This document shows, piece by piece, positions 1 to 64,000 of a stretch of 64,000 nt of DNA. A program made the position numbers and the translations under genes. Numbering within the stretch: position 1 is the first letter of the stretch; every line of letters starts with the position of its first letter. Under the pieces are notes generated by a model. That model searched no databases, was not told the origin of the DNA, and worked only from the letters and a program-made list of their open reading frames with translations. The DNA is taken from NCBI RefSeq assembly GCF_000720635.1, contig NZ_JOCF01000010.1, positions 114,932 to 178,931 on the forward strand. The letters run 5' to 3'. The stretch comes from Streptomyces sp. NRRL WC-3742 (lineage in GTDB: Bacteria > Actinomycetota > Actinomycetes > Streptomycetales > Streptomycetaceae).

Positions 1-1
1 C

Positions 2-772
2 CCCTGCGCCCGGGAATCCCGCGAGCTTCGGGCGCCCCGGGAGTGGTCGACCGCTGCCCCCGCACTGGAGATCCGCGACCTCCACTTCGGCTACAGCCCC
101 GACGCGCCGATCCTTCAGGGCCTCTCCCTCACCGTCCCCCGCCACGCCCTGGTGGCCCTGGTCGGCCCGTCCGGTGCCGGCAAGTCGACCACCTTCGCGC
201 TGATCAACCGCTTCTACGAACCCTGGAGCGGCAGCATCCGCCTCGGCGGACACCCGGCCGAGGAGCTCGGCCTGGAGGAGTGGCGCTCCGGGATCGGCTG
301 GGTCGAACAGGACTGCCCGATGCTGCACGGCACCCTGCGGGAGAACCTCTGCTACGCAGCCCCGGACGCCACCGACGACCGCCTCCGGGAGGTCCTCGAC
401 CTGGTCAACCTCACCGAGAAGGTGCACCGCCTGCCGGCCGGGCTCGACACCGAGGTCGGTGAGCGGGGCCTGCGCCTGTCCAGCGGCGAGCGCCAGCGCG
501 TCGCCATCGCCCGCGCCGTCCTCGCCCGCCCCCGGCTGCTGCTCCTGGACGAGCCCACTGCGCACCTGGACCCGGCCAACGAGGCCGCACTGACCGTCAA
601 CCTGCACGACCTGCGGAAGGAGTGCGCCCTGCTGGTCATCGCCCACCGCATGTCCACCGTCGAGGCCGCGGACAGCGTGGTGATGCTCTCCGACGGTACG
701 GCCTCCGCCACCGCCCCCTATGCGGACCTCCTGCGCGACCACGCCCCGTTCCAGCGCCTTTCCGGGCGCTGA
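2..772 (+). CDS. ABC exporter, C-terminal ATP-binding domain (5' truncated)
   Basis: The reading frame is open from the window edge, so the transmembrane part of the exporter lies outside. What is visible is a complete nucleotide-binding domain: a beta strand start LEIRDLHFGY, Walker A GPSGAGKST, the ABC signature LSSGERQR, Walker B LLLLDEPT and the H-loop IAHR. The order and the short C-terminal tail fit a fused permease/ATPase exporter subunit. Its substrate cannot be told from this half. The gene ends at a TGA and is followed by an 88-bp convergent gap to a MarR gene. The function as an ATP-driven membrane transporter is certain; everything else is unknown. Confidence 0.9.
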   Translation, partial: PCARESRELRAPREWSTAAPALEIRDLHFGYSPDAPILQGLSLTVPRHALVALVGPSGAGKSTTFALINRFYEPWSGSIRLGGHPAEELGLEEWRSGIGWVEQDCPMLHGTLRENLCYAAPDATDDRLREVLDLVNLTEKVHRLPAGLDTEVGERGLRLSSGERQRVAIARAVLARPRLLLLDEPTAHLDPANEAALTVNLHDLRKECALLVIAHRMSTVEAADSVVMLSDGTASATAPYADLLRDHAPFQRLSGR

Positions 773-860
773 TCAGCGCTGAACGGGCCCTGATCGGATG
801 CTGAGCGGGCCCTGATTCGGATGCTCACCGGATGCCGGCCGGGCGCAGGGCCCGCGAGCC

Positions 861-1364
861 TCAGGCGCCCTTGGCGTCCACGGCCAGGCCGCGGTCCTTC
901 AACTGGGCCAGCGAGTCGACGTACTTGAGCATCAGGCGCGCGAACTCCAGGCGGTCGCGCTCGTCCCAGTCGGCGGTGATGTAGTCGAACGCGTCGCGCT
1001 GGTGGCGCCGGAACCGGGCCATGAGCTCGGTGCCCTCGGGGCTGAGCAGGAGCACGGTGCGGCGCCCGTCCTGCTGGGAGGCGGCGCGGATCAGGTAGCC
1101 GGCCTTGATGTTGTCGCTCACCATCCGGCTGGCGACCGAGGGGTCGACGCCGAGGAGTTCGGCGACCGCGCCGACGGTGATCTCCCTGTCGGAGCCCCGG
1201 GTGTGCTCCAGGATGATGTTCAGGACCAGGGTGCGGCTCAGGTCCTTGGCCGAGATGGGGTTCTCGACCTCCAGCAGCGAGGTGCGGCGCAACTTCGAGA
1301 ACGCGGGGCCCACGGCGTTCAGCAGTTCCTCCGCCGTCTGCGGCGCGTTCCCGTTCGTCGTCAT
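861..1364 (-). CDS. MarR-family transcriptional regulator
   Basis: A 167-residue winged-helix protein. The core has a recognition helix region GVDPSVASRMV followed by a wing QDGRRTVLLLSPEG, typical of MarR regulators. I chose the ATG giving MTTNGN rather than the longer upstream start because the longer version would run through the palindrome in the intergenic region. It is divergent from an NmrA-like reductase 125 bp away, and a palindromic site lies between them, so it probably represses that gene and itself. The ligand is unknown. Confidence 0.85.
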   Translation of the reverse strand: MTTNGNAPQTAEELLNAVGPAFSKLRRTSLLEVENPISAKDLSRTLVLNIILEHTRGSDREITVGAVAELLGVDPSVASRMVSDNIKAGYLIRAASQQDGRRTVLLLSPEGTELMARFRRHQRDAFDYITADWDERDRLEFARLMLKYVDSLAQLKDRGLAVDAKGA

Positions 1365-1416
1365 GGGTCCATCGTAGGGCCCATGAGCGGCGGCAGGCAT
1401 GTGTTGACGTGAAATT

Positions 1417-1434
1417 ACATGCATGCAAGCATGT
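1417..1434. promoter_or_regulatory. Palindromic operator between marR and nmrA-like gene
   Basis: The arms ACATGC and GCATGT are separated by 6 bp, with an inner CATGC-AA-GCATG palindrome. The site follows a TTGACG hexamer (1404-1409) that could be a -35 box for the rightward gene. Its position between divergent genes makes it the likely MarR binding site (inference). Confidence 0.6.
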
Positions 1435-1489
1435 ATATGTCGAAGCGCACAGCTTCGGCCGTGCTGTGAAACCAGGGGGTCCCCTTTCC

Positions 1490-2332
1490 ATGTCCATCCT
1501 CATCACCGGCGCCCGCGGCAAGGTCGGCCAGGCCGTCATCCACCGCCTCCACGCCGCCGGACGGCCCGTCCGCGCCGCCAGTGCCAAGCCCACCGACCTG
1601 ACCGTCCCGGCCGGCGTGGAGGTCGCCGAAGTCGACCTCGGCCGGCCCGAGACCTTCCCGGCCGCGCTCGACGGTGTGCGCCAGGTCTTCCTCTACCCGG
1701 AGCCCTCGGGCATCGACGCCTTCGTCGCGGCGGCCAGGGCCGCCGGGGTCGAGCACGTCGTCCTGCTGTCCTCCGCCTCGGTCCTGGCCCCCGACGCCGA
1801 GACCGACCCGCTCGCCTCGCACAGCTTCCTCGTCGAGCGCGCCCTGGCCGCCTCCGGCCTGCCGCACACCTTCCTGCGGCCGGACGCCTTCGCCAGCAAC
1901 GCCCTCGGCTGGTCCTACGGCATCAGCCAGGGCCTGCCGATCCAACTCGCCTACCCGGAGGCGCAGACCGCGCCCATCCACCCCGAGGACATCGCCGACG
2001 TCGCCGTGGAGGCGCTCACCGGCACGGCCCTGCGCGGACGCGCCCTCACCCTCACCGGCGGCCAGTCCCTCACCTTCCGCGAGCAGATCGCCGTCCTGGC
2101 CGAGGTCCTCGGCCGCGACCTGCGTGTCGAGACCGTCACCCGCGCCGAGGCGGAGCAGCAGATGAGCCGCTTCCTGCCCGCCGGCTTCGCGAGCTCCCTG
2201 CTCACTCTGTGGGCCGCCGCCACCGCCGGCCCGGCCCCCATCGCCGACACCACCCGCTCCCTGCTGGGCACGCCCGAGCGCACGTTCCACCAGTGGGCCG
2301 TCGAGAACGCCGCCGCGTTCACCGCGCGCTGA
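1490..2332 (+). CDS. NmrA-like NAD(P)-binding oxidoreductase
   Basis: A 280-residue atypical short-chain dehydrogenase. The N-terminal Rossmann motif is GARGKVG, a variant of GxxGxxG. It is followed by LLSSASV and by FLRPDAFASN in the middle, as in NmrA/QOR2-type proteins. The start is the ATG giving MSILITG; the longer open frame upstream crosses the operator. Family members act as quinone reductases or redox sensors, and the substrate here cannot be read. It is probably controlled by the divergent MarR protein. Confidence 0.85.
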   Translation: MSILITGARGKVGQAVIHRLHAAGRPVRAASAKPTDLTVPAGVEVAEVDLGRPETFPAALDGVRQVFLYPEPSGIDAFVAAARAAGVEHVVLLSSASVLAPDAETDPLASHSFLVERALAASGLPHTFLRPDAFASNALGWSYGISQGLPIQLAYPEAQTAPIHPEDIADVAVEALTGTALRGRALTLTGGQSLTFREQIAVLAEVLGRDLRVETVTRAEAEQQMSRFLPAGFASSLLTLWAAATAGPAPIADTTRSLLGTPERTFHQWAVENAAAFTAR

Positions 2333-2413
2333 GCGGCGCCGAGACGCACCGATGGCACCGATAGGCACCGAGACGCACCGGGAAGCACTGAAGAGCACGG
2401 AAAGGCCGCCACC

Positions 2414-2830
2414 ATGAAGCCCATCGGCTACTGGCTCAACCGCACCGACCAGGCCATCACCCACCACATGAACGGCGTCCTCGCCGAGTACGGCCTCACC
2501 CGCACCACCTGGCAGGTCCTCAACGTCCTCCGCGACACCCCCGAGGCCACCGACACCGCCGTTCTCGCCGCCCTCGCCCCCAATGCCGACCGCCCCACCC
2601 TGACCGCCGCCATCGACACCACCCTCACCCACGCCTGGACGACCCGCCCCACCCCCGGCCACCTCACCCTCACCCCGGCCGGCCGCGACCACCTCTCCAC
2701 CGTCGCCACCCGGGTCGCCGCCTTCCGCGACCTCTCCCTGACCGGCATCACCCCCGAGGACTACCGCACCACCGTCACCGTCCTCGAGCGCATGACCCTC
2801 AACCTCGAAACGAACCAGGCACGGTCCTAG
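2414..2830 (+). CDS. MarR-family regulator
   Basis: A 138-residue protein with a MarR-like fold: an N-terminal dimerisation helix (GYWLNRTDQAITHHMNG), a winged helix in the middle (TRTTWQVLNVLRDTP) and a C-terminal helix pair. The wing is shorter and less basic than in standard MarR proteins. It lies 81 bp behind the NmrA-like gene and may be cotranscribed with it. Its 3' end overlaps the convergent MarR gene by 4 bp, so the two transcripts could interfere. Confidence 0.75.
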   Translation: MKPIGYWLNRTDQAITHHMNGVLAEYGLTRTTWQVLNVLRDTPEATDTAVLAALAPNADRPTLTAAIDTTLTHAWTTRPTPGHLTLTPAGRDHLSTVATRVAAFRDLSLTGITPEDYRTTVTVLERMTLNLETNQARS

Positions 2831-3297
2831 CCCTCCGGGCCTTCCACCTTCCGGGCGATCGCCTCGAGCGCGGCGAGGTCCTCGGGGGTGAGCCGGTCGA
2901 CGAAGTGGCGGCGTACGGAGGCGACGTGGGCCGGGGCGGCGGCGGCGAGGGTGTCGAAGCCGTGGTCGGTGAGGACGAGGAGGCAGCCCCTGCCGTCGGT
3001 CGGGTCCGGCTCGCGGCGCAGGAGGCCGCGCTCCTCCATCCGGGTGGCGTGCCGGGAGAGGCGGCTGCGGGACCAGTCCATCTTGGCAGCCTGCTCGTGC
3101 AGGGAACTGGTGCGTCCGGGGCGTTCCGAGAGCGTGCTCAGGACCTCGTAGTCGGGTTCGGAGAGGCCGACCGCGCCCAGATCCCGCACCGTTCCGGCCT
3201 GGACGGCGGCCACCATGCGGCGGAAGGCCCGCCAGGCGCGCTCCTCGTCGGCGGTCAGCCAGGGGGTGGTCTCGTCCCCCGATGATTTCGTTGACAT
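2827..3297 (-). CDS. MarR-family regulator, divergent from FMN reductase fusion
   Basis: A 156-residue MarR protein with the winged helix MDWSRSRLSRHATRMEERGL and a basic wing. The family normally binds a pseudo-palindrome over its own promoter. Here the start codon itself lies inside a 16-bp perfect inverted repeat shared with the divergent gene at 3328. Its first five residues, MSTKS, are therefore identical to those of the divergent protein, simply because both are encoded by the palindrome arms. It is probably an autorepressor controlling both genes. Confidence 0.88.
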   Translation of the reverse strand: MSTKSSGDETTPWLTADEERAWRAFRRMVAAVQAGTVRDLGAVGLSEPDYEVLSTLSERPGRTSSLHEQAAKMDWSRSRLSRHATRMEERGLLRREPDPTDGRGCLLVLTDHGFDTLAAAAPAHVASVRRHFVDRLTPEDLAALEAIARKVEGPEG

Positions 3298-3339
3298 GGA
3301 ACCAATCTACTCGCTAGCTTCGTTTCCATGTCAACGAAA
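3286..3339. promoter_or_regulatory. 16-bp inverted repeat spanning both start codons
   Basis: The left arm (3286-3301) and right arm (3324-3339) are perfect reverse complements separated by 22 bp. Each arm contains TTGACA reading outward-in as a -35 box for the opposite gene, followed after about 18 bp by TAGCTT (rightward) or TAGATT (leftward). Each ATG falls only a few bases behind its -10 element, so both mRNAs would be leaderless or nearly so. A repressor on the arms would cover promoters and start codons of both genes at once. Confidence 0.75.
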
Positions 3340-4395
3340 AGCCTGCGCGTCCTCGTCCTCGTGTCCAGCAACCGCCCCGGCGCCCTCGGCCCGGCGGTGG
3401 GGGAGTGGCTGGTCGACGCGCTCGCGCCCCGCGCCGCGGAACTGGGCGTCGAGCTGGTGCCCCTCGCCCTCGGCGACCTCGGCCTGCCGTTCCTCGACGA
3501 GGAGGCGCACCCGTCGGCGGGCGCGTACCAGCACGAGCACACCCGGCGCTGGAGCGCGATCGCGGACGCCGCGGACGGCTTCATCGTGGTGACCCCGGAG
3601 TACAACCACGGCATGCCGGCGATGCTGAAGAACGCGCTCGACTACCTCTACCGGGAGTGGGCCTGGAAGCCGGTCGGCTTCGTCAGCTACGGCAACAGCT
3701 CGGCCGGCACCCGGGCCGTCCAGCACGCCAAGCAGATCGTGGCCACGCTGCGCATGGTCCCGCTCGGCGCCACCGTCGCGATACGCCTCGGCGACTCCGT
3801 GGAGGACGGCAGGGTCCGTCCCACCCCGGCCCTCGCCTCGGCGGCCCACGGAGTCCTCGACGAGCTGACCAGGGTGGCCCACGCCCTGCGCCCCCTGCGC
3901 GAGGCCGGGCGGCCGGGAGCGCTGCCCGGCCCGCCGACCGGCTCGTACGTCAGGCCCCTGACCCCCGACGACGCGCCCGAGGCCACCGTGCTGCAGCGGT
4001 GCTGCTGGGTGGACGAGGCCCTCGCCAACGACACCCTCGACGTCCCGGCCCTGCACGAGTCGCCGCAGCAGGTCCGCGACTGGCTCGCCACCTGGCACAC
4101 CACGGGCCTTTGGCGCGACGGCCGCCTCCTCGGCATGGTCCGGGCCCGCCGCAGCGGCACCGACTGGCAGATCGGCCGCCTCTGCGTCGCCCCCGACCTC
4201 CGCGGCCAGGGCCTCGGCCGCTGGCTCCTCCGCACCGCCGAATCCGCCGCCGACCCGGCATGCTCCCGCGCCGTCCTCTTCACCGGCGCCCGCAGCACGG
4301 GCAACATCGCCCTCTACGAGAGCGAGGGCTACCGTCCCGCCCCCCAGGATGAGCCCGAGGGCACGGTCCGCCTCGCCAAGCCCCTGCGGCCCTGA
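3328..4395 (+). CDS. NADPH-dependent FMN reductase fused to GNAT acetyltransferase
   Basis: A 355-residue two-domain protein. Residues 1-190 are a flavodoxin-like FMN reductase: VLVLVSSNRPGALG near the N-terminus, VTPEYNHGMPAMLKNALDYL, and SYGNSSAGTRAV. Residues 205-355 are a GNAT acetyltransferase with YVRPLTPDDAPEA at its start, the acetyl-CoA site RGQGLGRWLL and ALYESEGYR near its end. The domains normally occur as separate proteins, and no stop or frameshift separates them here. A drug- or quinone-detoxifying role under MarR control is plausible. The ATG lies inside the shared palindrome. Confidence 0.9.
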   Translation: MSTKSLRVLVLVSSNRPGALGPAVGEWLVDALAPRAAELGVELVPLALGDLGLPFLDEEAHPSAGAYQHEHTRRWSAIADAADGFIVVTPEYNHGMPAMLKNALDYLYREWAWKPVGFVSYGNSSAGTRAVQHAKQIVATLRMVPLGATVAIRLGDSVEDGRVRPTPALASAAHGVLDELTRVAHALRPLREAGRPGALPGPPTGSYVRPLTPDDAPEATVLQRCCWVDEALANDTLDVPALHESPQQVRDWLATWHTTGLWRDGRLLGMVRARRSGTDWQIGRLCVAPDLRGQGLGRWLLRTAESAADPACSRAVLFTGARSTGNIALYESEGYRPAPQDEPEGTVRLAKPLRP

Positions 4396-4563
4396 GCCCG
4401 GCCTCCGTGACGGGCCGCCGGCGCCGGTTCCCCACCCCTCCCCGCCTCGGCAGCAGGGTCGCGTACTCGCGGACCGACGCGGCCGTACCGTCCTCGATCC
4501 GGGCGAAGACGAACACCTCGTCGAGCGAGCTGAAGGACCGCCGGTCTCGCCCTTCTCCCGCTC
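4396..4563 (-). pseudogene. Possible NTF2/SnoaL-like 3' remnant
   Basis: No intact gene is seen here. On the minus strand a short open segment directly behind the next gene reads SSLDEVFVFARIEDG, which resembles the last strands of SnoaL/NTF2-like proteins, and then runs into low-complexity sequence overlapping the 3' end of the reductase fusion. No start codon or upstream domain is visible. It may be a decayed gene end or chance. Confidence 0.25.
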
Positions 4564-5013
4564 CTACCCCTGCTCCCTCTCGTGCTCCAGGAGTTCGACG
4601 ATGATCTCGATGCCGAGCGCGTAGGCCGGGGTGCCCGAGGTGATGAGTGCGGTCTCGGCGACGCCGATGAGGTCGGCGATGCCGGCGCCCGCGTGGAGGG
4701 CTCCGCGGGCGTGGATGCGGGCCGGGTCCGTCCGGCCGAGGGACAGCAACTGGCCGAAGTGGACCAGCTGTTGTACGCGGCTGCCGAGCGGATTGTCGGC
4801 CAGCACGAGGTGGCGCAGGGCCGTGAACGCCTCCTCGGTGGGGAGCCGGCCGAAGTCCTGGGCGAGCCGCAGGCGGTCCTCCACCGCGGCGGGGACGGCG
4901 CCGAGCGTGGTGCGGTAGCGGTCGCGCAGCGCCTCGGAACGCTCGGCAAAGGTCTGGTCGGAGGTCCGGTCGGAGGCGGGGTCAGAGGCCCGGTCGGAGG
5001 CCGGGCCGGTCAT
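4564..5013 (-). CDS. Carboxymuconolactone-decarboxylase-like protein
   Basis: A 149-residue helical protein with the CMD/AhpD-like segment RGALHAGAGIADLIGVAETA and a long helix ALGIEIIVELLEHE. It lacks the CxxC of AhpD peroxidases, so a decarboxylase-type role is more likely. The N-terminus holds a short repeated ASDRASDPASDRTSD stretch. Its ATG overlaps the stop of the aldolase gene (ATGA), indicating translational coupling and joint work on one catabolic substrate. Confidence 0.8.
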   Translation of the reverse strand: MTGPASDRASDPASDRTSDQTFAERSEALRDRYRTTLGAVPAAVEDRLRLAQDFGRLPTEEAFTALRHLVLADNPLGSRVQQLVHFGQLLSLGRTDPARIHARGALHAGAGIADLIGVAETALITSGTPAYALGIEIIVELLEHEREQG

Positions 5014-5675
5014 GCCGACACCCGCGCGATCGAGGCGCGGACGGCCTCCAGGGCACCCTCGGGGAAGTCCACGGCCCCGCCGATCGCCGCGGCGGCGATC
5101 TCGGCCTCGGCACTCTCCTCGATCGCCACCACGAGGTGGGCGGCGGCGGCCGCGTCCGGGCCGAAGACCAGCAGGCCGTGGTTGGCGAGGAGGACCGAGG
5201 ACGTCGTCGGGCGCCGGTCCAGGACGTCGGCGATGCCCCGGACCGACACGTCCGAACCACGCGGACCCCAGGGCACGACCGGCACCTCCTCGGGCTGGCC
5301 GAAGCGCAGCATCGGCTCGGTGCGGCACGGCAGCGGCCGGTGGGCCACCGCGAAGGCCGTCGCGGAGGGCGAGTGGGTGTGGATGATGGCGCCCACGTGC
5401 GGGCGGGCGCGGTAGACGACGCTGTGCATGGTGATGATCTCGGCGCTGACGGAGCGCAGTTCGCCCGCCAGGAGCTGCCCGTCGAGGCCGACGGTCGCCA
5501 GGTGGTGGGGCTCCAGGTCGCGGACGAAGCCGGGGGTCAGCAGGAAGCGGTCGGCGTCGAGCCTGACACTCAGGTTGGCGTGCCCGGAGTGCGACATCAC
5601 CCCGGCCGTGAAGAGCTGTCGGCTGGCCTCGACGAGCTGGTGCGCGAGGCGCTCGGCCTCGGGTGCGTCTGCCAT
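5010..5675 (-). CDS. Class II aldolase/epimerase family protein
   Basis: A 221-residue protein of the fuculose-phosphate aldolase/ribulose-5-phosphate 4-epimerase family. Visible are SHSGHANLSVRL (phosphate loop), the metal-binding HTHSPSATAF and the third histidine in LLANHGLLVFG, the set of ligands for the catalytic metal. It is first in a two-gene operon with the CMD-like protein and divergent from a MerR gene. A MerR-type palindrome lies 69 bp upstream of its start, so it is probably induced by the MerR ligand. Confidence 0.88.
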   Translation of the reverse strand: MADAPEAERLAHQLVEASRQLFTAGVMSHSGHANLSVRLDADRFLLTPGFVRDLEPHHLATVGLDGQLLAGELRSVSAEIITMHSVVYRARPHVGAIIHTHSPSATAFAVAHRPLPCRTEPMLRFGQPEEVPVVPWGPRGSDVSVRGIADVLDRRPTTSSVLLANHGLLVFGPDAAAAAHLVVAIEESAEAEIAAAAIGGAVDFPEGALEAVRASIARVSA

Positions 5676-5743
5676 CTCTGATCTCCCAATTCTCCTTCGG
5701 CGGCCGCCGGTTCGCCGCCGCCGCTCATGTCGGCAACTCTGCG

Positions 5744-5763
5744 ACTTGAACTAAGGTTCAAGT
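5744..5763. promoter_or_regulatory. MerR-type operator
   Basis: A perfect inverted repeat ACTTGAAC-TAAG-GTTCAAGT lies between the divergent aldolase operon and merR gene. Its length and placement fit a MerR protein bound across a promoter spacer. The start codon of merR follows 47 bp later. Confidence 0.75.
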
Positions 5764-5810
5764 CAAGCGCCGACCCGGCGCGGGGAGAGCGAGACGAGGA
5801 GGGGCCGGGC

Positions 5811-6194
5811 ATGCGTATGACGATCGGCCAGCTCGCCGAGATCACCGACGTACCCGCGTCGGCCATCCGGTTCTGGGAGCGCAACGGCCTGCTGCCCGCG
5901 CCCGAGCGCCAGAGCGGGCAGCGCCGCTACCCGCCGTCGGCCGCGGACCGGATCGTGCTGCTGCGCAAGTTCCAGCAGGCCGGGCTGAGCCTGGCCGAGG
6001 TCCGGGAGTTCCAGGAGGACCAGCCGCGGCGGCAGGCGATGATCCGCGCCAAGATCGCCGAGATCGAGCAGCGCATGGTGGACCTCGACCACGCCCACCA
6101 GTTGCTGACCCACGCCCTCCAGTGCGGCCGGACGGACATCGTCACCTGCCCGACCTTCCGGGAGCAGATCGCCTCCTGGAGCGAGTCCGGCTGA
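5811..6194 (+). CDS. MerR-family transcriptional regulator
   Basis: A 127-residue MerR protein. It has the N-terminal HTH MTIGQLAEITDVPASAIRFW, the wing GQRRYPPSAADR, a long dimerisation helix and a C-terminal TCPTF segment with two cysteines (QCGRTDIVTC). The start ATGCGTATGACG was chosen because AGGAGGGG sits just upstream. The cysteines resemble those of redox- or metal-sensing MerR proteins, but the ligand is not determinable. It likely controls the divergent aldolase operon. Confidence 0.9.
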   Translation: MRMTIGQLAEITDVPASAIRFWERNGLLPAPERQSGQRRYPPSAADRIVLLRKFQQAGLSLAEVREFQEDQPRRQAMIRAKIAEIEQRMVDLDHAHQLLTHALQCGRTDIVTCPTFREQIASWSESG

Positions 6195-6262
6195 CGGCGC
6201 GCGGTGTGCCCCGTGCCCCGTGCGGCGCGTCCGGGCGTGGTCCCGCCGGCCCCGCGAACGAC

Positions 6263-6298
6263 GAAGGCCCGGACCGCTCCGAGGCGGTCCGGGCCTTC
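6263..6298. terminator. Hairpin terminator
   Basis: Perfect 15-bp GC-rich arms (GAAGGCCCGGACCGC and its complement) surround a 6-base loop between the convergent merR and bicupin genes. The symmetric form suits bidirectional termination. Confidence 0.85.
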
Positions 6299-6370
6299 TG
6301 ACGTCCCCTGCCCGGCGCCAAGGCCCAGGACGGCCGGCCCTTCGGGTGCTGAGCGGCGGGACGGCCGAGG

Positions 6371-7198
6371 TCAGGACGGGTCTTCGTAGGTGATGGCGTA
6401 GGGGGCTGCGATGCGGTTGAGTTCGCGGGGGTCGAGCCGGCCGGCGGTGCTGACGGACGTCCGGGCCTCGACGAAGTCTTCGACGAAGCACTCCCAGCCG
6501 CCCGGGGAGGAGACCTGGAGCACGCGCGGGGGCGGCGTGGAGCCGGGGGCCAAGGCGTGGGGGATGCCGTGAGGCAGGAGAACGAACTGGCCGGGGGAGA
6601 GGAGGTGCCTCTGGCCGGCGAACTCGACGGCGAGATCGCCGGTGAGGACGTAGACCGCCTCGTCGGCCAGGTGGTGGACATGGCGGGGGATCTGCTGAGC
6701 GACCGTCATCTCCAGCAGCGAGAGCCGGCCCCCGGTGTCGGTGCCCCGAACCTTGGCGGCGAAGGCCGGCGGCACCGGGATCCGTCCGGGCCGCACCTCG
6801 CCCCGGGCCAGGACGTGCACGGGGCGTCGGCCGTCGGCGTCGGCGTCGGGGTCGGCGTCGTGGACAGGGGCGGGGATCGAGAGGCGGAGGGCGCGCACCT
6901 GGCCCTCGGACTGGACATCGACGGTCCGGGCGGTGCCGCGCGGGAGGAAGACGCACATACCGGGGGTGAGGTGGTGGACGAGGTCCTCGGTCTCGACCTT
7001 CAGTTCGCCGTCGAGCAGGTAGAGAATCTCGTCGCCGGCCGGCTGATGGGGCGACAGCAGGGGGCCGAGGCCCCAGTGCTCGGTGAGACCGAAGCGGCCC
7101 TCGGTGTCGTCGACGCTCGCCTTGACGGCGGTGCCCGGGGGGAGCTGGGCGGTGGTGGGGCGCGACGTGCCGGCTGCGAGCAGGATGAAGCGGTCCAC
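6371..7198 (-). CDS. Bicupin-domain protein
   Basis: A 275-residue protein with two cupin barrels (about residues 30-110 and 150-235). The first reads GDEILYLLDGELKVE and the second HHLADEAVYVLTGDLAVEF with metal-site histidines RHVHH. A DADPDADAD linker joins them. The start is GTG with AAAGGA in front. It is divergent from a TetR gene with a nested palindrome between them. Bicupins include dioxygenases and isomerases, and the C-terminal half is the more likely catalytic site. The substrate is unknown. Confidence 0.82.
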   Translation of the reverse strand: MDRFILLAAGTSRPTTAQLPPGTAVKASVDDTEGRFGLTEHWGLGPLLSPHQPAGDEILYLLDGELKVETEDLVHHLTPGMCVFLPRGTARTVDVQSEGQVRALRLSIPAPVHDADPDADADGRRPVHVLARGEVRPGRIPVPPAFAAKVRGTDTGGRLSLLEMTVAQQIPRHVHHLADEAVYVLTGDLAVEFAGQRHLLSPGQFVLLPHGIPHALAPGSTPPPRVLQVSSPGGWECFVEDFVEARTSVSTAGRLDPRELNRIAAPYAITYEDPS

Positions 7199-7219
7199 AA
7201 CGGTATCCTTTCAAAGGAG

Positions 7220-7242
7220 GAATCAGATTCGGAATCCGATTC
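7220..7242. promoter_or_regulatory. Nested TetR operator
   Basis: Four alternating pentamers, GAATC-A-GATTC-G-GAATC-C-GATTC, form overlapping palindromes 22 bp upstream of the bicupin start and 32 bp upstream of tetR. Overlapping symmetry of this kind suits two TetR dimers on one site. Confidence 0.7.
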
Positions 7243-7273
7243 CGGTTTGAGGATACGCAGAGGAGCGTCCCAG

Positions 7274-7840
7274 ATGTCAACGAGTGCGGGCCGAAAGCCG
7301 CGTACGGACGCCGAGCGCAACCGGGGCCGGGTGCTCCGATCGGCAGGTGAGCTGTTCGCCGCACACGGTGACGCGGTGCAGATGGCTGACATCGCGAAGG
7401 CGGCGGGTGTGGGCGTCGGAACGGTCTACCGGCACTTCCCGACCAGACAGGCGCTGGTCGCCGCGGTCGCCGAGGAGCGGTTCGCCGGGATCCTGCGCCA
7501 CGCGCGCGAGGAGTGCCTGTCACTGCCCGACGGGCGGCAAGCGCTGGCAGGCTTCCTGAACGCGATCGGGCGGGCGCACGAGGAGGGGCGGGGGGTGTCC
7601 GGGGTCATCGAGGTGGCGTTCGGCAACACCGAACCGGGCGGGGAGGTGGGAGCCCAGTTGCTGGACGTCGGCGAGCAGTTGCTGGCGCGGGGCCGGGCCG
7701 ACGGCACGGTACGCGAGGACGCCGGTGTCTCCGATCTCTACATGATCGCCGGCGCGGTGGCGGCGATCAGCCGTAACGCGGTGGGCGACTGGCGCCGCTT
7801 CATCGAACTCGCCCTGGACGGCCTGCGCCCGCAGCACTGA
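7274..7840 (+). CDS. TetR-family transcriptional regulator
   Basis: A 188-residue TetR repressor. The HTH is in MADIAKAAGVGVGTVYRHFP (residues 36-55) and the C-terminal half is a helical ligand domain. The start ATGTCAACGAGT was chosen because the frame upstream is antisense to the bicupin gene. It is divergent from the bicupin gene and likely represses it and itself at the 7220 site. Confidence 0.9.
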   Translation: MSTSAGRKPRTDAERNRGRVLRSAGELFAAHGDAVQMADIAKAAGVGVGTVYRHFPTRQALVAAVAEERFAGILRHAREECLSLPDGRQALAGFLNAIGRAHEEGRGVSGVIEVAFGNTEPGGEVGAQLLDVGEQLLARGRADGTVREDAGVSDLYMIAGAVAAISRNAVGDWRRFIELALDGLRPQH

Positions 7841-8077
7841 CACCCGCGGACGTGGCGCCGACGCCGGCAGGGGATCCGGCCGGGGCCCTGGCAGGCAGGA
7901 CCGTACTGCCACGAGAGCATCTGGACCCTGCCCCGGCCCAGCCTCGAAGGGGTGCCGATGGCAGTGCCCTTCTGCCTGGCCCTACCGACTGGCCCTACCT
8001 ATCCATGACTGATTCCGGCGGAGCTCCGTCTACCTAGTGTGATCGCCAACGACGGATCTACGAGGGGGATTTGCACG

Positions 8078-9121
8078 ATGACGAACACGCAGCGCAGGGT
8101 CCGGACCGCCTACCACCTGGACCGCCCCGAGGACGGCCTGGACGGACTGGTGGTCCGGGAGGAGGAGGTCCCGGAGCCCGGCCCGCACGAGGTGCTGGTC
8201 AGAGTGCGGGCCGCCTCGCTCAACCGGCGGGATCTGATGATCCTCGACGGGACCTATCCGGTTCCCGCCGCCCTGGGGGTCGTGCCGCTGAGCGACGGGG
8301 CCGGGGAGGTCGTAGCCGTTGGCGAGGGCGTGCGGCGGGCACAGGTCGGCGACCGGGTGGCAGTCACCTACTTCCGGCGCTGGATCGACGGGCCGATGAC
8401 GCTCCCGCTGGTCGGCGAGCAGTACGGGGCCAGCCTGGGCGGGATGCTCACGGACTACCAGGTCGTCGACGAGGAGTCGGTGGTGCGGATCCCGGCGCAC
8501 CTCTCCTTCGAGGAGGCCGCGACGCTCCCTTGCGCCGCGGTGCTGGCGTGGTCGGCGCTGACGACCGGGCCGCGGCCGATGGCCGCCGGCGACGACGTAC
8601 TGGTGGTCGGCGCCGGCGCGGTGGCCCTGTTCGGGGTGCAGTTCGCCGCCGCCCTCGGCGGCAGGGTGATCGTCGTCGCCTCCGGCGAGGAGAAGGCCGA
8701 GCGGCTGCGGAAGCTCGGTGCGGCACACGTGATCGACCGGCAGCTGACGCCCGAGTGGCAGGGCACGGTCGGCGAGCTCACCGGCGGGCGCGGGGTCGCC
8801 CTGGTCCTGGAGGCGGTCGGCGCGCCCAGCATCGCGAAGTCGGTCCAGTCGGTCGGCTTCAACGGCCAGATCTCGGTGACCGGCGCCTTCCCCTCCGGCG
8901 GGGTGCTGATCGACCCGGACGTTCTCAACGGCCGCTTCTTCTCGCTGCAGCGACTGGCGGTCGGCAACCGCGCGGCCTTCGAGCAGATGAACGCGGCCCT
9001 GGCGGAGCACGGCATCCATCCCGTGATCGACCGGGTCTTCGCCTTCGACGAGGCGCTCACCGCCTACCGTTACCTGCGCGAGAGCGGCCCCTTCGGCAAG
9101 GTGGTGGTCACGGTCTCCTGA
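8078..9121 (+). CDS. MDR-family alcohol dehydrogenase / quinone oxidoreductase
   Basis: A 347-residue medium-chain dehydrogenase. It has the GroES-like N-terminal domain (LVRVRAASLNRRDLMILDG) and the Rossmann motif VVGAGAVALFGVQFA near residue 180. The structural-zinc cysteine cluster is absent, which places it with zinc-independent quinone/enoyl reductases. The start is ATG behind GAGGGGGA; a GTG lies 39 bp earlier. The 237 bp upstream hold its presumed promoter and no other recognisable gene. A small GC-rich stem-loop (9123-9143) follows the stop. Confidence 0.85.
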   Translation: MTNTQRRVRTAYHLDRPEDGLDGLVVREEEVPEPGPHEVLVRVRAASLNRRDLMILDGTYPVPAALGVVPLSDGAGEVVAVGEGVRRAQVGDRVAVTYFRRWIDGPMTLPLVGEQYGASLGGMLTDYQVVDEESVVRIPAHLSFEEAATLPCAAVLAWSALTTGPRPMAAGDDVLVVGAGAVALFGVQFAAALGGRVIVVASGEEKAERLRKLGAAHVIDRQLTPEWQGTVGELTGGRGVALVLEAVGAPSIAKSVQSVGFNGQISVTGAFPSGGVLIDPDVLNGRFFSLQRLAVGNRAAFEQMNAALAEHGIHPVIDRVFAFDEALTAYRYLRESGPFGKVVVTVS

Positions 9122-9234
9122 GCCCCGCCCGAGGCTCGGGGCCGCCCCAGGTCAAGGACGTCGCCGAGCGCGTGGTCGGGCTCATCCGGAAGGTGGCCAA
9201 GGGCGCGGTCGCCAGCGGCCCGGAGGTTCCTCAC

Positions 9235-9307
9235 CTGCGGCGGAGCGGCTCGCCGGATGGACTCCGAACGGTGCTGGACGGGGGTGGACGCAACCAGAAC
9301 TGCAGCC
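9235..9307. repeat. Degraded copy of mobile-element left end
   Basis: Without gaps, this segment matches the left end of unit C (22270-22342) at 52 of 73 positions by my count, including an unbroken run of 11, GGACGGGGGTG. Its first 13 bases equal those of unit B's end at 14069. The paired GAGACC arm motifs are present but mutated. The expected tRNA-derived core (about 9139-9192) is gone. It suggests an older insertion whose left att was lost. The rest of the 241-bp gap holds nothing I recognise. Confidence 0.55.
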
Positions 9308-9362
9308 GAGGCGTGGCTGGGATCGCGTTGCAGCTGTCCCGGTCGGGTGTCGTTCGGAACGG

Positions 9363-10085
9363 TCAGTTGGCGATGCCCGGGACCACCAGGCCGGACTCGT
9401 ACGCGATCACCACGGCATGGGTCCGGTTCTGCGCGCTGAGCTTGGTCAGCACGTTTCCGACGTGGGTCTTGACCGTCTCCAGGCTCACCGTGAGGGACTC
9501 CGCGATCTCCGGATTGGAGAGCCCGGTGGCCATCAAGCGCAGCACCTCCTCCTCCCGGCCGGTCAGGGCGGCCTGCGGCAGGGCCTCGGCGGAGCGCAGC
9601 GGGCGGGCGGCGACCATGCGGCCCAGCGCGGCCGGGAAGAGGACCGCTTCGCCCGCCGCCACCACCCGGACCGCCTCGGCGATCTGGCGGACCGGGAGGC
9701 GCTTGAGGACGAAGCCGCTGGCGCCCGCGCTGAGGGCAGCGGTGACGTAGCCGTCGTTCTCGAAGGTGGTGATCACCACGACCTTCGGCGGGTCGGCCGC
9801 TTCGGCCAGCAGTTGGCGGGTGGCCTCGATCCCGTTGCGACGCGGCATCCGGACGTCCATCAGGACCACGTCCGGCCGCAGGCTCTGTGCCCGTTCGACC
9901 GCCTCGACGCCGTCGGCGGCCTCGCCGACCACCGTGATCCCCGGCTGTGCGGCGAGCAGCGTGCGCAGGCCGCTGCGGGTCACCTCGTCGTCGTCCGCGA
10001 TCAGGAGGGTGACGGCGGGGCTGGTGACGGCGGGGCCGGTGACGGCGGGGAGGGCCGTGCCTTCGCCCGCGTCGGATCCACTCAC
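9363..10085 (-). CDS. NarL/LuxR-type response regulator
   Basis: A 240-residue two-domain response regulator. The receiver domain carries the acidic pocket LIADDDEV, the phospho-acceptor in VVLMDVRMPR and the lysine in FVLKRLP. The C-terminal LuxR HTH is LTGREEEVLRLMATGLSN to VKTHVGNVLTKL. Its GTG overlaps the stop of the sensor kinase by 4 bp. It acts as the output of that kinase. A short VTGPAVTSPAVT repeat precedes the receiver domain. Confidence 0.93.
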   Translation of the reverse strand: MSGSDAGEGTALPAVTGPAVTSPAVTLLIADDDEVTRSGLRTLLAAQPGITVVGEAADGVEAVERAQSLRPDVVLMDVRMPRRNGIEATRQLLAEAADPPKVVVITTFENDGYVTAALSAGASGFVLKRLPVRQIAEAVRVVAAGEAVLFPAALGRMVAARPLRSAEALPQAALTGREEEVLRLMATGLSNPEIAESLTVSLETVKTHVGNVLTKLSAQNRTHAVVIAYESGLVVPGIAN

Positions 10086-11350
10086 GCCGGGACCCGTACC
10101 GGCAGCCGGACGGCCAGCCGCCAGTGCTGCGTCCCGTCCGGCCCGGCCTGGAACTCACCGTGCAGCAGCCGGACGCGCTCGGCCAGTCCGGGCAGGCCGT
10201 GGCCGGAGGTCGGGAAGGCACCCGGGCCCGGGCCCGTCCGTGCCCCGATCCGGTTGACCACCGTGAGATCCAGTCCGTCCGGCGCGGCCGTCACCCGGAC
10301 TTCGATCGGGCCGCCCGCCCCGTGGCGCAGCGCGTTCGTCAACCCCTCCTGGAGGATCCGGTACGCCGCTCGGGAGAGCGTCCCCTGCACCTGCGCCAGC
10401 TCGCCCGACAGGGTCGGTGCCACCACCGCCCCCGCGTGCCGCAGACGGTCCAGCAGCTCGGGGAGGTCGGCCAGGGTCCGGGTCGGCGCTGTTCCCGACT
10501 GTTCCTCGCGCAGCACCCCGAGCACGTAGTCCAGGTCCTCCAGCGCGGCCCGGGCCGACTCCTCGATGCTGCGCATGGCGGCCCGCGCCGCCGCCGGGTC
10601 GGCGGAGAGCACCTGGCCCGCCACCGCCGCCTGGATGGTGGCCGCCGTCAGCGTGTGCCCGATCGAGTCGTGCAACTCGTGCGCGATCCGGTTGCGTTCG
10701 GCCAGCAGCAGCTCCCGCTCGGCAGCCAGCGCGAGCCGCTCGGCCGCCGACGGGCCCAACAGCCGGGGTGCCGACCACCGCAGGGCCTTCGTCACCAGTA
10801 CGCAGACGGCCACCGCCAGCAGGACGCACACGGCCGCCACCACCCAGCTCCACCCGCCCGACACCCGGACCGACGTGCCGAACAGACTCGCTCGCACCTC
10901 GCCGCCGAGCCAGTTCCCCGGCAGGGAGAGGCCCATGATGAACAGCACCCCGCTCGCCAGCGCCCCCGTCCACCCGACGGCCACGTGCAGCACCAGCCAG
11001 ATCGGGGTCCGCCAGCGGTCGAGGCCGGGTGAACCAGAGGTCCGGCGACCGGCCACCGGATTCGGCAGCGGCACCCGCAGCAGTCGGCGGGCGGACACGA
11101 CCAGCGCCCGCCGTACGGGGCGCGCCAGTCCGAGCACGCCGACCAGTACCGCCCAGACCAGCAGCACCAGGACGATCTGCACGCTCTCGGGAGCGGATCG
11201 CCACGACAGCGCCGGCAACAGGGCGAGAGGCAGCAGCGGAAGGCTCGCCAGCGCGCCGCAATAGGCGAACAGCACACCCGAATACGTGGAGCCGCGCAGC
11301 AGCGGCGGGATTCCCCTGATCATGGTCGCCAGTATCGCCGGGCAGCCCAC
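10082..11350 (-). CDS. Sensor histidine kinase (NarL/DesK type)
   Basis: A 422-residue membrane kinase. Hydrophobic segments at about residues 25-75 and 115-190 form the sensor, followed by the DHp phospho-acceptor motif AERNRIAHELHDSIGH and a HATPase end LTNALRHGAGGPIEV to GHGLPGLAERV. A second in-frame ATG (11323) is a possible start. It is paired with the overlapping response regulator, and its signal is unknown. The divergent neighbours are two secreted serine hydrolases, so a cell-envelope signal is possible. Confidence 0.92.
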   Translation of the reverse strand: MGCPAILATMIRGIPPLLRGSTYSGVLFAYCGALASLPLLPLALLPALSWRSAPESVQIVLVLLVWAVLVGVLGLARPVRRALVVSARRLLRVPLPNPVAGRRTSGSPGLDRWRTPIWLVLHVAVGWTGALASGVLFIMGLSLPGNWLGGEVRASLFGTSVRVSGGWSWVVAAVCVLLAVAVCVLVTKALRWSAPRLLGPSAAERLALAAERELLLAERNRIAHELHDSIGHTLTAATIQAAVAGQVLSADPAAARAAMRSIEESARAALEDLDYVLGVLREEQSGTAPTRTLADLPELLDRLRHAGAVVAPTLSGELAQVQGTLSRAAYRILQEGLTNALRHGAGGPIEVRVTAAPDGLDLTVVNRIGARTGPGPGAFPTSGHGLPGLAERVRLLHGEFQAGPDGTQHWRLAVRLPVRVPA

Positions 11351-11463
11351 CGGCAGCCTCCCCCGATCGAGGGAGCGATTTCTCCCGCCTTCCCGCGATG
11401 CGGTCAGAGGGCCCTGGAAATCAGGATCGTGCCGAGACCAAACGATTCCCCAGGAGTTGACTG

Positions 11464-12660
11464 ATGCGTGCTCGGATCCGGCAGGGCCTTCGTTCCTCGA
11501 CCCGGCAGCAGGGCGGCAGGCGGCGACGAGCCGTGTCGGCCGCCGCCGCGGTGGCCATCGGCGTCATGACGCTGGGCGCCCTCGCCCCGCCCGCCGCCTC
11601 CGCCTCCGCCTCCGCCTCTGCTGCTGCCACCGCCAGGCCGGACACCGTCCAGCGGAGCCTGAACGCGCTGGTGCGCGACGACGGGATGCCCGCCGCCCTG
11701 GCGAGCGTCCAGGACCGGAACGGCCGCACCCGGACCTACACCGCAGGAGTCGGCGACCTGGCCACCGGCTCGAAGGTGCCCAGGGACGGCCAGGTACGGA
11801 TCGGCAGCAACACCAAGGCGTTCACGGCGGTCGTGGTCCTGCAACTGGTCGGCGAAGGGAGGATCGGCCTCTCCGCCACCGTCGACACCTACCTGCCCGG
11901 CCTCGTCCGCGGAGAGGGGATCGACGGGCGCCGCATCACCGTCCGCCAGCTCCTCCAGCACACCAGCGGACTCCCCGACTACGGCATCCACCTCGACGAC
12001 GACGAGATCAGGAACCGGTACTTCGAGCCCCGCGAGCTGCTCGACATCGCCCTCCGTTACAAGGCCGACGCGGCTCCGGGCGCGAAGTGGGGGTACAGCA
12101 ACACCAACTACGTCCTGGCCGGCCTGATCGTCCAGAAGGTCACCGGCCGCCCCCTCGCCGAGGAGATGGACCGGCGCATCATCAAGCGGATCGGGCTGAG
12201 CCACACCTACTTCCCGGCCCCCGGCGAGACGGCCGTCCGAGAGCCGCACCCCCAGGGTTACCACCGCAACCCGGCGAACGGACCGCTGCGCGACTTCACG
12301 GAGCTGGACCCCTCCGCAGGCTGGGCCGCAGGCCAGTTGATCTCCACCAACTCCGACCTCAACAGCTTCTTCACCGCGCTCCTCGCCGGACGCCTCCTCC
12401 CGGCGGCCCAACTCGCCGAGATGCGCACGACCGTCCCCGCCGGGACCTCAGGTCTCCGCTACGGGCTGGGGCTCACGAGCAGGCCGCTGTCCTGCGGCGG
12501 CGTCTACTGGGGCCACGGCGGCGACATCGCGGGGTACGAGACCCGGGGCGGTGTCACCGACGACGGCCGCGCCGCCAACGTCGCGGTCACCACCATCCCG
12601 ACGGACGAGGCGGCCGCGCAGCGCGTGAAGGACGCCGTGGACAGGGCCCTGTGCGGCTGA
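11464..12660 (+). CDS. Secreted serine hydrolase, class C beta-lactamase/DD-peptidase family
   Basis: A 398-residue exported protein. An arginine-rich start and hydrophobic stretch (residues 22-45) form the signal peptide, with an ASASASAS cleavage region. Catalytic motifs are SNTK at residues 115-118 (SxxK), YSNTN and WGHGGD. These proteins act as D,D-carboxypeptidases or esterases outside the cell. It is duplicated immediately downstream. It is divergent from the two-component system (113 bp), which may regulate it. Confidence 0.9.
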   Translation: MRARIRQGLRSSTRQQGGRRRRAVSAAAAVAIGVMTLGALAPPAASASASASAAATARPDTVQRSLNALVRDDGMPAALASVQDRNGRTRTYTAGVGDLATGSKVPRDGQVRIGSNTKAFTAVVVLQLVGEGRIGLSATVDTYLPGLVRGEGIDGRRITVRQLLQHTSGLPDYGIHLDDDEIRNRYFEPRELLDIALRYKADAAPGAKWGYSNTNYVLAGLIVQKVTGRPLAEEMDRRIIKRIGLSHTYFPAPGETAVREPHPQGYHRNPANGPLRDFTELDPSAGWAAGQLISTNSDLNSFFTALLAGRLLPAAQLAEMRTTVPAGTSGLRYGLGLTSRPLSCGGVYWGHGGDIAGYETRGGVTDDGRAANVAVTTIPTDEAAAQRVKDAVDRALCG

Positions 12661-12741
12661 GGCACGCCACCCCGCCCGGGCCCGGCTCGCCGGGTCCGGG
12701 CGACCCGAACGAAGATCCGGCAATTCCCGAGGAGTTGACTC

Positions 12742-13884
12742 ATGCGTGGACAGGCACGGCAAGGGCTTCGGCGGCGACGGGCCCTGTCAGCCGCAGCCGC
12801 GCTGGCCATCGGCGTTATGACGCCGGGCGTCCTGGCGGTGCCTCAGGCATCCGCCGCCAGGCAGGATTCCGTCCAGCGGAGCCTGAACGCGCTGGTGCGC
12901 GACGGCGGGATGCCCGCCGCGCTGGCGAGCGTCCAGGACCGGAACGGCCGCACCCGGACCTACACCGCAGGAGTCGGCGACCTGGCCACCGGCGCACCGG
13001 TACCCGTCGACGGGCAGGTGCGGATCGGCAGCAACACCAAGACCTTCGTCGCGGTCGTCGTCCTCCAGCTCGTCGCGGAGCGGAGGGTGGACCTGGACGC
13101 CTCCGTCGACACCTACCTGCCCGGCCTCGTCCGCGGGGAGGGGATCGACGGGCGCCGCATCACCGTCCGCCAGCTCCTCCAGCAGACCAGCGGACTCCCC
13201 AACTACAGCGACTACCTCGGGGACGACGTCCGGTACTACGCCCCCCGCGAACTGCTCGCCACAGCCCTCCAGCACCCGGCCGACTTCACCCCCGGGACGA
13301 GCTGGAAGTACAGCAACACCAACTATGTGCTCGCCGGCCTGATCGTCCAGAAGGTCACCGGCCGCCCCCTGGCCGAGGAGATCGACCGGCGCGTCGTTCG
13401 ACCCGCCGGGCTGCGCCACACCTACTTCCCCGCTCCCGGTGACGCGAGCATCCGGGAGCCCCACCCCCACGGCTACTACCGGGAATCGGCAGACGCGCCG
13501 CTGCGCGACATCACGGAGATCGACCCCTCCTGGGGCTGGGCGGCAGGCCAGCTGGTCTCCACCGGCTCCGACCTCAACCGCTTCTTCGGCGCACTCCTGG
13601 CCGGCCGCCTTCTGCCCTCGGCCCAACTCGCCCAGATGCGCTCCACCGTCCCCGCCGAAGCGACTTTCGGCCCCGGCGCCCGCTACGGACTCGGACTCGT
13701 CAGCCGGCCGCTGCCGTGCGGCGGCCTCTCCTGGGGCCACGGCGGAAGCTTCCCCGGGTACGAGACCCGGGGCGGCGCCACCGACGACGGCCGCGCCGCC
13801 GACATCGCGGTCACCGTGCAGCTCACCGACGAGGCGGGCCGGAGGAATCTCGAACGCGCCGTGGACACCGCCCTGTGCCGCTGA
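12742..13884 (+). CDS. Secreted serine hydrolase, tandem paralogue
   Basis: A 380-residue paralogue of the preceding protein with the same SNTK, YSNTN and WGHGGS motifs and long identical stretches around VRDGGMPAALASVQDRNGRT. The region before its ATG, CGAGGAGTTGACTCATGCGT, nearly repeats that of the first copy (CAGGAGTTGACTGATGCGT), so the duplication includes the ribosome-binding region. The signal peptide is shorter and lacks the ASAS tract. It is probably secreted with the same broad role but possibly a different substrate. Confidence 0.9.
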   Translation: MRGQARQGLRRRRALSAAAALAIGVMTPGVLAVPQASAARQDSVQRSLNALVRDGGMPAALASVQDRNGRTRTYTAGVGDLATGAPVPVDGQVRIGSNTKTFVAVVVLQLVAERRVDLDASVDTYLPGLVRGEGIDGRRITVRQLLQQTSGLPNYSDYLGDDVRYYAPRELLATALQHPADFTPGTSWKYSNTNYVLAGLIVQKVTGRPLAEEIDRRVVRPAGLRHTYFPAPGDASIREPHPHGYYRESADAPLRDITEIDPSWGWAAGQLVSTGSDLNRFFGALLAGRLLPSAQLAQMRSTVPAEATFGPGARYGLGLVSRPLPCGGLSWGHGGSFPGYETRGGATDDGRAADIAVTVQLTDEAGRRNLERAVDTALCR

Positions 13885-13918
13885 ACCCCGCCGAGGGCGT
13901 TCCGTGAAGCAGAACGAC

Positions 13919-13953
13919 CGATGGGCCCGACCGCAGTGCGGTCGGGCCCATCG
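13919..13953. terminator. Hairpin terminator left of att1
   Basis: 17-bp perfect arms (CGATGGGCCCGACCGCA and complement) flank a single central base. It lies 20 bp before the leftmost tRNA-derived repeat. The same arrangement, a different hairpin followed by TCTGCCCTGGCGGGCGGGT, precedes the second att site. Confidence 0.85.
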
Positions 13954-13972
13954 TCTGCCCTGGCGGGCGGGT

Positions 13973-14026
13973 GCGGAGGATACGAGATTCGAACTCGTGA
14001 AGGGTTGCCCCCAACACGCTTTCCAA
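13973..14026. repeat. att site 1 (left end of unit B), tRNA-Ser 3' half
   Basis: This 54-bp copy of the tRNA-Ser(GGA) 3' half runs from the anticodon loop to the discriminator base. It differs by one base (A for G after CGAACTCGTGA) from the copies at 22174 and 46847. It cannot encode a tRNA because the 5' half is missing. Confidence 0.9.
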
Positions 14027-14142
14027 TTCTCACGAACGGTGTCCGCCGGGGTTCGCACCCGCCCTGAACTGCGGCGGAGCGAACCGCTGGGTGGCGGCTG
14101 AACCCGTCTGGACCGGGGTGAACGAGACCGGAACCGAGACCG
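14027..14142. repeat. Unit B left end with integrase-arm-like motifs
   Basis: It is homologous over its whole length to 22228-22343 beside att site 2. Two GAGACC motifs 12 bp apart (14124-14129 and 14136-14141) lie 98 bp from the core end, exactly the spacing in unit C. Confidence 0.7.
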
Positions 14143-14178
14143 GCTGACCGACCGACCCTTCCCGCGGTCGTGGTGGTG

Positions 14179-15699
14179 TCAGGCGGACTTGGCGGTGGCG
14201 CGGACGCCGAAGTGGACGTAGCGGCTGCCGTCCGGGAGTGCGTAGAAGACGACCGGGATCCAGGCGTCCTTGGCGTTGCGGCGGCCGGCGAAGACGGTCT
14301 TGGCGGGGGTGTCGGAGACGGGGGTGAGGTGCCAGACGAGCGGGTCGAAGGTGCCGGCCAGGCCCCCGACCCCCTCGTAGCGCAGGTCCAGTACGCCTTC
14401 GCCGCCGTCGTCCCCGGTGCGGGGGGTGATGGTCATCAGGAAGCCCTCGCGCGGGTAGCGGCCGGCGAAGGGCTCCGGGTCGACGGTCAGGGGGTGCTCG
14501 GCGGGCCCGAACGTGGGCATGGTGACGCCGGCGAGTTCGGCGCTCAGCTCGCGGCAGAGGGCCTCGTGGACCTTGGGCGCGGCGCCTCCGCCGTTGGTGA
14601 GCAGGGCGATGGCGAGGCCCTTCTCCGGGATGGCGCGCAGGTAGGCGAGCTGGCCGAAGGTGCTGCCGTCGTGGCCGAAGCCGCGCACGCCGTCCCATTC
14701 GAACAGGCCCCAGCCGAGGCCCCAGTGGGCGCCGAGGAACCACTGGTCGGGCATCTCGACCTCGCGGGTCAGCATCGCCTCCACGGCGGCGGCGGAGAGC
14801 ACCCGGGTGCCGTCCGGTGCCGTCCCGCCGTCGATGAACAGCCGGGCGAAGCGGACCACGTCGGCCGCGGTGGCGCTGATGCCGCCGTACGGTCCGGCGG
14901 AGCGGGGCAGCATGTTCCACAGCGGAGTGGGCGTCGGGTCCTCGCCGGGCTCGCCCATGTGCCCCATCGCGGCGCGGAAGCGCAGGACCTCCTCGGGCAG
15001 CGTCATGGTCTGCCGGAGTCCTGTCGGGTCGCAGAGCAGCTCCTTGAGCGCCTCGTCCCAGGTCCCGCCGGTGACCACCTCGACGATTCGGCCGAGGACG
15101 TTGTACGCGGTGCTGGAGTACGACATGGTGGCGCCAGGCGGGTTGGTGAGGCCGACGTCACGCGCGCCCTCGATGTAGCGGGCCAGGCAGTCGTCGCCGC
15201 GGCCCGTGTCGTTCACATAGTCACCCTCGATCCCGCTGGTGTGGTTGAGGAGCTGACGCGGCGTGATCGTGCGGGCGGCCTCGGCGTCGGCGAGGGCGAA
15301 GTCCGGCAGGACCGTCACGACCGGCTGGTCCAGGTCGAGCTTGCCGGCGTCGGCGAGGGCCAGGACGAGGGCGGCGGTGTAGCCCTTGCTGACCGAGCCG
15401 ATCTGGAACACCGAGTCGGTGGTGGTCTCGACGCCGGTGCCGGTGTGCAGGACGCCACTGGCCAGTTCGTGGATCTCCCCGCCGGTGAGGACGGCCAGTA
15501 CGGCGCCGGGGATGCGGTGGGTGGTGAGCAGGTCGTCGAGCCGGCGCTGCCAGTGCGCCGCGTCGAACGCCCCGGCGGCGGGGCCCCTGCCCAGTGCCCG
15601 GTCGACGGCCTGTGCAGCCTCCCGGTTGGTTCGGTCCACGAGCTTCACGACCTCGCGGTCGACGTTCTCCGAGAACTCCTTGTACATGTCCTTCGACAC
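14179..15699 (-). CDS. Serine hydrolase, beta-lactamase fold, cytoplasmic
   Basis: A 506-residue protein with class C motifs: GSVSK at residues 101-105, SYSSTAYN, and GFGHDGSTFG as the third box. A C-terminal beta-rich domain follows (about residues 390-506). There is no signal peptide, unlike the pair at 11464-13884; an amphipathic N-terminal segment MSKDMYKEF starts it. The family includes esterases and peptidases. It has its own promoter region with a 15-bp palindrome and starts unit B's gene set. Confidence 0.88.
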   Translation of the reverse strand: MSKDMYKEFSENVDREVVKLVDRTNREAAQAVDRALGRGPAAGAFDAAHWQRRLDDLLTTHRIPGAVLAVLTGGEIHELASGVLHTGTGVETTTDSVFQIGSVSKGYTAALVLALADAGKLDLDQPVVTVLPDFALADAEAARTITPRQLLNHTSGIEGDYVNDTGRGDDCLARYIEGARDVGLTNPPGATMSYSSTAYNVLGRIVEVVTGGTWDEALKELLCDPTGLRQTMTLPEEVLRFRAAMGHMGEPGEDPTPTPLWNMLPRSAGPYGGISATAADVVRFARLFIDGGTAPDGTRVLSAAAVEAMLTREVEMPDQWFLGAHWGLGWGLFEWDGVRGFGHDGSTFGQLAYLRAIPEKGLAIALLTNGGGAAPKVHEALCRELSAELAGVTMPTFGPAEHPLTVDPEPFAGRYPREGFLMTITPRTGDDGGEGVLDLRYEGVGGLAGTFDPLVWHLTPVSDTPAKTVFAGRRNAKDAWIPVVFYALPDGSRYVHFGVRATAKSA

Positions 15700-15749
15700 G
15701 GTTCCCTCCCCGGGGACAGGTGCGCGATGACGCTACCGCTTTTTCGAAC

Positions 15750-15764
15750 ATCGTTTGAAACGAT
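15750..15764. promoter_or_regulatory. Palindrome upstream of serine hydrolase
   Basis: ATCGTTT-G-AAACGAT is a perfect 7-bp inverted repeat 50 bp before the hydrolase start and resembles TetR-type operators. No tetR gene is adjacent, so the cognate repressor is unknown. Confidence 0.5.
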
Positions 15765-15859
15765 CTCGGTGCGATCCTGGTTCCCGAAGGACATCCTCAG
15801 CGCCGCCGGGGTCCGCGTGACCGACCCCATGCTTCAGGAGGTCGCCGAGAAGATGCTGC

Positions 15860-17797
15860 CTACCAGCCGCCGGTGAGCCGCAGGGGGCGGGTGAAGGAGG
15901 CGTTGCCGACGTTGTCCCACTCGTCGAGATCGCCGGTGGTGTCGTTGCGGGCGATGAGGTCGGCGGCAGCGGTCCCGCGGAACTTGCCGGCGGTGGTCTG
16001 GGAGAACGGGGCCCAGCCGCTGGTGAGCAGGATCCGGCTGCCGAAGGTGCCGTCGCCGTTGCCGGGCCAGCGGTAGAGGTTGCCGGTGGCGTCGGCCGCG
16101 ATCAGGTCGGCGCGGCCCGTGCCGGTGAGGTCGGCGGCGGTGGTCTGGGTGAAGTTCCAGCCGTCGGTGAGTTTGACGGGTGCGCTGAAGGTGCCGCCCG
16201 TGTTACCGGTCCAGCGGTAGAGGTTGCCGGCGGAGTCCTTGGCGACGAGGTCGGCTGTGCCGTCGCCGTTGAAGTCGGCGGCGGTGGTCTGGGTGAAGTT
16301 CCAGCCGCTGGTGAGCAGGACCCGGCTGCCGAAGGTGCCGTCGCCGTTGCCGGGCCAGCGGTAGAGGTTGCCGGTGGCGTCGTCGCGGGCGATGAGGTCG
16401 GTGTGACCGGTCCCCCGGAAGTCGCCGGCCGCCTGCTGTGAGAAGTTCAGGCTGACGGAGGGCGACTTCGGCGGGGCGGCGATGGTGTTCGCCAGGACTT
16501 GATTGCCGTTGTCGTTGAGGTGCAGCTGGTCGTCGCCTCGGTTGTAGTACCCGGCGAAGAGGTGGCCGGGTGCCAGCGGATCGCGGGTGGCCTGGTCGAA
16601 GTCGAGGTAGTGGTCGATGTCGGAGGTGGTCCGGATGTAGGCGTTGACGCACTGCCGGACGTTGTCCTTGGCCGCCGAGTACATGCTGTTGCCCTCGAAG
16701 GGCGGGATGGTGGCGACGCTGAAGCTGAGTCCCTTGGCGTGTGCCCGCGCGGACAGTTGCTGGATCCCGGCTTCCAGGGCGGCGTCCGTCGCGCCGTCGA
16801 GCGAGATGTCGTTGATGCCCTCGTAGAGGATCACGGAGCGGGCGTTGGGCTGGGCCAGCGCGTCGCGGTCGAACCGGGTGAGGGCGCTGGCCCCGTAGGC
16901 GGCCTTCTGACCGGTCACATCGGTGAGGAGACGGTTGCCCGAGAGGCCCTCGTTGACCACACCCATCGGGTTCGGCTGGGCCTGGAGGGCCCTGCCGTAG
17001 TCGTCGACCCAGCGGCGGTTGGTGTCGGCCGTGGTGTGGCCTTCGTCGGTCTGCGAGTCCCCGATGGCCACGACCGTTCCGCCGCTGCCGGCCGCCGTGA
17101 CGTCGAGTCCGCTCAGGTAGGCCCAGTGGTAGTAGGCGGTGGTGAAGCCGGTGCTGCCGAGTCCGGCAGCGTGGTCGGCGCTGTCACCGGGGGCGCTGGT
17201 GTACGAGGTGGTGAGGGCGTCCGGGTGGTAGGGCGCGGAACTGACCGGATCGGGCAGGTAGATACTGACCAGGAGGTTCTCGTCGGCGGTGACCGGGAAG
17301 GCGGCCTGGTCGCTGTAGGCGTCACCACCAGCTGGGATGACGGTCTGTTGGCTGCCGCCGAAGGTCAGCGTGAGGGGTGTGGCCGCCGGGGTCGCGCCCG
17401 AGCCCTGGACGGCGATCGTCGCATGGCCGATGGTGACTGGAGCCGAGCTGAAGGTGTTCGCGAGGTGGATCCGGGCGCTGCTTCCGGCGATGCTGCTGTG
17501 TACGACCATCCGCAGGGTCTGCCGGCCTGACACGCCGGACTGCGCGGCTGGTCCGGCGGTGCTCAGGGCGGTGCCCCAGCTGCCCGTCCATGGCGAAGTC
17601 GCCGGGCTGGGGCGGACGGTGGCCGCTAGGGGGGTCGGGAAGGCCGCGCAGCCGGTGGAGTCGGCGACCGCCGGGGCAGCGGCCGCGAACGGGGCCGTGA
17701 CGAGCCCGCAGCACAGGGCCATGGCCAGTGCTGCTGCTCGACCTCCCGCAGTGCGCGGACGTTCCTGCGTGGCTCTGCTGTTGGGTTTCACTGGCAT
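15860..17797 (-). CDS. Secreted SGNH/GDSL hydrolase with FG-GAP repeats
   Basis: A 645-residue exported protein with a signal peptide (hydrophobic residues 20-45). The SGNH esterase domain has GDSQ at residues 246-249, GLSGNRL (block II), EGINDIS (block III) and DDQLHLND with the catalytic Asp/His. Residues from about 455 to the end are four FG-GAP/VCBS-type repeats, each with a DFNGDGTADL-like calcium loop and ending LTSGW. The DNA of these repeats is nearly the same in the next two genes. It probably deacylates an extracellular polymer or lipid. Confidence 0.9.
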   Translation of the reverse strand: MPVKPNSRATQERPRTAGGRAAALAMALCCGLVTAPFAAAAPAVADSTGCAAFPTPLAATVRPSPATSPWTGSWGTALSTAGPAAQSGVSGRQTLRMVVHSSIAGSSARIHLANTFSSAPVTIGHATIAVQGSGATPAATPLTLTFGGSQQTVIPAGGDAYSDQAAFPVTADENLLVSIYLPDPVSSAPYHPDALTTSYTSAPGDSADHAAGLGSTGFTTAYYHWAYLSGLDVTAAGSGGTVVAIGDSQTDEGHTTADTNRRWVDDYGRALQAQPNPMGVVNEGLSGNRLLTDVTGQKAAYGASALTRFDRDALAQPNARSVILYEGINDISLDGATDAALEAGIQQLSARAHAKGLSFSVATIPPFEGNSMYSAAKDNVRQCVNAYIRTTSDIDHYLDFDQATRDPLAPGHLFAGYYNRGDDQLHLNDNGNQVLANTIAAPPKSPSVSLNFSQQAAGDFRGTGHTDLIARDDATGNLYRWPGNGDGTFGSRVLLTSGWNFTQTTAADFNGDGTADLVAKDSAGNLYRWTGNTGGTFSAPVKLTDGWNFTQTTAADLTGTGRADLIAADATGNLYRWPGNGDGTFGSRILLTSGWAPFSQTTAGKFRGTAAADLIARNDTTGDLDEWDNVGNASFTRPLRLTGGW

Positions 17798-17865
17798 GGC
17801 TCCTTCGGGCTGGTCCTGGTGCGGGCTCTGTCGCCGGGTGTTCGGGTTCGGTTTGCGCCGCGCCT

Positions 17866-17934
17866 GCCGGCCGGCCGGTGGTGAGGGCGCCGGCCGGCCG
17901 GTGGTGAGGGCGGCTACCAGCCGGTGGTGAGGGC
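17866..17934. repeat. Three tandem 23-bp repeats at a gene end
   Basis: Two exact 23-bp copies (17866-17888 and 17889-17911) are followed by a third, diverged copy (17912-17934) that contains the stop codon and last residues TTGW of the broken Rpf-like gene. The array looks like repeated slippage of the gene's 3' end. Confidence 0.75.
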
Positions 17935-18799
17935 GACGGGGCCGGCGAAGTGGCCGGTGCCGTTGCCGGCCCAGCGGTAGAGGGTGCCGGTGGTGTCGTC
18001 GCGGGCGACGAGGTCGGCGTGGCCGCTGCCGGTGAAGTCACCCGCGGCGGTCTGGCTGTAGTTCCAGCCGCCGGTGAGCTTGACGGGTGCGCTGAAGGCG
18101 CCGCCGGCGTTGCCGGTCCAGAGGTAGAGGTTGCCGGAGGAGTCCCGGGCGACGAGGTCGGCTGTGCCGTCGCCGTTGAAGTCGGCGGCAGAGGTTGCCG
18201 GAGGAGTCGCCGGCGACCAGGTCGGCCTTGCCGTCGCCGTTGAAGTCGGCGGCGGCGGTCTGGGTGAACTTCCAACCGCTGGTGAGCTGCTTCTTGCTGC
18301 TGAAGCCCGCGCCCTTGTTGCCCGTCCAGACGAAGAGGTCGCCGGCGGAGTCCTTGGCGAACAGGTCGGAGACCTTGTCGCCGTTGTAGTCCCCGCCCGT
18401 CGTCGACGAGTAGTTCAGCGTCACCGACGGGAACGGGCTCTGCGTGTCCGTACCGAGGCCGTTCACGGCTCCGCACTTCGGCCATGCGCTGGGGCCCTGT
18501 ACGGCCAGGACCTTCTCGGCGATCGTGATCTGCTGGTTCTCGGTGGCCTGGTGGGGGTAGGCGGCGTACTGCTGGCCCCCGTAGGCGTTCCAGGTGTCGA
18601 GGTCGAACTGCAGGCCGCCGTAGTAGCCGTTGCCGGTGTTGATGCTCCAGTCACCGCTGCTCTCGCACTGGGCGACCTTCTCCCAGGTGCTGACGGAGGC
18701 GGCGGAGGCGCTTCCGGCGCCGGCCACCGAGGCGACCAGGGCGGCGCAGGCGGCGGTCAGGGCCAGGACGTGACGGTTCTTGCGGTTGGTGCGGCGCAT
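17914..18799 (-). pseudogene. Rpf-like transglycosylase with FG-GAP repeats, frameshifted
   Basis: The intact part has a signal peptide (MRRTNRKNRHVLALTAACAA), a transglycosylase/resuscitation-factor domain (WEKVAQCESSGDWSINTGNG to GPSAWPKCG) and one and a half FG-GAP repeats. At about 18192 the frame is lost: AACCTCT joins directly to GCCGCCGACTTC, skipping most of a repeat unit. The remaining repeats continue in the original frame to a stop at 17914, and the shifted frame reads arginine-rich nonsense to 18038. The catalytic domain could still be made. The deletion probably arose by recombination between near-identical repeats, or is a collapsed assembly. Confidence 0.8.
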
Positions 18800-18901
18800 G
18801 GGACTTCCGATCGTGGTCAGGGTGTGTGAGGGGAGTGGGGCAGCCGGTGTCCCGCGCGGGGCGTCAGCGCGGGACACCGGGGGCTAGCGGCGGAGCAGGT
18901 G

Positions 18902-20068
18902 CTACCAGCCGGTGGTGACCTGGACCTTGGGCGCGAAGCCGCCGCTGCCGTTGCCGGCCCAGCGGTACAGCGTGCCGGTGGCGTCGTCGCGGGCGATCAG
19001 GTCGGCGTGGCCGCTGCCGGTGAAGTCACCCGCGGTGGTCTGGGTGAAGTCCCAGCCGCTGGTCAGCAGCTTCTTGGTGCTGAAGGCGCCGCCGGCGTTG
19101 CCGGTCCAGAGGTAGAGGTTGCCGGAGGAGTCCCGGGCGACGAGGTCGGCTGTGCCGTCGCCGTTGAAGTCGGCGGCACTCCAGCCGCTGGTCAGCAGCT
19201 TCTTGGTGCTGAAGGCGCCGCCGGCGTTGCCGGTCCAGAGGTAGAGGTTGCCGCTGGTGTCGCCGGCGACCAGGTCGGCCTTGCCGTCGCCGTTGAAGTC
19301 GGCGGTGGCGGTCTGGGTGAAGTTCCAGCCGCTGGTGAGCTGCTTCTTGCTGCTGAAGCCCGCGCCCTTGTTACCCGTCCAGACGGACAGGTTGCCGGCG
19401 GAGTCCTTGGCGAACAGGTCGGAGACCTTGTCGCCGTTGTAGTCCCCGGCGATCGTCTGCGAGTAGTTCAGGGTGACCGAGGGCTTCACGACCGGGCTGA
19501 TGTACCCGCTGATGGTCTGGTTCCAGGGCGCGGCGCCCACCGCGTAGTCGGTGGTGCTCTCCTGCTGCACGATGCCCTGGCTGTAGCCGCTCGAGTGGCC
19601 CTCGTTGCCGCCGACCACGGTGATGGAGCCGCCACCGACCGCGGTGACCAGCGCCACGTGGTCGGCGTAGTCGCTGGAGGCGTCGTAGTTGTAGACGACG
19701 GCGTCACCCACCTGAGGGGTGCTGTGCAGGGTGCCGTAGGTCTTGCCGTAGTCGTAGACGCTGGCCGCGGTGTTGTCGATCGCGGAGAGGTGGGCGACGT
19801 CGTACTGGGACCACGCCCAGCCGACGAAGTCCGCGCACCAGGCGTGGGACTGGCCGCCGGAGCCGTCGCAACTGGTGCTCTGGCTGTTCAGTCCGGACGA
19901 GTAACCGCCGTGGGCACAGGGGCCGTTGCCGACCTCGGCGGTCGCGGTGGCGGCGATCGAGGACGTCGTGCTCGCGTGGGCCGGGGCGACCATCAGACCG
20001 CTCACCGCGGTGGCGGCGACGACCGCGGCGAGACCGGTCTGCTTGAGGCGGCGCATGGTCATGCTCAT
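18902..20068 (-). CDS. Secreted CHAP amidase with FG-GAP repeats
   Basis: A 388-residue exported protein. The signal peptide ends near MVAPAHAS. The CHAP domain carries the catalytic Cys78 in WCADFVGW and His137 in DYADHVALV, so it is a peptidoglycan amidase/endopeptidase candidate. Residues from about 195 on form FG-GAP repeats with two almost identical units RDSSGNLYLWTGNAGGAF. AAAGGA precedes the ATG. With the Rpf-like and SGNH genes downstream on the same strand it forms a family of envelope-acting enzymes sharing one C-terminal module. Confidence 0.9.
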   Translation of the reverse strand: MSMTMRRLKQTGLAAVVAATAVSGLMVAPAHASTTSSIAATATAEVGNGPCAHGGYSSGLNSQSTSCDGSGGQSHAWCADFVGWAWSQYDVAHLSAIDNTAASVYDYGKTYGTLHSTPQVGDAVVYNYDASSDYADHVALVTAVGGGSITVVGGNEGHSSGYSQGIVQQESTTDYAVGAAPWNQTISGYISPVVKPSVTLNYSQTIAGDYNGDKVSDLFAKDSAGNLSVWTGNKGAGFSSKKQLTSGWNFTQTATADFNGDGKADLVAGDTSGNLYLWTGNAGGAFSTKKLLTSGWSAADFNGDGTADLVARDSSGNLYLWTGNAGGAFSTKKLLTSGWDFTQTTAGDFTGSGHADLIARDDATGTLYRWAGNGSGGFAPKVQVTTGW

Positions 20069-20170
20069 GACATAAATCCTTTGATGAGGTATGGCGCGGC
20101 GGAGGCCGCGCCAGGGCGCGGGAAGTCCGTGGGGAGAGGGCTCCGGAGAGCCCTGAGGGAGGAGGGAGCC

Positions 20171-20446
20171 TTACCGCCCGAGCAGCGGTGTGACGTACCG
20201 GGAGAAGACCTGTGCCCTCGCGGCGGAGCCGAGCAGCTCGCACGCGTGTGCTGCCGCCTGACTCCGGCTGCCGGCCCGGAGAAAGAGGACGAGGTCGATC
20301 CCGTGCGGCCCGGCACGGGCGCGGACGTGTTCCAGGCCGTGGCGCGACTCGGCGTGCGCCCACAGGGCATCGTGCACGGTGTGCGCGTCGGCTCCCTCGG
20401 AGCCCGTGCTCCCCACCTGGTGCAGGGTCAGGTGAACGACGTGCAC
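20171..20446 (-). CDS. Small protein of unknown function next to SIGWD precursor
   Basis: A 91-residue protein with a GTG start 6 bp behind the stop of the SIGWD precursor, so the two are probably one transcript. It has no signal peptide or membrane helix. Its middle, GLEHVRARAGPHGIDLVLFL, followed by alternating helices, suggests a small alpha/beta (ferredoxin-like) fold. I do not recognise a function. Tight linkage suggests a role in processing, export or sensing of the peptide. Confidence 0.75.
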   Translation of the reverse strand: MHVVHLTLHQVGSTGSEGADAHTVHDALWAHAESRHGLEHVRARAGPHGIDLVLFLRAGSRSQAAAHACELLGSAARAQVFSRYVTPLLGR

Positions 20447-20452
20447 GGCCGG

Positions 20453-20716
20453 TCAGTCCCAACCGATGCTGTTGGCCTGCGAGGCGGCGCCGAGGGGCGA
20501 GCCGGCCGGGGCGACGTCCCAACCGATGCTGTCGGCCTGCGAGGCGGCGCCGAGGGGCGAGCCGGCCGGGGTGACGTCCCAGCCGATGGAGCTCGCCGTG
20601 ACGCTCGTCGCCGTTGTCTGCGCACCGGCCGCAGCCGTCAGCACGGTCGGTGCGGCGCCGAGGAACAGCGCGGTCGCGACGGCGGAGACCTTGAGCAGGC
20701 GGGCGGCGTTGGACAT
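20453..20716 (-). CDS. Small secreted precursor with three SIGWD repeats
   Basis: An 87-residue protein. The first 30 residues form a signal peptide (LLKVSAVATALFLGAAPTV, cleavage near AAAGAQ). The rest is a repeat: SIGWD, then VTPAGSPLGAASQAD, SIGWD, VAPAGSPLGAASQAN, SIGWD, ending exactly at Asp. At DNA level two 60-bp units are almost identical. Such a layout, with short motifs released from an exported precursor, is typical of peptide signals or RiPP precursors. The divergent neighbour is a TrmB/LuxR-type regulator. Confidence 0.8.
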   Translation of the reverse strand: MSNAARLLKVSAVATALFLGAAPTVLTAAAGAQTTATSVTASSIGWDVTPAGSPLGAASQADSIGWDVAPAGSPLGAASQANSIGWD

Positions 20717-20951
20717 GGCGGTACCCCTGTCGGTGAAGTGTGCGGGGAGGCGAGATGCCTCGGAGTGAACCCGGCGAGCGGGCTTCGTTCTCGCCGCTGT
20801 TCCGGTGATCAATATCTTGCTGCCGGGAGGGGCCCAGTGGAATGGGTTCGGCCTGGCGCCAAGGAGCCAATGGGCCCGGCACCTTGGTGCCTCCGGCGGC
20901 CGGAGTCCGCGCCCGGGCCGGACCCGGTTGCCACTGCTGCGCCTTGCTGGA

Positions 20952-20983
20952 AAGATCGTTCGCGAAGCTGGGGAACGATCCTT
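20952..20983. promoter_or_regulatory. Inverted repeat upstream of TrmB/LuxR-type regulator
   Basis: GATCGTTC (20954-20961) and GAACGATC (20973-20980) form perfect 8-bp arms with an 11-bp spacer, extendable with one mismatch. The site lies 24 bp before the regulator's ATG and inside the divergent region shared with the SIGWD precursor. It is probably the regulator's own operator. Confidence 0.6.
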
Positions 20984-21006
20984 CAGTGGCAAGCGGGGGC
21001 GCTTTC

Positions 21007-21996
21007 ATGCTGGAAATGCTGGGGTTGGACCGGGTCGTCGAGGCCGTCTACCGGGAGATGCTCCGCGACCCCGACGCCGGAGTCACGGAGCTGTGCGCGC
21101 AGCTGACCCTGCCGGAGAGCACGGTGCGCGAGGCGCTCGACGAACTCGCCGATCTCACGATCGCGCGCGAGTCCCTCTTCCACCCGACCGGGCTGCGCGT
21201 GGTCGAGCCCCCGGTCGCACTGGAACTGATGCTCCTTCGACAGGAGGAGGAACTCGCCCGTCGTCAGCACGAACTGGCGTCGCAGAAGACGGCGATGGCC
21301 CGCGCGGTGGCCGACTGCGCCAAACTGCGACCGGAAGCCGCCGCCGTCCGCGGCTCGGAGCGACTGGTGGGGGTGGAGGCGATCCAGGCGAAGCTGAGGG
21401 TCTTGGCCAAGGAGCTGCAGGGCGAATGCCTGGCAGTGATGCCCGGAGGTGGCCGGTCCCAGGAAAGCCTCGACGCGTCCAGGCCGCTCGACGCGGAGGC
21501 GCTCGGGCGCGGTGTCACCCTGCTGACGCTCTATCAGGACAGCGTGCGCAACGACCCGGCCACCCTCGCGTATGCGCAGTGGATGACGGATGCCGGCGGA
21601 CAGGTGCGGACCGCCCCGGTCCTGCCGCCTCGAATCCTGGTGTTCGACCGAAAGGTCGCCGTCCTGCCGATCGACCCCACGGACACCCGTCGCGGTGCAC
21701 TCTGCACGCGCGAGCAGGGGATCGTGGCCGCGCTGCTCGCGCTGTTCCAACAGGCATGGGACACCGCCGTCCCGCTCGGGGCGGACCGTCAGCGCGAGGC
21801 GGACACCGGACTTAATCCCACCGAGAAGGAGCTGCTGAAGCTCCTCGCGACCGGCCTGACCGACGAGGCCGCCGGAAAGCGTCTGGGTGTCTCCTTGCGA
21901 ACCGTCCGCCGCCAGATGGCTGCCCTCATGGAGCGCCTGGACGCCACCAGCCGGTTCGAGGCGGGCCTCAAGGCGGCCCAGCGCGGCTGGCTCTGA
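21007..21996 (+). CDS. Transcriptional regulator: TrmB-like HTH plus LuxR HTH
   Basis: A 329-residue regulator with two DNA-binding ends. Residues 1-60 are a TrmB-like winged helix (VTELCAQLTLPESTVREALD), then a coiled coil (LLRQEEELARRQHELA), a sensor core with SLDASRPLDAEALGRGV and YQDSVRNDP, and a C-terminal LuxR HTH (LTDEAAGKRLGVSLRTVRRQ). The start ATGCTGGAA follows GCGGGGGC. The family is common in Streptomyces. Here it faces a secreted repeat peptide, so it may be a peptide-responsive activator (inference). Confidence 0.88.
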   Translation: MLEMLGLDRVVEAVYREMLRDPDAGVTELCAQLTLPESTVREALDELADLTIARESLFHPTGLRVVEPPVALELMLLRQEEELARRQHELASQKTAMARAVADCAKLRPEAAAVRGSERLVGVEAIQAKLRVLAKELQGECLAVMPGGGRSQESLDASRPLDAEALGRGVTLLTLYQDSVRNDPATLAYAQWMTDAGGQVRTAPVLPPRILVFDRKVAVLPIDPTDTRRGALCTREQGIVAALLALFQQAWDTAVPLGADRQREADTGLNPTEKELLKLLATGLTDEAAGKRLGVSLRTVRRQMAALMERLDATSRFEAGLKAAQRGWL

Positions 21997-22117
21997 GCCC
22001 GACCGGGGGCTTCCCCGGGGAGCGCTCGGTGTTCCCGCTGAACAACACCGTGGTGTTCGGACGCCGTCGGCGGGGTCCGAACCAACCGGAGAAGGATCGA
22101 TCGCAACCACGGAACGA

Positions 22118-22154
22118 CGAAGGGTCCGGACCGCTGAGCGGTCCGGACCCTTCG
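22118..22154. terminator. Hairpin terminator left of att2
   Basis: 17-bp perfect arms (CGAAGGGTCCGGACCGC and complement) enclose a TGA loop. It is followed by TCTGCCCTGGCGGGCGGGT and then the tRNA-derived core, the same order as left of att1. Confidence 0.85.
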
Positions 22155-22173
22155 TCTGCCCTGGCGGGCGGGT

Positions 22174-22227
22174 GCGGAGGATACGAGATTCGAACTCGTG
22201 AGGGGTTGCCCCCAACACGCTTTCCAA
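22174..22227. repeat. att site 2 (unit B/unit C junction)
   Basis: A 54-bp copy of the tRNA-Ser 3' half, identical to the copy inside the intact tRNA gene at 46847-46900. It is therefore the left att of unit C and the right att of unit B. Confidence 0.93.
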
Positions 22228-22344
22228 TTCTCCCGAACGCCGTCCGCCGGGGTTCAAACCCGTCCTGACCTGCAGCGGAGAGAATCGCTGGGCGGCGGCT
22301 GAACCCGGCTGGACGGGGGTGAATGAGACCAAAACTGAGACCAG
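22228..22344. repeat. Unit C left end with integrase-arm-like motifs
   Basis: It contains GAGACC at 22325-22330 and 22337-22342, a 12-bp direct repeat that also occurs at the right end (46761-46784) in the same orientation. It is homologous to unit B's left end. These are likely arm-type integrase or excisionase sites. Confidence 0.7.
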
Positions 22345-22380
22345 GCGACCGGCTGGGGCAGCCCATAGCGGCCGAGGGGC

Positions 22381-23052
22381 CTACTTCGGAAAGTCGCCCG
22401 CGAGCCACCCATCCACCACTGAGAGTGCAAGGGCCTCCTGGAGCCAGGGGGTCGTCTTGATGATCTTGGTGAGGAGCTCGCGCGCCTGGTCGGGCGGGAG
22501 TAGCTCCGAGAGCACATGGCTGCCGTCGCCGAGCTGGCTTCCGCTCGCGCAGTCGATGTAGATGTCGACGAGACCTCGCTTGGTCGGCGCCACCCCGATG
22601 AACGCAGTGCCGCTCGCCAGCGACTCGCCGACCTTGATCAAGTTCTGTTGAGGGCCGGACGTGGAGGTGCGGGCCGATCGCGTGCTGGCGGTTGGCAGCG
22701 GTCCTCCCCAAGCGCGCTCGGTGAGTTCACCCCACACTCCGGCGGCGACGGTGCGGGGATCTACGCCTTCGGATGGGGCGCAGTCCTTGTACACGCCATC
22801 GGGGTGCTCTGAGCGGTCATGCTCCTTGATCCAGAAGACACGACGAGCGAACCGAAAAGGCGCTTCGCCTGCAGGCGCGTCCGGTTTGAGCACCGAGTAC
22901 CCCACCCGCCGGCCATGCCCGTTCCAACGGACAGGGCCGCGACGGGTGCTGGCTGCGACCTCCAGGTATTCACGCACGTAGTCGAGGTTGCCGATGCTCT
23001 CGGTCCAGACGATGCCGTCCTCGTGACGGATGAGATCTGGGTCCCTGTTCAT
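22381..23052 (-). CDS. Protein of unknown function at unit C left end
   Basis: A 223-residue protein starting MNRDPDLIRHEDGIVWTES, with GGAGGAGA before the ATG. It has no signal peptide, membrane helix or motif that I recognise. A basic aromatic middle (RFARRVFWIKEHD) is followed by a serine/threonine-rich linker and an alpha-helical C-terminus (LLPPDQARELLTKIIKTTPW). It is divergent from the low-GC 714-residue nuclease-like gene across 194 bp, so the two may act together. Position next to att is typical of recently gained cargo. Confidence 0.7.
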   Translation of the reverse strand: MNRDPDLIRHEDGIVWTESIGNLDYVREYLEVAASTRRGPVRWNGHGRRVGYSVLKPDAPAGEAPFRFARRVFWIKEHDRSEHPDGVYKDCAPSEGVDPRTVAAGVWGELTERAWGGPLPTASTRSARTSTSGPQQNLIKVGESLASGTAFIGVAPTKRGLVDIYIDCASGSQLGDGSHVLSELLPPDQARELLTKIIKTTPWLQEALALSVVDGWLAGDFPK

Positions 23053-23246
23053 GCATTCTCCTCCCGAGTGGACCGTGGCAGAGCCTGCCCTCAGCCTGCG
23101 GGTGTGAACCGTCCGGACTGCCTGTCTCGTTGCCAAGTCGACTGTGCTCGGAACGGGTTCGGCGAGAGAGCCAACGAGGCAGGGCCAGGCGACTCTTGGC
23201 CACGCGCTCATGCCCGCTGTCAGTGCGGTCAGCTAGCGTCCGCTGT

Positions 23247-25391
23247 ATGCCGAAGAAGCGGAAGAAGAAGCCGCCATCGCGTGCTCGGCGGACAGGCACG
23301 GTTCCCCCACGCGAGCAGCGGCCCTCGACGATCACGCTCGGGGGCCCGCGAGTGCCCTCACGCGGCTGGGGCTTCCAAGCGCTGATCGACGCCGCACTGG
23401 AAGCCGGTCAGCCGCTTCTGAAGTTCACGGCGCAAGCTCCCGACGGATATTCGTCTGATTTCCGTCCGCAGGTCGATTCTCCCCGTGCGCCGCTCCAAGC
23501 AGGGTGGTACTTGCGATCTGACCTGGCAGTTCCGATCTACATCTGGGTGTTCTCTGAGAGTCAACTAGCCGACGATGAGGGAGGTTTGGATCTGCGCCGC
23601 AGGGGATTTGCTTTTTGCGTGGCGCACTCGGTGTGTACACATGGCAGGGCGGACACCGAGTACGCGAGCGCGGAAGTCATGGAGACTTGGACTCCCATTG
23701 TGGCGCCGGATCCGAGCATCGTGGACGCAAACCGTTACGGAGGTTGCGCGCCCAGTTATAGCACGCCCCCGGTAAAGCAGCTGCCTCCAGGAGGGCCTCG
23801 CAAGGTTGGCGTACTTGACGTGGACTATGCGCGGGTAACGGGTCAGCGACTTCCTGAACGCTGGGATATTGACGTCGTGGGACTTCTGGTGGTCGAGCGA
23901 CAGGAAGCCGCTGACATGCCCGGGCGTGAGATCTGGCGACAAGTGGCGTTTCACACGTTTCGGGATCGGAATTTGTCAGGTCTCAATGCTGCGGCCGATG
24001 AAGTAGACCTGATCATCGGGCATAACCTCTTCGACGGAGACTATCGATGCCTGCGGACCTATGCCGACCGGGTGGACGTGGGACGGCTGGTTGCGAAGAC
24101 AGTTGACACGCTGTATGCCGCTAGGCAGGTGGTGACCGGCGGACTTCCCCGCGCCGCCAATCTTGGGCTCACCGACTTGGCGCATGCCCAGGGGTTGCGC
24201 GACCGGGCAAAGAAGGAGTCCCGAACAGAGGCGCATCGCGGAATCAAGACGTTCTACGACGCGGAAGAAGACTGGTTTTTCCAGCCCGTTTCTGATGACT
24301 GTGAACTGATGCTGGAGCTATGGCTTGAGCTAATCACCAGCCGGCGTCTTCGCCGTGCTCGGAAGTCGCGCGAATCGGTCGAATACGTGCTTGGTGAGGA
24401 GGGTCTGCGGCTGCTGCTGGAGCCGCAGCTCACGCCGGCTGCCTTCACGAATCTGCTGACGACGAGAGGAACGGTCTACAGGCTGGATGGAATGGCCCGC
24501 AATGAGAGCGTCGCCCGTATTCACCGGGAGATCGAGCAGCAGAGGGCCGAAGGTGCTGCAGTCAATCGCCATCCAGTAGCTGCGCATCGGCAACGCTGTA
24601 TGGCGCCGGGAGACCTGAGGGAAAGGGAGTGTGATCAACTGATCCCGGCCACAGGGGCGTATTGCCGGGACCATCGGGCCAAGCGGCGTTGTCGAGGGAA
24701 CCCGGCTCTGGATGACAAGTGCGTGACTGTCGTTCGCGGTGACCTTGCGCATTGCGACTGGCATCGCAGGACGGCACTTTATGTCCTGCCAGGGCAGCGG
24801 ATTGTCAGCGATTTCAGTCTCGCCCTCCCGCTTCCCGGATGGGACAAGGGCAGTGATTGGGGATATGACACAGGTACTCGTTCATTCTTCGCTCGGCTTT
24901 ACCGCAACGGAGACAATATCTCGGACTCGCCGAACGTATGGCTAGTGGGCGTTGATCCTGATCTGACGGATGTGGTTGCGCTGACCGATGCTGTCCAAGC
25001 AGCAACTGGACAATCCCGACATGACGTCGTGGCGTCCCTAACAGTCTTGACAGCAGATCAGGAGATGCTTCGAGAGCGCGCGATGGCTACCCAGGATTGG
25101 GAGCCGGCGGAATGCGAAGGCCCCTGTCCGTGTGGCACCTCAGATTGCGGCCACGGCGAGCCTTGTCCGAATGATGAGTGCAGCGGTCACGATATCCACG
25201 TGATGCGAAACCCCCGCACCGACGTAGATGTGACAGCCTGGCAGGACACCTTTGACTGCTGTGAGGGCTGCGGTGCGAGCGCTTTCGACATCGCGCTACC
25301 AAACCGCCCATGGGGCGAAGTGCGCGACGACGGCGTGGTAACCGTCTATGCCGGGGTGGAGCACTACGAGTTCGGCGCCTGTTGTTGGTAG
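23247..25391 (+). CDS. DEDD-exonuclease-like protein with zinc clusters
   Basis: A 714-residue protein with a lysine-rich start (MPKKRKKKPP). Residues 185-360 resemble an RNase-H-fold DEDD exonuclease: GVLDVDYA (motif I, Asp-x-Asp), DLIIGHNLFDGDYRCL (motif II) and VSDDCELM (motif III). Two cysteine/histidine groups follow: residues 448-508 (RCMAPG, ECDQ, YCRDH, RCRGN, KCVT, HCDWH) and 624-655 (CEGPCPCGTSDCGHGEPC). The end has CCEGCG. GC content is clearly lower than in all neighbours (about 53% in one counted line). Probably acquired DNA; a nuclease or defence role is inference. Confidence 0.7.
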   Translation: MPKKRKKKPPSRARRTGTVPPREQRPSTITLGGPRVPSRGWGFQALIDAALEAGQPLLKFTAQAPDGYSSDFRPQVDSPRAPLQAGWYLRSDLAVPIYIWVFSESQLADDEGGLDLRRRGFAFCVAHSVCTHGRADTEYASAEVMETWTPIVAPDPSIVDANRYGGCAPSYSTPPVKQLPPGGPRKVGVLDVDYARVTGQRLPERWDIDVVGLLVVERQEAADMPGREIWRQVAFHTFRDRNLSGLNAAADEVDLIIGHNLFDGDYRCLRTYADRVDVGRLVAKTVDTLYAARQVVTGGLPRAANLGLTDLAHAQGLRDRAKKESRTEAHRGIKTFYDAEEDWFFQPVSDDCELMLELWLELITSRRLRRARKSRESVEYVLGEEGLRLLLEPQLTPAAFTNLLTTRGTVYRLDGMARNESVARIHREIEQQRAEGAAVNRHPVAAHRQRCMAPGDLRERECDQLIPATGAYCRDHRAKRRCRGNPALDDKCVTVVRGDLAHCDWHRRTALYVLPGQRIVSDFSLALPLPGWDKGSDWGYDTGTRSFFARLYRNGDNISDSPNVWLVGVDPDLTDVVALTDAVQAATGQSRHDVVASLTVLTADQEMLRERAMATQDWEPAECEGPCPCGTSDCGHGEPCPNDECSGHDIHVMRNPRTDVDVTAWQDTFDCCEGCGASAFDIALPNRPWGEVRDDGVVTVYAGVEHYEFGACCW

Positions 25392-25599
25392 GCACCCACA
25401 CATCGCCTTGGCGGGCGGTGCACCGGCGCGGGCTTTGGTGCACCGGTGTTGACGATGCGCCTCAACGAGTGGCACCTGGGGCGCGGCTGACGGCGGTGAG
25501 ATCGGCGCTGGCCTCGATGTCATTGAAGTGCTCACTACGGGCGTTGCCAAGGACGACGCTCGATCGATCGATGAGCTTGCCTCACGGCCAGGTGGGTGG

Positions 25600-26355
25600 T
25601 CACTGCGGGACGCCCTGTCTTGCGGTTGCACTGCCCTCTTGGAACTTGGTGGCGGGGAGATCCAGAGGCGGCGGTTGGGGGAGGGCTTCCAGAGTCGCCG
25701 GCCGTAGACGGTCCCCCTGGCCGAACCAGTACCCGATGATCGTGCCAGCGATCCCGGTAACCGGAACCATGTACATGCTGAAGTTGTTAGCGGGGACGTT
25801 GGCAATCATGGCCACCCACGGGGAGACCACGATGGCCACGACCACCGCCACGAGTGCCCATCCGCGAATGCCTTCGGCGCGGCGTGTTACTGAGACGTGT
25901 TGGTGTACGAGGTCTGCGCGGTGTTTGCGGTCTTCGAGCTCGACCTCCCACCGGCGCTCCGTCTCACGCGACTGGAGGTCTGCGCGGTGTTTGCGGTCTT
26001 CGAGCTCGACCTCCCACCGGCGCTCCGTCTCACGCGACTCGAGGTCTGCGCGGTGCTTTCGGTCCTCGCGTTCGACCTCCCACCGGCGCTCCGTCTCACG
26101 CAGCTTGGTCTCGGCGGCGACCTCTTCCTGAGTCTCCGGAATTCGACCGAGCAGGAACTGAGCTGCGCGATCTTTGATTTGCACACGCTCGGTATACGCA
26201 ACCGTGAGGAGCTCCTCAAGGTGCGTGTACTCAGTCATCCAGTCATCTGCGGTCTGCGGCTTGCGACCGATCCGCCATCGCTTTCCCGCCATGGCCTCGG
26301 CGGTCGTACCGGGCGTTGGACCCGCAGGTAGGCCGCCGAGCTCTGGTTCACTCAT
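25600..26355 (-). CDS. Coiled-coil membrane protein with 22-residue repeats
   Basis: A 251-residue protein. Three tandem copies of a 22-residue unit (RETERRWEVELEDRKHRADL plus two) form a highly charged alpha-helical coiled coil at about residues 85-150. Two hydrophobic helices follow (ALVAVVVAIVVSPWVAMIA and MYMVPVTGIAGTIIGYWFG), then a proline-rich tail. The coil would sit on one membrane face as a stalk. No catalytic motif is visible. The 208 bp between it and the convergent nuclease-like gene hold no recognisable element beyond a short GGTGCACCGG direct repeat. Confidence 0.75.
   Translation of the reverse strand: MSEPELGGLPAGPTPGTTAEAMAGKRWRIGRKPQTADDWMTEYTHLEELLTVAYTERVQIKDRAAQFLLGRIPETQEEVAAETKLRETERRWEVEREDRKHRADLESRETERRWEVELEDRKHRADLQSRETERRWEVELEDRKHRADLVHQHVSVTRRAEGIRGWALVAVVVAIVVSPWVAMIANVPANNFSMYMVPVTGIAGTIIGYWFGQGDRLRPATLEALPQPPPLDLPATKFQEGSATARQGVPQ
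25909..26106. repeat. Three 66-bp tandem repeats within coiled-coil gene
   Basis: Units begin with GAGGTCTGCGCGGTG at 25909, 25975 and 26041, exactly 66 bp apart. The first two are nearly identical and the third is diverged. Each encodes one 22-residue coil unit, so copy number can change without frameshift. Confidence 0.88.
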
Positions 26356-26469
26356 TGAGACTCCTCAGCTTTGGCAGGCAACGGCCAGTGCCTCGATGGG
26401 CGTACGTCGGGGGGAACTGGGGTCAGGTGGATGCTCAGCGTTGCCGCCGGATCTTGACCCGGTATTCGT

Positions 26470-27039
26470 CTACTGCTCGTAGGCCCATGCCCGCCCGGTT
26501 TGCCGGTACTGCTCGACCGGGATGGGCTCGACGCCGGCAGCCATGCGTGCGGTGTAGAGCAGGCCATCGAGGTGGTCGATCTCGTGGTGGATCAGGCGGG
26601 CGAGTCCGCGTTCGTAGGTGGTGGTGGTCACCTGGCCGTCCAGGGTGGTGGTCTCCACGGTGATCTGCAGCGGCCGGGGGACCAAGCCGCGAACGTCGAA
26701 GAACGACAGGCAGCCCTCGAACTGCTCGTCCGCCTCGTCGGAGCGATTGGTGATCCGCGGGTTCAGCAGGACGATCGCCGGAGCGCCCGGGGAAGCGGGC
26801 TGGACGATGGCGGCGGCCCGGCCGATCCCGATCTGCGGTGCCGCGATGCCCATGCCCTTGGCGAAGGGGTGGACCTGGCCGATGCGCTCCATCGCGGTGA
26901 ACAGCTTCTCGACGACCTGCTCGGCGGCCTCGCGCTCGGTGGGCAGGTCGAACGGTCGGGCGGGCTCGGCGAGGACGGGCGCGCCCTCCTGGACGACGCC
27001 GAGGTCACGCATCTGCTCGCTGGGCCGCACCTGGATCAC
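26470..27039 (-). CDS. def: Peptide deformylase
   Basis: A 189-residue peptide deformylase with all three family boxes: GMGIAAPQIG, EGCLSF and HEIDHLDG (metal-binding HExxH). It removes the formyl group from nascent proteins. The GTG start overlaps the stop of the XRE regulator (GTGA). It is an extra copy carried on the mobile element; chromosomal ones are expected elsewhere. Extra deformylases can give tolerance to deformylase inhibitors, or this one may act only with its operon. Confidence 0.93.
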   Translation of the reverse strand: MIQVRPSEQMRDLGVVQEGAPVLAEPARPFDLPTEREAAEQVVEKLFTAMERIGQVHPFAKGMGIAAPQIGIGRAAAIVQPASPGAPAIVLLNPRITNRSDEADEQFEGCLSFFDVRGLVPRPLQITVETTTLDGQVTTTTYERGLARLIHHEIDHLDGLLYTARMAAGVEPIPVEQYRQTGRAWAYEQ

Positions 27040-28010
27040 CTGAACTCCCCTTGGGTTGTGTCGCGTTCGGGTCGGGCCCGGAAACGCCATTCCAGACGGT
27101 ACCGGGCATGGAGGGCGGGCGTGGACGTGCTCCAGGAGAAGACCCGCAGACCGCCCTCCTCACGCCGGATCGGGGCGGTCCGCAGCGGCACCGCCTCAGC
27201 GGTCATCGATGTCTCGGTACCCCACACCGCTGGGTCGAGGTCGACTGGGAAGGCGAGTTCGACTTCCAGGTGCTCGGTGGGGAGGCGGACCGCGCGCTGG
27301 AACCAGCGGCCCCACTTCTCCTCGCCGACCGAGTAGGCGTACTCGATCCATACCGACTCGCCTGGGTACAGCGGGAAGCGGCCCTGCTCGTTCTCGAAGA
27401 GCAGCCAGACCTCCTTGAACGCGTCGCGGTCGTGCTTGGCCTGCCAGCGCATCGCCTCCCCGCGGCAGGTCGCGGTCAGCGCGAGTTCGTCCCAGGTCAG
27501 CGGGTGCTCGCGGTAGTGCGCGTTGGAGCGCTCCGGCTCGCCGGGGTAGCGGTCCACGCTGATGCGGATCAGGTAGCGGGTGATCGGCTCGCTGCCGGTG
27601 TTCCGCAGCAGCCGGCGCATCGTCAGCCGGTAGCTGGAGCCGTCGAAGTCCAGGCGGGCGGCGTCGTGCTCGACGATGATCGCCGAGCCGGACGCGTACG
27701 GCTGCTCTGCTCGGCGGGGCGGCGGCAGGGCGGCGCCCGGTGCCGTCCGGTTCCTGGCCGCCTCGTAGTCCAGCCAGCGCTTCCACAGGGCCTTGCCCGC
27801 GTTCAGGGTCTCCTCGGCCCGGCGGGCGAAGTCCTCGGTGGGCTTGTGCCGGCCGGACTCCACATGGCTCACGTACGACGGGTCGAAGCCCATCTTGATG
27901 GCCAACTTCCGCTTGGACAGGCCCCGCACCTCACGCCAGTGGGCGACCTCCGCCGCGAACGCCTCGGCGGCCTGCTCAACCGTCAAGACCTCGTCCCGCG
28001 CGTCCATCAA
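27036..28010 (-). CDS. XRE-family regulator with C-terminal sensory domain
   Basis: A 324-residue protein. Residues 18-80 are an XRE helix-turn-helix (LSKRKLAIKMGFDPSYVSHV ESGRHKP). The remaining 240 residues form a beta-rich domain (TRYLIRISVDRYPGEPERS to WIEYAYSVGEEKWGRWF) that I do not recognise. A second ATG one codon later is possible. It is cotranscribed with the deformylase and divergent from the glycosyltransferase operon over 141 bp with an inverted repeat, so it probably regulates that operon. Confidence 0.85.
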   Translation of the reverse strand: MMDARDEVLTVEQAAEAFAAEVAHWREVRGLSKRKLAIKMGFDPSYVSHVESGRHKPTEDFARRAEETLNAGKALWKRWLDYEAARNRTAPGAALPPPRRAEQPYASGSAIIVEHDAARLDFDGSSYRLTMRRLLRNTGSEPITRYLIRISVDRYPGEPERSNAHYREHPLTWDELALTATCRGEAMRWQAKHDRDAFKEVWLLFENEQGRFPLYPGESVWIEYAYSVGEEKWGRWFQRAVRLPTEHLEVELAFPVDLDPAVWGTETSMTAEAVPLRTAPIRREEGGLRVFSWSTSTPALHARYRLEWRFRARPERDTTQGEFR

Positions 28011-28035
28011 AGCCCCCGCCCTGGCTGCCGGATGA

Positions 28036-28067
28036 GATGAATGAACCGTGAGTGATCCCGATTCATC
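28036..28067. promoter_or_regulatory. Inverted repeat between XRE gene and glycosyltransferase operon
   Basis: GATGAAT (28036-28042) and ATTCATC (28061-28067) are perfect arms with an 18-bp spacer in the divergent promoter region. Likely XRE operator. Confidence 0.5.
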
Positions 28068-28151
28068 ATTCTGTCACGGCCCTGATCGCCAGTTTCCTTC
28101 TTTTACCGACCCGGGTCGAACCCCGGGCTCCGAGAAGGAGGGTCACACGCG

Positions 28152-29306
28152 ATGCGCCTGCTCTACCTGCTCAACGTCTCCAACTCCAGCCGACTGACTG
28201 CCGACTCCGGCTTCACCTTCGCCGACCTACTCGCCCCGGCCCTGACGGATGCCGGGGTGGAGGTGACCATGGCCTCCCCCGTCCCGGCCGGCGACGAGCG
28301 CGTGCACTTCACCCGGACCGCCTCCCCGGCCACCAAGTACCGGGCCCGGTTCGATCCGGGCATGGGCGCGATGGTGCGGCTGTTCCGCCGCCACCGGCCC
28401 GAGGTGGTCGTCGCCAACCAGATCGAGGCCGCCCCGGCGATCCGGGCCGCACTGCTGGAAGCCGGGGTGGACGCGCGGATCGCCGGCTACTGCCACTACC
28501 TGCCGTTCTCCTTCACCGACACCGGCAAGCTGGAGCTGGACCCGGCGATGGACGACGGCGGTTTGGGCCGCAGCGTGCTGCTGGCCTTCGCCGCTGGCCT
28601 CGCGGCCTGCGATCGCATCCTGGTCCACTCCTCCACCGCCGCCTCCTGGACCAGCGCGGCCGCCGCCCGCACCAGCGTGGAGCTCGGCGAGAAACTGCAC
28701 GTGGTCCCCGCCCCCAGGGACGTGCGCCTGGTGCGCGACCCGGCCGACGTCACCCCGCCGGAAGGGAGCGCCACCGGTATCTACAACCACCGCCTGTACG
28801 CCCACTACGGCACCGCCCGCTTCACCCAGCTCGCCCGCCACCTCGTCGCCGAGGCCCCGGTTCGGCTCACCGTGATGGACCTGTTCGGCACCCGCAGTCC
28901 CGAGCGGATCCGCCTGGACCCCAGCCCCGAGCGGCACCTGGAAGAGCTGGCCGCTGTCGATGGCGTCACCGTCGCCTCCGACCGCGGCGACCGCATCCGC
29001 TACCGCAACCTGCTGGCCGACGCCCACTTCGGCATCGCGCCGTTTCGGCCCGGCTGCCCCTGGTCCATGTCGGTGATCGACTGCCAGGCGATGGGCCTGC
29101 CCGTGATCGGCCCGCGCACCGGTTGGCTGGCCGAGCACATCGACCCCGAGCTGCTGTTCGACACCGACGATCAGGCCGCCCAGATCGCCGGACGGCTGGC
29201 CACGGACCCGGAGTTCTATCTGCTGCACGCCAAGCGTGCGTACGCCTCCACCGCCGACCTCGCGCCCGCCGCGGTGGCTGCCCGCTACCTGGAGGCGATC
29301 AAGTGA
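28152..29306 (+). CDS. Glycosyltransferase (GT-B-like)
   Basis: A 384-residue protein with an N-terminal Rossmann half (MRLLYLLNVSNSSRL), a hinge, and a C-terminal donor-binding half containing CPWSMSVIDCQAMGLPVIG, typical of GT4-like enzymes where a glutamate/glutamine region contacts the nucleotide sugar. It is the first gene of a four-gene set joined by 4-bp overlaps. It lies divergent from the XRE regulator. The sugar and acceptor are unknown; activity in the cytoplasm is likely. Confidence 0.82.
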   Translation: MRLLYLLNVSNSSRLTADSGFTFADLLAPALTDAGVEVTMASPVPAGDERVHFTRTASPATKYRARFDPGMGAMVRLFRRHRPEVVVANQIEAAPAIRAALLEAGVDARIAGYCHYLPFSFTDTGKLELDPAMDDGGLGRSVLLAFAAGLAACDRILVHSSTAASWTSAAAARTSVELGEKLHVVPAPRDVRLVRDPADVTPPEGSATGIYNHRLYAHYGTARFTQLARHLVAEAPVRLTVMDLFGTRSPERIRLDPSPERHLEELAAVDGVTVASDRGDRIRYRNLLADAHFGIAPFRPGCPWSMSVIDCQAMGLPVIGPRTGWLAEHIDPELLFDTDDQAAQIAGRLATDPEFYLLHAKRAYASTADLAPAAVAARYLEAIK

Positions 29307-30007
29307 GCGGCTTCGACACGGTCCAGCTCTCCTACGACGAGCCGCTGGCCGACTCCCTGCACACCCGCCTCGCCCGGGTGCTGGGCGGCAACGTCAAGCG
29401 CCTGCACGGAGTCCGCGGGATGCGCCGCGCCTACCGGCTGACCGCCGAACTGGTCGACACCGACCAGTTCTTCCTCGCCGACGGAGACTTCGCCATCGAC
29501 CCCGCCTTCCCCGCGGCCACGGTGCAGCCGCTGGCCGAGGGGGTGTCCATGCGGGTCTGGCGGGCCGTCAACCCGGTCAACGGCCTCACCTACGGCTACG
29601 GCGGCCTCAAGCTGATCCGCACCAGCGCGCTACGGGAGATGGGCCAGGCCGTCGACGTGCTGGCCGCGCTGCCCGGACGCGTCGAGTTCAGCGAACACAG
29701 CGCCGGCACCACGTTGTTCAACCAGACCCCGTTCCATGCCTGGAAGGCGGGCTTCCGCGAGTGCGCGATGCTCGCGCGCGGCAGCGAGTACGGCATGACC
29801 GACACCTCCGCCCAGGAACGCATCCTGGCCTGGACAGCCAGCCAGGATGGCGACTTCGCCCACTACGCGGCTGCCGGTGCCCGCGACGGGTGCGACTTCG
29901 CCCACCTGGCGGCCCGCGACCCCAAGCGGTTCGAGGCGCTCAACGACCCAACCTGGCTGCACCGGCACTTCACCGCGCTGCACGGCGAGCAGGTGATCGC
30001 CGGATGA
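29303..30007 (+). CDS. Glycan-biosynthesis protein, GT-A-like
   Basis: A 234-residue protein with GTG start overlapping the previous stop. FFLADGDFAID resembles the DxD metal/nucleotide-sugar site of GT-A enzymes, and TTLFNQTPFHAWKAGFRECA is a distinctive central block. I do not recognise the exact family. It is coupled to glycosyltransferases on both sides, so it is probably another transferase acting on the same glycan. Confidence 0.65.
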   Translation: MSGFDTVQLSYDEPLADSLHTRLARVLGGNVKRLHGVRGMRRAYRLTAELVDTDQFFLADGDFAIDPAFPAATVQPLAEGVSMRVWRAVNPVNGLTYGYGGLKLIRTSALREMGQAVDVLAALPGRVEFSEHSAGTTLFNQTPFHAWKAGFRECAMLARGSEYGMTDTSAQERILAWTASQDGDFAHYAAAGARDGCDFAHLAARDPKRFEALNDPTWLHRHFTALHGEQVIAG

Positions 30008-31239
30008 GCGCCAGGACCGGGCCGCTCGTCCTGATCGAGCCGTACGCCCACCTCGGTGGCGGGCACCACCAGCGCACCCTGACCGCGCTCGCTGCCGCCC
30101 GCCCGGGTGCCGTAGTCATCACCCCGCAGGGGATCGCCGACGGCCCCGGCCCACTACTGCGGTCCGGCGCCTGCATTGCCGCCGGACCGGTGGGCCCGGC
30201 GGCGAAGGCCCTGCTGGTCGCAGCACGCGCGGCGGAAGGCGTCTCGACCGCCGGCCGGCGGGCCTTCCGCTCACGGCGCTGGCCGCTGCCGCTCCGCCGA
30301 CTGCCGCACCAGGCCACCCTCATCGCCCGCTGCCTGACCGAAGCCGCCTGCCTTCGCACCGCCCGCCGCCTCGCCGCGCAGCCTGGGGCGGTGCTGATCC
30401 TCAGCGCGAGCGAGGCCCTGCACGGCGTGGCCGCCCTGCTCGGCGGCGGCCGACACCTGCGGTTCATCCACGAGCTCGTCACCACCGAGGACCGGCCGCT
30501 CCGCTGGCTGGGCCGACTCGCCGTGCGGGGCGAGAAGCGCGTGGTCGCGCTCTACCCGACCACCGCCGTCCGCGACCAGCTCCAGCGGCGCTTCCCCCAC
30601 CTGCCCGCCCGGGTGCGGGCGTTCGCGGTCGACGACGGTCGGCGCCTGACTGAGGCCGAACGCGACGTCGCCCGCTCTGCCTTCACCATTCCCACTGGTG
30701 CGACGGCCGTGTGCCTGGTCGGCGGCTGGTGGCCGTACAAGGACCTCGCCACCGTCGACGCCGCCCTGGCCCGCATCACCGAGCCGCTGCACGTTCTGGT
30801 CTGCGGCACCCCGCTGGACGACGCGGTACTCGAACGCTGGCACCGCCTGCCCCTCGTCCGAGTCCACACCGTGCCCGGCCCGGTCGGCGAAGACGTCCTT
30901 CGGCTCGTCTACGCCGCCGCCGATGCAGCCCTGGTGGCACGGCGTCCCGGGACCGGCAAGGAGTCGGGACTGGTCATGGACGCCGCCCGGCTCGGGGTGC
31001 CGCTGATCATCTCCGGGCACGACCCGGACCTGACCGAGCAGCTGGCCGGACAGCCCTGGGCCCAGCTCTTCTCGGCCGGCGACCCGGACGCCCTCGCCAA
31101 GACCCTGGACCAGCTGGCGGACGGGCCGCCCGCCCGGCCGGGGATGCGGGCCCCGGCGGTGCTGGACATGCTCCCGGCCTCCGAGCAGGCCGCCTACCTC
31201 ACCGACATCTACACCGACCTGGTCAAGGAGTACCGATGA
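30004..31239 (+). CDS. Glycosyltransferase (GT-B-like)
   Basis: A 411-residue protein. The N-terminal half has EPYAHLGGGHHQRTL and the C-terminal half has VCLVGGWWPYKDLATV and RPGTGKESGLVMDAARLGVP, a GT4-type donor site. The ATG overlaps the previous stop (ATGA). It contains an arginine-rich segment near residue 85 (AFRSRRWPLPLRRLPHQ) that could touch the membrane. Third gene of the glycosylation operon. Confidence 0.8.
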   Translation: MSARTGPLVLIEPYAHLGGGHHQRTLTALAAARPGAVVITPQGIADGPGPLLRSGACIAAGPVGPAAKALLVAARAAEGVSTAGRRAFRSRRWPLPLRRLPHQATLIARCLTEAACLRTARRLAAQPGAVLILSASEALHGVAALLGGGRHLRFIHELVTTEDRPLRWLGRLAVRGEKRVVALYPTTAVRDQLQRRFPHLPARVRAFAVDDGRRLTEAERDVARSAFTIPTGATAVCLVGGWWPYKDLATVDAALARITEPLHVLVCGTPLDDAVLERWHRLPLVRVHTVPGPVGEDVLRLVYAAADAALVARRPGTGKESGLVMDAARLGVPLIISGHDPDLTEQLAGQPWAQLFSAGDPDALAKTLDQLADGPPARPGMRAPAVLDMLPASEQAAYLTDIYTDLVKEYR

Positions 31240-32126
31240 CGCCCGCCTCCCCCGCCCTGGTCGCCGTGATCGGCCCGGTCGAACCGGCCCTGCTGGCCGC
31301 GTGGACCGCCCACTACCGCGTGCTCGGCGTCGAGCGCTTCCACCTCGCCTTTCATTTTTCCGGTAACGTCCACGACGCCTGGCGCCGCCAACTGCTCGAC
31401 ACGGCCCAGAACCTCGGCCTCCCCACAGGCCAGGTCAGCACCGGTCCGTGGCACGAGCACACCAACACCGAACTGCGCGACCAGCTACGCGAGCAGGCCG
31501 GCCCCGGTTGGCACCTGCTCGCCGACTCCGACGAGTTCCACACCTACCCGGCCCCGCTCGCCGAGGTCACCGAGGTAGCCGAAGAGAACGGCCGGGCGGT
31601 GGTGGGCGGCTTGATGCTCGACCGCGTAACCGCTGACGGCCGACTCGCTCTCTGGCGCCCCGAGACCGGACTCGACCGCGCCTTCCCGCTCGGCGGCCAC
31701 CTCACCCACCGCCTCCTCCAGGGTGACCCCCGCAAGATCGTCCTCGCGCTCTCGGACGTCACGGTCGCCTCCGGCAACCACCGCGCCCCCGGCCGTAAGC
31801 CCGACCCTCACACTCTCGCGTGCGTCCACCACTTCAAGTGGCGCTCCGGCGTCCTGGACGACCTGCGCCGCCGGGTCGACCACTTCGCCTCCGGTACCTG
31901 GACCGAGCACACCCCGGCCGTCCGGACCGAGGCCACCCGCCTGCTGCAGCACATCGACCGCCACCACGGCCGCATCGACGTCTCCGACCACCGCCTGGCC
32001 TTCCGCCACGTCACCCTCGACCGCCTGCCCGACGACTGGGCCGCCGAAGCCGCCCAGATTCACGCCGCCTGGCGCCCGCCTCGTCAGAGCCAGCCCGGCT
32101 CCACGATCTCCTCGCCCTCGTCCTGA
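31236..32126 (+). CDS. Family 2-type glycosyltransferase
   Basis: A 296-residue protein with ATGA overlap to the preceding gene. The GT-A core includes YRVLGVERFHLAFHFS and LLADSDEFHTYP, a DxD-like site of GT2/GT92-type enzymes, and a later CVHHFKWR block. Its last 43 bp overlap a convergent P-loop kinase gene on the other strand. Fourth glycosyltransferase-like gene in the operon. Confidence 0.8.
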   Translation: MTPASPALVAVIGPVEPALLAAWTAHYRVLGVERFHLAFHFSGNVHDAWRRQLLDTAQNLGLPTGQVSTGPWHEHTNTELRDQLREQAGPGWHLLADSDEFHTYPAPLAEVTEVAEENGRAVVGGLMLDRVTADGRLALWRPETGLDRAFPLGGHLTHRLLQGDPRKIVLALSDVTVASGNHRAPGRKPDPHTLACVHHFKWRSGVLDDLRRRVDHFASGTWTEHTPAVRTEATRLLQHIDRHHGRIDVSDHRLAFRHVTLDRLPDDWAAEAAQIHAAWRPPRQSQPGSTISSPSS

Positions 32127-32590
32127 GGCGCCTCGAAGCGGGCGAAGAAGTCGTCCAGAGCCTCAGGGGTCACGATCAGTGCGTTCGCGTCCCCGCGCTG
32201 GTTGCGCTCGGCCAGCCTGCGCAGCAGCTCGTTCCGCTCGACGGGGAAGTACAGCAGCCGCCACCGACCGCCGGCGGCCTCCACCAGCTCCTTCATGTCG
32301 TCGCGGTCCTTGCGCGGCCACAGCCCGTGGTCCCACACCACGTCCCGGCCCTCGGCGACCAGCTCGACCAGCCGGGAGTGCAGCTCGTCGACGACCGGCG
32401 CCTCCTTCTCGAAGTAGGCGTTCTCCGGATAGTCCACGCCGTACCGGCCGTGCCGCTCGTGGACGACCTCGTCCACCGACAGCCGCACCGCACCCCGAGG
32501 CTCCAGCTCCCGCTGGGCATAGGTCGTCTTCCCCGAACCGGTGAGGCCCACCAGCAGGAACACCACCGGACTGCTCTCGCCCACTGCCAA
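32084..32590 (-). CDS. P-loop kinase-like ATPase
   Basis: A 168-residue protein with Walker A LVGLTGSGKTTYA near the N-terminus, a following RLSVDEVVHE, VVWDHGLWPRKDRDD in the lid region and the short C-terminus typical of zeta-toxin/kinase-like small ATPases. It probably phosphorylates a small molecule. It sits on the opposite strand inside the glycosylation cluster, overlapping its neighbour by 43 bp. Confidence 0.82.
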   Translation of the reverse strand: MAVGESSPVVFLLVGLTGSGKTTYAQRELEPRGAVRLSVDEVVHERHGRYGVDYPENAYFEKEAPVVDELHSRLVELVAEGRDVVWDHGLWPRKDRDDMKELVEAAGGRWRLLYFPVERNELLRRLAERNQRGDANALIVTPEALDDFFARFEAPQDEGEEIVEPGWL

Positions 32591-32687
32591 CTCTCCTCAC
32601 CACCAACAGCGTTCACCGGCAAGTCTGCCACCACGCCGGCTCCGGGAACTGCGTTCCGCACCCTCCGCCACCCGAAGGAGTACACGC

Positions 32688-33605
32688 GTGCCCGCCTCCG
32701 CCCTCGCCCGCCTGCTGCGGGCCTACGTCCGCCACGCGCCCGGAACAGTCGGCAAGGCCCAGCTCATCGACCGTTTCCTCGACGATCATCTGCGAACCCG
32801 TCCCCTCCACACCACGGCCCGGCTGCTCTCAGGTGACCTGGTCACCGTCACCACCAGCGACGTCATCCAGAGGTACCAGTACCTCTTCGGCGAGTGGGAG
32901 CCGAACCTAAGCACCTTCCTGCGCGACCGCCTGCGGCCCGGGGACACCTTCATCGACGTCGGAGCCCACCGCGGCGCGTTCAGCCTCCTGGCCTCCCACG
33001 CTGTCGGCCCGCACGGCCGAGTCGTAGCCATCGAGCCCACCCCACAGTTCCACGACGACCTCACCACCGCGGCCACCACCAACCACCGAGCCAACATCCG
33101 CACCGTCCGCTCGGCCGCCTCCGACACCACCGGCACGCTGGTCCTCTACCTGGAGGACCCGGCCAACCTCGGCCACACCACCGCCGTCCGGCCCCGCCAC
33201 GTCCACATGACCTTCCACGTGCCGACCGCGCCGCTCGCCGAACTGCTCAGTCAGGCTGAACTCTCCACCGCCCGGGTCATCAAGATCGACGTCGAGGGCG
33301 CCGAGGCGGCGGCGGTCAGGGGACTGCTGCCCGCGCTCCCGCACCTGCGCGAGGACATCGAGCTGGTCGTGGAAGTCACCCCCAGGCTCCTGGCCAAGCA
33401 GGGCGAGAGCGCCGCCGGCATCATCGACACCCTGCGCGAGCACGGCTTCCACGCCTACACCCTCACCAACGACTACGACCCGGCCACCTACCCCCGGACC
33501 ATGCGCCGCCCACAGCCGCCCGTCCGGTGCACCGAGACCCCGGAGCAGATGACCGACCTGGTCTTCTCCCGCACCGACGCCGACCGCCTCACGCTCAGGC
33601 GCTGA
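32688..33605 (+). CDS. FkbM-family methyltransferase
   Basis: A 305-residue SAM-dependent methyltransferase. The SAM motif is FIDVGAHRGAFSLLA, then VVAIEPTPQFHDDL, and the FkbM signature VIKIDVEGAEAAAVRGL. The GTG start was chosen for GAAGGAG 8 bases upstream; longer frames overlap the kinase gene. FkbM enzymes O-methylate sugars and polyketide groups, so it probably modifies the product of the upstream glycosyltransferases. Confidence 0.9.
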   Translation: MPASALARLLRAYVRHAPGTVGKAQLIDRFLDDHLRTRPLHTTARLLSGDLVTVTTSDVIQRYQYLFGEWEPNLSTFLRDRLRPGDTFIDVGAHRGAFSLLASHAVGPHGRVVAIEPTPQFHDDLTTAATTNHRANIRTVRSAASDTTGTLVLYLEDPANLGHTTAVRPRHVHMTFHVPTAPLAELLSQAELSTARVIKIDVEGAEAAAVRGLLPALPHLREDIELVVEVTPRLLAKQGESAAGIIDTLREHGFHAYTLTNDYDPATYPRTMRRPQPPVRCTETPEQMTDLVFSRTDADRLTLRR

Positions 33606-33693
33606 GCACCCACGCCGTCCGGGCCGCGGAACCAGCCCGGCTACCCGCCTGGACCACCGACATCCTCCGGCACTTCAACAAGGAGTGGGCACC

Positions 33694-34167
33694 GTGACCA
33701 CCAGCGTGATGAACAGCCGCAACGCGGTCTGCGTGATCGTCCACGACAAGGTCACCGACACGATCCCCGCCGTGCTCTACGCCGCCCGCAACTGGTCCCC
33801 GCAGCCGGCCTGGACCGTCCCAGGCGGCAAGGCCGAGCCCGGCGAAGCCCTCGACGAGGCCGCCGCCCGCGAACTCAAGGAGGAGACCGGCCTGCTCGTC
33901 GACCCCGCAGACCTCCTTCTCGTCCACGTCATTCACGTCGAACAGGGCTGGGACCTGGCCGGACCGTTCGTCCTCTTCGTCTTCGCCACCGATACCTGTA
34001 CCGGCGAGCTGACCAACACCGAGCCGGACAAGCACCTGGCCGCCCAGTGGGTCAGCGCGGACCGGCTCCCCGAGCCGGCGTTCCCGACCTCCGCGCAGGC
34101 CCTGGCCGCGTACCGGAGGGGAGGTCCCTCCTTCTCCCGCTACGGATGGTCGACCACCACGGCGTGA
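33694..34167 (+). CDS. Nudix hydrolase
   Basis: A 157-residue protein with the full Nudix box GGKAEPGEALDEAAARELKE ETG. It hydrolyses a nucleoside diphosphate linked to another group. AAGGAG lies 9 bases before the chosen GTG; another GTG at 33685 is possible. It follows the FkbM gene by 88 bp. On the Streptomyces element pSAM2 a Nudix protein (Pif) gives transfer immunity, so an element-related role is an alternative to nucleotide-sugar turnover. Confidence 0.9.
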   Translation: MTTSVMNSRNAVCVIVHDKVTDTIPAVLYAARNWSPQPAWTVPGGKAEPGEALDEAAARELKEETGLLVDPADLLLVHVIHVEQGWDLAGPFVLFVFATDTCTGELTNTEPDKHLAAQWVSADRLPEPAFPTSAQALAAYRRGGPSFSRYGWSTTTA

Positions 34168-34222
34168 TAGGCGGGCGGGGCGCAAGGGCGGTTGCCAGTA
34201 CCGGAACCTCTGCCTGACCGAC

Positions 34223-34263
34223 GCTCTACGGGCGGCCACCCAGCGGGTAGCCGCCCGTAGAGC
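34223..34263. terminator. Bidirectional hairpin terminator
   Basis: 14-bp perfect arms (GCTCTACGGGCGGC and complement) with a 13-base loop separate the Nudix gene from the convergent gene at 34271. Confidence 0.8.
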
Positions 34264-34270
34264 TGTTGGT

Positions 34271-34600
34271 CTAGTCCCAGGTGGTGCCGGCGAGCAGGCC
34301 GTCGAAGGCGAGTGCCCGCATGGCGCTTGTTGTAGTCGTCCCACTCGTCCCACTCGTGTTCCGGGGCGGTGAAGTGCAGGTCGAAGTAGGCGCGGGTGAG
34401 GTCGGGCTCGTGCCATTCGGCCGCGCAGCGGCAGCGGACGAAGACCTGGTGGCGGACGTTGAGGAGGAGCCAGTCCCGGCGGGCACAGCAGTTCAGGCAG
34501 GTGATGGGGATGCCACGGGCGTCGAGTTCGTCGGCGTGGGGGACGGCACGGATGACGGCTCTGTGGTGGCCGTCGTGGTCGGTGCTGGGGTTGGTCAAGT
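34271..34600 (-). pseudogene. Small element protein, frameshifted near its end
   Basis: From a TTG at 34600 (GAAGG upstream) the frame reads a protein with TCLNCCARRDWLLL and VRCRCAAEWHEP, a zinc-ribbon-like four-cysteine unit. At about 34312 the frame changes: after DYNK the expected ending AFDGLLAGTTWD continues in another frame to the stop at 34271, while the unshifted frame runs on in low-quality sequence to 34140. Either a one-base indel or a sequencing error. Confidence 0.6.
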
Positions 34601-34761
34601 GGTGCCCTTCGATGGCGGGTGACGGTTGGCAAGCACACAAGACGCACGGCGGCCGGGATGGTTCCCGGCCGCCGAAGAAGACATCGAAGCGACATCTGTG
34701 CGCACGGGCGTTCCTGTGGCTGGGTGGGCGGGGCTCGAGGCATCGGGTGTTTCCGGTCGGG

Positions 34762-36513
34762 TCAGCGTCGGCGGGTGGGGTCGTTGGCGGCCCTGGTGCC
34801 GGTCGGCACAGCGGGTGTTGTGGGTGTGGGCGTCGGGGTGGTGCGGCTGCCGGTGCGGGCGCGTGCGGCCTGGGTGCGCTGATCGATGCGGTCGCTGGTG
34901 GCGTTGCGCAGGCGCCAGAGGAGGACTTCGGCGGGTCGGTCGGCGGTGGTGAGCTCCCGTTGTTGGGCGGCCTCGGTGAGGGCTCGGCGGGGTGGTTGGC
35001 CTGAGGATTCCGCCTGGGCGAGCGCGGTGGCCAGGGCAGGCCAGGACGGGTCGGCGAGGATGCGCTGGGCGTGGTCGGGGACGGCGGCGTGGACCTGGGC
35101 GGCGAGGCGGTCGGTGGTCTTGGGGGTGGGGGTGCGGCGGGTGAGGTCGGCGATGACCGGCTCGGCCGTCTGCCGGTAGGCGGTTCGCAGGTGGACGAGG
35201 GACTGCTGGGCGGCGTGGGCTTGCTGCTGGTGGCCTCGGGTCTGGTGCCAGCGGGCAATGGCGATCACGACGAAGACGGCGGTGGACAGCAGGGCGGCGG
35301 CGGTGGCGCCGTCCTCGCCGGAGCCGGCGGTGTGCAGGAGTTGCTTGGCGGCGGTGCGGAGGGCTGCGGCCTGCTGGTGTTCGGCACGGACCTTGGATCG
35401 GGTGGCGCGGTTGAACGCGGTGGCGGCGGCTCGCAGTTCGGCGCGGGTGTGGGCGGGTGCGGTGAGGGCGGCGGTGTGGAGGAGTTCGCCGAAAGCGGCG
35501 GCCTGGGCCTGGACGACGGTGTCGAACGCGTCGATGTCGGGCACGTCGGGGTGGTGTTGGTCCTGGTAGGCGAAGCGGGCGGTCTCCCGCAGGGTGGTCT
35601 CGGCCTGTCGCCAGCGGTCCGGTTCGGCCATGCCCCGTGCGGGCGTGGTGGGCTGCTGGGCGGCGAGGCGTTCGCGCAGGCGGTTGATGGACAGGTCGGG
35701 GGAGAGCTTGGAGCCGCCGAAGTAGACGGGTTCGCCTTGGGCGTTGACGTCGCCAGGGCGGGCGAGGCTGTAGCCGATGACGTCGCCGCTCTCGGGTCCG
35801 ATGCGGTAGCGGACCTCGATGCCGAGGGCGGTGAGGGTGGAGAAGTACTCCTGCTCGTCGCGGACGGCGGCGGCGACGGCTTGGGCCTGTTCCTGCAGCC
35901 ATTCCTTGGCGGTCTGCTGGTGACCGGTGCGCTGGGCCTTGGCCTGCTCGGCGCTGGTGGGCATCGGGGCGGCGGTGTGGTCGCCGGAGTTGAGCTGGCG
36001 CAGGCCGAGTTCCTTCTCGATCCTGCGGCACTCGGCTTGGGCGCGTTGGCCGTCGCGCTTGTTGCGGGGCCGGCGGCCGTCCTCGCGGACGGTGGTGGCC
36101 ATGATGTGGATGTGGTCGTCGGCGTGACGTACGGCGATCCACCGGCAGCCCTTGTCGTCGCCATCGGGCGCGATGCCAGTGGCGTGGACGATGCGGCGGG
36201 CGACCTCGGCCCACTCGGCGTCGGTGAGGTACCGGTCGCCGGGCGCGGTGCGGACGGGGCAGTGCCACACCTGCTGCGGCGCCTTCGTGCCGACGCGCCT
36301 CTCGCGTGCGCGCACGGGTTGGTCGAGGTAGTCGGCGAGCTCGTCGAGGAGGGCGTGGTGCTGGTCGAGGGGTGCTCGGCCGGGGTCGGGCAGGCCGGGC
36401 ATGGCGAACGCGGCGACGATGTGCGGGTCGGTGTGCTCGTCGCGCCGGCCGGGGCCGAAGAGGTAGGAGAGCAGGCCGCGGGTGCGCGAGCCGGTGGAGA
36501 CGTCAGGCACCAC
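34762..36513 (-). CDS. Relaxase / mobilisation protein
   Basis: A 583-residue protein. The N-terminal 180 residues form the relaxase domain with the histidine triad region HADDHIHIMATTV. After it comes a long helical region with a hydrophobic stretch near residue 400 (AAALLSTAVFVVIAIARW) and a threonine/proline-rich tail. It would nick the element at oriT and pilot one strand. The GTG start overlaps the end of the MobC gene by 11 bp, so both are one transcript. Single-strand transfer enzymes are unusual next to the TraB paradigm of Streptomyces elements. Confidence 0.88.
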   Translation of the reverse strand: MVPDVSTGSRTRGLLSYLFGPGRRDEHTDPHIVAAFAMPGLPDPGRAPLDQHHALLDELADYLDQPVRARERRVGTKAPQQVWHCPVRTAPGDRYLTDAEWAEVARRIVHATGIAPDGDDKGCRWIAVRHADDHIHIMATTVREDGRRPRNKRDGQRAQAECRRIEKELGLRQLNSGDHTAAPMPTSAEQAKAQRTGHQQTAKEWLQEQAQAVAAAVRDEQEYFSTLTALGIEVRYRIGPESGDVIGYSLARPGDVNAQGEPVYFGGSKLSPDLSINRLRERLAAQQPTTPARGMAEPDRWRQAETTLRETARFAYQDQHHPDVPDIDAFDTVVQAQAAAFGELLHTAALTAPAHTRAELRAAATAFNRATRSKVRAEHQQAAALRTAAKQLLHTAGSGEDGATAAALLSTAVFVVIAIARWHQTRGHQQQAHAAQQSLVHLRTAYRQTAEPVIADLTRRTPTPKTTDRLAAQVHAAVPDHAQRILADPSWPALATALAQAESSGQPPRRALTEAAQQRELTTADRPAEVLLWRLRNATSDRIDQRTQAARARTGSRTTPTPTPTTPAVPTGTRAANDPTRRR

Positions 36514-37393
36514 GGCGGCCTCCCGGAAGGACGCGCTGGTAGGCGTGACGGGCCTCGATCGCGCAGGCGTGAAGGGCGTCCAGGGTCTTCATGGCGCGCT
36601 CCGGGATCTCGCCCCGGTAGATCTCGACCATGAGCTGGTTGAGGTTGTTGCCGGCCCGGTCGATCGCCCGCTGGTGGGTACCGACCGCTTCGGTGAGGAG
36701 GGTGACGGCCTCGTAGTCGGGCATGGGGACGAAGGCGTCGCGGCGGCCGGTCCTCAGGTACGCCAGGGCCACGCTCATGGCGGAATCCGCCAGGAAGGAG
36801 GAGCGCGAGCGCTTGAGCTTCTTGGCGACGAAGTCGAGCAGCTCCTTCTCGGCCGGTTCCACCGAGCAGGTCACCTGGTCATCGCGCTTGGTTCCGGAAC
36901 GCGGCCGGTACATCCGCACCGCCAGCGGAAGCGAAGTGTCGTCCACCGGAAGTACGAAGCGGTCGAGAACCGGAACGCGCTCATGGATGAACTCGGCGGC
37001 GGTGACGGTCGGCGCTTCACGCACGACGCGGTCGGCGGCGTCGGCACGCTCGGCGTCGATGTCGCTGCGCGGCTCGGCATCGTGCTCGGGAAGCTGGTCC
37101 TGGTCGTGGCCGCCCTCGGTCGCGACCTCCTGGTCCGGCGCGCCCTCGCGCCGGTCCTGCCCCGCCACCCCTGGGGCGGGGTCAAGCGCAAAGTCCGCGG
37201 CGCCAACGGCGTTGTGGACTTTGCCCCAGCTTGCTCCGTCGTTGTCGTGACCGTGGCTGGTCCAGGGCAGGGCCTGCTTGACGCGGGCGAGTATGCCGCC
37301 ACGGCCGGGCTTGCCGCTACCGGCTCCGCGTTGCTGGGCGTCCTGCTCGGGCGAGGCGAATGCAGGGTCGAGGTGGTGCTGCTGGTCGGGCAC
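36503..37393 (-). CDS. MobC-like relaxosome accessory protein
   Basis: A 296-residue protein. The C-terminal 140 residues match MobC: KELLDFVAKKLKRSRSSFLA (ribbon-helix-helix-like) and AIDRAGNNLNQLMVEIYRGE. The N-terminal half is disordered and acidic. The GTG start is uncertain because upstream sequence is open and has no clear ribosome site. It binds oriT together with the relaxase encoded directly downstream. Confidence 0.85.
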   Translation of the reverse strand: MPDQQHHLDPAFASPEQDAQQRGAGSGKPGRGGILARVKQALPWTSHGHDNDGASWGKVHNAVGAADFALDPAPGVAGQDRREGAPDQEVATEGGHDQDQLPEHDAEPRSDIDAERADAADRVVREAPTVTAAEFIHERVPVLDRFVLPVDDTSLPLAVRMYRPRSGTKRDDQVTCSVEPAEKELLDFVAKKLKRSRSSFLADSAMSVALAYLRTGRRDAFVPMPDYEAVTLLTEAVGTHQRAIDRAGNNLNQLMVEIYRGEIPERAMKTLDALHACAIEARHAYQRVLPGGRRGA

Positions 37394-37643
37394 GGGGATC
37401 TTCCGGTTCTTCTGTCGGGGCAGGTGGTTGTCGGTTGGTGGGGTGTTCGCCGGATGCGGGGTGATGGTCCGGTGGAAGAGGGGTTTGGCGGTGCCGGAGT
37501 TCCGGTGTAGACGTCGCCGGTTCAGGACTTCCGGGGTCTCCGGATGGGCGCTGGGGGAGTTCCGGTGAGCGTCGGTCAGCGTCGGTGAGGGGCCGCTCGC
37601 CCGGTCCGGAAGCGGGCCGGTGCTCGGGCGAGCGGCGGGGGCG
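37394..37643. other. Intergenic region with hairpin upstream of mob genes
   Basis: No gene is seen here. It holds a perfect 11-bp inverted repeat (37592-37602 and 37624-37634) just behind the DUF2637 stop, plus repeated GAGTTCCGGTG and GCGTCGGT motifs nearer to mobC. The hairpin may be a terminator; the region upstream of mobC is also the most likely place for oriT. Confidence 0.4.
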
Positions 37644-38447
37644 TCAGGCCGCCGAGGCGCTGGCTTGCGCGTCGGCCTGCTGGCTGGCCTGTTCGTCCTT
37701 GAAGCGCTGGGTCAGCTTGCCGAGGCGGTCGCTGGCGATGGGTATGTCGGCTTCGCGCAGGACTGTCCTGATCACGGACTGGGTGGGGCCATGCTCCTGG
37801 ACGGCGGGCCGGACGATCTCGGCCAGCTCGTCCATCGAGGCGGCGGGCTTGCGGCCGGTGCGCTTGGTGCCCACCTCCGGTTCCCGGCTGTCGGGCTGGA
37901 CGTCGTCGTCGGGCTCGAGCACCGGTTCGTCGGTGGGTAGGTCGTACTGGTCCGCGTCCGTCAGTGGTGCGGACTCGGCTGCCGGTTCAGGTTCGGGGTT
38001 TTCACGGAGCGGGAGTTCGCCCTCGGCGCGCTTCAGGTCGATGGCGGTCGCGGTCGCGGTGGTGTTGTGGGCGAGGAGGGTGCCGCCGAAGAAGGCGAGG
38101 GCGGGCCATCCGGCGACGAGGATCCGCAGCCAGGCGGGGACGTGGTCGAGGTTGAGGAGGCCGGCGGTGGCGACGTTCGCGCCGAGGGAGGCGGTAAGGG
38201 CGATGGCGAACCAGGTCCAGGCGGTGCCGGCGGGACGTCCGGTGGTGCGCAGGGTCCGCATGCGCTGCCAGGCGGCGACGAGCAGCAGGTCGACCGAGAC
38301 GGGGTAGGCCCAGGCTTTCCAGCCGTGTTGTCCGGCGGCTTCGGCGATGTCGTGGAGGTGGGCGAAGGACAGGGCGCCTGCGATGGCGGCCTGTATGAGG
38401 ACGGCGTCCGGGCGGGGCAGACGCCGCGTTGGGGTGGTGGCGGTCAT
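37644..38447 (-). CDS. DUF2637 membrane protein (Spd-like)
   Basis: A 267-residue protein. Three to four hydrophobic helices lie between residues 15 and 125 (AVLIQAAIAGALSFAHLHDIAEAAG, VDLLLVAAW, WFAIALTASLGANVATAG, LVAGWPALAFFGGTLLA), followed by an acidic linker and a C-terminal helical DNA-binding-like tail. DUF2637 proteins are standard in actinomycete integrative elements and plasmids, where Spd membrane proteins help spread within the mycelium. The start ATG at 38447 was chosen because the longer frame crosses the repeat-rich region. Confidence 0.85.
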   Translation of the reverse strand: MTATTPTRRLPRPDAVLIQAAIAGALSFAHLHDIAEAAGQHGWKAWAYPVSVDLLLVAAWQRMRTLRTTGRPAGTAWTWFAIALTASLGANVATAGLLNLDHVPAWLRILVAGWPALAFFGGTLLAHNTTATATAIDLKRAEGELPLRENPEPEPAAESAPLTDADQYDLPTDEPVLEPDDDVQPDSREPEVGTKRTGRKPAASMDELAEIVRPAVQEHGPTQSVIRTVLREADIPIASDRLGKLTQRFKDEQASQQADAQASASAA

Positions 38448-38493
38448 GCGGAAGGTGGTCCTCGCGGGTCGGGCGATGGTGGTTTGTGGGATT

Positions 38494-38891
38494 GCCGTCT
38501 TTGCCGTCTTGGGGCTGTGGGACGGTCTGTGGGCTGGGGCGGGTTCGGCTGCCCGGGTGGTGCCGTAGACGCGGCGGTATCGGGGTCTGGGACGGTGCGT
38601 TATCCGTCTTTGGGCTCGTATCCGTCCCGGCGTCATGGGATGTGACCTGCGGTTTTACGGCAGGGACGGCTGGGACGGCACAAGACGGATGTGTTTCCCG
38701 TCCCGGCCAGGGCCCGCCGCTCGCGCCCCGGACGGGGGCGGCGGCGGGCCGCTGGTGGGAGTAGACGCTGCCGTCTTGGCGTAGGCCTGATCCGTCTTGG
38801 TGCGGATGGCGTTGCCGTCTTGGGGTGCCGTTCCGTCTTGGTGGCAGGTGTGGTGACCTGCGGTGTTACGGCTGGGACGGCAGGGACGGCA
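38494..38891. repeat. Iteron-like repeat region, candidate replication origin
   Basis: The 455-bp gap before the DUF3631 gene holds no coding sequence. CCGTCTTGG occurs at 38771, 38792, 38815 and 38833, about 20 bp apart, with variants at 38496, 38505 and 38604. A 39-bp imperfect direct repeat starting GTGACCTGCGG and ending in two GGGACGGC units lies at 38642-38680 and 38853-38891. This resembles iterons of a plasmid-type origin. Confidence 0.55.
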
Positions 38892-38902
38892 TTTGAGGGT
38901 GG

Positions 38903-40225
38903 TCAGCCTCTGCTGCCCGCTGCGGTGGCGTTCACGGGGTGGACTGCGGGGCAGTAGCGCCGCCAGGCGTCGAGGAACTTGTTGCGCAGGTAGCCCTTGC
39001 GCTGGGTTCCATCGGGCATGCGGACGTTGCCAGAGGAGATGCCGAACTCGCGGAGCATCGCGCCGAGGCCGCGCGGGGTCAGCCCGCCTCGGCTGGTCTC
39101 GGCCCAGGGGGCCTCGGGGTCGCCGTTGAGGGTGAACAGCAGTTGGTCGGTGGCGATGCTGTCCGGCTCACCAGCGGTGTGGAAGATCCGCCGGATGTCC
39201 GCGAGGATCCGCGCGCCGCCGGGATTGTCCTCCTCGGTCTGGACCTCGGCGTCGACCATCCGCTTGCACGCCTGCCGGGCCAGGCGAGGCCAGGGTCCTC
39301 CGGCGAGGTCGGCGATGATCACCAGGGGTTCCCAGGTGTCGGCGGCGCGGTCCTCGACCGGCATGGCGGGCTCCAGGCGCAGGGCCCGGTCAGCGAGCGG
39401 TGCCGCCCAGCGGGCGATCTTGTCCCGGATCGCGTGCAGGGCGGGCCGGTCCCGCTGGGTGCGGTACGGGGCGACGCGCTCGCCCTCGGCTCGGCGGCGC
39501 ATGCGGATCACGATCGAGCGGTCCATGATCGTGTCGGGGAGGTCGCCGATGCCGGCGATTGCCGCCATGGCGAAGGTGGGGAACTTGCGCGGGGTGTGGT
39601 CGTTGCCGACGACCCGCAACACGTAGCGGTCGCGCTGGTGCCCGGCGTTGAGCAGGCCGCGCATCTCCTCGTTCTTCTCCGCCGCCTTCGGACTGCCGAA
39701 GATCGTGTCCGCCTCGTCCACCAGCAGGGTGGGCGGCTCCTCGCTGATCGTGCGGAAGATGGCGGCCGGAGAAGAGTTCACCGTCAGCATCGGCTGATGG
39801 ACCGTCTCGGCGAGCACGTCGAGCAGGCGGGACTTGCCGCAGCGTTTGGCCGGGCCGACCACGGCCAGGCGCGGGGCGTGCTGCCACGAGCACTGCAGAT
39901 GGGTCGCCGCGACCCACAACGTGGTGGCGTCCAGGGCCTGGCCGGAGGGAAGGATCACGAACTTCGCGATCTGGGCCCTCAGCTGCGCGAGCAGGTCGGC
40001 GCCCTCGGTCGCCTCGGTGTCGGGCATCAGGTCGGTCCCGTCCGGGACGGTGGGCTCGGCAGGCGCCGCCTCGGCGTCGCGTCCACAGGCTGTGGACGCG
40101 AGGGCCTGCTGGGCGGGCAGGTAGGTGCCGGGCTCGCCGGCCTTGGCCACGGGCGGCCATGCGACAGCGGGCTTGTCCGCTGCGAGGGGTGTGGCGTGGG
40201 GCTGGGAGGCAGTAACCTCGGTCAT
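38903..40225 (-). CDS. DUF3631 ATPase, element replication protein candidate
   Basis: A 440-residue protein. Residues 110-300 form an AAA+-like core: Walker A variant VVGPAKRCGKSRLL, Walker B PTLLVDEADTIF and sensor-like RSIVIRMRRR. The C-terminal DUF3631 part follows. Such ATPases sit in the replication modules of actinomycete integrative elements, often beside a primase-polymerase, which is absent here. The ATG at 40225 follows GAGGATCTCC. Downstream (transcriptionally) lies the iteron-like region. Confidence 0.85.
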   Translation of the reverse strand: MTEVTASQPHATPLAADKPAVAWPPVAKAGEPGTYLPAQQALASTACGRDAEAAPAEPTVPDGTDLMPDTEATEGADLLAQLRAQIAKFVILPSGQALDATTLWVAATHLQCSWQHAPRLAVVGPAKRCGKSRLLDVLAETVHQPMLTVNSSPAAIFRTISEEPPTLLVDEADTIFGSPKAAEKNEEMRGLLNAGHQRDRYVLRVVGNDHTPRKFPTFAMAAIAGIGDLPDTIMDRSIVIRMRRRAEGERVAPYRTQRDRPALHAIRDKIARWAAPLADRALRLEPAMPVEDRAADTWEPLVIIADLAGGPWPRLARQACKRMVDAEVQTEEDNPGGARILADIRRIFHTAGEPDSIATDQLLFTLNGDPEAPWAETSRGGLTPRGLGAMLREFGISSGNVRMPDGTQRKGYLRNKFLDAWRRYCPAVHPVNATAAGSRG

Positions 40226-40384
40226 GGAGATCCTCACTCGGCGGCTCCGGGGGGCAACCCGGTCCGCCGTAGGTCGACTGTCCTGGGATGGGCGGTGGCG
40301 AGGTTTTCGATCAGCCCCCGGTGTTCGTAGCGCCGGGGGCTTCGCGTTTTCCTGGGGGCATTCGGGCTGGCGCCCGGCCCGGCT

Positions 40385-40567
40385 CAACCTCCTCTCGGTT
40401 GGTAATTTCATGCTGTCATGATCGAACGTAGCGGGACGTCGGGCCACTGTCAAGCGATTCGCGCATGACTACCTCAACCTCTCTCGGCATTTGTGCTGGC
40501 CGGACTGATTCGTGGAGGTGTTGTGAAGGTCCGCTCAACCGCTTGGCGGTTGGGAATTCCATGCTGC
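40385..40567. promoter_or_regulatory. Duplicated operator in divergent element promoter
   Basis: Two copies of CAACC-N8-GGTTGG followed by AATT and CATGCTG lie at 40385-40416 and 40536-40567. In the second, CAACCGC-TTG-GCGGTTG is a perfect palindrome. They stand in the 396-bp region between the DUF3631 gene and the XRE gene and probably bind the XRE regulator, coordinating replication and its own synthesis. No other gene is visible in this gap. Confidence 0.65.
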
Positions 40568-40621
40568 TACAGTCGCTCCTGTCGTTGCGTCGCGCCTGCT
40601 CGCAATCGGAAGGAGGTTGGT

Positions 40622-41143
40622 ATGGTCAACCCCATGGTGCATCGGTACAAGGCCCTGGAGGGCGAGGCCCTCGTGGCCCACAACCTGAAGGTCTTGCGCA
40701 AGGCCGCCCGCCTCTCCCAGGAGGATGTGGCCGAACGCATGACCCGGCTCGGCTTCAAGTTCCACCAGACCCAGGTCGCCAAGATCGAGAACGGAACCCG
40801 CCCGGTCCGCTTCGACGAGGTGATCGGCCTGGCCAAGGCACTCAGTGTCCCGCCATCGAACTTCATGACCGAAGCCGTGGCTGGCCCGGACGAACCGGAC
40901 TACGAGCTGCAGGAAGCAGGCTTCGCCGTCGAGAAGGCCGAGCAGGAGTGGAGAACCGCCCACGACCTCGAACAGGCCGCCAAGGCCCGGTACGACGAGG
41001 CCTTGCGCACTTACGAGGAGATCGCCGAACGGCTCGAAGCCCAAGGCATCGACCTCGGGCCCTCCGGTGCCGAGCCCACGTGGTACCCGGCCCCCAACTC
41101 CCAGTGGGACCCGCTCCGCAAGGATCCCTCGGCTGACCGGTAA
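40622..41143 (+). CDS. XRE-family element regulator
   Basis: A 173-residue protein with an XRE helix-turn-helix at residues 20-80 (NLKVLRKAARLSQEDVAERM, then QVAKIENGTRPV) and a helical coiled C-terminal half (FAVEKAEQEWRTAHDLEQAA). GGAAGGAGG precedes the ATG. Its position between replication gene and excisionase/integrase matches control genes such as korSA or pra of pSAM2-like elements. It likely acts at the paired operators upstream. Confidence 0.87.
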   Translation: MVNPMVHRYKALEGEALVAHNLKVLRKAARLSQEDVAERMTRLGFKFHQTQVAKIENGTRPVRFDEVIGLAKALSVPPSNFMTEAVAGPDEPDYELQEAGFAVEKAEQEWRTAHDLEQAAKARYDEALRTYEEIAERLEAQGIDLGPSGAEPTWYPAPNSQWDPLRKDPSADR

Positions 41144-41170
41144 GCGAGCCCGCTCGGCTCGCCGCCTGGG

Positions 41171-41510
41171 CATCATTGCCGCGATCCGGCCGGAAACCTA
41201 AAAAGGTCGGACTGGCGCACGCGCCCAAGATCTTTTTTCGTTTCCGGCCGGGGCCGCCGTAGTGTGCCCGTCCCGCCCACCATCCCGCTGCCCGACCCCC
41301 GGCGCTACGAACGCTGAGGGCCGCGCCAGCTCGGGGATCGACGGCCTCGCGGAGCATCATCGCCGCGACCCGGCTCGCGACCTAAAACGCTCGACCCGGC
41401 CCATGCGACCGAGATCGTTTTAGGTTCCGAGCCGAGACCGCCGTAGCGTGCCCGCCCTGCCCACCACCTATCCGCTGCCCGACCCCCGGCGCTACGAACG
41501 TCGAGGGCCG
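41171..41510. repeat. Duplicated hairpin unit before excisionase
   Basis: Two homologous units (41171-41323 and 41355-41510) fill the 447-bp gap between the XRE gene and xis. Each begins CATCAT, contains a long inverted repeat, then CGCCGTAG, and ends with CCCGACCCCCGGCGCTACGA and GAGGGCCG. Arms are 12 bp (41186-41197/41240-41251) in unit 1 and 19 bp with one mismatch (41371-41389/41416-41434) in unit 2. Arm sequences differ but pairing is kept, indicating selection on structure. Confidence 0.75.
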
Positions 41511-41590
41511 CCCGGCAACCCGCCAATCCACCGCCCATCCCAACAGTCGCCACGGCGGCGCGTTGCCCCGCGCCGCTGGGAGGAACACCT

Positions 41591-41896
41591 ATGCCTGAAA
41601 CGCCTCTGTCTCTCGCGCGCCTTGCCGGCGCAATCGGCCTCACGGAGCACCAGCTCCTTGCCCTCGTCGCCAGCTGCGGCACGGAGGTGCCGGACCCGAC
41701 GCTCGTCGCCCTCACTGTGGAGGAAGCCGCCCGTCGTCTCGGCGTCGGCCGGACGACCATGTACGCCTTGGTCGCCTCCGGCGAAGTCCCGTCCGTGACG
41801 ATCGGCCGTCTCCGCCGAGTGCCCGCCGAGGCGCTCAAGGAGTACGTGGCCGCCCGTGCGCAGGCCACCCCTTCGACCGTCGCGCTCGCGGCCTGA
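41591..41896 (+). CDS. xis: Excisionase-type helix-turn-helix protein
   Basis: A 101-residue protein. Residues 45-95 are a MerR/BldC-like excisionase HTH: LTVEEAARRLGVGRTTMYAL and GRLRRVPAEALKEYV. GGGAGGA precedes the ATG. The stop lies 14 bp before the integrase start, so the two are cotranscribed. It should bend DNA at the element ends to direct excision. Confidence 0.9.
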   Translation: MPETPLSLARLAGAIGLTEHQLLALVASCGTEVPDPTLVALTVEEAARRLGVGRTTMYALVASGEVPSVTIGRLRRVPAEALKEYVAARAQATPSTVALAA

Positions 41897-41910
41897 GCGG
41901 GGGAAACCGA

Positions 41911-43155
41911 ATGGCGAACACCCGCAAGCCCAACGGCGACTCCTCGATCTACCAGGGCAGTGACGGCCGCTGGCACGGCCGCGTCACGGTCGGCGTCAAG
42001 GACGACGGCACCCCCGACCGCCGTCACGTCAGCGCCAAGACCCGCCCCGAGGTCACGACCAAGGTCCGCAAGCTGGAGAAGCTGCGCGACAACGGCACCG
42101 TGCCCAAGGCCGGCCAGAAGTGGACGGTCGGCAAGTGGCTGACCCACTGGATCAAGGAGATCGTGCCGGGCACCGTCAGCGAGAACACATACGCCGGATA
42201 CGAGGTCGCCGTCCGAGTGCACCTCGTCCCCGGCCTCGGCGCGCACCGCCTGGAGAAGCTGGAACCCGAGCACCTGGAGCGCTTCTACAAGAAGATGCGG
42301 GCCGCCGGCAGTGCCGCCGGTACCGCCCACCAGGCCCACCGCACCATCCGTGTCGCCCTCGGCGAGGCCCTGCGGCGCGACCACCTCACCCGCAACGTGG
42401 CCACGATCGCCAAGGCCCCGAAGCTCGAAGAGGAGGAAGTCGAGCCGTTCGAGATCGAGGAGGTCCAGGCGCTCATGGACACGGCGCGCAAGCGCCGCAA
42501 CTCCGCCCGCTGGATCTTCGCGCTTGCCCTCGGCCTCCGTCAGGGCGAGGTGCTCGGGCTCCAGTGGAAGGACGTCGACTTCGCCCGAGGCGTCGCCTGG
42601 GTCAAGCGCGGCCGACTGCGGCCCAAGTACCGGCACGGCTGCGGCGACCGCTGCGGGCGCAAGCCCGGCTTCTGCCCGAAGAAGGAGCCGATCCGGCGCG
42701 AGACCAAGGACACCAAGTCCCGAGCCGGGCGACGCGCGGTGCCGCTGCCCGAGCAGCTCGTTGCGATCCTCCGGCTGCACAAGGAGGAGCAGGACCGCGA
42801 GCGGGCCCTCGCGCGCGACCTCTGGACGGACAAGGGCTACGTCTTCACCTCGGAGACCGGCGAGCCGCTCAACCCCAGCACCGACTACCACCACTGGAAG
42901 CGACTCCTGCGCGAGGCCGGCATCCGTGACGGCCGCCTCCACGACGCCCGCCACACCGCCTCGACCGTCCTCCTCCTGCTCGGCGTGCCGGAGCGGATCG
43001 TGATGGCGATCATGGGCTGGTCCTCGACCTCGATGGCCCAGCGCTACCAGCACGTCACCGAGCCGATGCTGAACGACGTCGGCAAGAAGATCGGCGCGGC
43101 TCTGTGGGGTGACGTCGGATCTGGCCCGGAGGAGCCTGACGAAGACGCGGCCTGA
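41911..43155 (+). CDS. int: Tyrosine site-specific integrase
   Basis: A 414-residue integrase with an arm-binding N-terminal region, core-binding SAM-like domain and catalytic domain. Active-site residues are Arg210 (ALGLRQGE), His344 and Arg347 (LHDARHTA) and Tyr379 (MAQRYQHV). A cysteine-containing insertion (HGCGDRCGRKPGFCP) lies within the catalytic domain, as in many Streptomyces integrases. It presumably recombines the 54-bp tRNA-Ser cores. It is 3.7 kb from the nearest att, because the Ubl cargo sits between. Confidence 0.96.
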   Translation: MANTRKPNGDSSIYQGSDGRWHGRVTVGVKDDGTPDRRHVSAKTRPEVTTKVRKLEKLRDNGTVPKAGQKWTVGKWLTHWIKEIVPGTVSENTYAGYEVAVRVHLVPGLGAHRLEKLEPEHLERFYKKMRAAGSAAGTAHQAHRTIRVALGEALRRDHLTRNVATIAKAPKLEEEEVEPFEIEEVQALMDTARKRRNSARWIFALALGLRQGEVLGLQWKDVDFARGVAWVKRGRLRPKYRHGCGDRCGRKPGFCPKKEPIRRETKDTKSRAGRRAVPLPEQLVAILRLHKEEQDRERALARDLWTDKGYVFTSETGEPLNPSTDYHHWKRLLREAGIRDGRLHDARHTASTVLLLLGVPERIVMAIMGWSSTSMAQRYQHVTEPMLNDVGKKIGAALWGDVGSGPEEPDEDAA

Positions 43156-43188
43156 GCGAGCGTCGGCTCAGATCATCTGACCTGATGC

Positions 43189-43223
43189 CCGAGGGCCCGA
43201 CTGCGATGCGGTCGGGCCCTCGG
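43189..43223. terminator. Terminator behind integrase
   Basis: 13-bp perfect arms (CCGAGGGCCCGAC and complement) around a 9-base loop, 34 bp after the integrase stop. Confidence 0.85.
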
Positions 43224-43228
43224 CGCGA

Positions 43229-43513
43229 GTGAACGGCGGCGTCCTGGTCAGGCGAGAGCGTCAGGCATGGCCCTCCTGCCCGGCACCGGCGACAAGACCT
43301 GCGGCATCTTCCTCACTTACCAGGGCAAGGCATTTCTGCAGTCCAACGACACCGAACCAGGCCCTCGTCGTCACCATCGAATTCCTCGACCTCGTCACAC
43401 GCATCGGCGCCGAATGCTGCGTCACCCAAGTCCGCGAACTCGCTCCCGCCTTCAGGCCCTACCAACGGGTCGGAGGCGTTCCCGAACTGCTGGAACGCCT
43501 CCGAGTGGCCTAA
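43229..43513 (+). pseudogene. Decayed coding remnant between int and Ubl operon
   Basis: Two overlapping frames each hold a protein-like piece: GDKTCGIFLTYQGKAFLQSN in one and ALVVTIEFLDLVTRIGAECC to VGGVPELLERL in the next. Together they look like one small gene broken by a frameshift. I do not recognise the family. It lies tail to tail with the JAB-E1 gene. Confidence 0.3.
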
Positions 43514-43539
43514 CCATTGGAACTCGATCGTGCTGCCGC

Positions 43540-44895
43540 TCAGAGCGGCGTGCTTCCCCGCCGTCCGAGCCCGAGCTGCCCGCTCGATGTGCACCAGCGG
43601 CAGTTCTGACCCTGACGAGGATTCTGAAGATCGCGCTGGCGCGTTCGAGGTCGGTGGATGACCGAGGCGTGGTCACCCTCCTCGTCGTGGAGGCCGACCA
43701 CCGAGAGTACGAAGTGGTTGACCGCCTCCGCGGCCGCGAGCGTGTTCAGGGTGATCACGCTCGGTGCGGGGACCCCGGGAATGTACTGCGCTGCCTCGCG
43801 TTCCTCGGCGGGGTGCATGTCGATGGCCAAGCGGGTCGGATCGATGAGCCGGTTGCACCACAGGCATCCCGAGCCGGGCAGCACGAGGCGAGTGGCGGTG
43901 TGGATCTGTCCCACCTCCCCCTGAGGGGTCAGCGGAACCTTGACTCCGACCTGGGTGGCCGGGACGAGGTACTGCTGAACGGCGGCGTTCACCCAATGGC
44001 GGGCAGCGTCACCGTCGGCGGCCAGGAAGATCCAGTCACAGCGAACGAGCTCCTCGAGCGACTCCGGACGCTCCACACGCTGGGCGATCTCGGTCAGGTG
44101 GACGTCCGGGTTGGCGCGCCGGGCGTTGCGCGCGGCGAGCTCGGTCTTGAGCCGCCCGATGTCCCCGAGCTCAGAAGCCACGAGCCGGGGAAGGTTCGTC
44201 TTCTCAACGGCCTCGTCGTCGATCAGTACGAGCTCACCCACGCCCAGCCGGGCGAGTTCCTCGACGAGGATGCTGCCGACACCGCCGAGTCCCACGACGG
44301 CGACGCGCAACCGACGAAGCGTCTCCTGGCCCAGGTCGCCGAGGAGGCGTGCCTGGCGGTCGTGCAGGGAGTCCGGGCACCCTTCCGCGGCCGGCTGGGA
44401 GCGCAGCCGCAGCAGGTTCCCGGTCGGGACGATCGTCTCTGCTAGCTCTTCCCGGCGGCCGTCGGGCAGCCAGAGATCTCCGGCTGCGGCATGGTCGGTG
44501 AGTACGAGCGCTCCGACCACCTGGCCGCTGATCTGGCCGAGGCTTGGGTAGCCGCGCTCGTGGCTGGCCAGGTCGATCTCGGAGAAGCCCACGTGGTCGA
44601 GTCCGAGGTGGGCGTGAACAGCGATGTATGCCAGTCCCTCGTCCCGGGCCCTGATCACCGCGTCGCGGACGAAGGTCGGAGCGAGAGCCCGGTGGCCGAA
44701 CTCGCCGGGGACATAGTCCGTTCCCTCGTCGGCGAGGATCAGCTCGCGGGCGAGTAGCCGGGGTCCGCGCGGTCCGTCGGCGAGGCCGGCGAGAAGGACA
44801 GCGCCGCGGGCGGCGGACCCCAGAACGTGATCAGACAGACGATCCCAGATCTTGGGCGGGATGGTGAGGCTCCAGCCCATGGCGGGCGGGTTCAC
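43540..44895 (-). CDS. JAB protease-E1 fusion (ubiquitin-like activation)
   Basis: A 451-residue fusion. Residues 25-160 are a JAB/MPN metalloprotease: His94-x-His96, then Ser105 and Asp108 (VHAHLGLDHVGFSEID). Residues 195-420 are a ThiF/MoeB-type E1 adenylating domain with the nucleotide loop VVGLGGVGS, LVLIDDEAVEKTNLPR and two CxxC pairs (344/347 and 432/435) for a structural zinc. The GTG start overlaps the E2-like stop (GTGA). E1 would adenylate the Ubl tail and JAB would cleave Ubl. It is the last gene of the Ubl operon. Confidence 0.9.
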   Translation of the reverse strand: MNPPAMGWSLTIPPKIWDRLSDHVLGSAARGAVLLAGLADGPRGPRLLARELILADEGTDYVPGEFGHRALAPTFVRDAVIRARDEGLAYIAVHAHLGLDHVGFSEIDLASHERGYPSLGQISGQVVGALVLTDHAAAGDLWLPDGRREELAETIVPTGNLLRLRSQPAAEGCPDSLHDRQARLLGDLGQETLRRLRVAVVGLGGVGSILVEELARLGVGELVLIDDEAVEKTNLPRLVASELGDIGRLKTELAARNARRANPDVHLTEIAQRVERPESLEELVRCDWIFLAADGDAARHWVNAAVQQYLVPATQVGVKVPLTPQGEVGQIHTATRLVLPGSGCLWCNRLIDPTRLAIDMHPAEEREAAQYIPGVPAPSVITLNTLAAAEAVNHFVLSVVGLHDEEGDHASVIHRPRTRQRDLQNPRQGQNCRWCTSSGQLGLGRRGSTPL

Positions 44896-45278
44896 TGGTC
44901 GGCGAGCCACTTGCGAATCCTCTCGGCCTTGAGTGCGGCGCTGTCGATGTTCGGGTCGCGGCGGTTCGAGCGCCTGGAGATCTGCAGGGCCGTCCTGTCC
45001 TGCCACGTGACCGACTGGATGGCCTGCCCGTGGGCTCCGCCATCTGTTCGAGCGAGCGGGCCGACGTAGTGCGGGTAGACATCGGCGTCCGGGTACGCCG
45101 CGCTGATCTGGAAGCCAAGCCAGGTAGTCGACGGCACGTAGGCCGCTCCGATCTCGACCTGCTCCACGATGACGTAGACCCCGCCGGAGCCGTCCGGGAC
45201 CACCTCGACCGGATGACCGGCGAAGTGGGCTCGGACGGCTTCGACGGCTTCGGCGATTGCCGGAGTCGGGGAGGTCAC
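44892..45278 (-). CDS. E2-like (UBC-fold) protein without cysteine
   Basis: A 128-residue protein resembling prokaryotic E2-family proteins: an N-terminal helix, beta strands GGVYVIVEQVEIGAAYVP, a YPDADVYPHYVGP segment like the YP..HP part of UBC folds, then ALQISRRSNRRDP and a C-terminal helix KAERIRKWLADQ. The protein has no cysteine at all, so it cannot form the E2 thioester. It is coupled by GTGA overlaps to the Ubl gene before it and the JAB-E1 gene after it. The assignment rests mainly on context. Confidence 0.7.
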   Translation of the reverse strand: MTSPTPAIAEAVEAVRAHFAGHPVEVVPDGSGGVYVIVEQVEIGAAYVPSTTWLGFQISAAYPDADVYPHYVGPLARTDGGAHGQAIQSVTWQDRTALQISRRSNRRDPNIDSAALKAERIRKWLADQ

Positions 45279-45553
45279 GAGTTGTCGTCCGGCGGTACGG
45301 CGAGGAACTCCTGGTGGGTGTGGACGCGGATCGGCTCCTCGTCGTCCACGACCTCGTACCGGCCATGGATGCGCTTGACCGAGAGCTGGAAGCCCACGTC
45401 GATCGGCAGGCCCTGCGAGATCGCGGCCTGCTTGATCTCCAGGCCGGTCACCTCGCGGTCCGGCAGCGTTACGTCCTGGTTGTTGACCTTCACGGTGACG
45501 CTGACGTGCTGGTGGGGGGCCGTCTTGGTGGTCGTGTCGATGGGGGTTTCCAT
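45275..45553 (-). CDS. Ubiquitin-like (multiubiquitin-type) protein
   Basis: A 92-residue beta-grasp protein. After a threonine-rich start it reads VTVKVNNQDVTLPDREVTGL, a helix EIKQAAISQGLP, FQLSVKRIHGRYEVVD and HTHQEFLAVPPDDNS, the pattern of the multiubiquitin domain (DUF2604-like). A single domain is present and the C-terminus has no Gly-Gly. AAAGAGG precedes the ATG. It is first in the operon, 81 bp from the nearest of two 18-bp operators shared with the divergent XRE/ImmA genes. Confidence 0.85.
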   Translation of the reverse strand: METPIDTTTKTAPHQHVSVTVKVNNQDVTLPDREVTGLEIKQAAISQGLPIDVGFQLSVKRIHGRYEVVDDEEPIRVHTHQEFLAVPPDDNS

Positions 45554-45634
45554 CGGGCACCTCTTTCCGATCTTGATGGTGTCGTTCCTGGGACTGCTCG
45601 GGCACCCGGCATGGATGCGTCGAGATGCAGTCAC

Positions 45635-45697
45635 TGTTTGAGATGTCGAACATCTCTTGAGGATCAAGGTAAGCCGTGGTGTTCGAGATGTCAAACA
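45635..45697. promoter_or_regulatory. Two 18-bp operators between Ubl operon and XRE/ImmA genes
   Basis: TGTTTGAGATGTCGAACA (45635-45652) and TGTTCGAGATGTCAAACA (45680-45697) are near-palindromes 45 bp apart centre to centre. They lie in the divergent promoter region, the second 43 bp before the XRE start. Likely binding sites of the XRE repressor controlling both directions. Confidence 0.8.
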
Positions 45698-45740
45698 CTG
45701 GTAGAAAGGAGGTAGGGAACGGAGACCGAGGAGGAGGGCG

Positions 45741-46124
45741 ATGGCCCGGACGAAGGTGAACGTGGCCGCCCTCTACGCGGCGCTGGACGCCGCAAGGGCG
45801 TCGAGGGACCTCTCGTGGAGGCAGCTGGCTGTCCAGGTGGGTGTCAGCCCGTCGACCATGACGCGGTTGGCCAATGGCAACCGTCCGGACGTGGACGCGT
45901 TTGCCGCGCTGGTGAGCTGGCTCGGCGAGCCGGCCGAGAGCTTCATGGTGGACGAGGGCGTCCGACTGGGTGAAGTCCCCGAAGAACCTGAGCTTCTCGT
46001 GCAGCTTGCCCCGCTACTGCGAGCTCGCTCCGACTTGGGCGAGGCAGATGTGAAGCACTTGGAAGAGCTGATCGGTGCGGCCGTGCGTCGGTTTGCCGCC
46101 GACCGAGAGTCCGGTTCGAGGTGA
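45741..46124 (+). CDS. XRE-family repressor paired with ImmA-like protease
   Basis: A 127-residue protein. Residues 8-70 form an XRE helix-turn-helix (LSWRQLAVQVGVSPSTMTRL) and the C-terminus is helical and acidic (ADVKHLEELIGAAVRRF). AGAAAGGAGG lies upstream. It is followed after 3 bp by a zinc protease gene. In such pairs the protease removes the repressor when a signal, often DNA damage, arrives. Its target should be the two operators in front of the Ubl operon. Confidence 0.88.
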   Translation: MARTKVNVAALYAALDAARASRDLSWRQLAVQVGVSPSTMTRLANGNRPDVDAFAALVSWLGEPAESFMVDEGVRLGEVPEEPELLVQLAPLLRARSDLGEADVKHLEELIGAAVRRFAADRESGSR

Positions 46125-46127
46125 GGC

Positions 46128-46724
46128 GTGGGGCAGCGATGGACGAAGAAAGCGCTGGAAGACCTGGCTCTGGAAGAGCGGGCCCGCATCCAGGTCGGGC
46201 TTCATCAGCCCATCGATCTTGCTCGCCTTGCGGATGAGTACGGCATTCCGGTCTACCCGCTGAGCGAGCTCGGCGACTCGGGCTGCCCGGCGGAGACTCT
46301 GGAGTACTTTGCCAGCGAGCGTGCGGGCACCTGGTCTGCGGCTCTGGTTCCGGTAGGTACAGCGCGCTTCATCGTAGAGAACAGCTCGCACAATCCGCAG
46401 CGTCGCCGGTCGAACGTCGCGCACGAGATGGCACACCTTCTGCTGGAGCACGAGTTCAGCAGCGTCGTGTTCACTGACGGGGGGTGCCGGAGCCTGGACC
46501 CGATCGTGAAGACGCAGGAGGCGCAGGCCCTCGCGCTGTCGGGCGAACTTCTGGTTCCTATGAAGGCTGCCATCGAGGTGGCCTTCAGGGACTGGACCGA
46601 CGAGCAGGTGGCGACGCGGTTCGATGTGAGCATCGAGTTCGCGCGTATGCGCATGAACGCGTCCGGTGCGCGGACGATCGTGTCGCGTGCCCGGGCCAAG
46701 CAACGCCGCTCCGGAGTGGGGTAG
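46128..46724 (+). CDS. ImmA/IrrE-family metallopeptidase
   Basis: A 198-residue protein with the zinc-protease motif HEMAH (His99, Glu100, His103) in RSNVAHEMAHLLLEHEF, typical of ImmA/IrrE, and a helical C-terminal half. The GTG start lies 4 bp behind the XRE stop. ImmA-type proteases cleave the partner repressor, which here would open the divergent ubiquitin-like operon and make it inducible. Confidence 0.9.
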   Translation: MGQRWTKKALEDLALEERARIQVGLHQPIDLARLADEYGIPVYPLSELGDSGCPAETLEYFASERAGTWSAALVPVGTARFIVENSSHNPQRRRSNVAHEMAHLLLEHEFSSVVFTDGGCRSLDPIVKTQEAQALALSGELLVPMKAAIEVAFRDWTDEQVATRFDVSIEFARMRMNASGARTIVSRARAKQRRSGVG

Positions 46725-46760
46725 CAGGCGGCGGCCCGGCCGCGGGGGTCCAAAAATCGG

Positions 46761-46784
46761 AACTGAGACCAAAACTGAGACCAG
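46761..46784. repeat. Arm-type repeat at unit C right end
   Basis: AACTGAGACCAA and AACTGAGACCAG form a 12-bp direct repeat. The same pair stands inside the left end (22322-22344). It lies 63 bp from the att core. Likely integrase arm sites. Confidence 0.7.
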
Positions 46785-46792
46785 GGCACGAA

Positions 46793-46826
46793 GAAGGCCC
46801 CGACCGGGAACCCGGTCGGGGCCTTC
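46793..46826. terminator. Terminator between immA and tRNA
   Basis: 16-bp perfect arms (GAAGGCCCCGACCGGG and complement) with almost no loop. It serves the ImmA gene and, from the other side, the tRNA. Confidence 0.85.
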
Positions 46827-46846
46827 AACTGCCTTGCTAGGCAAAG

Positions 46847-46900
46847 GCGGAGGATACGAGATTCGAACTCGTGAGGGGTTGCCCCCAACACGCTTTCCAA
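46847..46900. repeat. att site 3, inside the intact tRNA-Ser
   Basis: A 54-bp core identical to 22174-22227. Because it includes the tRNA 3' half from anticodon loop to discriminator, insertion leaves a complete tRNA gene. Confidence 0.93.
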
Positions 46901-46932
46901 GCGTGCGCCCTAGGCCACTAGGCGAATCCTCC
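46848..46932 (-). tRNA. tRNA-Ser (anticodon GGA)
   Basis: An 85-nt class II tRNA. The acceptor stem GGAGGAT pairs with ATCCTCC, the anticodon stem is CACGC/GCGTG around TTGGAAA (anticodon GGA), the long variable arm is TTGGGGGCAACCCC, and the T arm has TTCGAATC. No CCA is encoded. It is the insertion target of the mobile units; its 3' half is duplicated at 13973 and 22174. Confidence 0.97.
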
Positions 46933-47035
46933 GTGGGAGAGCTTAGTACATGTTTCGGGGTGCTCGCGACCACCTATCCCGCAGGCGGGAGGGGTGGGGT
47001 GGCCTGTGGATCGTCGGGGTGGGAATCCGGTAGTG

Positions 47036-47132
47036 TGGGGGGCAGCCCCTCGTGTGGCGCTATCTCTTTGAACCCCCCCAGGGCCGGAAGGCAGCAAGGG
47101 TAGGAGAGCTCTGGCGGGTGCACGGGGGGTCT
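47036..47132 (+). ncRNA. ffs: Small signal recognition particle RNA
   Basis: The conserved tetraloop region GGGCCGGAAGGCAGCAAGGG and the pairing of AGCCCCTCGTGT with GCACGGGGGGT at the two ends identify bacterial 4.5S-type SRP RNA. It guides SRP to nascent membrane proteins. Ends are approximate. It lies between tRNA-Ser and dnaX. Confidence 0.9.
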
Positions 47133-47197
47133 TCGCGTTCTCGGGGGAGGGCGGGAGGGCGCCGCGTTTGTCGGTCCGTCCCGATATCGTCGGGGGT

Positions 47198-49408
47198 GTG
47201 TCCCTAGCCCTGTACCGCCGCTATCGCCCCGAGACCTTCGCGGAGGTCATCGGGCAGGAGCACGTGACCGCTCCGCTCCAGCAGGCCCTGCGCAACAACA
47301 GGGTCAACCACGCGTACCTGTTCAGCGGGCCGCGCGGGTGTGGGAAGACGACGAGTGCGCGCATCCTCGCCCGTTGCCTGAACTGTGAGCAGGGGCCGAC
47401 GCCGACGCCCTGCGGGGAGTGCCAGTCCTGTCGGGACCTGGCGACCGGGGGGCCCGGGTCGATCGACGTGATCGAGATCGACGCCGCCTCGCACGGTGGT
47501 GTGGACGACGCGCGTGAGCTGCGGGAGCGGGCGTTCTTCGCGCCGGTGCACAGCAGGTACAAGATCTTCATCCTGGACGAGGCGCACATGGTGACCTCGG
47601 CCGGGTTCAACGCGCTGCTCAAGGTGGTGGAGGAGCCGCCGGAGCACCTCAAGTTCATCTTCGCGACCACCGAGCCGGAGAAGGTGATCGGGACGATCCG
47701 GTCCCGGACGCACCACTATCCGTTCCGGCTGGTCCCGCCCGGCACGCTGCGCGACTACCTGGCGGACGTCTGCGGGCGCGAGGGCATCGAGGTCGAGGAC
47801 CCGGTGTTCCCGCTGGTGGTGCGGGCGGGCGCGGGTTCGGTGCGTGACTCGATGTCGGTCATGGATCAGCTGCTGGCCGGGGCGGCCGAGGGCGGCGTGA
47901 CGTACCAGATGGCGACGTCGCTGCTGGGGTACACGGACTCGGCGCTGCTGGACGAGGTGGTGGACGCGTTCGCCGCGCAGGACGGGGCGACGGTGTTCCA
48001 GGTCATCGACCGGGTGGTCGAGGGCGGGCACGATCCGCGGCGCTTCGTGACGGACCTGCTGGAGCGGCTGCGCGACCTGGTGATCCTCGCCACCGTGCCG
48101 GAGGCGGGGGAGAAGGGGCTGATCGACGCCCCGGCGGACCGGATCGCGGTGATGCAGGCCCAGGCGGACGGGTTCGGTGCGGCCGAGCTGAGCCGGGCCG
48201 CGGACATTGTCAACACCGGGCTGACGGAGATGCGCGGCAACGCGGCGCCGCGGCTGCAGCTGGAGCTGATCTGCGCCCGGGTGATGCTGCCGGGTGCGTA
48301 CAGCGACGAGCTGTCGCTGCAGGCGCGGCTGGACAAGTTGGAGCGACGGGCGGCAGCGGGTGGCGTCATGCCCGCGGCCGTGCCGATGGCGGCGCCGCCG
48401 GTTCCCATGGCCGTTCCCGCGGCCGTTCCCCCGGCCGGTCCCGTGGCGGAGGCGCCTGCCCCCGCGTCTGCCCCCGCACCTGCCCCCGCACCTGCCCCCG
48501 TGCCCGCGCCTGCCCCGGCGCCTGCCCCCGCGCCGCAGCCGGCGGCTCCTGCCGGTCCTGCGCCGGGCGCCTGGCCGATCCCGCGCAGCTTCCCGTCCGG
48601 AGGGGGTGCCCCCGCCGCGCCCCCCGCGCCGCAGGCGCAGCCGCAACCGCAGGCGCCCGCGCCGGCGCCCGTAGCGCCCACCCCGGCACCGGCCCCCGCA
48701 CCGGCGCCCGCCCCCGGCGCCCAGCCCTCCCCGGCCGCGCAGCAGGGCGCCGCACAGGTGCGCCAGCTGTGGCCGCAGATCCTGGAGGCGGTGAAGAACC
48801 GCCGCCGTTTCACCTGGATCCTGCTGAGCCAGAACGGCCAGGTGGCCGGCTTCGACGGCAGCGTGCTCCAGGTGTCGTTCATCAACGCCGGCGCCCGCGA
48901 CAGCTTCGTGAGCAGCAGCAGTGACGACGTGCTGCGCCAGGCGTTGTCCGACGCCCTGGGCGTGGACTGGCGCATCGAGTGCATCGTCGACCCGTCCGGT
49001 GGTGGCGGTGGCGGTACTGGTGGCGCCGGCGGTCCCGGCCCCGGTGGGGGCGCAGGAGGCGGTGGGGGCTGGGGTGCCCCGGCCCGTCCGGCCGCTGCCG
49101 CCGCCGCGCCGGTGCAGGCCCCGCCGCCGGTGGCCGTGCCGCAGCCGCAGGTCCAGCCCCAGACGCCCGTGCGGTCTCCGGCGCCGCCGCAGGCCGTCCA
49201 GGCGCCGCCCGTGCAGGCCGCGCCGGTCGTCCCGGCCAGGCCCGCGCAGGCTCCGCCCCAGCCGCCCGCCCCGGTGGTGGCGCCGGAGGACGACATCCCG
49301 GAGGAGGACGATCCGGATCTCGTCGAGGAGGCGTTCTCCGGTCAGGAGCTGATCATCCGCGAGCTGGGTGCCACGGTGCTGGAGGAGATCCACCACCGCG
49401 GCAACTGA
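47198..49408 (+). CDS. dnaX: DNA polymerase III gamma/tau subunit
   Basis: A 736-residue clamp-loader subunit. The AAA+ core has Walker [11 protein letters not shown], the four-cysteine zinc module ([19 protein letters not shown]), Walker B FILDEAHM and the SRC motif TIRSRTHH. Residues 400-535 are a long alanine/proline-rich linker, then a domain with [18 protein letters not shown], and another proline-rich linker and acidic tail. The start is GTG giving [11 protein letters not shown]; a TTG 30 bp earlier is less likely. Confidence 0.96.
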
Positions 49409-49487
49409 TCGGCACGTAGGCTCGTCGGTGACGACGAAGGCTTCGTACGACCGAGAACGACAGCCAGACGACAGCAAGGAGAGAGCC

Positions 49488-49829
49488 GTGTTCCCCGGTG
49501 GCGGCCAGCCCAACATGCAGCAGCTGCTCAAGCAGGCGCAGAAGATGCAGCAGGACCTCGCCCAGGCGCAGCAGGAGCTGGCCGAGGCGAGGGTGACCGG
49601 TACGGCGGGCGGTGGCCTGGTGGAGGCGACGGTGACCGGTTCGGGCGTGCTGGTGGCGCTGACCATCGCCCCGGCCGCGGCCGACCCGGAGGACACCGAG
49701 ACCCTGGCCGACCTGGTCCTGGCGGCCGTGCAGAACGCCACCCAGGAGGCGCAGAAGATGCAGGCCGAGCGCATGGGCCCGCTCACCCAGGGCCTGGGCG
49801 GCGGCGGCATCCCCGGCCTGCCGTTCTAG
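49488..49829 (+). CDS. ybaB: YbaB/EbfC-family nucleoid-associated protein
   Basis: A 113-residue DNA-binding protein with the [20 protein letters not shown] helix, [16 protein letters not shown] core and helical dimer end. The GTG start follows AAGGAGAG. It sits between dnaX and recR as in most bacteria and binds DNA as a dimer, with likely roles in recombination and nucleoid structure. Confidence 0.95.
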
Positions 49830-50038
49830 CTCGGGCAGCTTCGCGTGCCCGTCCGGTGGCTGCGTGCAGTGGTTCAGGACGCAACTATGTGATTTATGTG
49901 GGAGTCGGGCGTCGGGCGGTGTGTCCGGCGCCCGATTCGTTGGATGATGGCACCGGACACCATCGACCATCAGCACGACCGGCTGCCAGAGCCCACCAGA
50001 GAGACCGCCAGAGCGACCACCAGAGGGAAGGCGCGACG

Positions 50039-50638
50039 TTGTACGAGGGCGTGGTTCAGGACCTGATCGACGAACTGGGCAGGCTGCCCGGCGTCGGGCC
50101 CAAGAGCGCCCAGCGGATCGCCTTCCACATCCTGCAGGCCGATCCCACCGACGTGCGCCGTCTCGCGCACGCGCTGCTGGAGGTCAAGGACAAGGTCCGC
50201 TTCTGCGCGGTCTGCGGCAACGTCGCGGAGGCCGAGCGGTGCCGGGTCTGCCTGGACCCGCGGCGCGACCTCGCGGTGATCTGCGTGGTCGAGGAGCCCA
50301 AGGACGTCGTCGCCATCGAGCGCACCCGTGAGTTCCGCGGCCGCTACCACGTGCTGGGCGGCGCGATCAGCCCCATCGAGGGCGTCGGCCCGGACGACCT
50401 GCGCATCCGCGAGCTGCTCGCGCGCCTCGCGGACGGCACGGTCACCGAGCTGATCCTGGCCACCGACCCCAACCTGGAGGGGGAGGCGACCGCCACCTAC
50501 CTGGCCCGGCTCTGCAAGCCGATGGGCCTGAAGGTGACCCGCCTGGCGAGCGGTCTGCCCGTCGGCGGGGATCTGGAGTACGCGGACGAGGTCACCCTCG
50601 GCCGCGCCTTCGAAGGGAGACGACTGCTCGATGTCTGA
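50039..50638 (+). CDS. recR: Recombination protein RecR
   Basis: A 199-residue protein of standard length: HhH motif [13 protein letters not shown], four-cysteine zinc finger [16 protein letters not shown], and the Toprim domain [12 protein letters not shown] to [12 protein letters not shown]. The start is TTG giving [10 protein letters not shown], with AGGGAAGG in front. It loads RecA at gaps with RecO. Overlaps the next gene by 8 bp. The 209 bp upstream (after ybaB) contain no gene that I recognise. Confidence 0.96.
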
Positions 50639-51311
50639 CCGGACGACCAACCAGCAGCCCACGGGCTCCGAGGCCCACACCCACGCGAACGGCTCGGAGC
50701 CGGACGACTTCGCCGTGCAGATCGCCGACTCGGTGGAGAGCTTCGTGCTCGCCGTCACCGAGGTCGCCAAGGGCGACGAGCCGGGCAGCGCGGTCTCGCT
50801 GCTGCTCCTGGAGGTCTCGCAGCTGCTGCTGGCCGGCGGCCGGCTGGGCGCCATCGAGGACGTCGTCCCGGAGGACCGCTTCGAGCCCGACACCGGGCCG
50901 GAGCCGGACGGCGAGCAGCTGCGCGAGCGCCTCGCCGTGCTGCTGGCGCCGATCGACGTCTACCACGAGGTCTTCGACCCGTACGGTCCGCCGGAGAAGC
51001 CGAACGCCTTCCGGATCTCGGACGACCTGGCGGGGGTGGTCGGCGAGCTGCAGCACGGTCTGACGCACTACCGCGAGGGCCGGGTCAGCGAGGCGCTGTG
51101 GTGGTGGCAGTTCTCGTACCTGTCGAACTGGGGCACGACCTGTACGGCGGTGCTGCGGGCGCTGCAGTCGCTGATCGCGCACGTCCGGCTGGACAGTCCG
51201 ATCGGCGCGGCGGCGGACGGCGCGGACACGGACGACGACGGGCTCACCGACGAGCAGCTGGAGCAGCAGGCGGGCGACCTGATGGCGGCGGAGCTCGGCC
51301 TCGGGCGCTGA
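50631..51311 (+). CDS. DUF5063 family protein
   Basis: A 226-residue acidic cytoplasmic protein conserved behind recR in actinobacteria. Recognisable parts are [35 protein letters not shown] and [20 protein letters not shown]. The function is unknown. Its 8-bp overlap with recR indicates cotranscription. Confidence 0.9.
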
Positions 51312-51411
51312 GGGAACCGAGGGCGTCGGGCGGCCTCAGGTGGTCTCGGGCGCTGAGAGCGCCTCGGGCACCGAGAACGTCGGACGAACCGAAAATGTGA
51401 TGCACGCCGCA

Positions 51412-51446
51412 GCGGGGCGGCCGGAAAAGAAATCCGGCCGCCCCGC
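51412..51446. terminator. Terminator before lysC leader
   Basis: 14-bp perfect arms (GCGGGGCGGCCGGA and complement) with an A-rich loop AAAGAAA, ending the recR transcript. Between it and lysC (225 bp) lies a TAGACT (51585) that could be a -10 box, and a C5/G5 stem near 51606-51622; no riboswitch that I recognise. Confidence 0.85.
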
Positions 51447-51671
51447 CGCGCATCCCCCCGACGATTCTTCGGGCGGGCGCCCGATGTCCCGCAGACCTGC
51501 CGGTGCAGCCTCCGCACCCCCGCTCACGTGCTGAAACGAGCGTCTCATCATATGGAAGACCCCGGTTCGGGCGTACCCGCTCGCTAGACTGGCGCGGACC
51601 GCACACCCCCCTCCACCTGGGGGGAACGGGGGCCGACGCCCCCGGAAAACGACACTAGTCGAGGAGCGCAC

Positions 51672-52952
51672 GTGGGCCTTGTCGTGCAGAAGTACGGCGG
51701 CTCATCCGTTGCGGATGCCGAGGGCATCAAGCGCGTGGCCCGTCGAATCGTTGACGCCAAGAAGGCCGGCCATGAGGTCGTCGTCGTGGTGTCCGCGATG
51801 GGCGACACGACGGACGAGCTCATCGAACTCGCGGAGCAGGTGTCACCTCTCCCTGCCGGCCGTGAGTTCGACATGCTGCTGACCGCTGGAGAGCGCATCT
51901 CCATGGCGCTGCTGGCCATGGCGATCAAATCCCTGGGCCACGAGGCGCAGTCCTTCACGGGCAGCCAGGCCGGTGTCATCACGGACTCCGTCCACAACAA
52001 GGCGCGCATCATCGACGTGACGCCCGGTCGCATCCGTACCGCGCTCGACGAGGGCAACATCGCGATCGTGGCGGGCTTCCAGGGGGTGTCGCAGAGCAGC
52101 AAGGACATCACCACGCTGGGCCGCGGCGGCTCCGACACCACCGCCGTCGCCCTCGCGGCCGCGCTCAATGCCGAGGTCTGCGAGATCTACACCGACGTGG
52201 ACGGCGTCTTCACCGCCGACCCGCGCGTGGTGAAGAAGGCGCGGAAGATCGACTGGATCGCCTACGAGGACATGCTCGAGCTGGCATCCTCGGGGTCGAA
52301 GGTGCTGCTCGACCGGTGCGTCGAGTACGCCCGTCGCTACAACATCCCGATTCACGTACGCTCGTCCTTCTCGGGTCTCCCCGGGACGATCGTCAGCAAC
52401 GACAACCCGAACAAGCCCGAAGGGGGCGAGATGGAGCAGGCCATCATCTCCGGAGTCGCCCACGACACCTCCGAGGCCAAGGTCACCGTCGTCGGCGTGC
52501 CCGACAAGCCCGGCGAGGCGGCGAGCATCTTCCGCGCCATCGCCGACGCCGAGGTGAACATCGACATGGTGGTGCAGAACGTCTCCGCCGCGTCGACCGG
52601 CCTGACCGACATCTCCTTCACCCTGCCGAAGACCGAGGGCCAGAAGGCCATCGACGCGCTCGGCCGGGTCAAGGACGGCATCGGCTACGAGTCGCTGCGC
52701 TACGACGACGCGATCGGCAAGATCTCGCTGGTCGGCGCGGGCATGCGCTCCAACCCGGGTGTCACGGCTGCCTTCTTCGAGGCGCTGTCCGCCGCGGGCG
52801 TCAACATCGAGCTGATCTCCACCTCGGAGATCCGCATCTCGGTCGTCACCCGCGCCGAGGACGTGCCGGAGGCCGTCCGCGCCGTGCACAGCGCCTTCGG
52901 CCTGGACAGCGAGAGCGACGAGGCTGTTGTCTACGGCGGCACCGGACGGTGA
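51672..52952 (+). CDS. lysC: Aspartokinase
   Basis: A 426-residue aspartate kinase, first step of the lysine/threonine/methionine pathway. The kinase signature [12 protein letters not shown] is at the N-terminus; two ACT domains form the end ([20 protein letters not shown] and [21 protein letters not shown]). An in-frame ATG at 52431 with AGGGGGCGAG in front would make a 173-residue regulatory beta subunit, as in other actinobacteria. GTG start. Confidence 0.96.
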
Positions 52953-52983
52953 CGCCCCGCCGGCCGAGCCGGGGCCCCGGGCG

Positions 52984-54051
52984 GTGACCGGGCGCCCCCA
53001 CCTCGCCGTCGTCGGCGCCACCGGCGCGGTCGGCGAGGTGCTGCTCGGCCTGCTCGCGCTCCGGCGGGACGTCTGGGGCGAGATCCGGCCCGTCGCCTCT
53101 GCGCGTTCGGCCGGCCGTACGGTCGCGGTGCGCGGGGAGGGCGTCGAGGTCCTTCCGCTCACGGAGGAGGCGCTCGCCGGGATCGACGTGGCCGTGTTCG
53201 CCGTCCCCGCCGTGGTCGCCGCCCAGTGGGCGCCGATCGCGGCGGCCAAGGGCATCGTGGTGGTCGACGGCTCGGCCGCGTTCCGGGCCGACGAGGACGT
53301 CCCGCTGGTCGTCCCCGAGGTCAACGCCGCGGCGCTCAGGCTGCGTTCGCGCGGCATCGTCGCCAGTCCGGCCGCCACCACCCTCGCGATGACCGCGGTG
53401 CTCGGCGCGCTGCACGCCGAGTACGGGCTGGCGCAACTGGTCGTCGCCACCTACCAGGCCGCCAGCGGAGAGGGCCGGGCCGGGGAGTCGGCGCTGCGCA
53501 CCCAGACCGCGCTGGTGACCGGCACCACGGCGGGCCGCCAGACCGGCGACCTGCGGGCGGTGATCGCCGAGGACGGGCCCTTCGCCGCCCCGCTCGCCCA
53601 CAACGCGGTGCCCTGGTGCGGCGGCGCGCCGGGGGACGGCGGCTGGTCCGGCGAGGAGCTGGGGCTGCGCGCCGAGACCCGCAGGATCCTGGGCCTGCCC
53701 GCCCTCAACGTCTCCGCCACCTGCGTGCGCGTGCCGCTCGTGCGGACCCACGCGCTGGCCGTGCACGCCCGCTTCGAGCGCGAGGTCACGCAGGAGCACG
53801 CGCAGGACATCCTGCGGGACGCGCCCGGCATCGTGCTCTACGACGACCCGGTGGCCGGGGAGTTCCCCACCCCGAACGACGCGGTCGGCACGGACCCGGT
53901 CTGGGTCGGCCGGGTGCGGCGCGCCCTCGACGAACCCGAGGCGCTCGACCTCTTTCTCTGCGGCGACAACCTGCGCAAGGGGTCGGCCCTGAACCTGCTG
54001 CAGATCGCCGAACTGGTGGCCGGTGAGCTGACGCCGGGTCGGGAGCCGTAG
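52984..54051 (+). CDS. Aspartate-semialdehyde dehydrogenase-like protein lacking active cysteine
   Basis: A 355-residue protein with the full Asd fold: Rossmann motif VVGATGAVGEVLL, DGSAAFRADEDVPLVVPEVN, VVATYQAASGEG and CVRVPLVRTHALAVH. The catalytic loop, normally NPNCTT, reads SPAATT, so the nucleophilic cysteine is replaced. A GTG at 52984 is preferred; a TTG at 52927 overlaps lysC. Position directly behind lysC is that of true asd. Either it is regulatory or another asd supplies the activity. Confidence 0.88.
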   Translation: MTGRPHLAVVGATGAVGEVLLGLLALRRDVWGEIRPVASARSAGRTVAVRGEGVEVLPLTEEALAGIDVAVFAVPAVVAAQWAPIAAAKGIVVVDGSAAFRADEDVPLVVPEVNAAALRLRSRGIVASPAATTLAMTAVLGALHAEYGLAQLVVATYQAASGEGRAGESALRTQTALVTGTTAGRQTGDLRAVIAEDGPFAAPLAHNAVPWCGGAPGDGGWSGEELGLRAETRRILGLPALNVSATCVRVPLVRTHALAVHARFEREVTQEHAQDILRDAPGIVLYDDPVAGEFPTPNDAVGTDPVWVGRVRRALDEPEALDLFLCGDNLRKGSALNLLQIAELVAGELTPGREP

Positions 54052-54214
54052 GGGGCACGAGGCCCCGGATGGGCGCCGGTTCGTCACGACGGTGTCCGTT
54101 CCTCGACACGATCCGTCCGGAATCCCCCGCAATCCCCTGGAGGCGGATTCCGTCGATGCGGAAGAATGGGCCCGGGCTGGGCAACCATGACAGGGGATCG
54201 AGTGTCCAACGGGC

Positions 54215-55156
54215 GTGGCGAACGTGTTGGTGGGGGTAAGGGCGGGCACTCCGGCGGGGGCCGTGATGCCGTTCCCCTCGCGCTACCCGTGGCCTGCGAG
54301 TAGACCGGACGACGACCAGATGACCGCGGTCGCACCTGGTCCGGCGGGCTCCGGTGCCGATCCCGGGTCCGACGCGGACGCCTGCGCGAAAGCCGGCGAG
54401 AGCGCCGATGCGCGTGCCGATACGTGTGCCGGTACGAGCGCCGACAGGCGTGCCGGTACGAGTGCTGATGCGAGTGCCGACGCGCGTACCGATGCGATTG
54501 CTGATGCGAGTGTCGGCGCGCGTACCGAGGCGATTGCTGATGCGCGTACCGAGGCGCGTACCGATGTGAATGCCGTCACCTCCGCGGCCGGTGCCGACGT
54601 CGCCGAAACGGCGGGGGCGCGAACCGGCGCGCAGCCGGGCGCCCGCCTCGGCGCGCACATCGGAACGAGCGAGGACCTGCTCACCGAGACCTACCAGGCG
54701 CACTACCGCTCCCTGCTCCGGCTCGCGGCCCTGCTCCTCGACGACCTCTCCACCTGCGAGGACGTCGTCCAGGAGGCGTTCATCAGGGTCCACGCCGCCC
54801 GGCGCCGGGTGCGCGAACCCGAGAAGACCCTCGCCTACCTCCGGCAGACCGTTGTCAACCTGTCCCGCTCCACGCTGCGCCGCCGGATCCTGGGCCTGCG
54901 ACTGCTGCCGAAGCCCATGCCTGACATGGCCAGTGCAGAAGAAGGTGCCTACGATGCGTTGGAGCGCGACCAGTTGAAGGCCGCGCTGCGTGGTCTGCAA
55001 CGCCGTCAGCGGGAGGTTCTGGTGCTGCGTTACTTCGTGGACATGACGGAGGCGCAGGTCGCCGACACCCTGGGCATCTCGCTCGGATCGGTCAAGGCGT
55101 ACGGATCGCGCGGACTCGCCGCCCTCCGCACCCAGATGGAGGCCGGTCATGGCTGA
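54215..55156 (+). CDS. SigE-family RNA polymerase sigma factor with repeat N-terminus
   Basis: Sigma region 2 is TYQAHYRSLLRLAALLLDDL to QEAFIRVHAARR (about residues 155-200) and region 4 is RRQREVLVLRYFVDMTEAQV to GSVKAYGSRG near the end. Before them lies an unusual stretch of about 100 residues made of ADARTDA/ADASADA-like repeats. The start is uncertain (GTG 54215, ATG 54266 or ATG 54320). The next gene overlaps by 8 bp and is probably its membrane partner. Confidence 0.87.
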   Translation: MANVLVGVRAGTPAGAVMPFPSRYPWPASRPDDDQMTAVAPGPAGSGADPGSDADACAKAGESADARADTCAGTSADRRAGTSADASADARTDAIADASVGARTEAIADARTEARTDVNAVTSAAGADVAETAGARTGAQPGARLGAHIGTSEDLLTETYQAHYRSLLRLAALLLDDLSTCEDVVQEAFIRVHAARRRVREPEKTLAYLRQTVVNLSRSTLRRRILGLRLLPKPMPDMASAEEGAYDALERDQLKAALRGLQRRQREVLVLRYFVDMTEAQVADTLGISLGSVKAYGSRGLAALRTQMEAGHG

Positions 55157-56246
55157 CGGGCTCTCGCCCGAGGAGCGGGCCGTCCGGGCGCTGATGCACC
55201 ACGCCGTCGACGCGATCCAGCCCGATCCCGCCGCGCTCACCCACCTCCGGCGGGCCGTACCCCGGCGCCGGGCCGCCCGCCGGGGCGCCTGGACGGGCGC
55301 GGCGGCCCTCGCCCTGGCCGTCGCCGTCGCCCTGCCCGCCCTGCACGACGGCGACCACCTCGGCCTCTCGGGCGGGCCCGGCTCCCCGGGCGCCAACGGG
55401 CCCTCCGTCACCGGCCCCGGCAGCGCGACGGGTACCGCCGGAGGCGACACCGGCTCGACCCGCCCCGGCCGGGACGGCTGGGGCGGCACCGCCTCGCCCT
55501 CCGGGGTGTCCATCGCCTCGCCCAGCGCGGGGAGCGGCAGCCCGGCCGCGACCGCCAGCCCCGGCGCCACCAACCCCGTCCTCGTGCCGCTCTGCACCCG
55601 CTCCGACCTCGGCCAGGGCGCCGCACAGGTCGGCGCGGCGGACGCGGCGGGGCGCGTGTACGGCTCGTTCACCGTCTACAACGTCTCCGGACGCAGCTGC
55701 CGCCTCGGCGGGCCCGGCGCCGTCGCGGTCACCGCCGTCACCGGGGCCGACCGCGCGCGGGTCCGTACGGCCGACCACGCCCCCGGCGACCCGGCGGACG
55801 GGCTGCCCGCGATGGACACCGAACCGCCCGTCCTCGCCCCGCAGGCGGGCTACCGGCTGCCGTTCGCCTGGGTCCCCGACCAGACCTGCGGCGCCGGCAA
55901 CGGCCCCGCGACCACCACCGGGACCGGCTCCAACCAGCCCGCGGCGGTCGCCACCCGGGCCCCCGCCACCGAGGCCCCGGCCGCCGGCGCCTCCGCCGCG
56001 CCGTCCGCCAACCCCGAGGCCAGCACCACCCCGACCGCCAATCCCACCGGCGCCCCCAGCCCCACCGGCACGGCGCCCACCGGCCACCCCAGCCCCACCC
56101 CGGCCACCGCCACCATCGCCCACACCCCGGCGCCGGGCAGCCCCACGGCGGCCACGGCCACGGTGCCCGTTCCCTGCTCGGGCACCCTCTACCGGGGTGG
56201 GGTGCAGCCCGCGGGGGCGTCGGCGGGATCGCCCACGGCGCGCTGA
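55149..56246 (+). CDS. Membrane-anchored Ser/Pro/Thr-rich protein, sigma-factor partner
   Basis: A 365-residue protein. A cytoplasmic start (SPEERAVRALMHHAVDAIQP), one membrane helix (residues 47-65, GAAALALAVAVALPAL), then an extracellular glycine/serine/proline-rich part with a cysteine-containing beta domain (LVPLCTRSDLG to TVYNVSGRSCRLGGPG) and a long Pro/Thr tail. Overlap with the sigma gene suggests anti-sigma or co-regulated envelope protein, but no zinc anti-sigma motif is visible. Confidence 0.75.
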   Translation: MADGLSPEERAVRALMHHAVDAIQPDPAALTHLRRAVPRRRAARRGAWTGAAALALAVAVALPALHDGDHLGLSGGPGSPGANGPSVTGPGSATGTAGGDTGSTRPGRDGWGGTASPSGVSIASPSAGSGSPAATASPGATNPVLVPLCTRSDLGQGAAQVGAADAAGRVYGSFTVYNVSGRSCRLGGPGAVAVTAVTGADRARVRTADHAPGDPADGLPAMDTEPPVLAPQAGYRLPFAWVPDQTCGAGNGPATTTGTGSNQPAAVATRAPATEAPAAGASAAPSANPEASTTPTANPTGAPSPTGTAPTGHPSPTPATATIAHTPAPGSPTAATATVPVPCSGTLYRGGVQPAGASAGSPTAR

Positions 56247-56287
56247 GGGCGGGAGCGGGGCCCCTGTGGTCGGGGCGGGTGTGAGGA

Positions 56288-57115
56288 GTGGTTACCGTGG
56301 GGGGTGTGTACCGGTTCCTCCTCACTCCGCGCTGGCTGAGCGGCACCGCACTGGCCGTGGCGGCCGTGGCGGTGTGCGTCTGGCTGGGCTCCTGGCAGCT
56401 CGGGCGGTTCGAGGACCGGGTCTCGACGCACCGGGAGAACAAGCAGTCCGGGACGGCCGCAGGTGAGGCCCGGCCGATCGGCGAGCTGCTGAACGGGGCC
56501 GCGCCGCAGGTGTCCACGGTGACGGTCGGCAAGTCCGTCAGCGTCAGCGGCAGCTACGACGCGGAACACCAACTGCTCGTCCCCAACCGGATGTTGGACG
56601 GCAAGGCGGGCTACTACGTGCTCACCCCGCTGCGCACCGCGGACGGCCACGCCGTCGCCGTCGTGCGCGGCTGGGCCCCCGGGACGCCTGCCGCCGGGGC
56701 GCCCGCCGCCGGGACGCCTGCCGCCGTGCCGGCGCCGCCTGGCGGTGCGGTCACCGTCACCGGGCGGCTGCAGGCGAACGAGTCGGTGGGCAGCAACGGC
56801 GCGGTGGCCGGCGGGCTGCCGGCCGGGGAGCTCGGCATGATCAACCGGGCGTCGCTGCTCAACGTGCTGGAGTACGACGGCTGGTACGACGGCTGGGTGG
56901 CCGCCGACGCGCCGGCCGCCGGGCTGACCGCGGTGCCGACCGTCGAGCCGCAGGGCGGGGACGGGCTGACGCTGCGCGCGTTCCAGAACCTGGGCTACAC
57001 CCTGGAGTGGTTCGTCTTCGGAGGGTTCGTCGTCTTCATGTGGTTCCGCCTGGTGCGCCGCGAGGCGGAGGCGGAGCAGGACCGGGCCCTGGGGCTGGAC
57101 CCGGTCCTGGAGTGA
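56288..57115 (+). CDS. SURF1-family cytochrome oxidase assembly protein
   Basis: A 275-residue membrane protein with helices at both ends (LSGTALAVAAVAVCVWLGSW and LEWFVFGGFVVFMWFRLV) and the SURF1 signature pieces GSWQLGRFEDR and NLGYTLEWF. An alanine/proline repeat (GTPAAGAPAAGTPAA) interrupts the periplasmic domain. SURF1 helps insert haem into cytochrome oxidase. Several GTG starts are possible (56288, 56297, 56306). Confidence 0.88.
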   Translation: MVTVGGVYRFLLTPRWLSGTALAVAAVAVCVWLGSWQLGRFEDRVSTHRENKQSGTAAGEARPIGELLNGAAPQVSTVTVGKSVSVSGSYDAEHQLLVPNRMLDGKAGYYVLTPLRTADGHAVAVVRGWAPGTPAAGAPAAGTPAAVPAPPGGAVTVTGRLQANESVGSNGAVAGGLPAGELGMINRASLLNVLEYDGWYDGWVAADAPAAGLTAVPTVEPQGGDGLTLRAFQNLGYTLEWFVFGGFVVFMWFRLVRREAEAEQDRALGLDPVLE

Positions 57116-57116
57116 G

Positions 57117-57560
57117 TCACTTCCTCGGCGTCGCCGCGGGCCCGCCGGGCGGCGTGGGCGCGGTGGGCTTCGAGGGTGGGGCGGGCTTCGAGGCCGAGGA
57201 AGGCGACGAGGGCGACGAGGGCGTCGGTGCCGGCGTGCCGTGGCAGTGGCCGTGCCCGCCGTCCGTGCCGTCGTTCGAGTCGTGATGGTCGATGTGGTGG
57301 TGCACCGTCCGTCCGGGCTTCGACCCCTTGCCGCCCGAGCCCTTGGAACCCGAGCCCTTCGACCCCTTGGCGGCCTGGTCCGTCGCGAGCGCGTCGGCGG
57401 ACCGGTAGGAGGAGGCCAGGGGCGCCGCCGTCACCGGGGAGGCGGACGCGACCGTCGCCGGAGGCGGGCAGGCCGCCTCGTCGCCGTGCGAGCCCGAGCA
57501 GCCGGCGAGTACCAGCACCCCGGCCACCGCCGCCCCCGCGAGCGTCCGCCGACGCCTCAC
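57117..57560 (-). CDS. His-rich lipoprotein
   Basis: A 147-residue lipoprotein. The lipobox is LVLAGC at residue 22. The mature part has a lysine/glycine/serine-rich repeat (KGSKGSGSKGSGGKGSK), a histidine cluster (HHHIDHH, then HGHCHG) and a proline/serine tail. The histidines could bind metal. The GTG start overlaps the S9 peptidase stop (GTGA), so the two are one transcript. Confidence 0.82.
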   Translation of the reverse strand: MRRRRTLAGAAVAGVLVLAGCSGSHGDEAACPPPATVASASPVTAAPLASSYRSADALATDQAAKGSKGSGSKGSGGKGSKPGRTVHHHIDHHDSNDGTDGGHGHCHGTPAPTPSSPSSPSSASKPAPPSKPTAPTPPGGPAATPRK

Positions 57561-59407
57561 ACCGGCCCCCCGTCCGCCTCGAGGTGCCGGCGGACGAAGT
57601 CGATCTCCAGCCGCAGCTGCTTGATCCGCTCCTCCACCACCAGCGACCCGTGCCCGGCGTCGTACCGGTACACCTCGTGCGGCTTGCCGAGCGCCTCCAG
57701 CCGCTCCACGTAGTTGTCGATCTGCCGGATCGGGCAGCGCGGGTCGTTCACCCCGGCGCTGATGTAGACCGGCACTCGCACCCGCTCGACGTACGTGAGC
57801 GGCGAGGAGGCGGTGTAGCGCTCCGGGACCTCCTCCGGGGTGCCGCCGAAGAGCGTGCGGTCCAGCGACTTGAGCGCCTCCATCTCGTCCGCGTACGCCG
57901 TGTGGTAGTCCGCGACGGGCACGGCGGCGACGCCGAGCGACCACAGCTCGGGCTGGACGCCGAGGCCGAGCAGGGTGAGGAAGCCGCCCCAGCTGCCGCC
58001 GGAGAGGACCACGCGGGCCGGGTCGGCGAGGCCGCTCTCCACCGCCCAGGCGCGGACGGCCGCGATGTCCTCCAGCTCGATCAGGCCGATGCGCTCGCGC
58101 AGCGCGTCCGTCCACGCCTGGCCGTAGCCCGTGGAGCCGCGGTAGTTGACCCGGACGACGGCGTAGCCGTGGTCCAGCCAGGCGGCCGGGCCGGCGGCGA
58201 AGGAGTCGCTGTCGTGGTGCGTCGGGCCGCCGTGGACCTCGAACACGGTCGGGTACGGGCCCTGCCCGCCGGCCGGTCGCTGCACCAGGGCGTGGACCCG
58301 GCCGCCGGGCCCGTCCACCCAGACGTCCTCGACGGGGACGGACCCGGGCGGCACCGCGCCGGGCGCCCGCAGCACGACCGTCCCGGCGGTGGAGCGTACG
58401 GCGGAGGGCTCGGCGGCGGAGGACCACAGGTACTCGACGGTGCCGTCCGGGCGGGCCGTGGCACCGCCGACGGTGCCGCGCGGGGTGTCCACCCGGGTGA
58501 GCAGGCCGTCCGCGAGGGAGTACGAGAACAGCTCGCTGCGCGCCTCGTACTCGTGCTCGACGAGCAGTTCGGCAGCGCCGGGCCGCCACTGCGCGGAGAC
58601 GTCGCCGGGCAGCTCGCGGCCCTGCTCGTCGCGCAGCGGGAGGGCGGTCTCGGCGCCGGTGGCGACGTCCCAGATCATCGGCTCCCAGCGGCCGGTGCGC
58701 TGGTGCGCGACCAGCATCCGGGTGTCGCCCTCGACCGGGGCGAAGCCCAGGCAGGCGACGCCGCGCGGGTCGTCCCGGCCGGTGACCTCGTCGAGCTCGG
58801 CGACGGGCTCGATGCCGCCGTCCTTCGTGATCCGGTAGACGCGCAGCGCGGAGTGCATGGCGTCGCCGTGCTCGGTGTGGTCGACGGCGAGCAGGGAGGA
58901 GTCGTGGCTGAGGTCGGCGACGCCGCCGTACTCCTCGTGCCGGTAGACCTCGAGGGCCTCGGCGGCGCCGGGGCGGCGCAGGTGCAGGGTGGTGCCGTGC
59001 TCGTCGGTGGAGCGGCCGACGACCACCGTGCCGTCGCGGCCGAGCGCCAGGCCGGCCGAGTAGGAGGCGGCCAGGCCCGGTACGGCCTCCTCGTCGGGGC
59101 CGCCGGCGAAGGGCTGGCGGCGCCAGACGCCGAACTCGTCGCCGTCCTGGTCGTCGAACCACCACACCCACGCGCCGTCCGGGGACAGTTCGGCGTCGGT
59201 GGTGCCGTTCGGACGGTCGGTCACCCGGCGGTGGGCGCCGGTGGCGCGGTCCCAGGCGTAGACCTCGTAGGTGCCGGTCGCGTTGGACACGTACAGGGCC
59301 CGGTCGGGGGCGTCCTCCGCCCAGTCCGGCAGCGACACCCGGGCCGCCCTGAACCGCTGCTCCCACGCCGGAACGGTGCTCTTCTCCTCGCTCATCCGAC
59401 CATCCAA
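57557..59407 (-). CDS. Prolyl-oligopeptidase family (S9) peptidase
   Basis: A 616-residue protein: an N-terminal beta-propeller (repeats such as LYVSNATGTYEVYAWDRATG) and a C-terminal alpha/beta-hydrolase with the nucleophile in SGGSWGG, DPRCPIRQ near the catalytic Asp and DAGHGS for the His. No signal peptide, so cytoplasmic cleavage of small peptides is likely. A second ATG at 59395 (MSEEKS) is the better start. Confidence 0.93.
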   Translation of the reverse strand: MDGRMSEEKSTVPAWEQRFRAARVSLPDWAEDAPDRALYVSNATGTYEVYAWDRATGAHRRVTDRPNGTTDAELSPDGAWVWWFDDQDGDEFGVWRRQPFAGGPDEEAVPGLAASYSAGLALGRDGTVVVGRSTDEHGTTLHLRRPGAAEALEVYRHEEYGGVADLSHDSSLLAVDHTEHGDAMHSALRVYRITKDGGIEPVAELDEVTGRDDPRGVACLGFAPVEGDTRMLVAHQRTGRWEPMIWDVATGAETALPLRDEQGRELPGDVSAQWRPGAAELLVEHEYEARSELFSYSLADGLLTRVDTPRGTVGGATARPDGTVEYLWSSAAEPSAVRSTAGTVVLRAPGAVPPGSVPVEDVWVDGPGGRVHALVQRPAGGQGPYPTVFEVHGGPTHHDSDSFAAGPAAWLDHGYAVVRVNYRGSTGYGQAWTDALRERIGLIELEDIAAVRAWAVESGLADPARVVLSGGSWGGFLTLLGLGVQPELWSLGVAAVPVADYHTAYADEMEALKSLDRTLFGGTPEEVPERYTASSPLTYVERVRVPVYISAGVNDPRCPIRQIDNYVERLEALGKPHEVYRYDAGHGSLVVEERIKQLRLEIDFVRRHLEADGGPV

Positions 59408-59461
59408 CCCGATCCGGACGACGGAACGGAACGGGCGGGTGTACCCGGGGGGTCGCGACCC

Positions 59462-60892
59462 TCAGCGGCGGGGCGCCGGACGGTGACGGTGCGGCAGCAG
59501 CCGGACCAGCGCCACCAGCGTCAACTCCAGCCCGGCGAGGGCCAGGACGCTGCGTCCGAAGGCGGCGGTCGGATCGCCGGCGCCGTAGTAGACCAACCCG
59601 ATCAGCGCGACGCCGAGCGCCCCGCCGACCTGCTGCACGGTGGACACCACCCCGGCCGCCGAGCCCGCCAGCCGCGGATCGGCCGCCGCCAGGACCACGG
59701 AGGTCACCGGCGCGATCACCAGGCCCATGCCGAAGCCGTCCACGAACAGCCCGGGCGCCAGCCACCACACGTCGGCATCCGGCCCCTCGTACGCCGCGAG
59801 GGCCAGCAGGAGCAGCCCGGCGGCCATCAGCAGGGCGCCGACGGTGATCGTCCGGGGCTCGCCGAGGCGGGCCGTGACGCGGTGGGTGACGTTGGAGGTC
59901 AGCAGGTAGCCGAGCCCGATCGCGGTGAACACCAGGCCCGCGCCGAGCGCGTCCAGGCCCCGGCCGAACTGGAGGTGCAGGGCGAGGACGAGGAAGAAGG
60001 AGCCCTGGCCGAGCATGAAGGCGAGCTGGGCGAGCAGGCCCGTGCTGAACGCCCGGTCGCGGAACAGCCGGGTGTCGACCAGCGGGGAGCCGCCGGCGCG
60101 GGTCGCGCGGTGCTGGTGGACGGCGAAGAGGGCCAACAGGGCGGGCGAGGCGATCAGGCAGAGCACCGTCCACAGCGGCCAGTCCAGGCCGGGGCCCTGG
60201 ATCAGCGGCAGCACCAGGCCCGTCAGCGCGACGGTGGCCAGCAGCACGCCCACCGGGTCCAGCCCGGGGCGCTGCGGGGCGCGGGACTCCGGCAGGCAGC
60301 GGCCGACGGCGGCGAGCGCGGCCAGGCCGACCGGCAGGTTGATCAGGAAGCAGGCGCGCCAGCCGAGTCCGAGGAGGTCCGCGTGGATCAGCAGCCCGCC
60401 GATCAGCTGGCCGAACACCGCGCCCAGCCCCAGCGTCAGCCCGTACCGGGTGAAGGCCCGTGCCTGCGCCGCGCCCTCGAAGGCGGTGCGCAGGATCGCC
60501 AGCACCTGCGGGCCCATCAGCGCCGCCGCCAGGCCCTGCGCCACCCGGGCGCCGACCAGGGCGGACGCGGTGGGGGCCAGTCCGCAGGCGGCGGAGGCGA
60601 GGGTGAACAGGGCCAGGCCCAGGGCGAACATCCGGCGGCGGCCGTAGCGGTCGCCGAGGCGTCCGGCGGTGACCAGCCCGGTGGCGAAGGCCAGGCCGAA
60701 ACCGGCGACCACCCACTGGACGGCGGCGGGGCCGGCGCCCAGGTCGGACTGGAGGGAGGGGATGGCGACGTTGACGACGAAGACGTCGAGGGCGGTCATG
60801 AAGGTGGCGGTCAGGACGACCGGGAGCAGGCCCCGAGGGGGTGCGGGGCTCGCGGCCGGTTTGCTGCTGCTCCGGCGGAGGGCGGTGCTCAT
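59462..60892 (-). CDS. MFS drug exporter (DHA2 family)
   Basis: A 476-residue transporter with 14 predicted helices. Family motifs are LTATFMTALDVFVVNVAIPS in helix 1, GRLGDRYGRRRMF between helices 2 and 3, and the motif C-like GLTLGLGAVFGQLIGG. DHA2 proteins export drugs using the proton gradient. It is transcribed with the NTF2-like gene 68 bp upstream, divergent from a LAL regulator. Confidence 0.92.
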   Translation of the reverse strand: MSTALRRSSSKPAASPAPPRGLLPVVLTATFMTALDVFVVNVAIPSLQSDLGAGPAAVQWVVAGFGLAFATGLVTAGRLGDRYGRRRMFALGLALFTLASAACGLAPTASALVGARVAQGLAAALMGPQVLAILRTAFEGAAQARAFTRYGLTLGLGAVFGQLIGGLLIHADLLGLGWRACFLINLPVGLAALAAVGRCLPESRAPQRPGLDPVGVLLATVALTGLVLPLIQGPGLDWPLWTVLCLIASPALLALFAVHQHRATRAGGSPLVDTRLFRDRAFSTGLLAQLAFMLGQGSFFLVLALHLQFGRGLDALGAGLVFTAIGLGYLLTSNVTHRVTARLGEPRTITVGALLMAAGLLLLALAAYEGPDADVWWLAPGLFVDGFGMGLVIAPVTSVVLAAADPRLAGSAAGVVSTVQQVGGALGVALIGLVYYGAGDPTAAFGRSVLALAGLELTLVALVRLLPHRHRPAPRR

Positions 60893-60960
60893 CTCGGGCT
60901 CTCCTCAGGGGGGTGGGGCGCCGGGAGGGTTCTCGGGCCCTCCCGGCGGGGGTGGGGGTC

Positions 60961-61341
60961 TCAGGCGCCGGGGACGCGGTCGAGGAAGCCGTACACGGCG
61001 CCGATCCGGCCGTCGGGGGTGGCGGTCAGCACGTCGAAGCCGATGACCAGCGGCTCGTCCGCGCCCTCGGGGCCGAGGTTCCAGGTGAACCGGGCGATGT
61101 CGTGGTGCGCGTCCACCGGGCCGAGCGTGAAGCGCATGCCGGGGAACTGGGCCTGGGCGGCGCCGAGCAGCCCGTCGATCGCCTCCCGCCCGGCGACGGC
61201 GGCGAGCGGGTCGGTGTAGCGGCCGTCCTCGGCCCACACCTCGTCGACCAGCTTGCGGCGGGCGGCCGGGTCGGTCTCGTTCCAGGCGGCGAGGTAGCGC
61301 TCGGCGAGCTGCTGGAGGGTGGTGGCGGTGATCTCGGTCAT
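60961..61341 (-). CDS. SnoaL/NTF2-like protein
   Basis: A 126-residue protein with the NTF2-like fold: LAERYLAAWNETDPAARRKL, DGRYTDPLAAVAGREAIDGL and VIGFDVLTATPDGRIGAVYG. Such proteins are cyclases, isomerases or ligand binders. It is first in the transcript leading to the MFS exporter, and divergent from the LAL regulator, which may control both. Confidence 0.88.
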   Translation of the reverse strand: MTEITATTLQQLAERYLAAWNETDPAARRKLVDEVWAEDGRYTDPLAAVAGREAIDGLLGAAQAQFPGMRFTLGPVDAHHDIARFTWNLGPEGADEPLVIGFDVLTATPDGRIGAVYGFLDRVPGA

Positions 61342-61491
61342 GGTCGACTCCCGTGTCGTGGTGGGGGGTTGTTCCGGTCGTTCCCGGTGTGTCCACCACG
61401 TTAGGGACGGGCTGTCGCGGCCGAATCCGTCACGTATAGGTAGGGGCGTACGTAGCCTCGGCGCGCGGTCGGGCTCGGTAGGGTCGGGGGC

Positions 61492-64000
61492 ATGTTGTAC
61501 GGGAGGGAAGGCGAACAGGCCGCCGTGGAGAGCCTGCTGGCGGCGGCCCGTGACGGGAGCAGCGGCGTGCTGCTGCTCCGGGGCGAGCCGGGCATCGGCA
61601 AGACGGCCCTGCTGGACGACGCGGTGGCCCGGGCGGGGTCGGCGTTCCGGGTGATCCGGGCGGCCGGCGTCGAGTACGAGGCCGAACTGCCCTTCGCCGG
61701 GCTGAGTATGCTGCTCGCGCCCGGCCTGGACCGGTTGCCCTCGCTGCCCGGGCAGCAACGGCGGGCGCTGGAGCGGGCGTTCGGGCTGGCCGAGGAGAAG
61801 TCGGTGCCCGCCGACCGGCTGCTGGTCGGCCTCGCCACCCTGGGACTTCTCGCCGAACTCGCGTCCGACCGGCCGCTGTTGTGCGTGGTCGACGACCTCC
61901 AGTGGCTGGACGGCGCCTCCCTGGACGCGCTGCTGCTCGCCGCACGGCGGCTCCAGGCGGAGGGGGTGGTGCTGCTGCTCGCGGCCCGGCCAGGATCCGC
62001 TGAACGGCCGTACGGCCTAACGGAGTTGACGCTGTCCGGGCTCTCCGACGCGGACGCCTCCCGCCTGCTGGTCGACCGCCTGTCGGCCCTCGGAGCCGCT
62101 GCCGTCCCCGCCGGGCTGCTCGCCGAGGCGTCCGGGAACCCGCTCGCGCTCACCGAACTCCCGCTCACGGGAATGCCGCTCACGGGCGGCGCCGGGGGCC
62201 TGCCGCTGACGAGCCGGCTGCTGGTCGCCTTCCACGGCCAGGTCACGGGCCTGCCGGCCGCCACCCAGACCCTGCTGCTGGTCGCCGCCGTCGAGGAGAA
62301 CGGCGACCTGGCCGTCGTCCTGCCCGCCGCCGAGACCCTCGGAGTCGGCGCCGAACACCTCGCCCCCGCCGAGGAGTTCGGCCTGGTCACGGTCACCCCC
62401 GAGCGCCGGGTCGCTTTCCGGCACCCGCTGCTGCGCGCCGCCGTCCTCCAACGGGCCCCGCACCACCAGCGGCTGGCCGTCCACCGCGCCGTCGCCGAAG
62501 CCCTGCCGGACGGCGACCGCCGCACCTGGCACCGCGCCCACGCCGCCACCGGCCCCGACGCCGACCTCGCCGACGCGCTGGAACGCGCCGCCGTCCGCGC
62601 CGAACGCAGCGGCGGCCGAGGCGGCGCCACCGCGTACGAGCGTGCCGCCCGGCTCACCCCCGACCACGACGGCGCCACCCGCCGCCTCGTCCTCGCCGCC
62701 GAAGCCGCCACCGAGGAAGGCGAGTTGGCGCGCGCCGAGGCCCTCGCCGAGGAGGCCGGAGCCCGTACGGACGACGCGTTCGCGCACGCCCTGCTCGACC
62801 AGGTCCGGGCCACCGCGCACTTCTGGCGCGGCTCCTACCCGACCGCCCACCGGCTGCTGCTGGACGCCGCCGGCGCCGACATCGACCCGTCCCACGCCGC
62901 CCGGATGCTGTTCCAGGCGTTCCACGCCGCCTGGTACGCGGGGGAGGAGTCCGTGGTCACCGTCCTCGACCGGCTCGCGGCCCTCCCGCTCGCCGAGGAC
63001 GCCCCGCTCGCCCCGCTGGCCCGGCACCTGCCCGCCGTCGTCCTGCCCGCCCTCGGCCGGCCCGCAGGGCCGCTCCCGCCCGTCCGGGAGACCGTCGAGG
63101 CCGCCCGCAGGGCCGGCGCCGAGAGCCCCGTCGACCTGGTGCAGCTCTGCGGGGCCACCCTCGTCCTCGGCCGCGACGAGGAGACCGCCGACCTCGCGGC
63201 CGAACTCGCCGCCGAGGCCCGCGCCAAGGGCACCGTCGGCGTGCTGCCCACCCTGCAGTTCTTCCTCGCCGAGGCCGAACTCTTCCACGGCCGCCACCAG
63301 GACGCCGAGGTCACCGCCACCGAGGCCCTCACCCTCGCACGCGACACCGGCCAGCACCAGTGGGTCAGCCAACTCTCCGCGCTCCTCGCCTACTTGGCGG
63401 CCATCGACGGCCGCTCCGAACAGTGCGCCGCCCTCGCCGCCACCGCCCTCACCACCACCGGCTCCCAGACCGCCGCCCCCGCCGCCGGCCACCCCTGGGC
63501 CCACTGGGCACTCGCCCTGCTCGACCTCGGCCAGGGCCGCGCCGGCGACGCCGCCGACCGCCTGCACGCCCTCACCACCGGCCCCCACCGCCACCACGTC
63601 AGCGCCACCCGGGCCGTCCCCGACCTGGTCGAAGCCCTCGTCCGCCTCGGCACCCCCGAACGCGCCGCCGAACCGTACGAACGCTTCGCCCGCTGGACCG
63701 CCGCCGTCGACCGCCCCTGGGCCGAAGCCCTGCGCCTGCGCTGCCAGGCCCTGCTCGGCCCCGACGAACTCGCCGAATCCACCTACACGGCCGCCCTCGC
63801 CCTCCACGAGAACGCCCACCGCCCGTTCGAACAGGCCCGCACCGCCCTCCTCCACGGCGAACGCCTCCGCCGCACCCGCCGCCGCACCGACGCCCGCCCC
63901 CACCTGCGCGCCGCCCTCGAAACCTTCGACCGCCTCGGCGCCACCCCCTGGTCCACCCGCGCCCGCACCGAACTCGCCGCCACCGGCACCCCCACCCCCA
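61492..64000 (+). CDS. LAL-type LuxR-family ATP-binding regulator (3' truncated)
   Basis: At least 836 residues without stop. The N-terminus has Walker A LRGEPGIGKTALL (residues 29-41) and Walker B LLCVVDDLQWLDGASL, then a long TPR-like helical region (RAEALAEEAGARTDD onwards). The C-terminal LuxR HTH expected for LAL proteins lies beyond the window. It is divergent across 150 bp from the NTF2-like/MFS operon and probably activates it. Confidence 0.9.
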   Translation, partial: MLYGREGEQAAVESLLAAARDGSSGVLLLRGEPGIGKTALLDDAVARAGSAFRVIRAAGVEYEAELPFAGLSMLLAPGLDRLPSLPGQQRRALERAFGLAEEKSVPADRLLVGLATLGLLAELASDRPLLCVVDDLQWLDGASLDALLLAARRLQAEGVVLLLAARPGSAERPYGLTELTLSGLSDADASRLLVDRLSALGAAAVPAGLLAEASGNPLALTELPLTGMPLTGGAGGLPLTSRLLVAFHGQVTGLPAATQTLLLVAAVEENGDLAVVLPAAETLGVGAEHLAPAEEFGLVTVTPERRVAFRHPLLRAAVLQRAPHHQRLAVHRAVAEALPDGDRRTWHRAHAATGPDADLADALERAAVRAERSGGRGGATAYERAARLTPDHDGATRRLVLAAEAATEEGELARAEALAEEAGARTDDAFAHALLDQVRATAHFWRGSYPTAHRLLLDAAGADIDPSHAARMLFQAFHAAWYAGEESVVTVLDRLAALPLAEDAPLAPLARHLPAVVLPALGRPAGPLPPVRETVEAARRAGAESPVDLVQLCGATLVLGRDEETADLAAELAAEARAKGTVGVLPTLQFFLAEAELFHGRHQDAEVTATEALTLARDTGQHQWVSQLSALLAYLAAIDGRSEQCAALAATALTTTGSQTAAPAAGHPWAHWALALLDLGQGRAGDAADRLHALTTGPHRHHVSATRAVPDLVEALVRLGTPERAAEPYERFARWTAAVDRPWAEALRLRCQALLGPDELAESTYTAALALHENAHRPFEQARTALLHGERLRRTRRRTDARPHLRAALETFDRLGATPWSTRARTELAATGTPTP

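What the first reader, a model, noticed from the sequence alone, without database searches (positions are those of the whole stretch)
43540..46724. Inducible ubiquitin-like operon (Ubl, E2-like, JAB-E1) on a mobile element
Three GTGA-coupled genes encode a multiunbiquitin-type Ubl, an E2-like protein and a JAB-E1 fusion, the parts of a protein-conjugation pathway. They are controlled from a divergent XRE repressor/ImmA protease pair. Comparative genomics has predicted such bacterial operons, and related Bil and CBASS systems defend against phage. The compact three-gene form with fused JAB-E1, on an actinobacterial element next to att, looks little described.
Basis: partly seen in the sequence, partly recalled or inferred. 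Interest (0 to 1): 0.9.

Follow-up and report, generated by a model that had tools for sequence, protein, structure and literature searches.

The report
Glycine-less ubiquitin-like operon on mobile element
A mobile stretch of what looks like actinobacterial DNA carries a small bacterial relative of the ubiquitin tagging system, of a kind predicted in 2006, whose tag ends in a fixed aspartate-aspartate-asparagine-serine tail instead of glycine and whose own tag-removing domain seems to have lost its catalytic residue.

The parts
45275..45553 (-). Ubl (BubA-like), 92 aa, single Multi_ubiq domain, ends ...VPPDDNS
   Evidence: PF14452 45.8 bits; AF2 pLDDT 82.4, beta-grasp; C-terminal Ser in 82 of 84 Ubls
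44892..45278 (-). E2-like (BubB-like), 128 aa, no cysteine; GTG start overlaps Ubl stop
43540..44895 (-). JAB-E1 fusion (BubCD-like), 451 aa; JAMM HxH..S..D kept, Glu position is Ala29; CxxC..CxxC
   Evidence: ThiF E 3e-35; BubCD E 6e-25 over residues 18-397; Glu comparison
45635..45652 (+). operator-like palindrome 1, TGTTTGAGATGTCGAACA
   Evidence: 2 matches in 64 kb, 0.01 expected; conserved
45680..45697 (+). operator-like palindrome 2, TGTTCGAGATGTCAAACA
45741..46124 (+). XRE/HTH protein, CapH-like repressor
   Evidence: HTH_31 over cut-off; PADLOC capH 24.1 bits
46128..46724 (+). M78 (IrrE/ImmA) protease, HExxH, CapP-like
   Evidence: PF06114 56.5 bits; PADLOC capP 38 bits, E 3e-10
46847..46900 (.). 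att repeat inside tRNA-Ser (gene 46846-46932, -)
22174..22227 (.). other att copy, 54 of 54 identical
41911..43155 (+). tyrosine integrase of the element
   Evidence: PF00589 E 1e-26
41591..41896 (+). excisionase-like HTH_17 protein
   Evidence: PF12728
34762..36513 (-). MobA/VirD2-type relaxase
   Evidence: PF03432 E 4e-10
38903..40453 (-). DUF3631 protein of the element
   Evidence: PF12307 E 3e-72

Best explanation
A stress-inducible ubiquitin-like conjugation cassette, sister to Bub operons (class 6e), carried by a tRNA-Ser integrative element. Proposed steps: (1, inferred) the HTH protein binds the two operator-like sites and represses the divergent promoters. (2, inferred from CapH/CapP) DNA damage activates the M78 protease, which cuts the repressor, and the operon is switched on. 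(3, inferred) the Ubl is made already mature, with free C-terminal Ser92, so no trimming is needed. (4, inferred; the active-site residues are shown to be present) the ThiF domain adenylates the C-terminus. (5, inferred) with no conserved cysteine in E2, and no obvious catalytic one in E1, the activated Ubl passes to target proteins directly or through a serine ester, with the E2-fold protein as docking factor. (6, inferred) in the window's branch the JAB domain is kept as structure or as Ubl-binder but is probably dead as an isopeptidase, so tags are not removed by this protein.
Against: No biochemistry. One E1 cysteine (window Cys286) is kept in 79 of 89 rows and could be a thioester site, though ten lack it. 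The Ubl tail is low confidence in the model (mean pLDDT 46 for the last two residues). No complex could be predicted. The sites were found in only 6 of 84 loci, all near relatives, and L119 has only one-mismatch versions; a sigma-70-type promoter was not found. An M78 gene was found upstream in 45 of 83 loci, so this control is common, not universal. dN/dS of the Ubl is the least clear. A JAMM protein may use another acid near the site. Anti-phage function rests on context only.
Confidence: 0.62

Rival explanations
1. Ordinary thioester cascade: E1 uses Cys286 (or another Cys) and the E2-like protein is a UEV-like helper.
Against: Ten rows lack that Cys; by eye it sits in the Rossmann core shortly before the ATP-site Asp; solved Citrobacter BubCD has Ala there, though two Cys follow a few residues on (alignment).
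Confidence: 0.13
2. Sulfur-carrier system (ThiS/MoaD-like) rather than protein conjugation.
For: ThiF/MoeB models match the E1 domain.
Against: No Gly-Gly tail; no rhodanese or sulfur gene noticed among the neighbouring genes read; an E2-fold gene beside it in 86 of 89 loci; best solved matches are Bub proteins. The 25 NCBIfam matches shown are all far below cut-off.
Confidence: 0.06
3. MccB-like C-terminal chemistry: the ThiF domain makes a nucleotide or succinimide derivative at the Asn-Ser tail, giving a modified Ubl signal rather than a conjugate.
For: After Bub and UBA7, MccB is the next solved E1 relative; a nearly invariant Asn precedes the terminal Ser. The chemistry of MccB is recalled, not looked up.
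Against: An E2-fold partner and a JAB domain point to conjugation; the terminal residue is Ser, not Asn.
Confidence: 0.07
4. The repressor/protease pair controls the mobile element, not the operon.
For: ImmR/ImmA pairs regulate ICEs (recalled; start of the abstract of PMC10233336, on TnSmu1).
Against: The element has its own HTH gene at 40493-41143; the operator-like sites lie between the pair and the Ubl; the pair is beside the operon in L119, L010 and L013-L016, where no related integrase was found in the stretches held.
Confidence: 0.12

Closest known systems
Bub (bacterial ubiquitination-like) operons; solved Citrobacter BubA, BubB, BubCD (9EA4, 9EA8, 9EAE, 9EAV)
   Same: Multi-ubiquitin-type Ubl, E2 fold without Cys in the aligned part, JAB-E1 fusion; CapH/CapP-type regulators; mobile DNA
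   Different: Separate 92-row clade; Ubl ends DDNS, not Gly; no DUF6527 found; Ubl and E2 unfused (fused in L090); E1 keeps a CxxC..CxxC site that the Citrobacter form lacks; JAMM Glu lost in the window's branch
Operon class 6e of Iyer, Burroughs and Aravind 2006 (PMC1779556, passages and table row read by search)
   Same: PolyUbl (solo in one species), inactive E2/RWD-like protein, JAB fused to E1; mobile
   Different: Class also lists metal-binding protein Y (C-x3-C..H-x2-C), not found here. The paper says the remaining new Ubl families have no glycine or other highly conserved C-terminal residue; here the tail is nearly invariant
Bil (BilABCD)
   Same: Ubl, E2, E1, JAB logic
   Different: BilB has a catalytic Cys and BilD a Cys domain (PMC11354881 passages); the window E2 has no Cys
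CapH/CapP regulator of CBASS
   Same: HTH repressor plus M78 protease upstream of a conjugation-type operon
   Different: Weak profile scores (24 and 38 bits); ssDNA activation untested

Membership tests
Bub / class 6e | Ubl with Multi_ubiq beta-grasp domain | tested here: met
Bub / class 6e | E2-fold protein without catalytic Cys | tested here: met
   class described so in PMC1779556
Bub / class 6e | JAB fused to an E1 domain with its adenylation residues | tested here: met
Bub / class 6e | DUF6527 / metal-binding protein Y in the operon | tested here: not met
   0 of 88 clade loci by phmmer with two seeds, found only in L007 (many loci end soon after the JAB-E1). Annotated in 7 of 10 non-clade loci read (L007, L090, L110, L111, L113-L115), not in L112, L116, L117, so it may not be defining
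Bub / class 6e | Glycine at or near the Ubl C-terminus, or at the Ubl-E2 junction (my own criterion) | tested here: not met
   Gly in or near the tail in L007, L090 and L110-L116 (by eye); not in this clade. Hence filed as a variant, not a plain member
Bub / class 6e | Conjugation of Ubl to proteins | not testable with these tools
   needs biochemistry
JAMM/JAB isopeptidase | Glu + HxH + Ser + Asp (motif recalled) | tested here: not met
   HxH, S, D present; Glu replaced by Ala29
Bil | E2 with catalytic Cys | tested here: not met
   window E2 has no Cys
CapH/CapP | HTH repressor and M78 protease adjacent to the operon | tested here: met
   scores weak
CapH/CapP | ssDNA-activated cleavage of the repressor | not testable with these tools
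   needs biochemistry
Integrative mobilizable/conjugative element | integrase, relaxase, tRNA att repeats | tested here: met
   transfer apparatus not searched for

The most novel reading that the evidence does not exclude
A widespread lineage of ubiquitin-like conjugation in which the tag is activated through a nearly invariant C-terminal serine (DDNS) instead of glycine, without a catalytic cysteine in E1 or E2, and in which one branch, the window's, has turned its deconjugase into a pseudoenzyme, making tagging effectively one-way.
Probability: 0.35. Interest if true: 0.78.

Novelty: new variant of a known kind. Interest (0 to 1): 0.56.

Why it matters
Ubiquitin, its relatives and bacterial sulfur carriers are activated at a terminal glycine. 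A clade found in many phyla (its Ubl profile matches 1243 sequence clusters, of which the best 120 were read) that fixes a serine there, and shows no obvious catalytic cysteine, would show that the chemistry of ubiquitin-like tagging is broader than thought. It also offers a minimal three-gene system, with its own switch, that can be tested in Streptomyces or E. coli.

Tried and rejected
Thioester E2: rejected, no Cys in the E2. CBASS: no nucleotidyltransferase was noticed in the window genes read, but no dedicated search was made; the 25 PADLOC matches shown for the E1 are all generic E1-E2 models. Viral relatives: two scans of viral contigs found none. PHROGs gave two unnamed families for the JAB-E1 and none for the other two. 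Sigma-70 and terminator scan gave nothing. Rfam over 41000-47200 gave only the tRNA and SRP RNA. Papers: Ye et al. on the Bub mechanism, Gong 2025, Chambers 2024 and Lau 2022 are not held. I saw the Ye and Gong titles only in reference lists. My memory that Bub uses serine oxyester intermediates is recall and unverified; Ye et al. may already discuss tails or this clade. That the tail is not in print is therefore not claimed. The Tyr in place of the ThiF catalytic Cys is my own alignment by eye from memory of ThiF. Whether E2 Ser101 sits at the E2 cysteine place was not measured.

Rows dropped: the genome scan kept 80 of 111 relatives, so counts are on those 80, 8 plasmid loci and the window; L003/L065 are the same plasmid and L028/L029 have identical E1. 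Of 89 loci, 84 gave a Ubl and 86 an E2. The six with a miss are L038, L057, L077 and L082 (JAB-E1 at a contig start), L017 (JAB-E1 truncated) and L007 (outgroup, its E2 too distant for the model). The structure alignments used 50 of 84 Ubl rows and 52 of 86 E2 rows, without the plasmid rows and, for Ubl, without the extended-tail row L076. The protein search listed 120 of 1243 hits; four of those 120 do not end in Ser: P0052 and P0057 run on past DDNS, P0055 stops short, P0056 differs.
Full report
Observation. The window holds the operon as described. Reading the minus strand: Ubl 45553-45275, E2-like 45278-44892, JAB-E1 44895-43540, with GTGA overlaps at both joints. Pfam gives Multi_ubiq (45.8 bits, cut-off 24.5), Prok-E2_E (19.9 bits, below the cut-off of 25) and ThiF (121.9 bits); no Pfam JAB model is listed at E up to 1. 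Divergently, 45741-46124 is a small HTH protein and 46128-46724 an M78/IrrE-type peptidase; among PADLOC models capH (24 bits) and capP (38 bits) match, weakly, beside RmrA models.

Element. A 54-bp segment of the tRNA-Ser gene (46847-46900) recurs perfectly at 22174-22227 and with one mismatch at 13973-14026. Between the first two lie a tyrosine integrase, an excisionase-like protein, HTH, DUF3631, DUF2637 and a MobA/VirD2-type relaxase. The operon sits between int and the tRNA att. In genome G019 the same element backbone (int 90% identical; relaxase 64% over the part held) with the operon (JAB-E1 92%) is found next to a tRNA-Ser with the same anticodon. Of 150 genomes searched, the window's own included, 13 have a JAB-E1 relative at E 1e-20 or better, so 12 besides the own; three of these are same-genus copies at 66-98% identity (G019, G036, G015). 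The spread is sporadic, as cargo would be.

Cassette. Of 11 loci compared, 7 carry repressor and protease relatives beside the operon (L118, L119, L010, L013-L016); L120, L011, L012 and L002 do not. Element-backbone genes were found only in L118, within the stretches held. So the five genes seem to travel as a unit into different surroundings.

Operator-like sites. Two 18-bp palindromes TGTTYGANNNNTCRAACA lie between the divergent genes (45635, 45680; 2 matches in 64 kb, 0.01 expected). The core TTYGANNNNTCRAA occurs in pairs 38-45 bp apart in window, L010, L013, L014, L015 and once in L016: 6 of 84 loci, 11 sites in 44,940 upstream bases against 6 in 890,513 others. L118 has the pair. L119, tested afterwards, has no exact site, but its only two one-mismatch sites in 16 kb are both in the same gap, 37 bp apart. 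L120, without the regulators, has no exact site. That the HTH protein binds them is inferred, and the sigma-70 scan found no promoter. More widely an M78 gene lies upstream in 45 of 83 loci (34 divergent, 11 same strand) and was not found in 38, contig ends included.

A separate clade. A scan of genome contigs gave 111 relatives, 80 kept, with titles from Actinomycetota, Pseudomonadota, Chloroflexota, Cyanobacteriota, Acidobacteriota, Gemmatimonadota, Nitrospirota and others. A tree of 103 JAB-E1 rows puts 92, the window among them, in one clade (support 99, stem 1.49), apart from L090 (a Citrobacter plasmid homologue, 82% identical to the solved protein over the part searched) and the other non-clade plasmid lineages; the quick method and long branches such as L116 are caveats. 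In this clade no DUF6527 gene was found (0 of 88 loci). In the ten non-clade loci read, DUF6527 follows the JAB-E1 directly in L090, L111, L114 and L115, after a phosphotransferase gene in L007, L110 and L113, and is not annotated in L112, L116 and L117.

The tail. Of 84 Ubls, 77 end in DDNS, 2 EDNS, 1 DENS, 1 EDDS, 1 DDHS; L076 runs DDNS-SEPTC, L007 (outgroup) ends GGGV. In the protein search (1243 hits, 120 listed) 114 of 120 end DDNS; P0052 and P0057 have DDNS followed by four residues; P0053 ends DDHS, P0054 EEDS, P0055 stops at IPDD, P0056 differs. Of 59 longer proteins (130 aa or more) none has the motif inside, of 61 shorter ones one does, so it belongs to the C-terminus and not to the fold. 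In the 50-row alignment Ser92 is one of six invariant positions. L097 and L098, from genomes of the same order, end QEDS, still Ser. In the other lineages a glycine is at or near the tail or at the Ubl-E2 fusion joint (L007, L090, L110-L116, by eye). The three natural extensions after DDNS suggest that some members are trimmed to expose it.

Catalytic residues. E1: the GxGGxG glycines, Asn, Arg, Lys and Asp are in 89 of 89 rows, the four CxxC cysteines in 88 of 89. Other Cys columns reaching 20% are Cys286 (79 of 89) and four at lower frequency that are not Cys in the window. A Tyr (88 of 89) stands where I place the ThiF cysteine, by eye and from memory. E2: no Cys column reaches 20%; Ser101 (column S100) is in 85 of 86 and Lys117 (column K116) in 86 of 86. 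JAB: HxH, Ser and Asp in 88-89 of 89, Glu of DEHGAV in 86 of 89. The exceptions are window (SAARGAV), L010 (SGG-GAV) and truncated L017; L092, L104 and L094 also lack it, L095, L096, L097, L098 and L099 keep it. Window, L092, L094 and L010 are one clade (support 97; L104 was not in the tree), so one loss is likely. The JAB part stays under constraint (dN/dS 0.12 against L092, 0.23 against L094, 0.21 against L010). The Asp mutated in the PDB entry BubCD D104A is residue 104, in the HxH..SxxD stretch, in the L090 homologue.

Known context. Iyer et al. 2006 (PMC1779556; passages and table row by search) list row 6e: polyUbl, inactive E2/RWD-like protein, JAB fused to E1 and a metal-binding protein; they note absence of the cysteine, mobility, and that the remaining new Ubl families have no highly conserved C-terminal residue. 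Their actinobacterial entry is marked among those where some E1s carry another domain in place of JAB. PMC13373217 (EMBO J 2026; passages) says 219 of 544 Bub operons have CapW or CapH+CapP and that Bub has not been shown to protect against phage. PMC11354881 (section 8 and passages) repeats the 2006 description. PMC12687455 (passages) says that such systems, Bub named among them, appear to act mainly against phages; this speaks for a defence role, but as a review statement.

Verdict. A real operon of a known kind, in a distinct and widely spread sub-lineage whose glycine-less serine tail, lack of an obvious catalytic cysteine and, here, dead-looking JAB make it a new variant worth a bench test. 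The defence role is open.

Noticed in passing
window 13973-14026, 22174-22227, 46847-46900: Three copies of the tRNA-Ser att segment, so a second unit (13973-22174) lies in tandem; no integrase or relaxase was noticed in its larger ORFs, which look like secreted hydrolases and a LuxR-type regulator (by eye).
   Followed up: partly
window 26470-33605: Other cargo of the same element: peptide deformylase, two glycosyltransferase-like genes, an FkbM methyltransferase and an AAA_33 (zeta-like) kinase.
   Followed up: partly
window 43229-43513 +: A short plus-strand ORF between int and the end of JAB-E1 looks protein-like at its end and may be a gene remnant.
   Followed up: no
window 47041-47137: Small SRP RNA gene just beyond the tRNA-Ser.
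   Followed up: no
L100, L101 (G030, G087): Genomes of the same genus and family also hold distant JAB-E1 relatives at 29-30% identity that fall in the other, non-DDNS part of the tree.
   Followed up: partly
L112 1379-1872: The Ubl of Jiella pelagia looks frameshifted into two overlapping ORFs.
   Followed up: no
L116: A haloarchaeal plasmid has a row of small genes and a ThiF gene in the same order, on a very long branch.
   Followed up: no
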